Part shown: positions 1 through 64,000 of the stretch, in pieces
How positions within the stretch are numbered: position 1 is the stretch's first letter
How the letters are laid out: every line of letters starts with the position of its first letter
Assembly: GCF_040954835.1 (NCBI RefSeq)
Contig: NC_090697.1
Coordinates: 6,336,501-6,400,500, forward strand
DNA: 64,000 nucleotides
Source of the DNA: Lepisosteus oculatus
Taxonomy: Eukaryota > Chordata > Actinopteri > Semionotiformes > Lepisosteidae
Direction: 5' to 3'
Notes under the pieces: model-generated
The model's database searches: none
The model's input: only the letters and a program-made list of their open reading frames with translations
What the model was told of the DNA's origin: nothing
Made by a program: the position numbers and the translations under genes

Positions 1-1574
1 CGGGCTTTACTGGAGCTAGGGCGTTTGGATTCAGAGTCCTCGCAGGCTGCAGTCCAGCGTTAAGAAAGAGCATGTGAAAAATATGTTGATAGCTGGTGTG
101 CTCAAACTTGGAACCAGAAGATCCAGCTGATTTGTCTTCTCACTCTCCTCCGAAAATATTGTTTAAACACGTAATGTAAGCAGGCAGTCTAACGATGTGT
201 GACGCGGATTTGAACTATTTAGAAAAGTTTAAAACTGAATTAATATAATTTTACTGACACGAATAACGGAGTGCAAACTAGCCTAGACCGGCAATAGAGT
301 TATTGGCGATGGCTATTGTTAGTATTAAATCAAGGATTCAAAGAAATTCTTAAAACCCGGGAAATGCCCTCTAATACTTGCAAGTTTTAGCAAAGTTCAA
401 CGCTCAGCATTTTTCATTAATATCATAAAATCTCACTCTAGTAGGAATTTCCGGTCTCTAAACAGTCTTATTGAAAAAAAAATAGAAGTTCATATAGACA
501 TATTTTAGTTGATACACTGCAGTATTCGATACACTATGCATCTCCTGCATTAATTTCTAAACGCATAAACATTTGATGAATTTTAACTTGTCAATGGGAA
601 TCTTATCAAGATACGGGTCATATCCCTGTCTCTTGTCCTGTCTAGTAGTGTAATAATTCATCCTTATCCAACCAATAAATCTGGAGTCCTGAAAAAGTGT
701 AGTTAGGGCATATAATGGATATTTAGAAATTATTCTGTTAAGGAAGTATCTGCGTATTATAGTGAGACTGTGATAGAGTGTCAAGCAGTGTATGAGTAAT
801 TTCCATTGTAGAGCCTTTAGTAAAATACTGTAAAAAGTGTTCATACTTAAATTATTGTTAGAAAAGAAAGGTGACAAAGATGGTGCCACAATCTATTGCT
901 TACATGTTTTTCAAATAACTGGTTTTAAATATTCAGAATTAAAAGTGCTGTTTTGTTATAAATGTATCCATCACTGTGATGGATAGAGTTAGTGATTCAA
1001 TCATTATGTAGAGCAACCAAATCAATTTTCACATTAAATATGGGCACAAAGGAAAGGATTCAAACATTTTGTCACAAATTACTTGAATTGCGTTTTAAAA
1101 ATGTAAATCTTTTCAATCCATGGTAGCTGCAGTATTTAAGAAGATGCATCACGTAACCATAAATTCCTAAAAAAAAGTGCTCTATCTGACCTCAAATTTG
1201 TGATACTACATTTATCCAGTGATGATCCTTATCTGGCATTGGGTATGTTCCAAGCATTTCCAGTCACAGAAACACGATCTGGAAACTGGAACAACACAGA
1301 TTACAGTCACACACCTCTCCTGTCATTTGGATTACAGCAATCAGAACTAGAGCACTCTCGTTACAGATTGTGTAAACATAGTATCCATTCCTCCAGTGGT
1401 ACAGATAACACTTATGTCTGCTGCTCCATTGGCGAGATAACATCACCCTCGCTTATGAATCCGGATTCAGCTATACAGCACATTGATGGACAGCAGAAAG
1501 TTGATTTGATGGTGTATAGGCTTCTGTTTACAGGCTGTGAAAAGGGACAGTTCTACATATAGTAGAACTATATG
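1..1574. other. Unassigned sequence upstream of DSE coding exons
   Basis: No coding region is supported. The first 60 bases or so are GC-richer than the rest and could belong to a non-coding leader exon of DSE, because the first coding exon at 4670 starts with a splice acceptor and so needs an upstream exon. I could not find a convincing donor. The short open frames here have no recognisable family. Confidence 0.3.
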
Positions 1575-1576
1575 TA

Positions 1577-1789
1577 CAGTGCCTTGCGAAAGTATTCGGC
1601 CCCCTTGAACTTTTCAACCTTTTGCCACATTTCAGGCTTCAAACATAAAGATATAAATTTTTTATTTTATGTGAAGAATCACCAACAAGTGGGACACAAT
1701 TGTGAAGTGGAACGAAATCTATTGGATTTTTGAAACTTTTTTAACTAATAAAAAAATGAAAAGTGGGGCGTGCAAAATTATTCGGCCCC
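1577..1789 (+). repeat. Left terminal inverted repeat of the Tc1-like element
   Basis: The complement of this stretch recurs at 2994-3206 with only a few mismatches. The outer end CAGTGCCTTGCG follows the TA target site directly. The inner end is near TTCGGCCCC. A repeat over 200 bp long is typical of the long inverted-repeat class of fish Tc1 elements, in which transposase binds sites at both ends of each repeat. Confidence 0.93.
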
Positions 1790-1967
1790 TTTACTTTCAG
1801 TGCAGCAAACTCACTCCAGAAGTTCAGCGAGGATCTCTGAATGATCCAATGTTGTCCTAAATGACTGATGGTGATAAATAGAATCCACCTGTGTGTAATC
1901 AAGTCTCTGTATAAATGCACCTGCTCTGTGATAGTCTCAAGGTTCTGTTGAAAGCGCAGAGAGCATC

Positions 1968-2987
1968 ATGAAGACCAAGGAACACACCAGGCAGGTCCGT
2001 AATACTGTTGTGGAGAAGTTTAAAGCCGGATTTGGATACAAAAAGATTTCCCAAGCTTCAAACATCCCAAGGAGCACTGTGCAAGCGATCATCTTGAAAT
2101 GGAAGGAGTATCAGACCACTGCAAATCTACCAAGACCTGGCCGTCCCTCTAAACTTTCAGCTCAGACAAGGAGAAGACTGATCAGAGATGCAGCCAAGAG
2201 GCCCATGATCACTCTGGATGAACTGCAGAGAACTACAGCTGAGGTGGGAGAGTCTGTCCATAGGACAACAATCAGTCTTACACTGCAAAAATCTGGCCTT
2301 TATGGAAGAGTGGCAAGAAGAAAGCCATTTCTCAAAGATATCCATAAAAAGTCTCGTCTAAAGTTTGCCACAAGCCACCTGGGAGACACCCCAAACATGT
2401 GGAAGAAGGTGCTCTGGTCAGATGAAACCAAAATCGAACTTTTTGGCCACAATGCAAAACGATATGTTTGGCGTAAAAGCAACACAGCTCATCACCCTCA
2501 ACACACCATCCCCACTGTCAAACATGGTGGTGGCAGCATCATGGTTTGGGCCTGCTTTTCTTCAGCAGGGACAGGGAAGATGGTTAAAATTGAGGGGAAG
2601 ATGGATGCAGCCAAATACAGGACCATTCTGGATGAAAACCTGTTGGAGTCTGCAAAAGACCTGAAACTGGGACGGAGATTTATCTTCCAACAAGACAATG
2701 ATCCCAAACATACAGCAAAATCTACAAAGGAATGGTTCACAAATAAACGTATCCAGGTGTTTGAATGGCCAAGTCAAAGTCCAGACCTGAATCCAATCGA
2801 GAATCTGTGGAAAGAGCTGAAAACTGCTGTTCACAAACGCTCTCCATCCAACCTCACTGAGCTCAAGCTGTTTTGCAAGGAAGAATGGGCAAGAATTTCA
2901 GTCTCTCGATGTGCAAAACTGATAGAGACATACCCCAAGCGACTTGCAGCTGTAATCGCAGCAAAAGGTGGCTCTACAAAGTATTAA
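1968..2987 (+). CDS. Tc1-like transposase, intact
   Basis: A 339-residue transposase, the usual length for Tc1-like enzymes, which cut and paste the element at TA sites. Residues about 1-120 carry the paired helix-turn-helix DNA-binding region. A GRPR-like linker (PGRPSKLS) lies at 57-64. The catalytic domain has Asp152 (WSDETK), Asp243 (QQDNDPKHT) and Glu278 (NPIENLW). Exactly 34 residues separate the last two, giving the DD34E signature. A glycine-rich box (KHGGGSIMVW) lies at 185-194. The ATG lies about 180 bp inside the left repeat and the stop lies a few bases before the right repeat, as expected. I see no frameshift or stop. Activity is inferred, not shown. Confidence 0.96.
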   Translation: MKTKEHTRQVRNTVVEKFKAGFGYKKISQASNIPRSTVQAIILKWKEYQTTANLPRPGRPSKLSAQTRRRLIRDAAKRPMITLDELQRTTAEVGESVHRTTISLTLQKSGLYGRVARRKPFLKDIHKKSRLKFATSHLGDTPNMWKKVLWSDETKIELFGHNAKRYVWRKSNTAHHPQHTIPTVKHGGGSIMVWACFSSAGTGKMVKIEGKMDAAKYRTILDENLLESAKDLKLGRRFIFQQDNDPKHTAKSTKEWFTNKRIQVFEWPSQSPDLNPIENLWKELKTAVHKRSPSNLTELKLFCKEEWARISVSRCAKLIETYPKRLAAVIAAKGGSTKY

Positions 2988-2993
2988 CGCAAG

Positions 2994-3206
2994 GGGGCCG
3001 AATAATTTTGCACGCCCCACTTTTCATTTTTTTATTAGTTAAAAAAGTTTCAAAAATCCAATAGATTTTGTTCCACTTCACAATTGTGTCCCACTTGTTG
3101 GTGATTCTTCACATAAAATAAAAAATTTATATCTTTATGTTTGAAGCCTGAAATGTGGCAAAAGGTTGAAAAGTTCAAGGGGGCCGAATACTTTCGCAAG
3201 GCACTG
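2994..3206 (-). repeat. Right terminal inverted repeat of the Tc1-like element
   Basis: Inverted match to 1577-1789, ending CGCAAGGCACTG before the TA at 3207-3208. The few differences from the left repeat are scattered single bases, which suggests limited age. Confidence 0.93.
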
Positions 3207-3287
3207 TATATGGGGGTATATAGTAGACTATGTGAGAGGCGATATAACTACTCATCAGACACAGCCAGGAAGCACAAATCGCTGGTT

Positions 3288-3868
3288 TTGCAGCCATATC
3301 ACCCTGCAACTCACTGCAACTGGCAGCCCACTGAGGCTCAGCAAGTGTGAGCCTGGTCAGTACCTGGATGGAGACCTGAGAAAAACTGTGGTTGCTGCTG
3401 GAAGAGGTGTTAGTGGGGCCAGTAGGGGGCGCTCACCATGTGGTCTGTGTGGCTCCTAATGCCTCAGTATAGTGACGGGGACACTGTACTGTAAAAAGAT
3501 GCCATCGTTCTGATGAGACGTAAAACCGAGGTCCTGACTCTCTGTGGTCATTATTAATCCCAGGACGTTTTCTCGAAAAGAGTAGGGCTGTTACCCAGGC
3601 ATCCTGGCCAAATTTCCCATTGGCCTTTACCAGTCATTGGCTCCTAATAATCCCCATCTATGAATTGGCTTAATCACTCTGCTCTCCTCCCCACTGAGAG
3701 CTGGTGTGTGGGGAGAGTACTGGTGCACTATGGCTGCTGTCACATCATCCAGGTGGGGCTGCACACTGGTGCTGGTGGAGGGGATCCTCATTACCTGTAA
3801 AGCGCTTTAAGTGGAGTGTCCAGAAAAGTGCTATACAAGTATAAGCAATTATTATTATTAATTAATTA
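3288..3868 (+). repeat. 5S rRNA-derived SINE (SINE3 type)
   Basis: The head resembles 5S rRNA: a start like GCCATATCACCCTG, a box-A-like stretch at about 3333-3355, and a box-C-like stretch at 3357-3376 (CAGTACCTGGATGGAGACC, against the 5S internal promoter). A unique body follows. The 3' tail, with AAAGCGCTTTAAG, a TATACAAGTATAAGCAATTATT stretch and an (ATT)n run, resembles the tail of L2-type LINEs. A second copy in the opposite orientation lies at 47578-48141. 5S-headed SINEs transcribed by RNA polymerase III are known in fish; assigning this one to that class rests on my alignment by eye. Confidence 0.75.
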
Positions 3869-4669
3869 TAGATCTGTGCAGGAACATTCCAAGTGTCCTA
3901 AAACAATTAGATAGCAGTTATGAGGTGTAGATGCCCTAAAGCCATTGATGCCAGTGGTGGCCAAACAAGGTCATCCATTGTTGAGCTAGTTTTTGATTAC
4001 GTGTTGGGTTTATTATTTTGGGTTTTGTGTTTATTTAACAGTCATACAGTGTAGATTTCCATGGAATTTACTAAATTATGTGACAAAGTTTGAATGCTTA
4101 CATTCTTCAACTACAGAATTACAGTACATCTACAGAAGTCCTAATAAGCAGAAAATGCAGAACTAGGAAATTGTGCTCTCAGCTGAATTGATTCGTTTTT
4201 TCTAATTAAAGCTCCTACTGTATTTGATTCAACATGTATGGTAATTGAGATTTTCTTACTCATTGTGGACTCCGCACTCTGCAAAAACCTTGTGAAAACA
4301 AATCACACCAACAACCAACACGTTTTAAGAGACATACAGTATAGTATAAACATGGGTTCTAAAGTACTCAGGCATTAAGAAGTGTGCCTACGTAATTACT
4401 GGCAGGGTGTTTTTTGAAACATTTAAAAAATCAATGCAAGGTACAGTATATCCTGTAAACAGACTTTTATCCAATGTGTGGTATAGATTACTTTAGTCTA
4501 GAAAAACCCCAAGCAGCACATTTTACTTGCAGTTTTCTAAATGCCGAAGGAATGCTAAATTCTTAGACATACAGCTGAATCCAATTATTGTGAGCATGCA
4601 GAGACTTCAAACTTCAAACCCATGGCCCTGCTTATTATTTTTTTTCTTATTCCATCCCATTTGTTTTAG
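3869..4669. other. Presumed DSE intron or leader, no feature
   Basis: AT-rich sequence with no coding or repeat family I recognise. It ends in a pyrimidine-rich tract and the AG acceptor of the first DSE coding exon. Confidence 0.5.
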
Positions 4670-5124
4670 ATTCTTCAGAAATGGTCTGGTCCCACCTCTG
4701 ATGTCAGAATGAGGACTTATACGCGTGGGGCCCCCACAGTGTTTTTCATAACCCTGTTCTGCTTTTCCCTGGCCCTGTCGCTGGAAGAAGACCCCAGTGG
4801 TGGAATCCCTTTTCTTGGTGGGAATTACGATGGCCACCCCATGCTGTATTTCTCCAGGGAGGAGGTGGGAGCCCTGCAACGTCAGGGTCGGGGCACGCAC
4901 TTGCACATCGCCGCCAAGATCCAAGAGGCGGGCCGGACCATGCTCGCCCACCCCGAAGAGTACCTCCCGCCCTGGAGCCCGGCGGACTTCAGCGCCCGCT
5001 GGAACGAAATCTATGGGAATAACCTGGGAGTGCTGTCCATGTTCTGCGTGCTGTTCCCCGAAACCGAGAGGGCCCTGGACCTGGCGAGGGAGTACATGGA
5101 AAGGATGGCAGCGCAGCCTAGTTG
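4670..5124 (+). CDS. DSE: DSE coding exon 1 (with 39 nt of leader)
   Basis: The acceptor TTGTTTTAG ends at 4669. Coding starts at 4709 with [17 protein letters not shown], a close match to the vertebrate DSE amino terminus and signal peptide. The exon carries the [15 protein letters not shown] and [12 protein letters not shown] segments and ends inside the Trp139 codon (TG|G) before GTATAT. This exon is markedly GC-rich in its second half compared with the introns around it. An open frame continues past the donor, but it departs from the family at once and is intronic. Confidence 0.95.
4681..4712 (+). promoter_or_regulatory. Two chained upstream ORFs overlapping the DSE start codon
   Basis: Between the acceptor at 4669 and the DSE ATG lie two tiny ORFs. 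The first runs 4681-4701 (six codons and TGA), with a favourable context (G at -3, G at +4). Its stop shares one base with the next ATG at 4701, forming TGATG. The second ORF (4701-4712, three codons and TGA) ends in a stop that overlaps the DSE ATG at 4709, forming ATGA. Ribosomes that start upstream would therefore end exactly where the next start lies, an arrangement compatible with reinitiation or with dampened translation. The sequence is certain if 4670 is the exon edge; the regulatory role is inference. Confidence 0.55.
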
Positions 5125-8100
5125 GTATATTTTTGTCTTTGTTTTCTCCTCGCGCGCGGCTCTCCCTGCCCCTGCTGTGATTCCCTCAGCCCCAGTCCCC
5201 AGACAGAGGGGAAAAAGGCCCTCACGCCACAGGACCAGGTGCCAGGCTTCAGCTGAGTTTGACACCGTCTAGATGTCGGAGGGGGTGATTAATGTAACAG
5301 GACTCACTGTGCCAAGCCATTTACTGTACATTTACAAGAATGTGCCAGCAGCCCACAGCCTGGCTAAGGGCAGAGCTTTGTGTTGGGATTAGACACACTA
5401 TGTAGGTATTCTAGATTTGGATGGTAAGGACTACAAATTTGTTTAATCATTACAACAGTGCTGTAATGCATTTTACACAGTGCTATTTTTTGTGCTCGCC
5501 CCATATTGATATTCCTGTAGCCGGTAATGATTAAAGTACTGATTATTACATTTTTTTTACAAGTACAACTCGAATGAAAAAGACCTGAAGGAGGCCAGTG
5601 AGCCCACTTTTACACATACATACAAGTGCTAATTGATCCTAAAACTCTTTCATCTGGGTTAAATGTAACAAATATGAGGGACAATGAAATAAGGTTTATA
5701 AGATAAAGGTTATTTAAACAGGTCTCTGGAGGTATGCACATTTGTTTTCTCTAATGACATGACCATGGTTTGTTAGTAAAATGATGCCCCAAAATGCAAT
5801 GGTTTAAAGTAAAATATTACACACAATACCTTTAGTGCCTATATACAAATATTTTCTACTGAAGCTAAACTTGTTGTCAGCAAACATTAATTCAGGCCTG
5901 AAAGTCTTCTAGGAAATTAATCTTCTAACATTAAGGGGAATGTTGAGAAAGAATAAAAATCTGATAAGTGGTTTAACACTTGAGTGCTATTTATGCTTAA
6001 GTGAGAAAAAAACAGCATTGCCTAAGCTTACTGCTTAGATAAGGTTAGATGTCTGAGATAGTTCAACACACTGCATATTTTTACAGGAAATCTGTGGTTT
6101 GTGAATTTTACCCACAATAACTCTAGCTCATCCATTTGTGTATGCTAAGCAGTTTTAGGGGAAGTTTTTGCTGATTTTTGCATGTTTATAACAAATTGCA
6201 GCTGTGATTAGGAGTCATTGAATGTAACACCTCTTACGTTTTGAGTTATTGAATAGTTTTGTTCTTGTTTTATATTAAATAAAAATGCTATTTAATAACT
6301 ATACATTACATATTATCCTTCCATCAACCTTTTTGACCCAGTTTTAACTATAAAGACTTCCTGGGCTTTATTGTCCTTCACTTGTAACTTAAATTTAATT
6401 TAATCTTCTAGAAACTCCTTTCTCCTTTTCCTGGGCGGAGTGGTGGCTCTGTAGCTAAGGATCTGTGCCTGTGGCTGGAAGGTTGCCGGTTCATATCCCG
6501 CGGCTGGCAGAGGAATCCTACTCTGTTGGGCCCCTGAGCAAGGCCCTTAACCCCAGCTGCTCCAGGGGTGCTGTATAAATGGCTGACCCTGCACTCTGAC
6601 CCCCAGCTTCTCTCCCTGTCTGGGTGTCTCATGGAGAGCAGGCTGGGGTAGGTGAAAAGACTAAAATTCCCAAAACAAGAAATTGTATATGGCCAATAAA
6701 GTGATCTGATCTGAAGTTTGTTGAAAAATGACTTCTGACACCTGAAAAAGGCTCCATGGCAGAAACGTTTTGTTTTCTTTCTTCTTTTTTTCAGCATGGA
6801 ATAAACCTATTACTTGTTCCTTTGCAGTCTACGCATGCTGACAGGGCTATCCACCCGAAGAACTAAGTGTGTTCACATGCCTTTGGAATTGTAGATATTA
6901 CAGAGATACCCCTTGTCTTACCAGAATTCAGTTTATTTCTCATATGCTCAAATGTCTGTTTGCATGCATGATTTAATACAAAGACACATTTACCACAGTA
7001 AATTCATCTCTTCTACCTTGATCAACGCTTACAATAATAAATTAATGTCCAATTAATATTGCAAAAATGCTGATACTACTAAATAAGTGTAGTTAAATTA
7101 ATCAGTCAATTACATTATTTAAAATAAACCTAACAAAGAGCTTTTCAGAGAACCATGAATATGAGCTTTTGCATTCTAGTTTATTCTTTCCCTAGTCCTG
7201 GCTGAACTGAGTCACCTTATTATCTAAGACTGTGGAGAAAATTAACGTCAATATTTGCAGTGATGAATGCTATAAGAATTTATGTGTTTATGTTAGAAAC
7301 TGTGTTTAGCAGCTCCTAGAGAATGCTGCTTAACATGTTTCCAGTCAGGGGAAATCAAACATTTACTGTAAGTGTGAAGTTAATAATGTGGTGCAAATGT
7401 TCAGTGGTTTGTGCTCTGTAAAGCTTCAGTGCTTCTCAAAAACCGTACTAGTAAAACCGTTTTCATTGGATATTCAGCCATGTGATTATTATTATGTCTT
7501 TATTTCATTCACTTACTGTATATACATGCCAGTGTTAGATGAGTTTGAGTTGGTTAGGGTGTCATTAGCTGCACGATAAGATCCCCTGCGGCTTGCTAGG
7601 AGCCTGCGAGATTGAGCAGTGTGTTATTAATTAGAGAAAGTGACATCCGTTCAGTGCAAGTTTCATCAGCCCTGCTATCATTGCATCTGCTGTAGCTATG
7701 ACATTATTACACAGCCTCCATTAGATATGATTGACAACATAAATTTGTGGTGGTCATAATCATGTTCGTAGTTTTACGCCTCTGGCTCAGTAAAGATGCA
7801 GCTACGGTATATTGTGAGAAAAATGAAGTGATTTCAAGAAAAAGCTTGTTTATGAGAAGGCAAGCTATTATTATTGAGGCTGAAACCAAAGATCTAGCAT
7901 TCCAGTAAGAGTTTTTCTTAGCAATGAAGATTTAGTGTATACCTTTTTGTATACCTTACTTATATATTTTTTGTATACCTTTATGTTTTATAAACTGCGT
8001 ATAAAGAAGATTCTGTTTTAATCTGTAAAAGCAAAAAAGTCTCTCAAGACAGTTTACTGACTTGTAACTTAACAAAAATCACTTCTCTCTTTTCCTGTAA

Positions 8101-11100
8101 TGTTGTGACGAGAATGGGATACATATTTACAGTACGTGTTTCTGTTATCCTGCCTAGAGAAACATTGAATAGAACACCTTAAAATAATGAATGGAAGTGA
8201 TTAAAATGCCAGGAGAGTAGAAAAATACAGTATCTCTCCATAAGGCTTTGTGGTCTGTTTAGTCATGTGCATAAAGCTAACTTGCTGTTCCAAGTGTGCA
8301 AGAAATGTTAATAGAGCACATCAATAGGTGCCATTCACAAGCATCAATACTGCACTTCATTTTCCTTGTCCAACCAGGACTCCAGTTAATTAAAGAAAAT
8401 ATTCACAGACCGAGAATGTAGTGTTATATCTCAAAATAGCTCCATGCTGTGACGTAGTAGAGATGTTTTACTTTTCTGTGAGTTTTGCAGTTTTCTGATT
8501 AAAAAGCATGAAAGAGTTTAACATTAAGATGAGGCCATTGCAGTGCAATCTGGAATCTGGGCATTGGTTTGCTGAGCTCTTCTAACTCTTTCTTTAAAGT
8601 TTCTTAAGACCAGAGTTTTTTAAAATAAATTCCATCTGTCTTTATCCATGAAAAAATGAAGGAGCCAGCAGAAACAGCTTTTCAAGCTGCCGTGCTCATC
8701 TCATTGGATTGATCATTTTGGTTTGGTATGCTAATTAAAATTCAAGCATGACTGCTTGTTTTAAGGACAGCTTGGCTATGTTTAAATGCATGTGTAGGGG
8801 TTTTGGCAAGCGGTAATTGGAGATGGCATAAATATCTCAGGAGACCAGGATAAAGTGCAGAAATGCACTTCGTTTGATGGTGTCTTCACATACAGATTTT
8901 CTTGGAATGAATAAATGGAAATAACCAAAACAAGGGAAGATGAGCTTTTCAGAAACTGCCCTGCAGTGGGTAGTTAATATTTAGGTTTGGTCTGTATGAT
9001 GGAAAACTGAGTTTCTTCATTGCAGTGCAAATGATTTGCATAAAACTAACTAAAACGCACTGGAATGCTTCATATCTTAATTCTGAAATCTGCCACAGTT
9101 AACAGACAAAGTAACCACTAAACATGGATTTTCACAAATGAACAGCTCGTGATATATGTTCTCTCTTTACTAACACTTTTATTATGGTTTTAAAATTTCA
9201 CAGAAAACCTTGAAAGTGGCTCTGAAAACACCGCTGACTGAGGTCTCTGTGACCCTTAATTATAGAGCCACTAGCTTGTGGAAAAGAACCATATCCCCAC
9301 TATGATCCAAAAGCACATGGCTTATGTTTGTACTTAGATCACTGCACATGTTTTAACCTTATTTTGCTAGAATACTTTTTATTGATATTGTATAGTTTGC
9401 CTTCTTAAACCACCTAATCCCTCTCCTGCTTACTCTTTTTTTCGAAAGTAAAAAAAATAATTCTATCTGATAACCCTTATATAATCTCATTCAATAAATC
9501 TACTGTATATGGAGAACTGTTAAGGACAGTGGTAACATCCAGAAAATGGGATAAAACAGAAAAAAACTGCTTAATAGATGCCTCTCTAGATTAGCAACAC
9601 TTGTGTTGCTTAAAGTGTATTTTGTGTTTCTGTAGATATATGCCTATTACATTTTTGAGTGGGTAGTTGGAAAGATTCATAAATAAGAATTCACCTTTCC
9701 CCTCTCTCTTACAGTTTAAATGTATTAAAATGAAATAATGCATATTTACTGGCACTGACCATCTTCAATTTGGAAATGCGAAGAATGATGTTAAATGCCA
9801 GCAACTGTTTACAAAAAAGACATTTTTGCATTGTCTGCTAAAAAACAGATATATGTTATGAAAATGTTAATTGTTCATTATCTGACCCTCTTCTTCAGAA
9901 ACATTTATAAGGTCTTCTGAGTACTCCTGCACTGACTGATCTCAAACAATCATGCCAAATCTTCTGCAGTACTGCTCCTAGAATGGTGCAGTGGCCATCT
10001 GAAAGTCTAAATACACCCTGTGTATTGATCACTGTGGTTGCTTGTTCAAACAATGTACAGTAGGGTGTTCTCCTAGTTTAATTGCTATAATAGTTTCAAT
10101 TATCTTGCATGTAATAGACGTCAGCCATACTGGGCTATAATTACTTCAGTTTTCTCATTGTTTTTTGGATGGACATTACATTATCAAGTCTACAGTCCCT
10201 TGTTACTAAAAATGTCACTCACACAATGGGTCATAAAATATTCATCGAACAACAACATGTTTAGCAAACATTTTTTGCTCACATTTTGTCCAAATAGCTC
10301 CAAAGTAATTGGTGTAATTACAAACAAGAGGAGTGTTTATGAAAATTGGTTTCCAGTGTCAACCGAGGTGGATGTCTGATATTTTTACACAGAATTCAAA
10401 CTACCTTTAACCCTGAAACAGCTGTACTAATTAGCTTAAAATCTGGCAGGTTTCATCAGCACTCAAACCTGCTTCAGGTTTCTACCTTAATGTCAAATAT
10501 GATGCAGCAAGACTGTTATGATTGCAGCAGATCATGATGTGCTAGGTGACACTTGGAAAGTGTCATTCTAGTGAGAAGGACAGTACAATAGAATAAGACA
10601 GGGCATCTCTATACCCCCAACTGCTCCTAAAAACTGTTTGACCAATTAATTTCAAACTTGGTAAGCATTATTCTAGTGACAATACAATTAGCCCCTTGTA
10701 GAGAAGCGTTTTTGTTTACGAGTGTGAATTTAAGTATCCGTATACTTGACTAGTTTACTAACTATTCCAAGTCTAGATCATTAATATAAATTAAGAGCAT
10801 AGTGATCATACTACAGATCCCTGTGGTACTCCACTAATTACATCACACTAATTTGAGTATGCCCCCTTTATCTGAACCCTTTGCTGTCTAGTTCATAACC
10901 ATTTCTCAATCCAATCCCAACACTTACACACTTTCGAATGCCAACCACCTGCAATTCAGGAATTAATTTTTTATGGGAAACTTTATAAAAAGCTGTCTGA
11001 GAACCTAAATACGTGTAGAGCATATGATATGGTGTATTGATTACTGAGGTTGCTTGTTCAAACAACATTACAGTAGTTCTAGTTATCTTGCATGTAATAG

Positions 11101-14100
11101 AAGTCCTCCTGTTTTCTTGTTGTTTTTTTGGATGGGCACTACATTAGCAATTCTGTAGTTCTTAGTTACTAAGTACTGTACCTGTGTTTAGAGACTGTTG
11201 CAAGAGTTGTGTCAGTGATTTCTAATTAAACTCTCTCATTTCCATGCGTACAATTGGTAAGGTACCATTGGAGATTTATTCATCTTATTGCTTCAATTAT
11301 CTGAAACACTTCCACTTTTTCTGTGCTAATACAATTAAATCCAGAGCTTTGTCCTTCCACTGCCTGAAGCATATTTTTGACTTGACCTGAGTAAAATACA
11401 CATTTAGTAAATCGACCATTTTCCTTTAATTATTTTTAAATGTTTATCCCATTGTCACTGTATTTGTGCCAGATATGTTGTACTACATCCTTGATGGTTT
11501 TTGCTGTTTTATCAATGCAATAACTTTAATATTTATTAAGCCTCCTTTCTCTTAGCCATATTAATATATTTTTGCCTGTGCTTGCAATACTTTGTTTTCG
11601 AAACCTTTCTAATACATCTTTTTTAACTGCCCTGTTGCTCACTTGTTCCTTATTTGTCCAAATGAATACTTTGTAAACACGTATATATGTTTGGACAAAT
11701 TTTGTAATTGTCCTATAATACAGAATACATATTATTTCTATAAAAGTTAAAATGATTATTTCAGGAAACAGGTTCTTGTAATAGTCTTTATAAGATTTTG
11801 AAAAATGGCAGGCTGGGTTTGAGTTGTGATTTTAGTTGATGGGTGGATAAAACAGGTGTTCTATACGAAATACTGTATTTCTAAGGACAATCCTCTTTTC
11901 AATGCCTTTCTCTCGTGTATTTTTTTCTTATGAGCAGTTTGTCACAAATGTGCCATTGTCTCTGTTTGTACATAGTCTTTTGTAACGTAACCTCTGACAG
12001 ATACTGAAATGCCAGATTCAGTATCTGTCCAGGAATTGGTGCTAATTGGAGGAAGGACTGTGTGTTGAAAATGGTTTTGATACTGGATATCAGTTTCACT
12101 CTGACACAGTCTCTTTATGTTTATTCCTGAAAAGAATCACATAAGCAATACACTATCTTTGCTGTGTTCATAATTTGCACATTTTCATTTCAGAGGTTTA
12201 AATACAGACTTACTATTAAACAATTCCAAACCAAGCTACAGTATATACACTTTTGTCATCTAAACATCACATATGAGCATTGTTTGTTAGTGTTTTTTAA
12301 TGTTCCTTCTTGCAGTTTGTATCTTGTAACTATGGCCTGGGAAAGCCAAGGAGATTAGTTCTAATTGCAAAATATTTGATATATCTAAATTATGTTTCCC
12401 AAAGATTTTTTTTAATTACATAAAAATCCAAACATTGATATGCAAAGGTACCACTTATTTTTTCCATTACACCAAGGTGAAGACTGATTTTATCGTTTCC
12501 CTTATACTGTACATGGCAATGGCTTTGAGTACATAGATCACATTGCTGTACACTTTGTTGTTAGAGTAATGTGTGAAACAGATGTTTTCCTGAATTGTAT
12601 TGGGATTTTTTTGTGCCTTGGTCAAGAGAAGCATTGCAATATAGAATTTCTGCTTGTGCACTGCCCCCTTTAATACTGAATTCTTAATTATGCATTATGA
12701 ATTATTTACTATTTACATAAAATTATGCATATTCTATTAGAAATCATAATAAAGGTTTTTTAGTCTTTTAGCCAGAAAGTATCATAAGCCAGCTAATAAT
12801 TATTAACAAATCCTGCTTTGATGCTTGAGAAATATGGTTGCATGAGGCACTAAGCAGTGCTCAGCAGCAAATTAAAAGGTTTTATATTACTTGTCAGCAT
12901 GTAATTATCTGTTACTCAGCAACAAACTAAATTTGAACAATATAATAGATTGCAGAGAAAACTAAATTTTATTTCCTATAATGTATAGATTTTGAACATG
13001 AAACAGTGCAATTTCCTATTACAGTGTTATTTGGTCATGAATATTAATGAAAACACAAGGAATAAGGGGAGGACATAGGGCCTGTGTTTCTCATGTAGTA
13101 TTTTAGTATCTTTGGAGTTTAGGAGCCCAAAGGTTGGGCTTCATTCACCTGCCTAAGAAGTTGATCCAGATATACTGTATAAAGAAACATTTTCTATTTT
13201 CTCTATGAATGAATTCTCTTTGAGTTTCCAGTTGTGATTCCACGTCTTAGCTTCATTACTGAGTACGAAATAGTCACTTCACTTGTCCCTGTCCGTTAGA
13301 ATTGTACAGTATATACCTGGATCTCCTGTCTATCTCCTTTTAGACTGAAGGGATTTAGGGTCCTTCAGCCTGCCTGATGAATTATATAAGCTGGAATGTC
13401 CTCTATGATGAAAATCGTAATGATGAAATGCATGCTGGGAAACGAACTCTCTTCATAAACATCGTGGTAAACAGTTACGTGATCTTCTTTTTTTTTTTTT
13501 TTTTTTTTAGGTTGGTAAAAGACGCCCCCTGGGATGAGGTACCTCTTGCTCATTCTCTCGTTGGCTTTGCTACTGCTTACGACTTCCTGTACGGCGACCT
13601 GAGCAGGTCGCAGCAGGAGCGCTTCCTGCAGGTGATCGCCAACACCTCTAGGTACATGTACGAAAAGTCCTATAACCGGGGCTGGGGGTTCCAGTACCTT
13701 CACAATCACCAGCCAACTAACTGTGTGGCCCTCCTGACTGGAAGCCTCGTTCTCATGAACCAGGGTGAGTGTTCTGGTGGGCTGTGTTCTGTCGAATTGC
13801 TGACTCTGAAGTGTGTTTTCCTTTTCAAAGAAGATATCAAAGAACGCTATCACGCTATCACGCATGCTAGCTTTTGACAAATATGGTGTGGGCAAATCGC
13901 TGGTCGTCTCGGATGACGATGTCGCAGAAAGATGTTGACGGGGATATCAGTTCTGACCATTACTGCAGATTTCATTTGTGATACTTCTGCTAGACATAGA
14001 TATTGTTTTTATTTTTCAGTTATAGACTATATTGGTGTGTTTTTTAATTAACTGTGTTCATCTTTTGTTGAAAGGGTGAAATTAAGAAACCACATATTAA

Positions 14101-17100
14101 ATATATATAGTACGTCATGTTGTTGTACTGTCCAAATTTATATAAAAATTGGAATCCTGCAACAGCACAGATTGTGGCAAAATGTGGCTCATGACACAGT
14201 TCGGTTTTAAGGAAAAACTCTAAAGTTATAGCAGCTGTTTGGATTTTAAAGCCATTCCACGGATTCAGTGAATTCAGTGTGGATTGATTTCCGATTACCA
14301 TTGAATGAATTGCCATTGAATACCATTGATTGGGCGGTGGCTAAATTCCATTCAAGTTTTATAATAATAATAATAAACTTTATTTTATATAGCACCTTTA
14401 AAGGTGGCTTCTCAAAGCGCTTTACAGGATGACAACAACAATAAATAAGAAGAATACACAAGATAAAACACAGTTACAATATATAGAGGAGACCGTGGAT
14501 GGTGGTACTAAGAAAAGCAGAGGGGTGAAGAATGGAACCAGTTATGTAAAGGCTTTTCTGAAGAAGAAGGTTTTGAGGATTTGAAGGAGTTTAGAGAAGG
14601 TGACTCTCTGATATCCTTTGGGAGAGAGTTCCAGAGCTTGGGGGAATAACAGGAGAAGGCCCTGTCACCCATACAATGTAGACGGGCTTGGGGGTAAGGA
14701 GAGCAGAATTAGAAGAGTTTTAGAATCAGTCTGATTGGTGATGCCATTCCCCAATTCCTTACCTGATCTGCTCTGCAGTGGGACTGCTGGTATAGTATAT
14801 AATGGCCTGTTGCACATGGTGGGTGAAGTGGGTTCCCTCTGGTATCTAAAGTACTTTGAGATATTCTGGGGTAAAAATCAGTATTCAATAGAATTATTGC
14901 AATGATGAATGATGAAGCAGGGATCCACATTATCTGTGTCTTGTCTGGATGCCATTCAGAGAACCAAAATCTTTCTCAGTAAATCCTGACTGAAAATTGG
15001 TAGGATCAAGATAATGTATTTATGTGGCAAGTTAATTTTTGCCCAGGCTGCTCACTATTGTTCTGTGGTGAACTTGAGATTTGCTTATTGCCAGGAGAGT
15101 TTTCTTGACATGGTCCTACTGTATCCTACAGGAAGGTTTGCTTTGCTACATTCCCTCACACATAAAGAAGCAAATCTACTGTATTTGTGTTGTATGGGTG
15201 TGGAAGTGGTTGTATGGTTTTGTGTGAAGATTGTCAGGTATGTTCAACAGATGTTTTGTTTGCATTAATAAATGCAAAGAGAAATGTTAGGCCAGAATAT
15301 AATCCATTTTCTGAAGGTCTACTTACACATGTCTATATTGGCAAACAAATATTTTTGGTATTATCAAAAACTGGAATTGTTACCCTAATCCACTAAATGA
15401 AAAGAAACAGTTGTAGAAAATGGAAGTACCAAGTTCCAAATTTCAGCAGTCCTTTTGTTAGACTGTGGTAAAACAGTTTCAGAAGCTAATATAATATAAG
15501 TCTGAATAATGAAAAAAAAAAAATCACTCTAGCCTAGCCTGTCAGATGACTATGTTATGAAATTCTCAGTTAAGCAGTTTTCAGTATGTGGTTAACTTTA
15601 TTTTTCAAAGTGTTGCAAATTCTTTCTTTGAGTAACTTGATAGTCTTGCATCTTTGAACCCCCAATGAGTGTTGAAAATGACTCACTTCACCTTAGACTT
15701 CATTCTTTCTTAACCATTTCTTCTTAACATTTGAATGTTTCTTCTGTACACATTTTAAACACATTTGAACATCAAATAGAAGGCATTGACATTGCATTAC
15801 ATAAATTGGCACCACATCTTAATCATTGCTGATCTCTTTTCCAGATCACACTGTATGTGTTGTATCTCTTTTTATGATCAAAAATCAAGTAGAATGTAAT
15901 TTTACAGACATCTCAGAGGAAGGAATTTAGTAAAATATTATGTAAACCTTTGAAAAATCACTGTAACAGGGGTTGTCACTCAAGCCAGCTACCTGTGTGT
16001 TTGGAGTATCACATTGTGCTCTCCAGTGTTCTGCAGTGCTGTTCTTGATCCATGTAGCGTCATTAAGTCTCAGACCCAATGAATGAAGTTCTTTTGTCCT
16101 TAAAGCAGGGAATCCTACACGCAATGAGACTGGATGTCTGTCAGTATTTGCAGAATCACATAACCAGTTAAGTTGAATTTAAGATTCAGAGGAAACGCGT
16201 CTTCAGCCCATACCACGCAATGTCTTTCAAGGATTATCAGATGTGTGCTTTTCACATCTCTCTAACAGGCGTGAACGCTGTGACCTCTCACAGGAGAGCA
16301 GGGGGGTAGTGTGGAGGCATGCTCCTCCGACCCAGTGGCCTTCAAGCACATTCCCCTGTAGGGAAGATGCAGCACAGCTGGGAGGACCCCTCTTTGCACA
16401 GAGGCTTCTTTGCAGTCTAGCAGGAGACCTGAGGGAGGCCGCTGAGGTCAGCGGGTTTGCCCAAGAGCCGACTGTACATGCCTGGGCAATCCCAAGCCTC
16501 AGACTCTGCTCAATGGTGCTCTTTTGCCTGTGGAGCCACTCAGGAGGCTGTGGTGAGAAGGATTGGATTAAAAATACTCTTCCTTGTCCAGCTGCCTAGA
16601 CTGAATAGTTCTCATGCTTGAATGAGGCTTTTCTTCTCTTCGTGATTTAATGGCAGATCTGTATAAACAAAAACAGCCAAAATTTCTTCCACATTGCAGT
16701 GTTTCCCTCGAATAACCTGATCAGACAGCTGTATCCCCAGAGACGTAGAATCTGAGCTAAAAGAAAACAATGCTTAAAATTGCATAACAGCAGGGAAGTT
16801 ACATTTTTTATGTACTTGAAGAGAGTAAGGCAAGTTCTAAGGAAATGTCTTGTAATGGTAAAAATAGGTTGTAATACCCTTAAATGCAATATACTGTTAA
16901 TTAATGTGGTTAGTCTGGTTTCTGTTTAAACGTTTCTGTGTCAAAAGTCGTGTTAGTCACAAGGTTCATAAATGAAACTATTGTGCTGAAGTTGAGTAAG
17001 CATAAACGCCACATTCCTTCTGTGATTGCTTTGAATCATTCTAAATTTTTCATTTAAAAAATAAGAAATGAAGATCTACAGTTTCTTATAAAGACCTGTA

Positions 17101-20100
17101 ACGTTCAAGAACACTTAAAGCTACATGAACTATGTTGGATCATAGAGCATCAGGAAGGTTATAATCAAGAGGAGAGCAGTAGGTCCATCTAGATCCTTCG
17201 GTTGCTGGAACTTTATTGATTACAGATCTCATTCAGATTCTTCTTCTGCTTCATGTTTCACTTTAAGGATTTTAAATACTTGTTACAAGTCCACTTGTAG
17301 TCTTCTCTGTTCAAGACTAAATTCAGTTTCTTCAGCCTGTCAGTGTAGGATATTCCCTTAAACCAGGGGTCGGCAGACTAAAGCAAGGGCCACTAAAACC
17401 TTGCTGGGCCACTGGAGTGAAATCTGATAAACTAGGTTTATAGGTCGCGTTTCTCCGGGCACATTTCCTCCGCGACCTCTTGCACACACTGCTGAATAAA
17501 CTCCCCGTCCGCGAAGGGTTTGCCAGCTGCTGCTAGAAGCTGTGATACTCGATAACTACCTCGGGTAGCCCCAACATTTTCTACGAATTTTCTCTTGAAC
17601 AGTTTTTGGTGCCCCTGAAGCGACTTTTCCAACTGTTCTAATTTTTCCCTCCATCCGTCTCCTGTGTATTACAAAAACTTTGCTTGATGTTTTGTCTCGC
17701 AGGGCCATTTTTATTGTATTGTCACGGCGATTGTTTCCTGAAAGATAAGACATTCTACATGACCTTTTCTTTCCAGGGGACACAAAAGTACTCTCCTGAC
17801 CACTTGTCGTTGAATTTCTGACCCTCCGCATCAATCTTTCTTTTTTTCAACATGGCAGGAATATCTTACAGTTAGCCTCTTGTAAGTTATGACTTTCAGA
17901 ACCGATTGAAATCATGACCTGCTTTCAAACGAGATAGCAAACACTAGATGTCATTTGCTGAGCCAATCACAGTAGGAGCCACTTCAGAGCCACTGAAGAT
18001 TTTCAATATCTGATGCAAAAGGTGACCCCCGAGATTCAAACAGTGATGAGCTGCGGGCCAGTCAGAAAAGTTCAGCGGGCCGGACTTGGCCCGCGGGCCG
18101 GATTTTGCCGACGCCTACCTTAAACCCTGAAATGTATCTGTTACGACCCCGGGTGTCTAATTGGAAAAGAGGTGTAACATTGAGGTTGGGTTTGGCTGCA
18201 GGTGGGTTTCTGGTGAGGGACTTAGGAAGCGTGACAACAAAAGTAAGGTGCAAAAGTGATTTATTTTTTACAAAGTGAATAAGTTTTTCTTTCACCTCTG
18301 ACGCAGAATACTGGTCTGTTCGTTTCATACCCACTTGTTGACGTCCTCGTACAGGATACTGGTGATCACTGCTTCCCGAAAAAGCCACATCCTGTACCTC
18401 CAGTAGATGATTATGTGTCTTGGGATACTGTTTGGAAGGATAATTGAAAGAATCTCGACCATTGTTGATTAACATGAAGTTTATTCACAGAAATCATTTG
18501 GCTACTTGGAGATGTTAAATAACGGGTCTCCCTGACAAGACTCCCCCAGTTGTGCCCTGTGCCTTCAGGAACACATGATATGGGGGTAGTTTGGGTACAG
18601 ATCTCTTCGGCCTTCTCTATATTTTTAATAATAAACTCCATTTCACTCCAGTGTTTCTCTAGTTGGCAACTCCGCTACAGCAAATGTTCATTTGTGCAGT
18701 AGATTCGACTGGCTAGAATTACCAAACTAAGAGAAGGGTCATTCCGTTCAGGTGCCCCTCCCTGCCCTTTCATGAGTGGGCCCGCACTGTTCCTGAGGAT
18801 TAGCAAAAACAAAATCACTTGTAAAGGCTGAAGAAACTAAATTTATGGTACTGAACATCTGCTGAAGGGGAAAGCATGAAATAGGTAACAGAGGTTTTAA
18901 TTCTGGGCTGAACCTGTTCTAGATGTGTTTGGAAAGGAGAAACCTGATTCTCTTTGACATGGCACAAAGTGTAATAGCACCCTCAGATTTGAGCTTCATT
19001 AGATGAATTCATCATTCAGAATTCGATAAGATATTACGATCTACTGTACATTGGTAGATTTAGCAGCGGTAAGCAGAATTTCATTCTGGTTCCAGATGTT
19101 TTTAGTGAAAAAAATATATTTTCCCCAAAACTGTGTTTATAATTTAGCATGGGAGAATAAACTTTCAGATCAAACACTTCTTTATTAGAAGAGGAAGGTG
19201 TGTACAGCAAAGTGCACCTTTAAAAATAACTGCAGTCATTGAGATGAGCAACCACTTGCAATGATCCTGGATAGAACATTGATTTACTACAACATCATTA
19301 CTGGTGGGAATCACCTTTTACTAACTAGTGTTAAGCACCATTTAAATTTGAATGTTTTTAAATCTGTAATGACCTATAAACATTAAATGGTTTCATAGCC
19401 AAAGAATAGCTTTTTTTCATGTAAAGTGTAAAAGTAAACCCTTAAAAGGCCTTGAGAGAAACCACTTCAACAAGCCTGTTAAAAAAATGCTTACTTTTTT
19501 ACATGCTTACTTTTTTTAGCACAACCGCTGCTCAAGAAATAATACTGAGTCACAATTCACTACTTAAGACTAAAATACTGGCCTGCAGCCCTGGGAGTAA
19601 TTGAATTCCAGCAATTCCTCTACAACATGCCCCTGCACGTTTCTACAAGACAACTGTACAGTTAAGAAAATGCTGTAGATAATAGATTGTTTACTTCTAT
19701 GAATACTGCATAAAGTTTAACAATTAGTGCAGAAGAGCCGTCAAGGTTTAGTGTTGATCATTCCAGCTGCTAAGAGCTTTAAGCCCACAGCATGACCATA
19801 ACAAATCGGGATATATCTCATTATAGTGTTTGAGAATAATTAGGGCCTGTTACTCTTGGGTGCAAACTGATTGTAGGTCTTTTGTGACTCATTATCTTCA
19901 AAGGACTAAAAAAAAGGCTTATTACTGGGCAGTGTGGATTAGGGGCCCGCAGTTGGTTTTGATCTCCAGCTGTGGTTGGTGCAGGTCAATCCAGGACGCT
20001 GGATCCCATATGTTCTGCTGGGTTGCATTAGCGAAGCTTTAAGCCCTCATTTATAGGCTGTACTATTAAATCAGAAAACCTTTCAGACATAAAGATTGGA

Positions 20101-23100
20101 ATGTATTGAAACTGGGGGCAGGGGGAGGAAAGAAACTCGGGCTGAGTTTGTAATGAATTGTCATTACAGACTTGTTACAGTTTTGTGCTAAATGTAAACC
20201 TAAACCTCAGGCTTTGGTTAGGTGTTTTCCAGATTCCACTATAGAACGGCTTTGTCCACACCTTCCACTACGATGACTAGCACTTTATACTGGTGATAAA
20301 AGCAGTAATCCCCTCCTTGCTGGAACAGCCAGATTACATTTAATTACTTTTCGCACTTTGTTTCATTGTCGCCTATAATAAGCATCATTATATTGTGGAA
20401 GAATAGTGCTGGTGGGTGTTGATTTGCAGAAGAGTGCCAAGAAGGGAAAGGAAATTCTGGGTTATAAATCCTGTAGGCCATCCCCGAGGCGATGAGAGGG
20501 CTGCTGCGTAGAGCACGTGTTCTTCAATCATTTGGTTACATGTTTGTACACCTCCTCCCTTAAATGGAACCCAAGGTCAGTGTCCTCCTGGATTGGATGT
20601 GCCCTTTAATATCTTGAATTATCTTGGAAAATATGTACAGTGCAGGCCTGGTTGGGGTTTTGAATTCAAGGGAACCCCTTGGACATCCTGTCTCAGATTC
20701 TGTATTTGTCTGTTTTATAATTATAAAGGTAATATTACTCAGTACACATGTTAGAAAGAAATATCCAGCAACAAACAGAAACTAAAACAACAAGCATTTT
20801 ATTGTCGTTCTTCACAAGTCAGTTTCCCTAGTTGTGGCACACCTAGGATGTAACTGTCTCTTTCTAGGTCTTCTCTAAAATGTCTGCTATCTTGGATAAA
20901 AATTAAGAGTGATTGAACAAGTATATATAAAAAAAAACTCCATGACTTTTTCTGAAGACAGGACCTGGAATGGTTTCCCGGCCTTCCCAAAATATGTCAA
21001 ATAAATAAAAAATAATGAAAAGAATAAATTATGTACTATTTTTTACTGTTGCGTTTCTCTACTGCCAGTCCTAGAGAGGCTTCTTATAATATTAACGGTT
21101 AATGTGTTTTTTCGCACTTTTTTGGTATGTACAGTACAGTACGTAAGAGAAAGAAGTTAAAAACTTAATTAACCTTATAACCACACTATAGAGAGGAGAG
21201 TTTTTAAATCCCCAAATGGTCAGAATTTGCTGAATGACAGCTTTTTCTATGAGCTTTTTCCATAGCCAGTTTGTTTGAAAACAAACAAGAAAAGAAATGT
21301 GTTGTCTTCTTTTTGTTGTCAGCATGTTGTCAGCTTTTTCTGAATGTATTTTCATTGTTGTGTACTTTCCACTGCAAGGCAAAGATACAGTATGTGATCG
21401 TATGTATTTCTGCACTCCAGAAGTGTCTATTTGCCTCAAAATCGGCTTCAGAATTGATTTTTTTTGGCAATATACAATATACGGTATATTCAATCTTAAA
21501 AATTCCTTTTTGTATCTGTTTCCAAAAAAATTCCATTCTGAAGCCGATTTTGTAATTTTTCCTTTATCTAAAGTTCAAGGTTTTGTTTTTTCTGGTAACA
21601 ATCTGTGGAATTCATGCATTGCTCTGTCTGTTTATAAAGTCTTGCGGTGAACAGTACCTTATTCATCTGTTGCTTTATCAGAAAATAATTTCACTGCTGT
21701 TCCAACAAACTCAATGGTTGCAATTAGAGGATATTGGAGATAATTTGCTTAACATTAAAAGCAAAAATTCACGTGTAGTCAGATATGCCCCAGTGTTGTT
21801 GCTCAATTAGTGTTAAAAGTTGATGCAGCCTAATAATATGAGGATGTTTCAAATGTCAGAAATTCCCCACTTAATAAAATTACCCACCATCTGAGTGGTT
21901 ACTACGTTGAGTCTTAGAATTGTATCTGCTGTTGTAGTTCTGGGCATTAAGTGCGACTAATATAAAAAAAGTGGAACAAGTCAGTACCTGGTAATTCCAC
22001 TCGGCAAAACAAAAATAACAAAAACATTTTGGCTGTGGAGCCAAAGTGTGGGCTGGGAAAGACAAAATGTGAGAAGGGGCCTGGGGACGAGTGTGGCTCT
22101 GCAGCTCTCCGGAGCGCTTCGGGGTGAAGGGTAATACACTCTTGGGAGCTTCCCCTGATGTGTTGCCCACACAACACTACACCAATTTATTAAGAAGACA
22201 GTAGATCGCACAAAGTGACCAAGATTATTTTTCCCTGTCGCAGGTTACCTGCAGGAAGCCTACCTGTGGACGAAGCAGGTCCTGGCGATCATGGAAAAGT
22301 CCCTGGTTATGCTGCAGGACATCACCGATGGATCCTTGTATGAGGGGGTGGCCTATGGGACGTACACCAGTAGATCCCTTTTTCAGTACATGTTCCTTGT
22401 ACAGAGGCATTTTGGAATCGGTCACTTTCATCACCCTTGGCTCAAGCAACATTTCGCCTTCCTATACAGAACTATTTTGCCAGGTAAAACACCTTATTGT
22501 TATTATCTCTCTCCTATTTTTATTTTCCTCTGGGATGGTTTGTCAGGTGTTTCTGAGTGGCAAACCTACTACCTGCAGTGATACTGATCTGCATGATTGC
22601 TCATTTGTTCCCCTAATCCATCGTCCTTGAGTGCAGTTGTTAGATGTTAATCAGACTTTACTTGATTTTAATTTGTATTCAAATATGCTTGAAATTCCTT
22701 TAATAACATGAAGAATTTAGTACTTAAACATGCCTCAAGTCTTTGCTTTCTACAGTTTAGGCATCTCCAGTGACAACAGGCAACACTTAACCTTTCTGAT
22801 TGTGCAGGAAATGAGATAATACTGGTTATTTTGCACAGTGGTGGTTGTGCAGATTGGGCATCTTAAGTGGATATCAGAATATGTTCGGCTTTTAAACTTT
22901 TAGGTATTGTTTTAATTGAGGGAGAAGCCTGTTAGAGCCTGTTAATTATAACATAATACATGTGCTTTCCTTCGTTTTTCGGTCAGCACAGTGTTTTCCA
23001 ACAATCCCACTGAATTAAAAACAGAAGTTCCCTGCCTCATTCTAAGTGCTAAATAATGAGCAGGGGTGCGATACACTTTTTATCTGAATATTATTAAAAT

Positions 23101-26100
23101 TATAGTGATAAAGCTATTCAAGTAGGTCATATTCCATTAATTGGACTTAATCCTCCCTACATTTTCAATCACTGGATTTGTCTTGAAGTAAATGTAACTG
23201 CTTACTTCTTTAGCATTTAGATGCCAGTGCATGGTAATCGCAAATATTGAACTTCAAGCATAGCTAATATGTTCTCAGTTGCTGGTGTTATTGAAAGTAA
23301 ATGCCGCAATAATTTTGCCTAATTATTGTAATAGTAATTCCCTAAGACTTAGGGGAATTTAATGACATTTATTACACCACCAAGGTGTAAAATCATATTA
23401 TAGTTAATCTTATAAAACATATAACATATAATATATTATAAAACATCGGAGATGAAATCTGTTGTATAGATTGAATTGTATACAACAAATAAACCGCAGT
23501 TAGCATTGCATAGTTAAAATGTATTTCAGGATACCAGAAGATGCTTTTCCTATGATTGAACATTTTTATATTTTGAAAATTGAGGAAACGTTAGGTACAT
23601 CTGTCTTGCAGTTATTTGGTTTTAACAGGTTCCAATACAGTGTAAGGCAACGTCTGACAGTTCGAAACATTTTTGAGAAGGAATATGCAGTATGCAGAAA
23701 ATCCCTTTGCTCTCCAGCCCACTCTGCTGTAGCTGCTGCCCTTTATTGTGTGGCAAGGACTTATAAATAGCAGGAGAACTTTAAGAAACAAAGAAAAAAA
23801 AAGCAGCAGTTAGACAGTGTTTTAATGTGAAGGTAAAAAGGAAAGGAAAACACCCCCCCACACACACCCCAAAAAATTGACCAAATGAGTTTACTTGCGT
23901 TTTTGCTAATTATAAGGTGTAATAATAATCTATATGTTTGCAAAATGTACATGCTCATAATATTAAAATACTAAAATAGTTACACTGGACTATTGTTTTT
24001 TCTTTATTTGTTCATTAGAAAGCAAACTTAATCCAATTTTCTGTGAACAAATTGTTATGATTTAAAAAACAAAACAAAACAAATAAGAGCACTACCACAG
24101 AAACCCTTTCCCCCTCAGGTCCTCCCACAACAAGAGGCATTCCTCTCTGAGTTTGCTATTCCTAGGACCCCTAAAATAAAAGCAGATCACTGTTGCAGAA
24201 ATACTGTGTAATAAGAACTGGAGTACATCAGCAACCACGTGTCCCAGCAGCCGAGAGCTTCATTTGAATAAGGCCAGTATGGAAACTCCAACACTATGAT
24301 AATGTCTTTTGAACGTCTGTCAGGACACTGTACAAACAAAAATAAAGTCACTCAGCTCATCCAGCTCATTTGGCAGTGGGCAGCAAATCGATCAGAGAAT
24401 CTCATCCAGCTGTGTCCTGAAGGAAGTCAGGGTATTGACTTCAGCAGCTTGGCTTGGTAGCTTACTCCATGCTTTAGATCTATTTGTTTCTGTGCTGTGA
24501 GATGTCAAGAGTGTAAGTAACATTTAATATGTTTGTAGGATTATATTTGTTTAAACAATTGGACAAAGACGAAGAAACAAGTCGTGCAAAACGTAACTAC
24601 ATCAGGACACTTCCAAATAGGTAAAAAGATACCTCCCGGTAAAAGGGACAAGCCTCAAATGATAGCAACAAGAACGATCCACATACACTCTCTGAAGTAA
24701 GATTAAGTGAATGATGAAGACTTTTGAAAGCCAAGTTTATATACTGTCCCAGGTAATATTCCAAGATAATGTTCCGTCACATTCACATCCCCATTCCAAA
24801 CATTAGCAGCTGCTAGTGATTTGTATGAAGCCTCTTAATACAAAAATATACAGGTATATAGAGGAAGCTAATACCTTTGTTTTATCCTTGACACCCAGCT
24901 GATTATGGATTGGGTGTTGCACAACATTGCTCACCAAGGGTTACTATAAGAATGTTAGAAAGGTTACAAACGAGAGAAGGTCATTCAGCCCATCCAACTT
25001 GCTTGGTTGTTAGTAGTTAATTGATCCAACGATCTTCTCCAGTTATTTCTTGCAAGAATCCTGGTTCCTACAACATGGATGGGGAACTGTTTCCATATCC
25101 TTTGAGAAAAGAAGTGCCTCCTGTTCTTGGTATTAATTGCACTTCTACATAGTGTTGTTTTCTGACATCTGGTTTATATTTCACTGTTTGTTCTGAGGAA
25201 GTCCTTTGGGTGGCCTTTGTCAGTGCCCTTGAGAATTTTGACTACTTGTGTCAGGTCCCCTCGTAGTCTTCGCTGTTCAGAAAAAAAGGTCTCAATACCT
25301 TCAGCCTGTCAGTGTAGGACATTACCTTAAGTCCAGAACGGCTTCTAGTTGCTGTTCTCTGCATGGATCCCAGAGCAGCAATATCTTTTCAATAATGTCG
25401 TGATCAAAGTTGTCAATAGTATCCTAAATTAGGTCTACCTAGGACATTATACAATTTGAAGATAACATCACTCGATTTCAATTCTACCGTTAACTATATA
25501 TCCTAACACTTTGTTTTCCTTTGAATTGATTATTCTCATTTCTAGAAGATGTAAATGGCTTGTCAATATAAACACCTAAGTCTTTCATACAGTAAGTCAC
25601 CTTTTCAAGCTCAGGAGTTCCCATTTCGTATTTATAATTAATATTTTAGTACCTGGATTCAATGCCCTGAACTTTCAATTCAATTTCAATTTCAATTTCA
25701 ATTTAATGTCATTAATTGGGTGTTTGCCCAGTCAAGAATTTTATATTAATCATTTCTAATTGTTTCTGCAGCTTCTACGGTGTTTGATTATCATAATTTA
25801 GTATAATTTAAAATCTAGTTTACTAACTATTCTGGATTCAAGTCATGCACTGCAGAACAGAGACATACGTTAAAAATGAAAGTGGAACTGACTGCAGGAC
25901 TGCAGTCTTGAAAAGAGCGAAGACCATCCTTATTAAATATTTCATCTTGAATATGAATTATGATTATGGTTTATGATTATGGAAAACAGGAGTCAGCATG
26001 CCATGTCTTGTCTTGTGAATCTTTCTATTAAATGCCAAGTGATAGTAAAGTACTGCCTGTAACCATGGATCCAGATGTAATTGGAAGATCAGACTCTTGC

Positions 26101-29100
26101 CCAAATGGATGCCAAGTTACAGGAGTGACAGGATTTAACCAAAGAGTGCTCAAAGTACCAAAAGAGTAAAATAAAATGTAAAAGTCTGGCACAACTAAGC
26201 CATATGCAGATCTTTCAAGCTAAAATATGTCATGGTTTTCTAACAGAATAAAATTAATAACAGTTATAGGTTATATGATACATTTTATAAGACCTTAATC
26301 TTCCAGAAACAATATTGATAAAAACATGCTTATACTGTACATTTAAAAAATCAGCTCTTAAATTTCCCCCCATTAATATCAATTGCTTATGTAGGGTACA
26401 ATACATTTATAAAGATAATTATTTCCCTGTTAGAGCTGGTTTACACAGACATCAGAATAAAAACTGTATGTACAGAAGATTTCAAATAACCACTACACCA
26501 GTGACAGAGTTGACAAAATAGAATCTACATGTGGATGGTTTTAAAAAATAAATGTGTGATATGCTTGAGCATCACAGCAATACTGTTATCAGTAATTGTT
26601 TTGCCACAAAATGTAGTGAAAGGAGATCCCATTTAAAATCCATAGTTTCACCATCTCAATACTGAGCAAAACAGATTCTAAATCGAGAAAAAAATAATCA
26701 TAATAACGTTCTCCTCTGTTGATCCTACAGACCTGTACATGACAATTTGGTCCTAATGTTTGTGAGCTAGAGAAAGCTGGTATTGTGACTTGGGAAACAC
26801 AGCTTTTACTGTAATTAGAAGTGCAGACTCAGAATGTGTCTGCTGCTTTGCCACAATATACTGACTGTTAAAAGCAGGCTGTTAAACACCAAGAACTGAC
26901 CCCATGGCCTGCTTGTGGCTAACCTCCAAATGACCTTCTGATAAATCTCTAAGGGAAGGCAGAAGAGAAGCAACCTTACCTCACTATTGGACAGGTTCCA
27001 AGAAAGAAATAACAACGCGCATGCTTGATGTTTAGAGAAAGGGCTTGACACTTCATGCCATGGACATAATATTTTGAATGTTGTTCCTTTTGGCCCTCAC
27101 ATTTGCGTGTTTTTTCTGTACAAATACTGTGGTGTGATGTATTGGAACAACCCACTGGAACTGCTGTTTATAATTGTGCAATCCTAGCCACTGTGATCCT
27201 GGAATGGTTTTGGAAAAAGTATTTCTTATGCTTCACTTCTGGTCCATGAGCAATATTTAGAGAGAAAAAGAACACAGAGAAAAAGAACAGAACACCATGA
27301 ACGTAAAAGTCCCACATGGTAAGAATTAAGCAGGATTTAATATAACAAGGATAGAATGAGTTCTAAGAAACGTCCAACTGGGTTTAGTTCAGAAGAAATT
27401 GCTAGTTGAGATTGCAAAGATTGTATTAATTTACCATTAAACTATTCTTGAGGGAGAGTGACCAATGCTTTTATTTTTAGCTAATCTCAGTGCACTCAGT
27501 GTGGGGATTAAAAACTATTTAAAAACTGAATATAATAAAGGTTAAAATTATACAATGTTATAAATAAGTTTTATTAATACAATTATATTTTTATTTTTCA
27601 TACCTTTCCCAAGAAGGCTGATTTAATCATCTGTCAGAAATGGGTTTAGTCAATTGCCTGGCCATCTAGAGTCTGGCCATTGTGAATTCCTCAAGGACGG
27701 GACAAAGGCAAGTGTGGAGCTAAAATCTGCCTGAGCAAATGCTTCCAATGAATATCAATGGAAGCACTCTGAGATGAAAACAAAAATTGATACCCCATCA
27801 TAGCAAACATACAGTAGCAGTGTGAAGCTTTAGAGTGTGTAAGCCAGCACTAACATAGTGGATTAGATCATACAGCAGTTATGTTGTATCTCTTAATGTG
27901 CATTTTTGCTTTTAATATTTAACATTTAGCTGTATTTATATTAGTTATATACAATTGATTTAAAATACAGTATGTTGCAATTGACTGTATTGACTGATCC
28001 ACCTTACCGAGGGACATTACAGTACCTGTATTATTAAAAATCAGTGTCATTTGTTTCTTATCTTTTCTGTCTCACCAGGGTTTCAAAGAAGTGTGGCTAT
28101 TGCAGACTCCAACTACAACTGGTTCTATGGCCCAGAGAGCCAGCTGGTTTTCCTGGACAGCTATGTCATGCGCAATGGCAGTGGCAACTGGCTTGCAGAG
28201 ATGATCCGTAAGAACAGGGTTGTGGACGGGCCCGGGCAGGCAGGGAAGGGACAGAGGTGGTGCACTCTTCACACAGAATTCATCTGGTGAGCTTCCACTA
28301 CAGCTGGGACAGAAGCTCTCAGTCACTGCTCCAACAGGCAGGCAGTGAAGAAGCACATTTGTTGTGTGTTATACATTTCAAATTAAGCGTAACATTGAAA
28401 GCAGAAATACATCGTCATTCAGTAGACTGTAAAATTACATGTGTATCAAATCCATAAAATTGGAATAGAAATGGAAGTCCTAAAATGTAAAACCAGTAAA
28501 CGCCAGTTACTTTTTGTGTTTTTTTTTTCTGTCAGGAAGCTTAGCTGAATTAAGTGTAATTTTTATGACACAAATTTTGCAATTGTTTGCTCAAAGTCCT
28601 TAATTTGTTTTTAGAGTTTAATGGAGTCGTTGATAGATTTTCCTCAGCTTTTTCTCACAAAAGGCATGCCTGTGAATACAAGTATAATCGTGTAAAGAGT
28701 AAAGGGATCTGAGCAGTATTTTTTGGTTATAGATTTTCTTTATTGCTGAACATGCCAAAGGGAATTCAATCCCAGCATCTCACCCAGTGAACAGGATTTC
28801 ATTGGTCCTTTAATAAGTCGTTGTATTTTCCATGAACAATTCCTTCTTAAGTTATTTTATGCAGCTTTTTTTCCCAAAATTTTGATTAATAAAAAAATGT
28901 CAATTTAAACGGTTGCACATGTAATATTAATCCCAAAATATTTTTTTATTGTTTTTCCTTTGGGGAAAAAAAAATCTATGTACTGTATGTTGTCTTATGT
29001 GTTGTTTCTCTATTAAAAAGTCTTAAGTCCTCCCATGTTTTCCCTTTTGATCATGCAGGTATAATCCAAATCTGACCTCTACAGCTCCTGCAGACTTTGG

Positions 29101-30811
29101 GAAACCCAGACTGCATTATTTTGAGGACTGGGGAGTGGTCACCTACGGTAGTGCATTACCAGCAGGGATCAACAGAACATTCCTCTCCTTCAAATCGGGA
29201 AAACTGGGAGGCCGTGCCATATTTGACATCGTGCACAGGAATAAGTACAAAGATTGGATAAAAGGGTGGAGAAACTTCAATGCTGGCCATGAGCATCCTG
29301 ACCAAAACTCCTTTACATTCGCACCCAACGGTGTACCTTTCATTACGGAAGCACTATACGGACCAAAGTACACTTTCCTGAACAACGTCGTTATGTTCTC
29401 CCCTGCGGCTTCTGACAGCTGCTTTGCCCCTTGGGAAGGGCAGGTAACAGAAGCCTGTACGTCGAAGTGGCTGAAATATAAACAAGGGGCAGCTGCAGAC
29501 TGCCAGGGCAAGGTAGTGGCAGCTCTGGAAAGGAACGGGATGGTATTCATTCGAGGGGAGGGAAAGGGTGCCTACAGTCCTGGCCTGAAGATAAAGAGCT
29601 TCCAAAGGAACTTGCTCCTTCTGCAACCTCAGCTCTTACTCTTGGTAGACCACGTTCATTTGGAGAGCGACAGCCCAGTAGGGCTAATGAGTAGCTATTT
29701 CCATAATACTGACTTGCCTTTTGAGGAGACTGTGAAAGATGGTGTACATGGAGCATTTATTAGACACAGAGATGGATTATATAAAATGTTCTGGATGGAT
29801 GATACGGGATACAGTGATAAAGGGGTTCTAGGATACAGAAACTATCCTCGTGGGTATCCTTATAATGGGTCTAACTATGTGAATGTGACTCTCCCACTGA
29901 GGAACCCAAATTCCAGGGGAGTATTCATTTTCTTTGGTCCTGATATGGATGTCCAGAGTTTCAGTATCCGTAGTGATGCCCAGAGAGTAGATATTTACTT
30001 AGCCACTAGTGAACACACGTATACAGTCTACCTCCTCACGGGGGAAGTCACAAGCAAACCTCTTTTTGCCATGGTGCTGGCTGACCACGAGAAGGTTGTC
30101 TTTGAGAAAGCCTCAGGGCTCAAGGAGAGCTCGCCGGCTGAGGTCAACAACTACGCAAACTTCGTGGAGGACAACCTCCAGCATGCTAAGCCCGTCTTCC
30201 AGCAGCTGCAGAAACAGATCCTGGCTCGCGTGCTCAACACTGATAACTTCAGGAAGACGGCCGAGCGCCTCCTAGATTTCTCAGACCAGAAGAAGACGGA
30301 GGAAATCATCGAGAAAATGTTCACCCTCAAAAAGAAGCAAAACAGGAACAAAAACTCCAAGAAAGGAGCTCTCGCTGACAAGCTTTCAGATGGACTCCCA
30401 GATATTTTTGCTCAGATTGAGGTCAATGAAAAGAAGGAACGGCAAAAGGCCATGAAGCGCGTGTATGATGAAGACATTGAGGAAGCAGATGGGGATGCCA
30501 GGGCCTTTCTGGACTACAGCGACCTTCGGCTTCCCAAAGGCAGGAAAAGTGGCATTTTTAAACAACGGAAATACAAGGAACTTCCTATGGTTTCTACTGA
30601 CAGAAGTACTGACCCTTTAATCTCTGCATCCTATATAAGACTGTTCCTCATTTTAAATACTGCTACTTTTTTCTTCTTGTTGGCTTTACTGCTGACTCGA
30701 TTTCAAAAAACGCAAGGTCTGCACACTAAGAGGTGTTTCTATGGCATTGTCCTTGTTGACAGCTTTATCCTGCTGTGTTTATATTCCTCATGTTCAAGAG
30801 CACAGTGCTGA
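4709..30811 (+). CDS. DSE: Dermatan sulfate epimerase (five coding exons)
   Basis: Joined exons 4709-5124, 13511-13764, 22244-22483, 28079-28286 and 29059-30811 give 2,871 nt, or 956 codons plus stop (human 958). The enzyme converts D-glucuronic acid to L-iduronic acid in chondroitin sulfate, forming dermatan sulfate in the ER/Golgi lumen. Residues 1 to about 23 form a signal peptide. The lyase-like epimerase domain follows; His205, Tyr261 and His450, reported as catalytic in the human enzyme, are present at the same numbers. Two hydrophobic helices lie near 901-919 and 933-950 close to the C terminus. A lysine-rich stretch sits before the acidic segment at about residues 825-865. All exon junctions keep frame with GT/AG borders. 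The identification is by clear residue-for-residue similarity to vertebrate DSE, not by a search. Confidence 0.97.
6426..6713 (+). repeat. tRNA-headed SINE with GATCT tail
   Basis: Has an A-box-like GTGGCTCTGTAGCTAAGGAT and a B-box-like GGTTCATATCCC, the internal promoter layout of tRNA-derived SINEs, followed by a body and a short tail of GATCT units after AATAAAGT. A second copy on the opposite strand lies at about 41010-41292 with the same head, body and tail. Both copies are joined on their tail side to the same Penelope-like sequence. Confidence 0.75.
6722..6868 (+). mobile_element. Penelope-like fragment attached to the SINE
   Basis: Reads ACACCTGAAAAAGGCTCCAT, then GCAGAAACG, a pyrimidine-rich run, CAGCATGGAATAAACC, and ends near GCTATCCACCCGAAGAAC. 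The same series recurs on the other strand at about 40862-40985. I recall this as a common fish repeat of the Penelope-like class, whose terminal repeats carry hammerhead-like folds. The class assignment is from memory and moderate. Confidence 0.45.
9990..10215 (-). mobile_element. CR1-like LINE fragment
   Basis: The + strand text, read in reverse, matches part of a CR1-type reverse transcriptase region: the stretch around ATAGTTTCAATTATCTTGCA and the following TGGATGGACATTACATTAT parallel a family I also see at 11060-11160. It is heavily decayed and carries no usable reading frame. Confidence 0.55.
10735..11660 (-). mobile_element. CR1-like LINE fragment
   Basis: Decayed antisense LINE sequence. 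Recognisable blocks include GATCCCTGTGGTACTCCACT (the complement of the conserved SGVPQGS region of the reverse transcriptase) at about 10816 and a repeat of the 9990 fragment at about 11040-11160. The part after about 11430 is weaker. No open frame survives. Confidence 0.6.
13488..13510 (+). other. DSE: Pure poly-T tract abutting a DSE splice acceptor
   Basis: Twenty-one consecutive T bases run straight into AG at 13509-13510, with coding exon 2 starting at 13511. It serves as the polypyrimidine tract of the acceptor. Homopolymers of this length mutate readily, so its length may vary between individuals, and assembly error is also possible. Confidence 0.8.
13511..13764 (+). CDS. DSE: DSE coding exon 2
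   Basis: Completes Trp139, then reads [19 protein letters not shown] and continues through the [14 protein letters not shown] block, which includes His205, one of the proposed catalytic residues. It ends with the first base of the Gly224 codon before donor GTGAGT. The internal match to the family is nearly continuous. Confidence 0.96.
14362..14720 (-). mobile_element. L2-like LINE 3' end
   Basis: Begins on the + strand with (ATA)n and AACTTTATTTTATATAGCACC, the complement of the characteristic L2 tail, followed by sequence closely matching the longer antisense copy at 44912-45735. It is a 5'-truncated, non-coding remnant. Confidence 0.75.
17150..17355 (-). mobile_element. CR1-like LINE fragment, interrupted by a hAT element
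   Basis: Blocks such as GTAGTCTTCTCTGTTCAAGA and TTCAGCCTGTCAGTGTAGGA match the antisense 3' region of the CR1-like family seen at 24955-25850 and 33936-34830. The match continues briefly after the hAT element with CCTGAAATG at about 18126. Confidence 0.65.
17364..18117. mobile_element. hAT-Charlie-type non-autonomous transposon
   Basis: A 754-bp insertion starting CAGGGGTCGGCA and ending TGCCGACGCCTA, an imperfect inverted repeat of the hAT type. It is flanked by perfect 8-bp duplications CCTTAAAC at 17356-17363 and 18118-18125. The interior holds a remnant of a transposase on the - strand (17438-17632) with [20 protein letters not shown], typical of Charlie/ZBED-like transposases, followed by the expected cysteine-containing PEK segment. 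The catalytic part is missing, so this is an internally deleted copy. Confidence 0.85.
17438..17632 (-). pseudogene. hAT-Charlie transposase remnant
   Basis: About 64 residues from the amino-terminal part of a hAT transposase of the kind also found in GTF2IRD2 and ZBED-derived genes. Landmarks are the KRKFVENV and [10 protein letters not shown] segments and a closing CPEK. A second open stretch, 17556-17834 in another frame, may be the degraded upstream part. The RNase-H-like domain with its acidic residues is absent. Confidence 0.55.
22244..22483 (+). CDS. DSE: DSE coding exon 3
   Basis: The acceptor CCCTGTCGCAG ends at 22243. The exon completes Gly224 and reads [19 protein letters not shown], then [18 protein letters not shown] with catalytic Tyr261, and ends [10 protein letters not shown]...ILP plus the first base of a Gly codon before GTAAAA. 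Frame and sequence agree with vertebrate DSE throughout. Confidence 0.96.
24350..24490 (-). mobile_element. Short CR1-like LINE fragment
   Basis: The block from ATCTCATCCAGCTGTGTCCT to TTACTCCATGC parallels the extreme 3' coding end of the CR1-like family in antisense. It is small and diverged. Confidence 0.4.
24955..25850 (-). mobile_element. CR1-like LINE 3' fragment
   Basis: Starts with GAAAGGTTACAAACGAGAGA and CATTCAGCCCATCC, a signature I recall for a widespread CR1-like family in non-teleost fishes. Antisense reverse-transcriptase C-terminal sequence follows, including the blocks GTCAGGTCCCCTCGTAGTC and GCAGCAATATCTTTT. Frames are broken. Confidence 0.7.
28079..28286 (+). CDS. DSE: DSE coding exon 4
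   Basis: The acceptor TCTCACCAG ends at 28078. It encodes [20 protein letters not shown], then [20 protein letters not shown] and [12 protein letters not shown]. The NGSG motif is a potential N-glycosylation site shared with mammals. It ends within a Trp codon (TG|G, residue 373) before GTGAGC. Confidence 0.96.
28287..29058 (+). other. DSE: DSE intron 4 (772 bp)
   Basis: AT-rich intron from GTGAGC to the acceptor ATCATGCAG, with no repeat family recognised. Confidence 0.9.
29059..30811 (+). CDS. DSE: DSE coding exon 5 (terminal)
   Basis: This 1,753-bp last exon carries more than half of the protein, from Tyr374 to the stop. It includes the [16 protein letters not shown] block with His450, several N-x-S/T sites (such as NGSN and NVT), a lysine-rich stretch ([13 protein letters not shown]), [17 protein letters not shown], and the two C-terminal membrane helices ending CSRAQC. 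Large terminal exons are typical of vertebrate DSE. Confidence 0.97.
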
Positions 30812-31145
30812 CATCGCCATATTTCAATGGACTAATGTTATACAAACCCACTGGAATGTAATTATTCACAATGACTGAAAATGTTATCGGTAACACAGTC
30901 TGAGCCTTAAGCCTCATCTGGAAGAGTATATTCCTAACAGAGACAGATGTGAGAGATTACCATTGGTTTTCAAATTATCTCTGGAATCGTGCCACTAAAA
31001 TGCAGACAGAGTAAACATTGCAGAGATATTAAGTCATTATTGTTATTTTTTGAACAATACCGAATTGTACAGATTTTTAAACTGAGAATATTTTTGCTGG
31101 GAGTATTTTATAATCATTGAAATTAAAGACAATTATGAAATGTTT
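30812..31145 (+). other. DSE: DSE 3' untranslated region, minimal extent
   Basis: AT-rich sequence after the stop. The first poly(A)-signal-like hexamer I see is ATTAAA at 31122-31127. No AATAAA occurs before it. Longer transcripts are possible, since vertebrate DSE 3' UTRs can be long and further hexamers lie near 32997 and 33178. Confidence 0.4.
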
Positions 31146-31314
31146 CCTTACATGAATGTTATTTTTTTAGAATGTGAAACAAAGTGTTGTGGGATGGTAA
31201 TAAGCCCCAGGGTGTTGCACATACTGCACACTAAGTACATTTTAGATTTTTACCTCTCCCTAAATGCATGTCCTTCAAGCCTCTCTTCTGCCTGAGCTGA
31301 AGCCTATATGCTGG

Positions 31315-31580
31315 CAAACACTGAGCACAAGGCAGGACTATACTCTGCATGAGACTAGTCCTTTGCAAGACAGACGTGCCCACACTGGGGCAATTTAGAG
31401 ATACCAGTTAAGCTAGCCAGTATGTCTTTAGAAGGTGGGAAGGACCCTGAGCACCAGGAACAAAACTAGACAAACATGAGTGAAACAGGCAGGAAAACCT
31501 CACACAGATGGTTCCCCATGTGAAAATGGAATCCAGGACAGAGCTGTTGGACAGAAGTGCTAACTGTCATGCCACTGTGC
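31315..31580 (-). repeat. Diverged tRNA-headed SINE copy
   Basis: Antisense order of landmarks seen in the better copies: GGGGCAATTTAGAGATACCA, CACACAGATGG, then GCTAACTGTCATGCCACTGT near the tRNA-like head. It is strongly diverged. Confidence 0.45.
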
Positions 31581-31902
31581 AGTCTCCACTAAATCTATCC
31601 ATCCCTTTTCATATTGCCATCCTGAAGGAAAACCACGTTGTTCATGGACAACCAGGTGAATCGCCAAATATGGACTGTACCTTAAAATGAAAAGTACAGC
31701 CCCCTGACTTTGGAAAACATGTATTTCCTTGTGCAAATACGTTTGTTTCATTCCAACAGTTGTTAAGCATTGCGGATTGAAATTGCAAAGTTTAGATAAA
31801 TGTGTGTACTGATGGTCTGAGACCACATGGAAACCATATGAAGTACAAATAACCTGAAGAGACATGATTGGTATGAGAGTGTGTTAACCAGCAAAACATA
31901 TC

Positions 31903-32386
31903 TGTCACGATATTAGTTCCCCATCCTTAAGGGTGCTCCAGCCCTTTCACTTAAGACTTCATTCTCTGCACCTGTTTCCCATTCCCAGCCCACCTTAAAA
32001 GCCAGGCGCTGACGCTCATCCGGGCTCTGCATCTGATTTCCATATCGTGCGAGTCCGGGACCTAGAAGCGTCTGGTCCCGTTAAGGTTTTAACCTCGGTT
32101 CCCGTTCCTGTTCCCCGTCCGCCGGTTCCGACCCGGCCTTCGTGGTTTTTTAATTCTTGCTCTGATGGATCTCCTGGTTTTGGACTTTCTCGTGTGTTTT
32201 TGGATATTCCCTAAGGACTACTCTTTTGGATTGTTCGCCTCGGCCACACCTCCCCCGTGCACCAGCGCACCTTGGACACGCCCCCCTGTCTTATGCCCCG
32301 TATTCCTGCATGACGTTTCCCCAGTGTCTCCCCACTCCGTCGGATTGTGTCGTCCGCATAGGGTCCGGAAAGAACTGTTCGTTACA
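31903..32386 (+). repeat. 5' LTR
   Basis: TGTCACGATATTAG...GTTCGTTACA. Contains TTAAAA at 31995-32000 and the presumed transcript start near GGGCTCTGCATC at about 32022. Confidence 0.88.
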
Positions 32387-32508
32387 GAATGCAGAGCCTA
32401 CACCTGGACCCCGCGGACGGCACCCTGGCAGCCTGGATTCCATCGGGGTTTTTTTTTCCCCTTTTTTTTCTTAGGGCTTCGGAGCCGCCCTGAAAAGGAG
32501 GGGCGTAC

Positions 32509-32989
32509 TGTCATGATATTAGTTCCCGCACCTTAAGGGTGCTCCAGCCCTTTCACTCAAGACTGTATTCTATGCACCTGCTCCCTATTCCCAGCCCACC
32601 TTAAAAGCCAGGCGCTGACGCTCATCCGGGCTCTGCATCTGATTTCCATATCGTGCGAGTCTGGGACCTGGAAGCGCCTGGTCCCGTTAAGGTTTTAATC
32701 TCTGTTACCGTTCCTGTTCCCTGTCCGCCGGTTCCGACCCGGCCTTCGTGGTTTTAACGTCGTGTTTTGATGGATCTCCTGGTTTTGGACTTTCTCGTGT
32801 GTTTTTGGATACTCTATGGATTACTCTTTGGGATTGTTCGCCTCGGCCACACCTCCCCCGTGCACCAGCGCACCTTGGACACGCCCCCCTGTCTTCTGCC
32901 CCGTTTTCCTGCATGACGTTTCCCCAGTGTTTCCCCACTCCGTCGGATTGTGTCGTCCGCATAGGGTCCGGAAAGAACTGTTCGTTACA
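32509..32989 (+). repeat. 3' LTR
   Basis: Directly repeats 31903-32386 from TGTCATGATATTAG to GTTCGTTACA, with scattered substitutions and a small length change near 32755. It contains the same TTAAAA and GGGCTCTGCATC blocks. Confidence 0.88.
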
Positions 32990-33009
32990 ATATCTCATTA
33001 AAAGTTCCC

Positions 33010-33799
33010 CCTAATTGTTAGCAACACTGTTTACATACTGTATAGACTGGGCTTTCTCTTTGAGTGCTTATTTAATCTCCTTCCTTGAATCCATAGTAAC
33101 CCTTGCAGTACACTCCAAATTTACTCTCAGTATAGGAATGTATGAAAGGTTACCAATGCGAGGAGGCTGTTCAGAAAAATAAAGCTGTCACCTCCTTTGT
33201 TCTTCTGTAATTTTTAAAATATATTTTCTTATTTAGTTCTGGTTCTGTAAATCGTGTACAGTCTTGTGACCGAGGAAGAAATGCACATTCTGTCACAAGT
33301 GATTTCTTGGGAGTAACAGAACTGAGCTCTCCACTGTTCCATTTGCTTTTTAAATGTATGAACCTGTTCATACAGTAACTCAGCAGTTTATGTATTTAGA
33401 GAAGTATGACCAACAGTGTTTAGCACTCTTGTGGCAGACAGCATACATACCACTGCAAAGATCTTGGTGTTCAACTGGGGTATCCATTTTTAAGATCAAT
33501 AATGCCAAGCTAGAATATAGTTTTCTTGAAGCTTTGTTTTTATGTTCAGTGTACATGCTAAAACCAGTTAGTTTTCTCTCTCATATCCTTTCGGCATTTA
33601 TTGTAGAGTTTTGCTTAGTCTACAACTTTAAATAGCAATCTCTAATTGTTTTTAGGGACTGGTTTTGAATTCTGGTCTTAGGAACAGTTTCTGAGGTCCG
33701 TCGTTTATGAGTTCTGTCATTTATTTTTCTGATCTAAACATGAAGAAACACTTAAGAAACAACCCAGATAGTTTCTGTACTTGCACAATTTTCTTTAGT
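33010..33799. other. Unassigned intergenic sequence
   Basis: AT-rich, with no gene or repeat family recognised. An AATAAA hexamer occurs near 33178. Confidence 0.4.
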
Positions 33800-33917
33800 G
33801 TTATAAAAAATCCTTATATAGGATTTTATTAGGATTATATGTTTACAAAATACAAAAGGATTATGTTATAAAAAATCCTTATATAGGATTTTATAAGGAT
33901 TATATGTTTACAAAATA
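33800..33917. repeat. 53-bp tandem duplication
   Basis: Units 33800-33852 and 33865-33917 start GTTATAAAAAATCC and end GTTTACAAAATA and differ at one base. A 12-bp spacer separates them. Each has a near-palindrome around TCCTTATATAGGA. Confidence 0.85.
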
Positions 33918-33935
33918 GTACCCACCACACCTTGT

Positions 33936-34830
33936 TTGAACATAAGAAAGGTCATAAGCAAGAGAAGATGTGTTCTATCCAACTCCTTTAACTCATGAGG
34001 ATCTCATTGAGTAATTTCTTGACAGAAACCAGCTTAAGCAATTGGGCTCGGCACCGTGATCCACATTCCACAATCATTTGGGTGGAGAAGTGCCTCTTGC
34101 TCTCAGTTTTAAATGCATCCCAATTATTAACACTTGCATACTCTGGTTTGTGTTTAACCGTTGAATTTACTTTGTCAGTGCCTTTGCAGATTATGAATAC
34201 TTGATTCAGGTCCCCTCTTATGCCTCTCTGTTCAAAACTAAAATGTTTTAGTTCTTTTAGTCTTTCAGCGTAGGCCATTCATTTAAGCTCAGGGTTGCAT
34301 CTGGTTGCTATTCTCTGGACTGACTTTAGAACAGCAATGTATTTTTGTAATACAATGGCCACAATTGTACTCAGCATTCAAAATATGATTTTACTTGTGC
34401 ATTGTGTAGATTTGCATAACATCCCTTGATTTAATTTCTACACTTTTAACCATATATCCAAGCATTTCGTTGTTATAGCTCCCCCACATTGTCTAGTATG
34501 TGTAAATAACGTTTCAACAAAAACAACCAAGCCTTTTTCACAAGGAGATACTTTTATTTTTCATACTGTATGTATTTTGTTCTGCACATAAACCTCTGCA
34601 TATTTGCCAAGCATTTGCCCAGTCCTAAACTTTGTCTAAGTAATTTCCTTTCCCATTTCTAAAGTGTGTACTAGTCTTTAGTGACATCTGTAAAACTGAC
34701 TAGTTTACCACCTATACAAGAATATAGATAATTGATATGAATTAGAAAGAACAGTCCCATGGGACATCATATACATTAATTAGTTGAGACCCTGTGGAAC
34801 TCCACTAATTATATGAGAAAATGAAATTAA
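33936..34830 (-). mobile_element. CR1-like LINE 3' fragment
   Basis: The antisense frame at 33988-34278 still reads as the C-terminal part of a CR1-type polyprotein (YAERLKELKHFSFEQRGIRG, then RRHF-like KRHFSTQMIV and KKLLNEIL). Further right come the antisense reverse-transcriptase blocks, ending near CCCTGTGGAACTCCACTAAT at about 34790. The frame is broken in several places. Confidence 0.75.
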
Positions 34831-37800
34831 AATGTAGGTGTGTTCTTCAGAGAACATCTAGATTTCTGTGATGTTTGCAGGGCATCACAGTCAAACTCAC
34901 ATAAGGTATTTATCTTCAGAGAAGCTGCATCATCTGCTGTTATTGAATAAATAAGCTTGGTAAGAAATTCAAGTTAGCTGAGTCAGAACTACAGCATTAA
35001 CAGCTTAGACGTCTGTCAGAGGTGAAGAATAACATCTTCAGAGTTGTCAGGAAAAAGTACAAAATCTGTTATATATTTGCATTTATTATGTTCTCCATAA
35101 ATAGGAGTAGTTAAGTGTGGCTGGTGAGTTGAATGCATCCCATGAAATGCCTTTAAGCTTTTAACAAAGTGTAGTGAACCAGATACCATGTAGGTTATGA
35201 AAGGTTATGAAACTGAGGTTATGAAAAGTAAGTGAATCTCAATAAGGGCAAATACAACAGTATATGACTGTTACTGTATATCATGAAAAGGGAATGTGAA
35301 TAATTTTACTAGGAGTGCTTTGTGCCCTACTATTGAAGATATGCCATCGTTGTCCATATTTATTTTACAGCAGCAGCTGTTTAAGAGCACCTCTAAACAA
35401 TGCAACAAAGTATTGGAAAGTACTGTACTAGACCTTAATGGAGTTTCTAATATTGGTGTATTGGATATTTCGTCAAGGAGAATCTGTGTACAGTATGTGA
35501 ATGAGTGTATCTGATCCAGACACTTCAGAAATGTAGCATTTTCAAAATCTTATTATTAGTTAACTTAAGAGACATCATGATATGCCACCAGAAAATGGTA
35601 GCTTACACATCCTATTTTTCCATCTCCTGAGTATGAAATGGCATAACATGTGCAAGGTAAGAAATGAGTGCTGGCAGGTTTGCATGTACAAGGATGGTGT
35701 GTGCATTCATTGAAAGGCACATGGGTTTGTTGGTTTACATGTAAATCGCATTTCAGCAATTGTACAGAACAGTGAATGAGAGGGAGATCGTTTCTGACAG
35801 GAAAGGAGAATTCAAGGTCCGCTCATCAGCCATCAGAACTCTTACAAAGCTCTGGATACCACATGCAATGACCCAATGGCAAGATAACCAAATTCCTAAA
35901 AAAACGGATTAATTGCATAGCAAGCAAGAGTTACATCTATTAACACACTTGAGCACTATGGATCGCTTGTAAACCCAATTGCTGTCATCATGCAACTAGG
36001 CAGTAATACTGGCTTTAATGGACTATATAATCCATATAATATGTAGCCTTTGAACTTGCTTGACAGAAAATTTGTAAATGACTATGTAATGTCACAGTAA
36101 AATCTGTAGTCATTTCTGAAGCATTTATTTATATGGTGTGGGATTGGTTTCAAACATCATTATATGCTCTAATGGTGTATAGTGAGTGGGAAATCTTTTT
36201 CACTCACTACTTTTGCAGATGCTCTTCTCATACATTTTCACTGTATAGTCATGAATACACTCTATGATTCACGATGTTTTAGATGCAGTTTTGATTTTCA
36301 TGACTGAAGACGGGGCCATTTATTGAAGGCTTGAATATGTGCACAATATGTGGTGGAAACCTTTCAAATTGGCAAACAAAAATGCTTCTCTAAGCATTAA
36401 AAGTAACTATGCTCTGGGACTGATAAAAGGGTTATTTTAAGTTCTGTTTGATGTATTGTTTCATTCTACTTGTTAAGTTGGCTTTCATTCCTAAACTGTT
36501 GTCCAGTCTGCAATTGTCATTTCCTTAATGTTAAATTATAATGTTTTAAAACTCGATTCAACCTACAATGCAACAATAAAGAACTGCTCATTATACTTAA
36601 AGACATGAAGGTCAGAATTCTCTTCCTCTTTTGTTGATTTGTATAATCCAAAACTGCCATTGATAAAACCAAAATATTTCTAGAAAACAGCCACTATTTT
36701 TATTAAAACTTTGTTGGAGTACATACGATTCGCCAGAAGCTGTTAAATATCATTGAAATAAAAGGGCTTTCTATTCAAGTAGCTCCACAAGCCCGATTTT
36801 GTTACGACTTGCTTATTTAATAACTATTTCTTCTAATTGATATACAACAGATGTTTTATTCCTTTAATGAGGGAGTAATTGGGGAATTAAATGAGAAGCC
36901 AAGTAGGAAATTGAAAGGAACATTACAATTAAGGATGAGATACGTTCTTTCAGTTCTACAACAGCACAGGAGCCATCAAGGATGAAGTACAGTACTCCAG
37001 GGACTTATACAGTACACTTCTGGACAGTGAAATGGAAATGGCTGATGTATTAAATGAACATTGTACTCAGATATTCCTTAAGCAAAAGACAACAATAGGC
37101 CCCAGCCAGCAGCAAGTCGACTATACTGTATTACTGCACCATTATTTGCAGAACATACTGTATATTGTTCCAACCCTACACTACTGCTTCATAAATATGC
37201 TGTTTTAATGACTCGATTATTATTTGTGTATAAAGAGTCATTTCACACTCACTGAAGTGTGACTTCAGTCAGCGGCAATCGGTTATCCAGAGAGCCATTT
37301 CCCCATGAGTGGCGCAATCCCAGCACTAGCGCTGCTGGCTGTGGTTTTTAGCTAAAGTCTCCTACCACAAGTCACTATTCCACCAATGACCAGGCTCTGT
37401 GACTACCTCTCCTAGGTGGACTCCTTCTTCACACCTGCTCAATGTTTTCTCACTGCTACCCAGCCGGTTCATTGCTTTTTGCCTTTCCAATAGACCATGT
37501 GCTTCCAGCGAGTTCATCTTCTGTCCTCTCATTATTAGACCAATAGTGAGCCAGCACGTTTTCCTAAAGTAAAAGGATTCAATTTGTTATTGTGACATGG
37601 TTTATTTACAGTAGTAGAAGCTAAAAATAAGTTGTATGAACAGTTTAATCACTAATAGGTAACACACAATTTCATGATATGAGATAATAGCTTAATTCTA
37701 TGCATAATTAATGTTTTTCATTATTTTGTCTGGTATTGGCTGTATACAAAACAATGTTTTAAGAAGACACAAGGGTTGTACCAGGCATCGGAAAGAGCAC

Positions 37801-38060
37801 AATGCAGTCATAGCTCTTCCGCAGCTGGTATTTAAGTTTGCTGACCATAATCAACATCTTTAAGTTAAGAAAGGCACTTCTCAGAGAATCCTGGAAGCCA
37901 AGCAACGTACTGAATGTGTTGGTACAGCACGTTTCAAAGTAAAAAGCAGGGATGACAGAAAAAAAAAACTAAACCTCCTCTCCTTAGCCCTATGCAGCCT
38001 ATAATTATTTCTTTATATCTTATTTATAATGTTCTATGCTAAGATTTTATATAAATTATA
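34831..38060. other. Unassigned intergenic sequence
   Basis: Mostly AT-rich. The segment at about 37250-37560 is GC-richer but matches no family I recognise. No coding frame is supported. Confidence 0.4.
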
Positions 38061-38061
38061 T

Positions 38062-38385
38062 TGGGGCAGCACAATTACAGCTCTGGGGCCCTGGGTTCGA
38101 TGCCGGCCCTGGGGTGTTATCTGAGTGCTCTCCCTGTGTTCACGTGGGTTTCCTCCAGCTGCTTCAGTTTCCTCTCACAGTCCAAACTCATACAGCTAGG
38201 TTAACTGTCTCCTAGAAACACTGGCCCTGGTGTGAGTGTGCCTGTGTGCCCTGCGATGGACTGCTGTCCTGTCCTGTCCAGGGTGTGTCCCATTTTTTAC
38301 GGTGCTTGCCAGGATAGGCGTCAGCTCTCCTGCAACTCGTGAGTGGATGAAGCAGTTAGGAAGTGGATGGATGGATTGTTTATAT
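38062..38385 (+). repeat. tRNA-headed SINE with GGATGG tail
   Basis: Has a B-box-like GGGTTCGATGCC and the family's typical run: CACGTGGGTTTCCTCC, CACAGTCCAAACTCATACAG, GTGTGAGTGTGCCTGTG, GCCCTGCGATGGACTG, ending in GGATGGATGG. It is the best-preserved copy of a fish SINE that occurs about eight times in this window. Confidence 0.75.
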
Positions 38386-39689
38386 TATTGTAATCACCAT
38401 GGGCCTGTTCACAGCTGGAGGTGGGCCTGTAGTCTGGGTTTCTGAGTTCACGAACTAAAAATATTAGACAACTTCATCATGATAAATCAAGCAATTTAGA
38501 GATCATATCAGACCAGATTCTGAGTACCTCTCTCAGCTCTCTTCAGTAACCAAAAGATTCCTAAATGGAACTTGCTTACTTCACTGATACCTTAAATGTG
38601 TTTCCTATCATGTGAAACCACTGATATGTAAGACTAGCTGGGCTGGTGCTCTACAGGACCAGGGATGGAGACCTCTACCATATACAGTAGGTATAATAGG
38701 AGCCTAGGAGCTTTCTTACTATGTACAGTTTAGTGCTTACTGTGTAATTTGTCCAAGAGGGGTTGGAGTTTTACCAAGCTGGGAAGTACCTGGAAATTAA
38801 CCAAAAGTGTTCAAGATTCTTTAGGTGTTTTGAGTAGTAGGTACAGTACTGTAGAACTGGGAATCTATTGGCAGGATTTCTGTAGTAAAAATTCAATCTA
38901 AGCATGTAGTGCTGCATTCTCAACCCGCATGAGTACTCCAGCACTACTCTATTGCCTCCTGTACCTCTTTATAATACTGTACCTTGCTGTTAGATATGGA
39001 CAAAGGAATGAAAAATGGTAAAAAAAAACAATTAACAACCATGTTAATGATCCACTCAACTGTGCTGATGTACAGGTAATATATAGTACATGCCAATGTC
39101 GTAGTTTGTCAGATAATCGGTGAAGAACTTTAGATTTCCTTGTTCCCCAGGCTGATTTTATGTGGTGGTATGTGGTGTTTTTCTGTGTTGGGCCATGCAT
39201 TTTTCTGTATTAAGAAGATTATTCCCAGATGTAGCATGTAGAATGCTGATGCAATAAAGGTGGAGTGGATTATGAAAAAAAATCAAACAGCTTGTGCATG
39301 TTTTTCCATGAGAGACTAGTGTTTGTCACATGTTCGAGCAAACAGTTTTTTTTATTAACTTCTACATTCTATAAATCTTGCATCACTATTCAGGAAATAT
39401 GCAGTATTCTCTAGAAAACCAAAATATCGGAGGTTAAATATTTTCGTGAGATATAAATCATGGCAAGAATTAAAGATGTTGGCAGTATTCCTCACACAAT
39501 TAATTTAAATGACCGTTTTTCCTGAAATCATCATTCACTCTTTAAAATGTAACTCAGGTTCAAGCTTAGTTACGTTGTTTCTGAGAAACTCTGACAGATA
39601 TCGGAGATCATAGCACATAACTACCACTTCCTCTGCTTTTAATAAGTGGAAAAGATTGCAATGACTATTTTAAAGGCTTTTTCCTTCTT
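38386..39689. other. Unassigned intergenic sequence
   Basis: No gene or known repeat seen up to the start of the duplicated unit A at about 39690. Confidence 0.4.
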
Positions 39690-40003
39690 GTTATTTGCTG
39701 CCGCCTACTGGTAATACCTATTAACACCACTTGAAAGTTCGTCCTGAATACAGTGACCGCAGCGATAAACTCAACGAGTTTCAAAAAATATTCAAAAATA
39801 TTTTTTTATTTAATTAAAAAACATTTTTTATTTAGTCAACAGCTTCAATATTTGCTTGTATTGATCTACACCAAACAGCCAATTATTTCATTTCTGTTTT
39901 ATGTGGAAAATAGTTTACGAAGCTAATTTGTGAGATCTGTGTTCATTAGCCTAAAAATGTACAGTAACTTAAACAATCTTAAAAGACAGACACATCGCCT
40001 AAA

Positions 40004-40800
40004 TTAATTAACTCCCAGGCACTTAAAACTGCTGACCATCTCCACTGAAGTGCCATTGATGTAAATAGGTGTGTGATCTCCTCCCTGGTGTTTCCTATAA
40101 TCCATAATCATCTCCTTAGTCTTACTGATGCTCAGAGAGAGGTTGTTCTCCTGGCACCATGCCGCCAGGGTTTCAACCTCCTCCCTGTACTCAGACTCTT
40201 CACCATCTGTGAGCAGGCTGATGACTGTTGTATCGTCTACAAACTTAATGATGGAGTTTGTGTTATGCCTGGCGACACAATCATGAGTAAATAAGGAGTA
40301 GAGGACAGGGCTAAGCACACAGTCTTGGGGGGCTCCAGTGTTTAGAGTCAGGGTAGAGGATATGTTGGTGCCCACCTTCACCACCTGCGGACGTTCTGTC
40401 AAGAAGTCCAGGATCCAGGTACAGAGGGAGGTGTTCAGTCCCAGGTCCTGGAGCTTGATGACAAGCTTTGAGGGCAATATGGTATTGAATGCTGAGCTGT
40501 AATCAATAAACACCATTCTCACATACAGTTCTGTATGTTCCTTTCTTATCCAGGTGTGAGAGGGCAGTATTGAGGGCAGTGGCAATAGCATCTTCTGTTG
40601 ACCTGTTCTGGCGATACGCAAATTGTAGTGGGACTGGGGGTGTCAGGCAGTGAGGAGGTGATGTATGCTTTGACCACTCGAAGCACTTCATGATAACTGA
40701 TGTGAGTGTAACGGGGCTGCAGTCATTAAGGCAACTGACTCTGGGTTTCTTAGGGACAGGGACGATGGTGGTTTTCTTAAGCAGGAAGGAACTATAGACT
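40004..40800 (-). mobile_element. LINE reverse-transcriptase fragment (jockey/CR1 group, Rex1-like)
   Basis: The - strand frame 40004-40621 encodes a reverse-transcriptase core: [11 protein letters not shown] (palm motif), [20 protein letters not shown], then [10 protein letters not shown] at the catalytic box and [20 protein letters not shown]. The usual FADD is FVDD here. A second frame (40503-40691) continues the upstream part ([15 protein letters not shown]), so a frameshift lies near 40530. Both ends are missing, so this is a dead fragment. Confidence 0.8.
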
Positions 40801-40855
40801 GAGCTAGAGAAAGATTAAATACAGTATGTCCAAGAAGACATAAGACAGAAGAAAT

Positions 40856-41343
40856 TAGTTCAGGTGGGTAGCTGCGTCAGCGTGCGTAGGCTGCAAAGGA
40901 ACAAGTAATAGGTTTATTCCATGCTGAAAAAAAAGAAGAAATAGAACACAACGTTTCGGCCGTGGAGCCTTCTTCAGGTGTCATAAATAATTTTTCAACA
41001 AACTTCAGATCAGATCAGATCACTTTATTGGCCATATACAATTTCTTGTTTTGGGAATTTTAGTCTTTTTACATACCCCAGCCTGCTCTCCATGAGACAC
41101 CCAGACAGGGAGGGAAGCTGGGGGTCAGAGTGCAGGGTCAACCATTTATACTGCACCCCTGGAGCAGCTGGGGTTAAGGGCCTCGCTCAGGGGCCCAGTG
41201 GAGTAGGATTCCTCTGCCAGCCATGGGATATGAACCAGCATCCTTCCAGCCACAGGCACAGATCCTTAGCTACAGAGCCACCCCTCCACCCTATATGTAT
41301 ATATGTCTTTTTTCAGCATGGAATAAACCTATTACTTGTTCCT
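40856..41343 (-). mobile_element. SINE/Penelope-like composite insertion
   Basis: A 488-bp insertion inside unit A flanked by 13-bp direct repeats AGACAGAAGAAAT (40843-40855 and 41344-41356). Read on the - strand it consists of a short inverted piece (complement of 41307-41343), the tRNA-headed SINE, its GATCT tail, a GAAGTTTGTTGAAAAAT link, and a Penelope-like end with ACACCTGAAGAAGGCTCCAC. The inner part matches the composite at 6426-6868, including the join. The short piece near 41307-41343 (CAGCATGGAATAAACC) is an inverted repeat of 40898-40935. Confidence 0.7.
41010..41292 (-). repeat. tRNA-headed SINE with GATCT tail (within the composite)
   Basis: Antisense copy of 6426-6713. The tail complement (AGATC)n is at its left and the GGTGGCTCTGTAG-like head is at its right. 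Confidence 0.75.
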
Positions 41344-41885
41344 AGACAGAAGAAATGTCTGTTTAGGAAACGCCCAACATATATACAATTAAAAGATACG
41401 TGCAGAAGTGTTATTCTTGTAAAGAATATTTGCCGTTTAAAATTGACAAACCTGCGGTGTCTCGACTCCCATCAATCAATTATATTTTAAAATATTTTTT
41501 ACCATACAGATTATAATGTTGCATTTTGTCGTTACTTATTAGCAGCCTAACAAACGTTAGTTAGGTATAGTATTTCAATTTATACAATATGGTTGCTCAA
41601 AGTTCTCATAATCTATAGTATGGTTTCAGTACAAAAATGAGGGGGGAATTGATATCAGAAAATAAATCGTCAAAAATAGAGTCTCGGAGGTTTATTTCTG
41701 GATATAATAAGTTCGCTGCCTGGTTTTACTCGCATTTAACTCATCCGTGGACACAAGAGTGACCTCTTCCATGCACGGGTATTCAATGTTGGTTTTGTTT
41801 GTTCCTTGTCACTTTCCGTAGAAAGTTCGGCTGTCTGACCATAATGTTTCACGGAGTGCGATAAAATTGTATTACGAAGTGAAAT

Positions 41886-42869
41886 ATGGGGTCGCTTGTT
41901 TTATGTGCGTTCAGAAATTTTAAACTGGAAAACTGTGCTCACAAACCTTCAGCGGCGCCTTGACCAAAGGCATTATACAGCAAATAAAAGAAATTCGAAA
42001 AACATCAGTGAGCAATTTGGCATTGACGAGGTTGTGTAACGTGTAGTGCATTAAATGGGTTACACAGACACAAGCGATGTTTTTTCATAGACAATTGTGA
42101 TATTTTATCTCATGTACTATGCTTAAATAATGTTTCTTGTCGTACATACAGTCTTTTGATAGCCACTGTATGTATCACATGCTGCATAAATAGTTAATTC
42201 ATGTTTGCCTTCTACCACCTTGAGGTTAAGAATACTTAATATTATTCTACTGGGTACAGGAACACTGATCTCTGACTGACTAATCTGCATTTTTGGAGAA
42301 GGCATACAGTAATATGTGTGGGACATGCAGCAGAGACGTGTTTTTCTGCTTATTTTTCCTCATTATATTCTTGTGGCCATAACCTTGCTCATGAGATGAT
42401 TCTCTTGTTCATGTTTGTGTATGTTGTTTTCTGTGTTTTCTATATTGTCTGCTGCTGTAAACAATTGCCCATTCGGAATACTAAAGACATTTATTCCCTC
42501 GCACTTATTTTCCTCTTTCTTACATGTTGTAAACTTCTGGTGTTTCAATTCTTGCAGAACCCGATGAAGACAAAAATTCCAAGTAAAAATGAAGAGGAGT
42601 GCAGGCCTTGCAAATCCCGTGTAGTGGGAAACCCCTATGGCATTTTGGACATTAAAGACATCCCAAAAGGAAAACTGTCCATTGTGGAGGCCTTGACCGT
42701 CCTCAACAACTACAAACACTCTCCTAAATCTTGGACACCTAATAAAATAGCCCAAGAGTACTCTTTAGACTTAAAGGATACCAAGGCACTTCTGGAATTC
42801 TTCATTCTCTTTGATGTTAAAATTATACCACCAAAGACTGAAGACAAGAAGCAGATAAAAGCTAACTAA
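41886..42869 (+). pseudogene. Broken NDUFAF4 duplicate
   Basis: Exon 1 (41886 to about 42016) starts ATGGGGTCGC like the working gene but lacks 18 bp near codon 19 and 10 bp soon after, which brings a TGA directly behind GCGCCT. The splice donor GTAAG of the working copy is deleted. Exon 2 is missing together with about 2.1 kb of intron. Exon 3 (42558-42869) is complete, keeps its CAATTCTTGCAG acceptor, and encodes the same 103 residues as the working copy. A poly(A) signal AATAAA lies at 42999-43004. As a whole it cannot make NDUFAF4. Whether exon 3 is used in another transcript is open. Confidence 0.85.
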
Positions 42870-44159
42870 CAGTCTTCATCACTGATCTGTTTTAGAAATA
42901 TTAATGTAATCATCCTGGACATTTGTACAACATTGCTCAGGCTACAAGATGCAGTTCCTTGATTGGTTTTAAACGAGATTAGATAAAAATGATTAAGGAA
43001 TAAAAACAATGTTGTAAAGATTCATTTTATATTTCATTTTATATCTGCCATTCTTGTATTGTAAAAGTGCTTGTATTTTTTGTGGTTGAATTAAACTTCA
43101 TTATGTGTTGCTTTGTATAAGAAGTAATCCATATTTTAATATTGAATTAGTAAATAGCCACGAGCAACATATATACACAGGCTCTCGTCTTTTATTGGTT
43201 CATCTTTAGTCTCTTCTCGTCGATCCCAGATCAATTGAAACTGAATCTTTTATTCCCAAAGGCTTGTAAATGGAATTATTTAAACAGGTAGGCAAACAAA
43301 CTTAATACATCAGAAGTCAGAAAAAAATATAAAATGCATCTTTTGCTATATTGAAATTAAATCTTATAAACTAGCACTGCTAGTTACACAAACCATTTTG
43401 AACATTTATTTTCTGAAGTGGTCTCTGCAGGTTTGGTGCTGTATGAAAAAAGCATGCTACGAAAGCTGCTACCTTATAGAAAGTTGCTATTATGTTATTG
43501 TTTTATATTAATTTCTGCAGTAGTTAAACATTTGCATTTTACAATGCCAAGATGATATGACCACAGGGTAAACTGGGAAAATATAGTACAGAAATTGTAA
43601 ACAAACTGTCCTTGTAAATCAGATTTTTGTCCTATAGGCCTCTGATATTTGATATTTCTGTCAATTAGCAAGTAATCTTTTCTTTTCATAATACTGCTTG
43701 AAGAATGGTGTTGACTGTGACTTAACATATTCATCACAGGAGCATTGTCATCTAATTTTGAGGTGTGGCTCAATAATAATTCACATTCTTTCTCGTTATT
43801 TGCTGCCGCCTTCTGGTAACGCCTATTAACACCACTTGAAAGTTAGTGCTGAATACAGTGACCGTAGTGATAAACTCTACCAAAAAAGTGTTTGAACTCA
43901 CGGGGACAGTGGGTCTGTAAAAATATATTTTTTTATTTAATTAAAAAAAACATTTTTTTATTTAGTCAACAGCTGCACTATTTCCTTTTATTGATCTACA
44001 CCAAACAGCGAATTATTTCATTTCTGTTTTATATGGTTATTGGTTTGCTAAGCCAATTTGTGAGATCTGTGTTCACTAGCCTAAAAATCGAATTTAAACA
44101 ATCTTAAAAGACAGACACATCCCCTAAACTAATAAAATACATTAACTGGCTTCCAGGAA

Positions 44160-44295
44160 AATTCTCCCGGTGTGAGTGTGTGTGCCCTGTGATGGACTGT
44201 CGCGTCCGTCCGGGATATATCCCTCTGTGCGCCCTTTGGAAAGGCTCTGGCTGCCCTTGCCCTGCTACCCTGAATTGGAAGAAGCTGGGAGCGAA
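44160..44295 (+). repeat. 3' part of GGATGG-tailed SINE
   Basis: GTGTGAGTGTGTGTGCCCTG, GATGGACTG and a GGGATATATCCCTCTGTGCG run match the second half of the copy at 38062. The head is missing. Confidence 0.6.
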
Positions 44296-44419
44296 AATAA
44301 TTCTATATCTTTTTCTTATGGCCCAATATTTTATTTTTTCAAGATCCCCCCCCCCTCAAGTTACATATATTTGAAGTAAAAAAAAATATTTCACTTGAAA
44401 TCGTTCCTCATTATTTTCA

Positions 44420-44645
44420 GTGCATCCATCTATCCATTTTCTAACCGTTTCATCCAAATACAGGGTCGCAGACACAGACATGCAACACACTCACGCCGGA
44501 GTATATGAGTATGTCTTTGGACTGTGGGAGGAAACCCACGTCGTGATCATGGGGACAGGGTGCAAACGCCATGCAGCATCTCAGCAATTTAACCCAGGGC
44601 CCCACCGTAGCGAGACAGCAATGCTAATGTACTGCACAGAGGAAA
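44420..44645 (-). repeat. GGATGG-tailed SINE, antisense
   Basis: Starts with the complement of the tail (CCATCTATCCATTTTC) and continues GGACTGTGGGAGGAAACCCA and a head complement near AACCCAGGGCCC. Confidence 0.65.
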
Positions 44646-44911
44646 CGCCCTACACAGTCATTTACAATTAAAATATATGTGCAAACGAATAGTTGCCGTT
44701 TACAATTGACAAACCTGCGGTGTCCCGAATCCTATCAATCGGTGATATTCTGAAATATTGTTTACCTTACAGATTATAATGTTGCATTTTATCGTTACTT
44801 ATTAGCAGCTTAACAAACATCTGTTAGGTATAGTATTTCAATTTATACAATATGGTTGCTCAGAGTTCTCATAGTCTATAGTGTGGTTTCAGTGGAATTA
44901 CAAGAATGGTA

Positions 44912-45735
44912 ATAATAATAAACCTTATTTTATATAGCGCCTTTAAAGGTGGCTTATCAAAGCGCTTTACAGAATGACAACGACAATAAATTAAAAGAAT
45001 ACACAAGATAAAACACAATTACAATATACAGAGGAGACCGTGGATGGGGTAGTAGGAAAAGCAGAGGGGTGAAGAATGGAACCAGTTAAGTAAATGCTCT
45101 TCTAAAGAAGAAGGTTTTGAGTCTGGATTTGAAGGAGTTCAGAGAAGGTGACTCTCTGGTATCCTTGCGCAGAGAGTTCCAGAGCTTGTTGGCATAACAG
45201 GAGAAGGCCCTGTCGCCCATACAATGTAGACGGGCTTGGGGGACAGTAAGGAGGGCAGAATTTGAAGAGCGAAGGTTCTGATGTGGGGAGTAGGGCTATA
45301 ATAGTTTAGACAGGTACTGAGGTGCCAAGCCATGCAGAGCCTTATAGGCGAGCATGAGGATTTTAAGGTCCACACGGAATTTGACAGGAAGCCAGTGCAA
45401 GGACCCCGGGATAGGAGTAATGTGATCACTTGCACTATACCTCGTCAGGATTCTGGCTGCCAAATATTAGACAAACTGGAGTTTGTTCAATGTGGAGTTA
45501 GATACCCCAGAAAGTCGAGCATTACAGCAGTCAATTCGAGAGAACACAAATGTGTTGATCAGCTTTTCACCCACAGTTAGTGACAGCACAGGGCGTAGTC
45601 TAGCGATATTTCTGAGGTGAAAAAAAGATGTTTTGACAATATGCTGCACATGTGGGTCGAATGTTAAGCCAGAATCGAATATCACCTCAAGGTTTTTCAA
45701 TTTAGACAGAAGCTCAAGTACAGACCCATCTACGA
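44912..45735 (-). mobile_element. L2-like LINE 3' end
   Basis: The + strand begins with (AAT)n and CCTTATTTTATATAGCGCC, the complement of an L2 tail. The frame at 45467-45700 on the - strand reads the C-terminal region of an L2 reverse transcriptase (NLEVIFDSGLTFDPHVQHIV, FFHLRNIARLRPVLS, FSRIDCCNARLSG). It is 5'-truncated. It inserted in unit B only; unit A is continuous there. Confidence 0.8.
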
Positions 45736-45986
45736 ATGAGGAGGCTATTGATATAAAAGAATAAATCGTGAAATACAGAGTCTCGGATGTTTATTTCTGG
45801 ATATATTAAATTCGCTGCCTGATCTTACTCGCATTGAACTCATCCGCTGTGACACAAGAGTGACGTCTTTTATGCACTGGTTTTCAAGGTTGGTTGTGTT
45901 TGTTCCTTGTCCCTTTCCGTAGAAAGTTCGGCTGTCTGACCATAACGTTTCACGGAGTGCGATAAAATTGTATTATGAAGTGAAAT

Positions 45987-46122
45987 ATGGGGTCGCGTGT
46001 TTCACGTGCGTTCAGAAATTTTAATCTGGAAAACCGGGCTCACAAGGAGATAAGCAAATCCAAACCTTCAGCGGCGCCTCATCACCCTTTGACTAAAGGC
46101 ATCATACAGCAAATTAAAGAAA
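45987..46122 (+). CDS. NDUFAF4: NDUFAF4 exon 1
   Basis: Encodes the first 45 residues and one base of codon 46, then donor GTAAGT. The sequence stays open for another 15 codons past the donor, but the family match stops at the splice point and resumes in exon 2. Confidence 0.93.
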
Positions 46123-49111
46123 GTAAGTCGAAAAACACCAGTGAGCAATTTGTCATTGACGAGGTTGTGTAACGTGTAGTGCATTGAATGAGTTACACAG
46201 ACACACGCGATGCTTTTTCATAGATAATTGTGATATTTTATCTTATGTACTCTACTTAAATCATGTTCCTTGTTTAACATTTAACCTATTTAATGTAACG
46301 ATATTTATTCTTGAAATATCAACATCATGTCAGTGACATTGAAGTCTTAGTAAATTTATTGAATATGCCAAGAATTACCAGTAAATTCGATGACCATTTC
46401 CCTTACTAGAGTATCGATTTAGATTTGTTAAGCTTTTTGCGACATCGTTAAACTGAAACAAGAAGAATTTTAAGTCAAGGGGTTTTATGTAAACTGAGCT
46501 GTGACCTTGTACTTAAGAATGCAGTATAAATGTGTGATTAATATTTAAATTTTAAAGTATTTTGAAAGGAAAATATTTTAACATTAACTAGGTCCACTTC
46601 CTGCAGTTGTACTTAACTAAACGAAATTTTAAACGAGGTATTCATCTCATACATGGTATAATTGTACATGGGGCTGCACTTGATGTACTGTTTTTTAATT
46701 GTTTTTATATTGGTTGGTCAATTCTGTAATTACCTGAACATTTGGGATGTTTTCCATGGGGGTAACCTAAAGAATATACTTAAGGGAAGTTCTGTCTTCA
46801 CATTTCTGTAAAAAGAAGCAAAATGAGTTAAGGCTCTTTTTTCTTGTACCTGTTCTAACAAGGGCAGTATATTTTGTGCAGTGGTTAAAACTGCTGCCTC
46901 GCAACACAGGGGCCCTGGGTTCAATTCTGGATCTGGGGTGCTGTCTGTGTAGAGTTTGCATGTTCCCCCCCGTGGGTTTCCCAAGGATTTCCTTCCACAG
47001 TCCCAAAACATATTGGTTGGTTAATTGGCATCTGGGAAAGTTGGCCCTGGTGTGTGGGTGTGACCAGGATATGTCAGATTTTGAAAGCGTAAAGGAAAAA
47101 GCATATTTCCAAAACCCTCATCTATGTCTAAGGCTTCTGTTTCGCAAAGCTGTAGCAAAGCATAGCAGATGGTAAGTGCAGCACTTCACTTTATAGTTTG
47201 GTAAATCTATTGTGTTACAGGTGTGAAATAATGTCGACTCTAGAGAATAAACGTCAGCTTTAAAGACAAGAGAATTCTAGAAAATAAAACCTACTTAATT
47301 GTTTTCTTTCTCACTTGTTGATATAGATCCTGAGGCTACTGAATCCATCAATAAGAAGAATGAGCATCTTTTGTCATTACTAAAGACAGTATATGTGGAG
47401 TCAAAAGACCCTCCCCAACAGGTAAGAACAGTTTTGCTGGAATGCTTATCCCAATGTGAAACAAAGCCCTGTTCACTTTTCCCAGACAAAATATAGCCAG
47501 GAGCTCACAGTCTCCCTTGATTAATTAACTCTTGATTCCCATTTTCCCCCAATTTATTCAACCCATATGAATAATGTATTATTAATAATAAATAATTGCT
47601 TACACTTTTATAGCACTTTTCTGAACACCGCACTCAAAGCACTTTAAAGTTAATTGGGATCCCGTCCACCACCACCAGTGTGCAGCCCCACCTGGACAGC
47701 AGCCATAGTTCACCAGTACACTCCCCATGCACCAGCTCTCAGTGGGGAGGAGAACAGAGTGATGAAGCCAATTTATAGATGGGGATTATTAGGAGGTTAT
47801 GATTGGTCAGGGGCAATGGTAAATTTGGCCAGGACACCGGGGTTACACCCCTACTCGATTCGAGAAACACCCTGGGATTTTTAATGACCACCGAGAGTCA
47901 GGACCTCAGTTTTATGTCTCATCCGAAAGGACGGCTTCTTTTTACAGTATAGTGTCCCCATCACTATACTGGGGCATTAGGACCCACACAGACTGTAGGG
48001 AGAGCACCCCCTACAGGCACCACTAACACCTCTTACAGCAGCAGCCTTAGTTTGCCTCCCATCCAGGTGCTGACCAGGCTCACACTTGCTGAGCTTCAAT
48101 GGGCTGACAGCTGTGAGTTGCAGGGTGATATAGTTGCTGGAATAATAGTATTGTCACTTTCAAAAGTATTCTCCCCCTTGATTTTTTAGATTTTGTTGCA
48201 ATAAGAAATCAATGGGATTTTTTGCCATTTATTGACACAAAACATTATAATTTCAAAGTGAAAACAAAATTCTACAGCTCTGCCTATATTAATTTAAAAA
48301 ATAAAACAGAAAATAACTGATTCCAGCAGTATTCACCCCCCTTGAAATCAAATAATATTTGTTAGAGGCACATTTGGCAGAAATTACAGCTGCGAGTCCT
48401 TATTTGATAGCCAGTGTACAGTATGTATCACTTCAATTGTTTATTAATGTTTGCCTTCAGCCACTTTGAGGTTAAGAATACGAAATATTATTGTACTGGG
48501 TAGAGGATCACTGATTTCTGAGTAACTAATCTGCATATATCATAATATATGTGGTACATGCAGAAGAGGTCTGAGTGATATTCTGCTTATTTTTCCTTAT
48601 TATTATCTTGTGGCCATAACCTTGCTTATGAGATGATTCTCTAGTTCATGTTTATGTGTGGTGTTTGTTTTCTGTGTTTTCTATATTGTCTATATTTTCG
48701 ATATAGAAAAAATGCCCATTGGGATTACTAAAGACATTCATTCCCTCTTTTTCTCCTCTTTCTTACATGTTGTAAATTCTTGTGTTTCAATTCTTGCAGA
48801 ACCCGATGAAGACAAAAATTCCAAGTAAAAATGAAGAGGAGTGCAGGCCTTGCAAATCCCGTGTAGTGGGAAACCCCTATGGCATTTTGGACATTAAAGA
48901 CATCCCAAAAGGAAAACTGTCCATTGTGGAGGCCTTGACCGTCCTCAACAACTACAAACACTCTCCTAAATCTTGGACACCTAATAAAATAGCCCAAGAG
49001 TACTCTTTAGACTTAAAGGATACCAAGGCACTTCTGGAATTCTTCATTCTCTTTGACGTTAAAATTATACCACCAAAGACTGAAGACAAGAAGCAGATAA
49101 AAGCTAACTAA
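45987..49111 (+). CDS. NDUFAF4: NADH:ubiquinone oxidoreductase complex assembly factor 4 (three exons)
   Basis: Exons 45987-46122, 47327-47421 and 48800-49111 join to 543 nt, 180 codons plus stop (human 175). NDUFAF4 works in mitochondria with NDUFAF3 in assembling the early membrane/Q modules of complex I. The start [20 protein letters not shown] matches the family; the Gly2 context would permit N-myristoylation. Later blocks are [15 protein letters not shown] and [20 protein letters not shown], the most conserved part. Junctions are AAA|GTAAGT to GATATAG|ATCC (phase 1) and CAG|GTAAGA to TTGCAG|AAC (phase 0). A minimal ORF ATGAAGTGA ends three bases before the start codon if it lies in the mRNA. 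Identity is by family resemblance, not a search. Confidence 0.95.
46866..47075 (+). repeat. GGATGG-type SINE, 5' part
   Basis: TGCAGTGGTTAAAACTGCTG, CCCTGGGTTCAATTCTGG (B-box-like) and GAGTTTGCATGTTCCCCC are the head and body of the family. It lies in NDUFAF4 intron 1. Confidence 0.7.
47327..47421 (+). CDS. NDUFAF4: NDUFAF4 exon 2
   Basis: 95 bp encoding [20 protein letters not shown] and [11 protein letters not shown]. It corresponds to the human segment around LLSFLKDVYVDSKDP. It has no counterpart in unit A. Confidence 0.93.
47578..48141 (-). repeat. 5S rRNA-derived SINE (SINE3 type), antisense
   Basis: Opposite-strand copy of 3288-3868. The L2-like tail complement (AATAATAAATAATTGCTTAC, TTATAGCACTTTTC) is at the left. 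The 5S-like head complement (CCAGGTGCTGACCAGGCTCA, then TTGCAGGGTGATATAG) is at the right end. It lies in NDUFAF4 intron 2. Confidence 0.75.
48155..48395. mobile_element. Tc1-like terminal repeat remnant
   Basis: CAAAAGTATTCTCCCCCTTG, a TTGTTGCAATAAGAAATCAA stretch and CAAAGTGAAAACAAAATTCT resemble the terminal repeat of a second fish Tc1-like family, distinct from the intact element at 1577. An inverted end (GCAGTATTCACCCCCCTTG) at about 48327-48346 suggests a shortened copy. Confidence 0.55.
48800..49111 (+). CDS. NDUFAF4: NDUFAF4 exon 3
   Basis: 312 bp including the stop, encoding 103 residues from [20 protein letters not shown] to the KKQIKAN end. It is identical to 42558-42869 except for one synonymous T/C. 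The 3' UTR has AATAAA at 49278-49283. Confidence 0.95.
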   Translation, partial: NPMKTKIPSKNEEECRPCKSRVVGNPYGILDIKDIPKGKLSIVEALTVLNNYKHSPKSWTPNKIAQEYSLDLKDTKALLEFFILFDVKIIPPKTEDKKQIKAN

Positions 49112-49277
49112 CAGTCTTCATCACTGATCTGTTGTAGAAAAATTAATGTAATCATCCTCTTTTGTTTGAAATGTATTTTTTGGTTAATATTTTCTGGACA
49201 TTTGTACTGCATTGCCCAGGCTACAAGATGCAGTTCCTTGATTGGTTTTAAACAATGTTAAATAAAAATGATTAAGG

Positions 49278-49283
49278 AATAAA
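49278..49283 (+). terminator. NDUFAF4: NDUFAF4 poly(A) signal
   Basis: AATAAA 167 bp past the stop. Another copy lies at 49261-49266. The equivalent hexamer in the duplicate is at 42999-43004. Confidence 0.6.
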
Positions 49284-50457
49284 AAAATGTTGCAAAGATT
49301 AATTTAATATTTCATTTCATATTTGCTGTTCTTGTATTGTAAAAGTGATTGTATTTTTTGTGGTTGAATTGAACTATATTAAGTGTCCCTTTGTATAAGA
49401 AGTAATCCATATTTTAATGTTGAATTAGTAAATGAGCAACATATATACAGTACACAGACATATATACACAGACTCTCGTCTTTTATTGGTCCAACTTTAG
49501 TCTTTTCTCATCGATCCCAGATCAATAGAAACTGAATCTTTTATTCCCACAGGCTTGTAAACAGAATTATTTTAACAGGTAGGCAAAACAATACATCAGA
49601 AATCAGAAAAAGACACATAAAATGCATCTTTTGCTATATTGAAATTAAACCCTTATAAACTAGCACTACTAGTTACACAAACCATTTTGAACATTTTTTT
49701 CTGAAGTGGTCTCTGCAGGTTTGGTGCTGTATGAAAAAAGCATGCTACGAAAGCTGCTACCTTATAGAAAGTGGTTATTATGTTATTGTTTTATGTTAGT
49801 TTCTGCAGTACTTAAATGTAACACATTTGCATTTTACAATGCTAAGATGATATGACCTCGGGTTGATTTGGAAGACATAATACAGAAATTGAAAAAAACT
49901 GTCCTTGTAAATCATTTTTTTGTCCTATAGTCCTCTGATATTTGATATTTCTGTCAATTAGCAAGTAATCCTTTCTTTTCATAATACTGCTTGAAGAATG
50001 GTGTTGACTGTGACTTAACATATTTATCACAGGAGCATTGTCACCTAATTTTGAGGTGTGGCTCAGTAATACTTCATATGATTGTAATAACTATTTAATA
50101 TAAATGCTGTGTGGATAACAAACAACTTCCCAGGACTATATGTTCTATGATAAGATGTACAGTATATCAATAGATGTGGCGAATGGCTCAAGTGAAAAAG
50201 AGCAACTCTGGTTTTTAAATGTGGACCTGCAAGAGTTTGATGCAGCACAAAATTGAAGCTTTTAGATTATTTCATTAATTTATACCATATTAAGTTAAAA
50301 TATATTAAGCAAAAAGGCATTCAAGTAGATAAAATTATAACCACTTGATGTGTGTTGTAATGTAGTGAGAATGCAGCGGTGAATTGAATACGTACAAGGT
50401 CTGACATGTTTCTTCTTCTTGTATAAGTCATTCATCTTTACAGTACTTTATGAAACC

Positions 50458-50700
50458 CATCCATTTTCTCACAGCTTCATCCACTCACAGAGGAGCCAGA
50501 GTCTGCCCAGGCAAGGAATGGGCACAAGGCAGGATACAAGTTGGACGGGAAGCCTATCCATCACAGGGCAGACAGGCACACATTCACAAATGAACTTACC
50601 CAGACGCCACCAGTCTTTGGACTTTTGGAAGAAACCTAGGTGAGCACAGGAAGGACACAAACAGCACCCCAGATTTGGAATTGAACCCAGGTCACCTTAT
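50458..50700 (-). repeat. GGATGG-tailed SINE, antisense
   Basis: CCATCCATTTTCTCACAGC at the left is the tail complement. CTATCCATCACAGGGCAGAC, AGTCTTTGGACTTTTGGAAG and GAATTGAACCCAGG (B-box complement) follow in family order. Confidence 0.7.
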
Positions 50701-50744
50701 GAAATAACTGAGATGAAGAAACTTGACATATAGAGACTTGACAA

Positions 50745-50774
50745 TTATAATAATAATAATAATAATAATAATAA
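50745..50774. repeat. (TAA)n microsatellite
   Basis: About nine to ten uninterrupted TAA units. Confidence 0.9.
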
Positions 50775-53700
50775 AACATAAGCTTACAACAAAGCTATCT
50801 TGGAAGTGCAGGACACAAAATAGGGTGCACATACAGTGATATACTGTACAGCGGTTCTCTGGAGTCCTGGGCAGCTGGTGAGCACGTACACAAACGGGAG
50901 AAGAATCTTTCAACTTTACTCAGAACGTACTCCCATCTGGCAATAAACTCAGGACCCAGAAGCTCTGACCATGCTGACCTTCTTAAAACCAGATTTCTTG
51001 TTAAACAAAAAACATTTGTTTTGAGCTAAAGTACCCAAGGACCTATATGGCTGAAACGACCGTTTCTAAATGTCATCATATGCTCCTGTTTCATTTTGAA
51101 AAATCTTTCAAGTCATTATTTTATATACGAATTTGAACATAGATATTATAAGAAATTCCCCATGTTTTTTAGAATATTTGTATTTTCTCATTTTTACATC
51201 ATTGACTTTGATTATTCAACCAAGTCAGTTTGCCATAAGTGTTCCCAGTTATGAAATAGATTTGGCATTGTTTCTCAGCTCCAGAAAAGCACAAATAGTA
51301 GATTCTAGGTTTATTTTATCTTAGGAAACGTACACAGGGATCTGTCAAATGATAGTAAACTGAAATCAAATGATAACTATTTTCTTTTATTCTGTGATTC
51401 TGTCTTTCTCCCTGCATCATTTACTGTTGTACATTATACATACAAAATCTATCATAGTGAAAGGCATTGCTTTTGGACAGCTACTGATTGCTAAAGATAT
51501 GGGTTTTCTTGTAACAATTTTGTTTCTGTATTGAAAGGGAAATGTTGCCCTGTGCAGTTCTGCTCAGTGATACAAGTTACAGTTAACCTGCAAATGAATT
51601 ATTTTTAATGTACATTTTTGAGCTGTATGTTTCTGACTAACAATTGCAGCACATTGGTGCTTTTATTATACTTATTTTTATGTTCTTTCACTTTGATTAT
51701 TATTTCTCCTTTGATTTCTTAGCATAAAATGTTTCTTTACAGTTTAGATTTCGCCCACAGAGATTAAAAATATTTAACTACAGGTTTTATTGCATTTTCA
51801 GATACAGAGAGCAAGATTAGCTCCAACAATGAATATGAGTCATAATGTATCCTGACTCACAGATACTGTCCTTGAGCATTCCCAAATGTGTTTTTTTTCT
51901 GTTTTTGAAATTATATTTTTTTACTGCCCACCAATAAAAAACTGAATATTGTACATTTTGTTCTATCATGTTTTACTCCCTTCTTGAGGTTAATACATGT
52001 GTATTTCATTGCAATTTTTTAATGAGTTTTTAACCATGTAATAATGCTGTGGTTCTCTGTAGTCTCTTACATTTGGGAATAAGAGATGTAATTAGAAATA
52101 AAAAAGAATTCTTATCAAAAAGCATTAGATACATTTTCAATTAATTAACTCAGGACTTCAGTATTGCAAGGTGCAAGTTTATACACAAGGCAGGAAGATG
52201 TAAGCAACACAATCTATTATTTTCAGTGCTAACATCTGCTGTTTCTGAGTAATAGAAACTCAATCTGTGTGCACATCCCAGGAGCACAGTGCAAATAAAA
52301 ATCCCAATGTAAATGTACATATGGCGAATAAAGTCCTCTTTTTTCTCTCATGTGAATTGTTAAAAAATGGAATTGACCAAAAACTGAAAAGTTTTAAATA
52401 CATTTTTGGCTTTGGCTGCTTATCTTTAAAACTATCTGCTATTTATTCATAAAAAAAAACAGAGGACAGATTATAGGTAAGAAATCAATTTAAAAATGCA
52501 TTAGTTAGAATACAGTATATGAAAAATAATTCAGAGACACTGTGTTAGGATTGGTTTAAGTTATCAGTAGGCATAACAACCCACCTATATCACAAGGTTC
52601 AATTACAATTTCTGTGTATTTTTTTATAGTTAAAAATTACAGCTCTGATAAAATTGGCTTTTTTTAAAAATCACATCTTGTGGAATAACAAATACATCAA
52701 TACAGAAATAACAATTAACTAGTCCTTTTCCGAAAATTGCCATCTTCGTTTCGCTTTTGTTTCCATGCAATAAAGTCAATATATACAAATCAATACAACA
52801 GCATTAAAAAAGGACATACAAAATATGAAGTCACTACAAAACAGCTGTTACTGATAAAAAGAAATCTATAATTTCTCATAGATTTAAACTAAACCGACAT
52901 TAGATTTTCATGCTACACAAACTTAGAGACATTGAAAAAGCAACAAAATGAGTGTTGGGACTAAGCAACTCACTTTTTTAATGCTTATCAATGTATTTAA
53001 AATGATTGAATAAACCTCTTATGTAATATAAAAACAGCATCTTTGTAATAAAAATACATCAGGTAGATTAAAAAACTTAAGGAGGGCACTTACTCTCAGT
53101 AATCCAACAGAAAATCAGAAACGCACCTTTACATAAATCAACAGATTTTTTTTGTATTGAATTCTACATAATGCATAAATAGCATAATATGAATACAACA
53201 ACCTGTGGGACTAGTAACAGTGGGATTGGATTTTTGTTTCTCATAGCAAAACAGAACATTTGCCATCTGAGCCCAACCCTGTCCACGGCAAAGTGCTGCC
53301 GAGATATCAAGACTCTTGCTTACACTAATGATAATTCTTTCTGATTCATATAGTGCTTTTCATCCCAAAGTGCTTTTACAAAGGAGGGGGACATGCTTCA
53401 TCGAGCACTGAAATACCCGGGCCATAATATACCAGCAACCCCACTACACCGCAGGCGGGCAGAGCAGCAGTAATTGTGTTGAATCAAGGGGGAGCTTTAC
53501 AATAGCAAGAGTGTTGTTAGAAACCAACAGGGGGACTCTGCAGGAAGTACTGTACCTCTGAGGGCAGTAAGTGGAGTAATGGTTATTTTCATTTTGGTAT
53601 TGTGTTTGGGAACAATAAAAAGACAAAACTGTTCACAAGAAAGCTCCAAGTAGAATCAACATCGTAGTGTCTATCAACTTCACTTTGCTGCAGCCAATCA

Positions 53701-55000
53701 GTTTTCCCCGGAGGTCTCCCCTGGCCCATCATTACTTCGTTTCTGTCAGATCCGGCCAGAGACTCGTAACGTTGACGCCAGTGAAAAACAGCTTGCCAGC
53801 ACCCACTGGACATTTGGGTGCTGGACACATTGGACACTGGACACATTTCACCTCTATGGTTTTCTTCATTGGCATCTGTTGAAGGGGAAACAGTGATTTG
53901 GAGTGAAAATGTACCATATGAACAAAATTGCCCTAGTTTTACTGGACATTAAAAGTATTTTTACACCTGGGTAAAGTTTACTGGGAAAGTAAATAAGTTT
54001 GTCTGTTAATAGAAAATGATTGATTTGAGGGATTTTTACTTTCCTTTTCCAGGACCTAATTTACCTGTTATACAGCAATTAAGGTTCTCCAGTTTGATTC
54101 TGCTGCATGAGACTCATGGATCCCTTAGCTTCCCAGCTCAGAGGTACAGTACCTGAAAAAAGGCTACAGGCTGAGGACAATGTGCAAATTCTGCAGATTC
54201 TTTGGGTTTTGCACTACACTGTGGAAAATATCATTCCATCTGTGAAGACTGTAGCCTTTTCAGCACCCTAAGAAATGTTTCTGAATCTGCTTCACAACTG
54301 CAAAAATATGAAAGTCAGGGCTGTGAGTCTGCAATTAAAATTAGCTTTGGTCATCTGACTTTGACAGTCAAGGACAAGATCGCCTGGAGACAAGCAATAG
54401 ACCATGTGATCCCTCTATATACCAAAAGCCACTCACAGACTGACCCTCTTTCGTGGTATTTCAAGTTTCAACAAGGAAGTATTTAGTTTGAACAAAACGC
54501 GTCTAAGAACATGTTTTTGACATTTTAAATGGTTGTCAATGGAGTATTTAAGTTTACTTCTATAAATACTGTTATTTCAATCATCACCTTTAATTTAACC
54601 AGATAACACTGTTTACAAAATTCTCATTTATGACCTAGTCACAAGGCAGAAACACTGTTGCTCAGAAAACAAAGCGATGAAAGAAATAAAAGAATAAAAT
54701 ACCCTCTGCACTCGGTTTAAGAGGAGAGGAAATGCCTATTTACTGTATGTAGCGTTTTCGAAGAATATCAGGATACAATGAGGAAAACGGGTGACTGGAC
54801 CAACTGTGATCTCAAGTTGGGGTGAAATAGATTTTAAAACGACATGACAAAACAAAACACAAGATTCACAATTTCAGAAAAAAAGAATTCTAAACAAAAA
54901 AATGTAAAACTTCTTCGTTTAGTTATTAAAACCTGATACAGAATCGTAGCTACAGTACTATACCTACAGGATCTCGGCATCCTCACAGTACAACCCACAC
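50775..55000. other. Unassigned intergenic sequence
   Basis: AT-rich. A GC-richer patch at about 53345-53560 starts ATATAGTGCTTTTCATCCCA, like the tail of fish L2-mobilised repeats, but I cannot place it further. No coding frame is supported. Confidence 0.4.
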
Positions 55001-55039
55001 GTGCCTCCTGACTCGTGCAACCAAACCCGCGGGCCGGGA

Positions 55040-55920
55040 AGCGCAAGATTCCCTTTGGATTGGAGACCTCATTAATATATGCGTCCCAGCAGAATGAACA
55101 CCAGGCCTGATTGGCTTACGATTTAGTCAGTTAAATCCGGATACAAAGTGGAGTGTGCTGTACTTTGAAACTGTGGCTGCGGGGATTTCGACTGGCAGTT
55201 TCCGAATTGAATCCCTTGCATTTTGCAGCGGCGTGCAGAGACTGGGATATTATTATGGTCTACTGAAGTATTTTCGCTAAAGAATATGTGAAAAGAAGGT
55301 TGCATGAGCCGCTTTAGATTATTTTCTGATATTTTAAAAATTGCAATAATTTACATTTTTTTAAAAGAGGGGGAGAAATATCTATTACTTGTGTGAAGGG
55401 GAGAGGGAAAGTGTTTACCATCATTGTTGTCGGCTTCAAGATGCACACTGTGGAAAAGTGTGCGCCGAGCCGGAGAAGCTTTGCTCAGCACCGTCTCAGA
55501 TATTTTCATACGGAAAAAGAGTGAAGGGTTATCTTTAAAGTTTAGCTCTTTACATATAGATTTATCATGACTTAGTAGCTACCCAGTATCACCGGAAACT
55601 TGAACATCGACACTTCGAGCCTGTCCTCACAAGAGAAAGGCGAGTACCACAGCCGGATCAATTGAAACCATCAGCAAATGTGCAAGGGTGGAATACTGCA
55701 TTTCTTTGCTTGGAACATTATTTTGTTGATTTTATGTGGTAAAATAATCTCTTTAAAAACACAGCTTTGCGAAAATGTGCTACTAGCATCAGACTACTGT
55801 ATGTATCATTTCTGTTTGATTCGGAAGATCCACTGTTCCGCCAGAAAGCTCCGGTAATTGGCGAATTCGCCAAGTCTGCTGTGCCGAATCATTTGAACGA
55901 CGAAATACAGCGGAATTGAC
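55040..55920 (+). promoter_or_regulatory. Candidate promoter and first exon of a downstream gene
   Basis: The local GC content rises. Inverted CCAAT boxes (ATTGG) occur at about 55059 and 55109, and a TATA-like TTAATATATGC at about 55072. The segment ends with a strong donor, GAATTGACAG|GTAAGA, at 55920. An ORF of 59 codons at 55678-55857 begins MCKGG followed by a hydrophobic run (HFFAWNIILLILCG) that would suit a signal peptide; an alternative donor GTAAAA at 55739 would end the exon within it. I do not recognise the gene. A CpG-rich non-coding leader exon is equally possible. Confidence 0.35.
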
Positions 55921-58587
55921 AGGTAAGATCTGTGAGGAATTCATATTTTGTGTTTTTTTTTCTAAAGGAAATGAAGCAATATTTCGGTGCTTGAAATACA
56001 GATGTGCTGGCTACACTGGCTTGATTTGCGGTATCAAATCTGTGCGCTACACTTGTAAAAATAATCCTTTTTTTCTCGTCTCCCAGTTACATTCTACAGC
56101 TGCGGGTATTATAAACCTAAATTCGTAGCTAGTCGAACCTTACCGTGATCATCTTGTTCTAGAATAATGATTGCGTTAGTTTTAAAGGGCTGTAAAACGC
56201 CTTTTGGAAAATCATCATTTGCGACTCAACAGCATCCTGCTTGCACAGGTAGCGAGAACATTTCGTTTCTTGTTTGTTGAACTGTTTGTAATCCCGTATT
56301 TAAACGGAATGGAAGACCGGTTTTATTTTATTTTTTTCAAATAAGTGAAAACCATTTTTATCACATAAAAAAGAAAATGAATCTCTACGTGAACAGTTTT
56401 TAAAAAGTGTCATTCGACAGGACCACCCATTCTCTTGGATGATCACTGACTGCATCGCACACCAATAAACCCGCAGTGGTACAGTAGCACCGAGCAATCC
56501 TTCACTTCAAAGACTAGTAAACAGTGGGGTTTTCGGTTTGTTTTCATGCGGAACAGATACATGTTAGTGTAGGGAAGGCAAAAATTTATTCTGACCACCC
56601 TGTTGAAACAGATTCCAGTTTTTACGATAGCTACTGTATCAATGCGTGCAGTTTACGACAGAAACAGAGAAAGTTTTAATTCCCTTCTCGCTATACAGTT
56701 AGCGTGCAGATGTTGCATATTGTAATTACAGTATTAATATTAGTATTGTCGGTTTCTGAAGTACATTGTTTCGTGTAATCGATTGTTTACTGAAATTAAT
56801 TTTCTAATCAAATGTCTAAACCGTTTATATATATATACAGACAAATATATCTAGACGAATAAGAAATCCACTTGAAAGAATTGTGTATGTGATATTTTTC
56901 GTTCAAGGTCTCGCTTGAAAACTTAGAAGCATACAACCTTGAAATGATACAAAACAAATTTCCCCTAGGGGACAATAAAGCTTGAATTGAATTGAATACG
57001 TATCATACCGGCCCATAAGTAGTCTACTGTGCCTCAGAATGAAGAGAAGACCGGTTTTGGCCTATACATTAATTTTCTTCCATGCGCGATTGAGTATATT
57101 TACACATTTAGTCTTCATCGTGTTATGTAACATGGCCAGCTATTGTCTTGTGCGTTTTCATCATCAAGATATTTGGGTGTGGCAGTGAAAATTGCTGGCA
57201 AAGAACTGTCAGTTGTTAATATTTGTATTTTGTATTATGCTTGCCATCGCCAAGCAACAGAGGAAAGATTCCAGGTGCAAACCCAGCTCAACAGATGGTT
57301 GGTGAAAAGGTGGGCACTGCAATGGACAGTTTGTAGATAACCAGAGCAAACTGGTCCACGTTGATGTGATATGAATACTCTGTTCAAGACTAAAAAGATT
57401 CAGTTCTTTCAGCCCGTCAGTGCAGCATGTACCTTTAAGCCTGGTATAGTGGTTAGTGGCCTGCTGCTCTTCTCTAGACTTATTACAATATTTGTTTGTA
57501 AAATAACAACCCTAACTTTGCACTTTTATTCTTAAACAACGTTTTACTAATGCACAGCTTTAACATAAAATTACTCGGTTCTGTCGTTTGCACACATAGG
57601 GAATTTTAGAAGCATATACTGTAACATACCTGCAGATTTCAGCCAAAGGTTAAAGATGTATTTGAAGAGCTTTTTAGATTTATGGGCAAAATATAAAGCA
57701 GACATTTTATAAGACTTGTATCTATAAAATAAGTCACTATTATTTTGAAATGTATTTTTTCACTTTTGGAAAGTCTTAGTAACTAAATGAATACCTTGTT
57801 GTAGTAAGATATTACAGCTGAGCATCAGACTGTAAAATTAAAATTGGAGGTGCTTAGTTACTTGTTCATATTTGCCTCATGAGCTTGTTCTGCTTATTGC
57901 TGTTCAGTTTAGAATCACATACTGTCGTTCAGCTTAGTTCATCAGGAAAATAGAACCTCACAGATAAAAATAAATCTTAAGGATAATGATATTGTTGATA
58001 AATGACCCCCTTTTCTATTGTTTTAGGTAACAATTGTGTCAGCTTGTGCAAAGTATATGCAACAAATAATCTAGACTATCTTTAACATTGTTTCTTATTA
58101 ACAAAATGTGGTATAATCACAAAAAGTATTTTTTAAATGACAGCTGTTGGTTGATTTCAGTCAAATCTTTTGTGCATGTGGTTAACAACTTGTCTAGGAC
58201 AACAAAAGCCTTTAATGAGGTGCAGTGTTCAGTTTTCACAGTATGCATGAAAACACATGAAGTAATGGCAAGGTGGTATGTTACTATTTATAAATCAAAA
58301 TAGAATAACATTCATTAAATGTCTAATTTAAGAACATACTGTACCTTATTTCAAACCAAATGATTTTGTCAATAAGCTTTGCAAATCCGTGTTTCATTTT
58401 TGGGTTAATTGATGACATCTCCTGCCTAATGCTTGTTTTTGACAGGTTTTCCTTTTTTTTAACTGTTTGCATAGCTTTCCAAGTTTCTTTTTATTTTCCT
58501 ATGTCTTTTCATAGATTTTATACATGTACAGTAATTGCAAGTACTCTTTGGAAATGAAATGCATAATGACATAACGTTTGCATTGCT
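55921..58587. other. Presumed intron or intergenic sequence
   Basis: No gene recognised. A remnant tail CCTAGGGGACAATAAAGCTTG followed by (AATTG)n-like units at about 56955-56998 looks like the 3' end of a fish retroposon. A short CR1-like fragment lies at about 57370-57490. Confidence 0.4.
57370..57490 (-). mobile_element. Short CR1-like LINE fragment
   Basis: CTGTTCAAGACTAAAAAGAT, TTCTTTCAGCCCGTCAGTGC and TTTAAGCCTGG match the antisense CR1-like 3' region found elsewhere in the window. Confidence 0.6.
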
Positions 58588-58780
58588 ACCATGGTGGCGC
58601 AGAGGTTGGCATTGTGTCCTGGTGGTGCTGGAGCCCTGGGTTCGATTACTGTCTGTCTGGAGTTTGTTCTGCAACCCTGTGTTCACGTGGCTTTCCTCCC
58701 ACGGTCCAAAAACATACTGGCAGGTCACTGGCTATTGACTGGTGTCTGGTTTAACAACATAGCTTATTCCAGACTCGCAC
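58588..58780 (+). repeat. GGATGG-type SINE, 5' part
   Basis: CCATGGTGGCGCAGAGGTTG (A-box region), CCCTGGGTTCGATTACTG (B-box) and GTTCACGTGGCTTTCCTCCC are in family order; the 3' part is missing. Confidence 0.75.
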
Positions 58781-58829
58781 AACACTTTGTTTCTACCTTT
58801 TCTCTTTTTTAAATGCACTTCCCCTTAGT

Positions 58830-59330
58830 TCTCATTTCTATCCTTTGATTTGTGTTTTTCTGTTAATTACGTCCGTTAGGTTGGCTTTGCCTTTGAGGCT
58901 TATGAATGCTTAAATCAGGTCTCTTTATAGTCTTTTCTTTTTTTATAACTACAAAGGTCAAGTTTTTTTCTCTCTGTCTAAGGCATTCCTGGCCATGCAT
59001 TTAGTCACTCTGAGTTTTAGGACAAGCAGTGGTTCGCATACTGACCCATGTTGTACACCACTAACTATCTCACCCTAATTGGAGCACTCACCCCTTGTCC
59101 ATTCTGTTTTTGATCCATTAACATTATCTCAATCCGAATACGTGCATGTGATGCTTGCAATTTCAGATTTAATCCTTTGTGAACTTTCTGAAGCCTTCTG
59201 AAGGTGCGTTTAGACAGTCATACGCTCCGTTTCTGTCCATTAACATGTCAATTAAGCAAGACCTTCTTGTTTATTTACAAACTTACTTCAAACCCTATTG
59301 ACACGCAGTTGATCCTCTAGTACTAATTAT
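58830..59330 (-). mobile_element. Diverged CR1-like LINE fragment
   Basis: The blocks TATGAATGCTTAAATCAGGT, CATGTTGTACACCACTAACT and AATTAAGCAAGACCTTCTTG follow the antisense CR1-like order, with heavy decay and gaps. Confidence 0.5.
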
Positions 59331-62300
59331 ATTTTCTATACCATTCAGAAGTTCAAATTCTCATTCAGAGAGGGCGAGGTCAAATTTGGGCATGCTCTGT
59401 TTTCGTGGAACACTGATGGTGAATGAAATAGATGGGAAGCAGAGATGATGTGGGTGATGGAATGCAAATAAGCAAACAGGTGGCAGTACAAACAGCTAAT
59501 CAGCAGAGGCTAGTTTGAGACTGGAACTCTGTGGTAGACAGCGGAAAACACTGCAGCGACCCAGGAGAGTAATCCGATTCTGAAGTAGGAAGACTGCTGC
59601 CACCTGTTGAAATTTTCAGGATGGAATGGAGAGGATGTATTCTAATTAGAAGTCCTAAAAGGACAAGAGGTATCACCTGCATTTGCAGATGGAAGCTTTG
59701 AGAGGCAGAGTCCAAAGCTGACACCGCACCAGTTGGACACCAACTGAGGGAGGGGGATAAAGGGCTGGATGGATAACTCATCTCCGTCGCAGCTCAGGGT
59801 GCAACTGGGGTTGGGCTCTAGGAATGGTGAGGGCTGTGAAGGAGGAGGACCTCAGTGTAGACCGACACTGTGCACTTGCACTCATGGAGCAGAGTGGGTA
59901 TAAATGATCAGGGGAGGTCCTGTGGGGACAGCAAAGAGAAGAACTGGAGAAACAGATGTAACAGAAACAATCTGGGCTATCTGCATGGTGCTCCCAATGC
60001 TCGACCAGAAAGTGGGAGAAAAAGGTGAAGCAAGATGAAGCATCATGAGCAAGATTGGGGAACATAGAGGATGAAGTGGTTGCAGTTGTTTGGACTTCCA
60101 TGTAGGGTTGATGATATCAGGGGAAGTGAAAGAAAGTGAAAAGGAGCATTATGCTTCACATGCACTATTCATCTGCTTAACAAACTTTACACACTTCATG
60201 GTCTACACACATGTAACTTAAACTATCCTGTGCAACTCTACTGTGAAAATGTTATTGCGGGACCCACGGGAGGTTATGTAAAGTTGAAAATGTGTGTAAG
60301 TCGAGTCTTGTGTAACCTGGGGAGCAGGTGTATGCAGTTTAAATGACAATCCAGTGTGGCATCATGGTAGCACCAAGGTTTCTATGTTCAGTTACAGCTG
60401 AGCTGAATGTCAAGTCAATCACCTGCATGCAGGTTGAGCGCTGTGATGTCCTCTTTGACCAGGATTAGCTGAATACTGCCGCACGTAGGGTGGAATTAGT
60501 GGGATTCAGATTGTTTTGGCTCTCAGTGGCACAGAGACCCCCGCAGCTTGCTGAGTGCTGTGGATGAGGGATTCTCCCCTCCTCCAGCTGGTACTGAACC
60601 TCCTGTAGAGGGCTGTGCTGCCTGGGATATGTTAAAAGACGAGTGGCACTGGCTTGAAGGAGGCTGGGTCAGAGGGGTCAGTCTGCTCATCCTCATTCTC
60701 CCCTGGATGAGGTCACGAGCTTCGTACCTTTCAGTCCAGAAGTTAAAAATGCAATAGCTGCACCTCCATCCAGTGGAACAAGAATATTAAGACGCACAGA
60801 GTCTAGCATCATCAACAAAACATTAATTACCTTAGCAAGGACTGTTTCAGGTCTGCGCCTGTCTTAATGCTGACTGAAAAGGTTTGAAAAGCTGATTTAG
60901 ATGCAAGGTAAGATTGTAATTGAGCTGCCACTACGTGTTCCAGGATTTCCGTGAGAAGATGCAGATTGGAAATAGGATAGCAGGCCTATTTGTTGAGTAT
61001 ATTGGGTTCCTATCGCTTGTTTTTAACAGCAGTAAAAGGAGAGAAACCTGTGAAAGTAGGAAAGGTTATAGTTGGCATGTCTGCAGGAGGTAAAGTTGGT
61101 TATTATTGCTATGCATTTAGATGTGAAAGAATTGCACGAATGTGTCGGATGGTTCAGCAGACGCAGAGAAAGTAGATTTATTAGGTGATTCAAGTGTTTT
61201 ACTGACAATAGAGGATTACTGTGACCCCTTTCAGTAAGACTGGAATAGAATAAGATTTTGGTCACCTTAAGTGTATCTCTATAGGGCTGCTGATGATGTT
61301 CAGAAGAATGTACTTCAAAGCATTCCATATTATGATCTCTGGAGAACTATGTTTGTCTCACCTCTAATATCCTTACCTAGCAATCGTTTGAAAAGACTAG
61401 GTTAAAACAGGCTATCTCTCAAGTAAGTGCCTTGACAAACTGAGTAAGTAGTCATTAGCCAGGTCTGCTATTTTATTTTTAGATGCTGAGGTCTTTCGTG
61501 TTTCTATTCTGTATGAGAAAAAAATATTCGCCCGTGATAACCACTTCTTCACCACTTTGTTTTTTACAAGCCTAGGCCATGTACTTTTTGAGATTCTTGG
61601 TGCATCTCAGTTAAGTTCCTGTTCCTAATTGCTCCTTCTCATGTAAATTGCTACAGCCAGCCATTAAGATTGTATTCTTTATTCTTCATATCATTGTATG
61701 CCATTTTTCGGTGATTCCTTGTAGATCATAACAGCATGCTACAGTAATTCTATAGCATCTGTCCTTTGTTCTTGTACTCATGAAATTTAGGTGTAAGTAC
61801 TTAATTCCCAACCAGTTTATTACTGGTATTACGTCAGAGTTGCAACGCCAATTTCAAGATAAACATGGGAGCATTGCGAGTTGGGTTGGGACCAACTTGC
61901 ATCCTGCTGTTGCCAGGGGCAAGCCAAACATTTGCACAAGTTCTCAGCCTTCCTCCTCCAAGCTGGTGCAGACAAGGTCAGGACGCCCTTCAATTAGACC
62001 TGATCTCTTACAATCTGGCAGTCAGTCAAGGTCCAAACCTGCCTGTTTAAAGCACCTCACTCCACTGCACCACCGCTCTGACAATGAGCTACGAGCCATC
62101 CATGCAAGCGTACGCTTCACTCTCCGCTCTCCGTTTTTCTGACGGACTCTCCTGCGAATTCTTCAGGAGCATTGACCCAGCTGAGTTTTATTTTTGTTCC
62201 CGGTCTCCGTCAGCCTCATCTCGTATTCCTCTGCGGGGCTAGTTTGTTTTTGCAGAGGCTGTCTTCTCCGAGGCTTCGCCTCGTCAGCTTCACTCTGTTT

Positions 62301-63360
62301 TTTTTCCTCTGGGGGCCTCGCCTCACTCTGACAGTACTCTCCTGCTTTCCCTGCTCAGCTGTTTTTCGCTCCTGCGCTCTTGCTGTAGTATTCAGACAGC
62401 CTTTCTCCTGCCGGGGTATTCCCTATCCGTCTGCCTTCATCCTTCTCCCTCCGTTGACTCTGTCACAGCCACCCTCTGCCTCTCCGGAAAGCCCGAAGGA
62501 GCGCCCCGAGACCTGCGCTTGGGCTGCACAGTCATCACTTTACGTATGGTATAAAATGAGTCACAAAATGGTACAAATGAAATTCAATCATTTCTAAACG
62601 GGGAAAATATGCACATTCCTGCAGAAATCATGGCCGCTCACAGGGAACTCTGGCTTCGGAGAGGCACAGTGGCACACTGCCAACAGGTAGGAACTATGCT
62701 GCACGGCTGATTTTCACTCCAATCCTGGAGGATCTCTGTGCCTTCTTGTGTTGATTCTGTCCTGAACTCCTCATGGCAGTTTGAATCAGTATTATACAAG
62801 TATTCACTTAGTCTGTATTGGCACCGTTTCCAGGTCTTCACTCATTGAGGACTGGTAATTGAATAAACAACAACATAAAGACATGATTCAAATGAGAGGT
62901 CGTGCATGAAACACCCAACCAGAAGACCATCATGTCTGCTGATTTGAGGCCAAACCCAGTTGTGATGAATGGGCATTCAGGAAGGGCAGGAAGATCCAGA
63001 TTGAACAGAAACACCATGTTTCCAGATGCTCATTACAGCATGCCCGCAAACTATAAGCTTGGGTTCAGACTGATCTATAAAATGTCTTGAAAAAAGATGG
63101 GCACCATCATTTTTTCATTCCCTGGGGCAGGGATCTACTGAGAAATTCAAAACCATTCAAGCTTGAAAGGAAGGGAGTCCAAGCAAAACTCCAAAGGATA
63201 TACATAAGGAGTGGAGTTAGAAAGATAACTCGAGGGAAAAGCTAAACATCAAAGGAGAGTATTACTGTATTAATAGTTTGTTCCTAATGTGAAACTATAG
63301 AAATCAAAGCACAGAATGGGAGCAGTATTTTCAGTCTAATAATATATTAACCTGAAAAAC
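59331..63360. other. Unassigned sequence
   Basis: No recognised gene. 59400-60800 is GC-richer than average with no family match. A pyrimidine-rich, CT-dense tract occupies about 62085-62530. The open frames here show no familiar domain. Confidence 0.4.
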
Positions 63361-63690
63361 TTCCATCCATTTTCAAACGTCTTCGTCCAATTCAGTGTCA
63401 AGGGGGAGCTGGGGCCTTTTATGGCAAGCAGCAGGTGCAGTTCTCCCTGGAATGGATGCCAGTCAGTTGTAGGGCAGCAGGATGACTCAAACAGACACAC
63501 ACTCACACCAGGGCCGACTGTCCGAGAAGCCGATTAACCTGCCAGTGTGTGTTTGGACTTTGGGGGGAAACCAAAGCACCCAGAGGAAACCCATGCAAAC
63601 ATGGGGAGAGCATATACTGTAAACTCCACACAGATGGCACCCCAGGTCCTAAATTGAACCCAGTCACTGTACTAAGGCGCTGGCATTAAT
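63361..63690 (-). repeat. GGATGG-tailed SINE, antisense
   Basis: CCATCCATTTTCAAACG at the left, then ACACACACTCACACCAGGGC, TGTGTGTTTGGACTTTGG, GGAAACCCATGCAAACATGG and the head complement ATTGAACCCAG. Confidence 0.75.
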
Positions 63691-64000
63691 AACATTTTAA
63701 TATTTTGTTTTGCTCTATTACTATAGGGGTACATTTTAGATGTATAGGACCCAGAACAAAAGATGTCATCTGAACACACATAGTGGCTTGATAGGTTTTT
63801 TATACATAGCATAGTTAATGCTGACAGTTACTTTTTTAGGTAAAATGCCAGTTACTAGTTCAACCTTATGTGCAGTAGTGTAAGCCATGCAGTGGGACTT
63901 AAACTATCTTGGTTGTGGAAAGATGCAAGAAAGTAAATTACAAAGGATCTTTGAGACCTTTTAAAACGTTGACATATTGTTGATAGAGCATTTCACACAT

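Follow-up and report, generated by a model that had tools for sequence, protein, structure and literature searches.

Gene conversion between nonallelic copies has been described for several kinds of duplicated genes. In the partial text of PMC3924818, such interlocus conversion occurs mainly at identity above ~80%, the efficient segment for conversion in yeast is ~200 bp, and mean conversion tracts in yeast range from ~50 to several hundred bp, and rodent and human estimates are similar. The pictures of conversion in PMC3924837 and PMC3966223, also partial texts, are similar to this account. The closest human counterparts of the locus described here are CYP21A2, GBA, VWF, and SBDS, each part of a gene/pseudogene pair that likewise shares a short common tract within diverged flanks (PMC3924818). 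In the human disease data covered by that text, however, the pseudogene serves as the donor and identity within the pairs exceeds 90%, whereas at the present locus the transfer would have run from gene to pseudogene. In addition, the near flanks of the NDUFAF4 pair are ~90% alike with gaps left out.

Two further systems show related patterns. The opsin L/M pairs (PMC3213168 and PMC3924837, as partial texts) are, like the NDUFAF4 copies, duplicated pairs in which converted segments alternate with diverged ones. Yet the arrangement is reversed: the opsin introns are homogenised and the exons are held apart by selection, whereas in NDUFAF4 it is the exon that appears homogenised and the introns that have diverged. 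The fog-2/ftr-1 genes of Caenorhabditis (PMC3966223, partial text) are also adjacent, moderately diverged paralogs, in which conversion starts near a short stretch of full identity. Those conversions were documented in natural isolates as well as in experimental lines, whereas the NDUFAF4 event is read from two sequences of one assembly. Among the open-licence papers listed, none was seen to describe the NDUFAF4 locus studied here.

Organization of the NDUFAF4 Tandem Duplication

The locus lies in a window of 64,000 nucleotides from Lepisosteus oculatus, which is the whole stretch of DNA analysed. It comprises two tandem direct repeats adjoining at 43786, with the following units and exons:

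39681–43786, + strand: left tandem unit, NDUFAF4 duplicated pseudogene (blastn of the left versus the right region)
41886–41991, + strand: left-copy exon 1, disrupted (gaps of 18 and 10 bp, loss of the donor, 9 of 106 aligned coding sites substituted)
42558–42869, + strand: left-copy exon 3, with an undisturbed frame as far as the stop codon
43786–50079, + strand: right tandem unit, intact NDUFAF4 gene (blastn and breakpoint sequences)
45987–46122, + strand: exon 1 of the right copy, coding part
47327–47421, + strand: right-copy exon 2, for which blastn found nothing corresponding in the left unit
48800–49111, + strand: exon 3 of the right copy, coding part

The exons of the right copy join at GT and AG boundaries into a 543-nt coding sequence of 180 residues, and by its reading frame this copy reads as an intact gene. 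The Pfam family UPF0240 (PF06784) matches right exons 1–2 with 91.6 bits (the junction of the scored chain being approximate) and exon 3, the protein of which is the same in both copies, with 89 bits; the gathering cut-off is 25. UPF0240 is taken here to be the NDUFAF4 family, the gene name following the first-pass annotation. A comparison of the exon 3 protein with solved structures gave no match at E 0.001. NDUFAF4 is N-myristoylated and its knockout leads to complex I loss (PMC11075276, partial text); a protein made from left exon 3 only would presumably be missing the N-myristoylated N-terminus.

The left copy is decayed at its 5′ end. The 18-bp gap in its exon 1 is in frame, the 10-bp gap shifts the frame, and a further gap of 4 bp deletes the donor; the frame of this exon reaches a stop after 25 codons. 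Relative to the right copy, 106 of the 135 coding sites examined align, and 5 of the 9 differences are nonsynonymous when each is placed singly in the right codon. The divergence of left exon 1 is near the flank rate, i.e., this exon has drifted. No counterpart of exon 2 was found in the left unit by blastn; it falls in right segment 46274–48402, one of several further segments of the right unit that are absent from the left. The frameshift, the lost donor, and the missing exon 2 had already been recognized in the first-pass annotation. Together with intron sequence that still aligns, these are the features of an unprocessed pseudogene. The splice acceptor and stop of left exon 3 are intact. 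Judged from its sequence, left exon 3 would be a fresh-looking fossil with no usable first exon.

The two units align in four collinear blocks of 80.3–86.7% identity when gaps are counted (blastn). With gaps left out, the differences amount to 208 of 2658 aligned sites; gap events in the whole alignment number 36. By blastn, nothing in the right unit matches the left segment 40012–41364, and the right segment 44137–44639 likewise lacks a match in the left. At the breakpoints of the duplication, no long common sequence was seen by eye. The left and right copies of exon 3 are ~6.2 kb apart.

Several other features were observed in the window. Segment 40012–41364 contains most of a reverse transcriptase fragment, presumably LINE-like, with an RVT_1 match at 40004–40642 (minus strand) and a second open frame at 40503–40814 (minus strand), the frames spanning 40004–40814. 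This fragment was probably inserted into the left unit after duplication, or else lost from the right copy. Dispersed repeats at 3290–3862, 6433–6859, and 14365–14717 recur in the duplicated units at 47581–48137, 40859–41291, and 44910–45269. A complete-looking Tc1-type element occupies 1572–3211; its inverted arms (1572–1797 and 2986–3211, 226 nt) are 98% complementary, and its long open transposase frame (1935–2987) carries HTH_SB, HTH_Tnp_Tc3_2, and DDE_3 domains. A 586-codon stop-to-stop frame at 29051–30811, without a Pfam match, is taken to be the last exon of a dermatan sulfate epimerase (DSE) gene. Scans of the whole window with Rfam (gathering scores) and for tRNAs found none.

Near-Identical Tract around Exon 3

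Alignment of the two units delimits three segments of interest:

42540–42891, + strand: near-identical tract in the left copy, putative conversion recipient (352 bp, 1 difference)
48782–49133, + strand: counterpart of the tract in the right gene, putative donor
43384–43476, + strand: a further stretch of identity 3′ of exon 3, less strongly supported (0 differences in 92 aligned sites; HMM posterior up to 0.92)

Within exon 3, 1 of 312 positions differs between 42558–42869 and 48800–49111 (42815 T, 49057 C), a synonymous GAT/GAC change, exactly as described in the first-pass annotation, and both copies encode identical 103 residues. The first-pass annotation had set a near-identical exon against diverged flanks. 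The exon is indeed near-identical, but the tract crosses both of its edges: the gap-free segment 42540–42891 extends 18 bp into the intron and 22 bp into the 3′ UTR. Its bounds were obtained by ungapped extension from the exon, the first mismatches being at 42539 upstream and 42892 downstream, and the closest gap events are at 42534 and 42915. The near flanks (42155–43300 minus the tract, ~400 bp on each side) differ at 72 of 751 aligned sites and contain gap events, which bears out the earlier description of flanks diverged by substitutions and indels. The contrast between the tract (1/352) and these flanks has a Fisher exact P of 1.4e-11. It was the same under four gap-scoring schemes, with 1/352 in the tract, 38/352 to 47/360 in the 5′ flank, and 34/399 to 37/405 in the 3′ flank.

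When all differences were permuted, 0 of 100,000 permutations reached a mismatch-free run of 275 bp or a one-mismatch run of 352 bp. Even divergence across exon and flanks is thereby contradicted. Uniform drift of a dead copy, the premise of the first-pass annotation, can be expected only where conversion is absent. A two-state HMM placed a low-divergence segment at 42542–42885 with a posterior up to 0.999, and its log-likelihood was −711.3 versus −729.6 for a one-rate model. The segment of identity is longer than its flanks predict, and its edges, at 42539 and 42892, are abrupt. Divergence is 0.28% within the tract (95% interval 0.007 to 1.6%) versus 9.0% in the duplicate units outside it (207 of 2306 aligned sites), indicating that the putative conversion event is recent relative to the duplication.

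Divergence outside the tract is also somewhat uneven. The longest mismatch-free run there, 104 sites (43380–43484), was attained in 185 of 20,000 permutations; with one mismatch allowed, the longest run is 121 sites, attained in 444 of 20,000. The distal 3′ flank is less diverged, with 29 differences in 481 sites. The patch at 43384–43476 is possibly a second conversion patch or a constrained element.

Gene Conversion as the Probable Source of the Tract

The tract very probably results from a recent interlocus (nonallelic) gene conversion in which the working copy overwrote part of the dead one. A break in the left copy would have been repaired with the right copy, ~6.2 kb away, as the template, and the repair would have replaced the drifted left sequence with that of the working copy. 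The right copy is the likely donor and the left copy the recipient, a direction suggested by the decay of left exon 1 and the undamaged frame within the tract; a copy in decay for so long would hardly have supplied an intact exon. We infer both the conversion and its direction from two sequences of a single assembly. A homologous donor is present in the same genome in the form of the right copy. Indeed, a search of the assembly itself (1,200,105,466 bases, 813 contigs) with the exon 3 DNA gave two matches, both within the window; for repeats and large families, this search gives minimum counts. Thus, no third close copy was seen with this query that could have served as donor.

The pair identity lies above ~80%, and the tract of 352 bp falls within the range of tens to several hundred bp used as a yardstick in the partial text of PMC3924818. 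The close tandem partner, the ~90% ungapped identity of the near flanks, and the ~350-bp tract would fit the general interlocus account given there. By other values in that text, the pair as it now stands would be a marginal substrate for conversion, with a longest identical run outside the tract of 104 sites and near flanks ~90% alike, because that run is shorter than the ~200-bp yeast segment and the human disease pairs are more than 90% alike. The tract could reflect one event or several, which a two-sequence test cannot separate; generally, identity tracts need not equal single conversion events (PMC3924818, partial text).

One feature of the tract counts against conversion: it fits the exon closely, which is not required of a random tract. 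Slower divergence of exon 3 while the right copy was constrained may explain why this exon rather than an intron was hit. Purifying selection on the right copy would have slowed the divergence of exon 3, leaving it with better homology than the introns and making it a likely site of conversion.

Neutral Sites and Alternative Explanations

Two explanations had been offered in the first-pass annotation, local gene conversion and protein-level constraint on left exon 3, and the sites that protein selection would ignore help to separate them. Within the tract, nonsynonymous changes number 0 versus 19.9 expected, and synonymous changes 1 in 64 sites versus 5.2 expected. For the synonymous sites alone, P is 0.076 to 0.012 over flank rates of 6.45% to 9.6%. 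When the 18 intron and 22 UTR sites are added, 1 of 104 sites differs, against ~8–10% expected, and P falls to 0.008 to 0.0003 over the same rates. Neutral sites within the tract have thus been homogenised as well, although the test has modest power. This test favours conversion but by itself is not overwhelming, because the 40 intron and UTR sites lie beside the splice acceptor and the stop codon and may be partly constrained. The state of left exon 1, the absence of exon 2, and the abrupt edges add weight for conversion. Protein constraint alone fails to account for the tract, since hardly any change is seen at the synonymous, intronic, and UTR sites either; of the two explanations, conversion is the one supported. 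As the tract contains both intron and UTR sequence, it is neither a coding-only effect nor the copy of a spliced cDNA. Conversion by spliced cDNA was rejected on the grounds that the tract includes intron sequence beside the acceptor.

It is very unlikely that left exon 3 has been kept by protein-level selection in a transcript starting elsewhere, e.g., through the 157-aa frame from the ATG at 42396. Such selection would agree with a frame that is intact to the stop and matches Pfam UPF0240, as well as with the missing nonsynonymous changes. It would not hold the synonymous, intronic, and UTR sites, and it has to contend with a broken exon 1 and an exon 2 that was not found in the left unit. 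The left intron 42276–42557 is open in the exon 3 frame for 94 codons upstream, compared with 8 in the right copy, and an open frame of this length was reached in only 26 of 5000 Markov simulations. Yet the differences over 42276–42557 number 9, 10, and 4 at codon positions 1, 2, and 3, and the copies are separated there by 10 gap events, a pattern that reveals no coding signature in the intronic frame. A coding explanation for this frame, rare as the frame is in simulations, draws no support from codon positions or indels. In the 157-aa fused frame, the UPF0240 match covers residues 60–147, inside the exon 3 part. A variant of this idea, in which left exon 3 would be translated as an N-terminally replaced NDUFAF4 (a hydrophobic leader from the retained intron joined to the C-terminal half in the 157-aa frame from 42396) and conversion would keep the C-terminal half current, is judged from the sequence to be highly improbable. 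There is similarly little likelihood that left exon 3 was converted and is also of some residual use; its intact splice acceptor and stop would suit such a role, whereas the copy offers no usable first exon.

Less likely still is an error of assembly or polishing by which the right exon 3 sequence was written into the left copy. The 6.2-kb spacing of the copies would favour such an error, but the window has no N, one difference persists in the tract, the tract edges are ordinary mismatches with no gap, and both flanks are copy-specific. Almost no probability attaches to chance or to a local mutation rate that is low throughout. Such a reading could draw on the less diverged distal 3′ flank and on the second identical patch. 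However, apart from the permutation result, even if the rate is set at 6.45%, at most 1 difference in 352 sites has a probability of 1.6e-9. Chance and a uniform rate were rejected by the permutations, this rate probability, and the two-state HMM.

Implications

Gene conversion between nonallelic copies is a known mechanism and an ordinary process, of which this locus, read as a transfer from the working to the dead copy, is a clean two-copy example. It illustrates that conversion can make one exon of a dead gene appear newly conserved. Where annotation or scans for selection rate copies by the identity of their exons, an exon of this kind could be misread as constrained or recent. The locus is also compatible with a model in which selection acting on one copy preserves exons as islands of homology, where conversion between old duplicates still succeeds.
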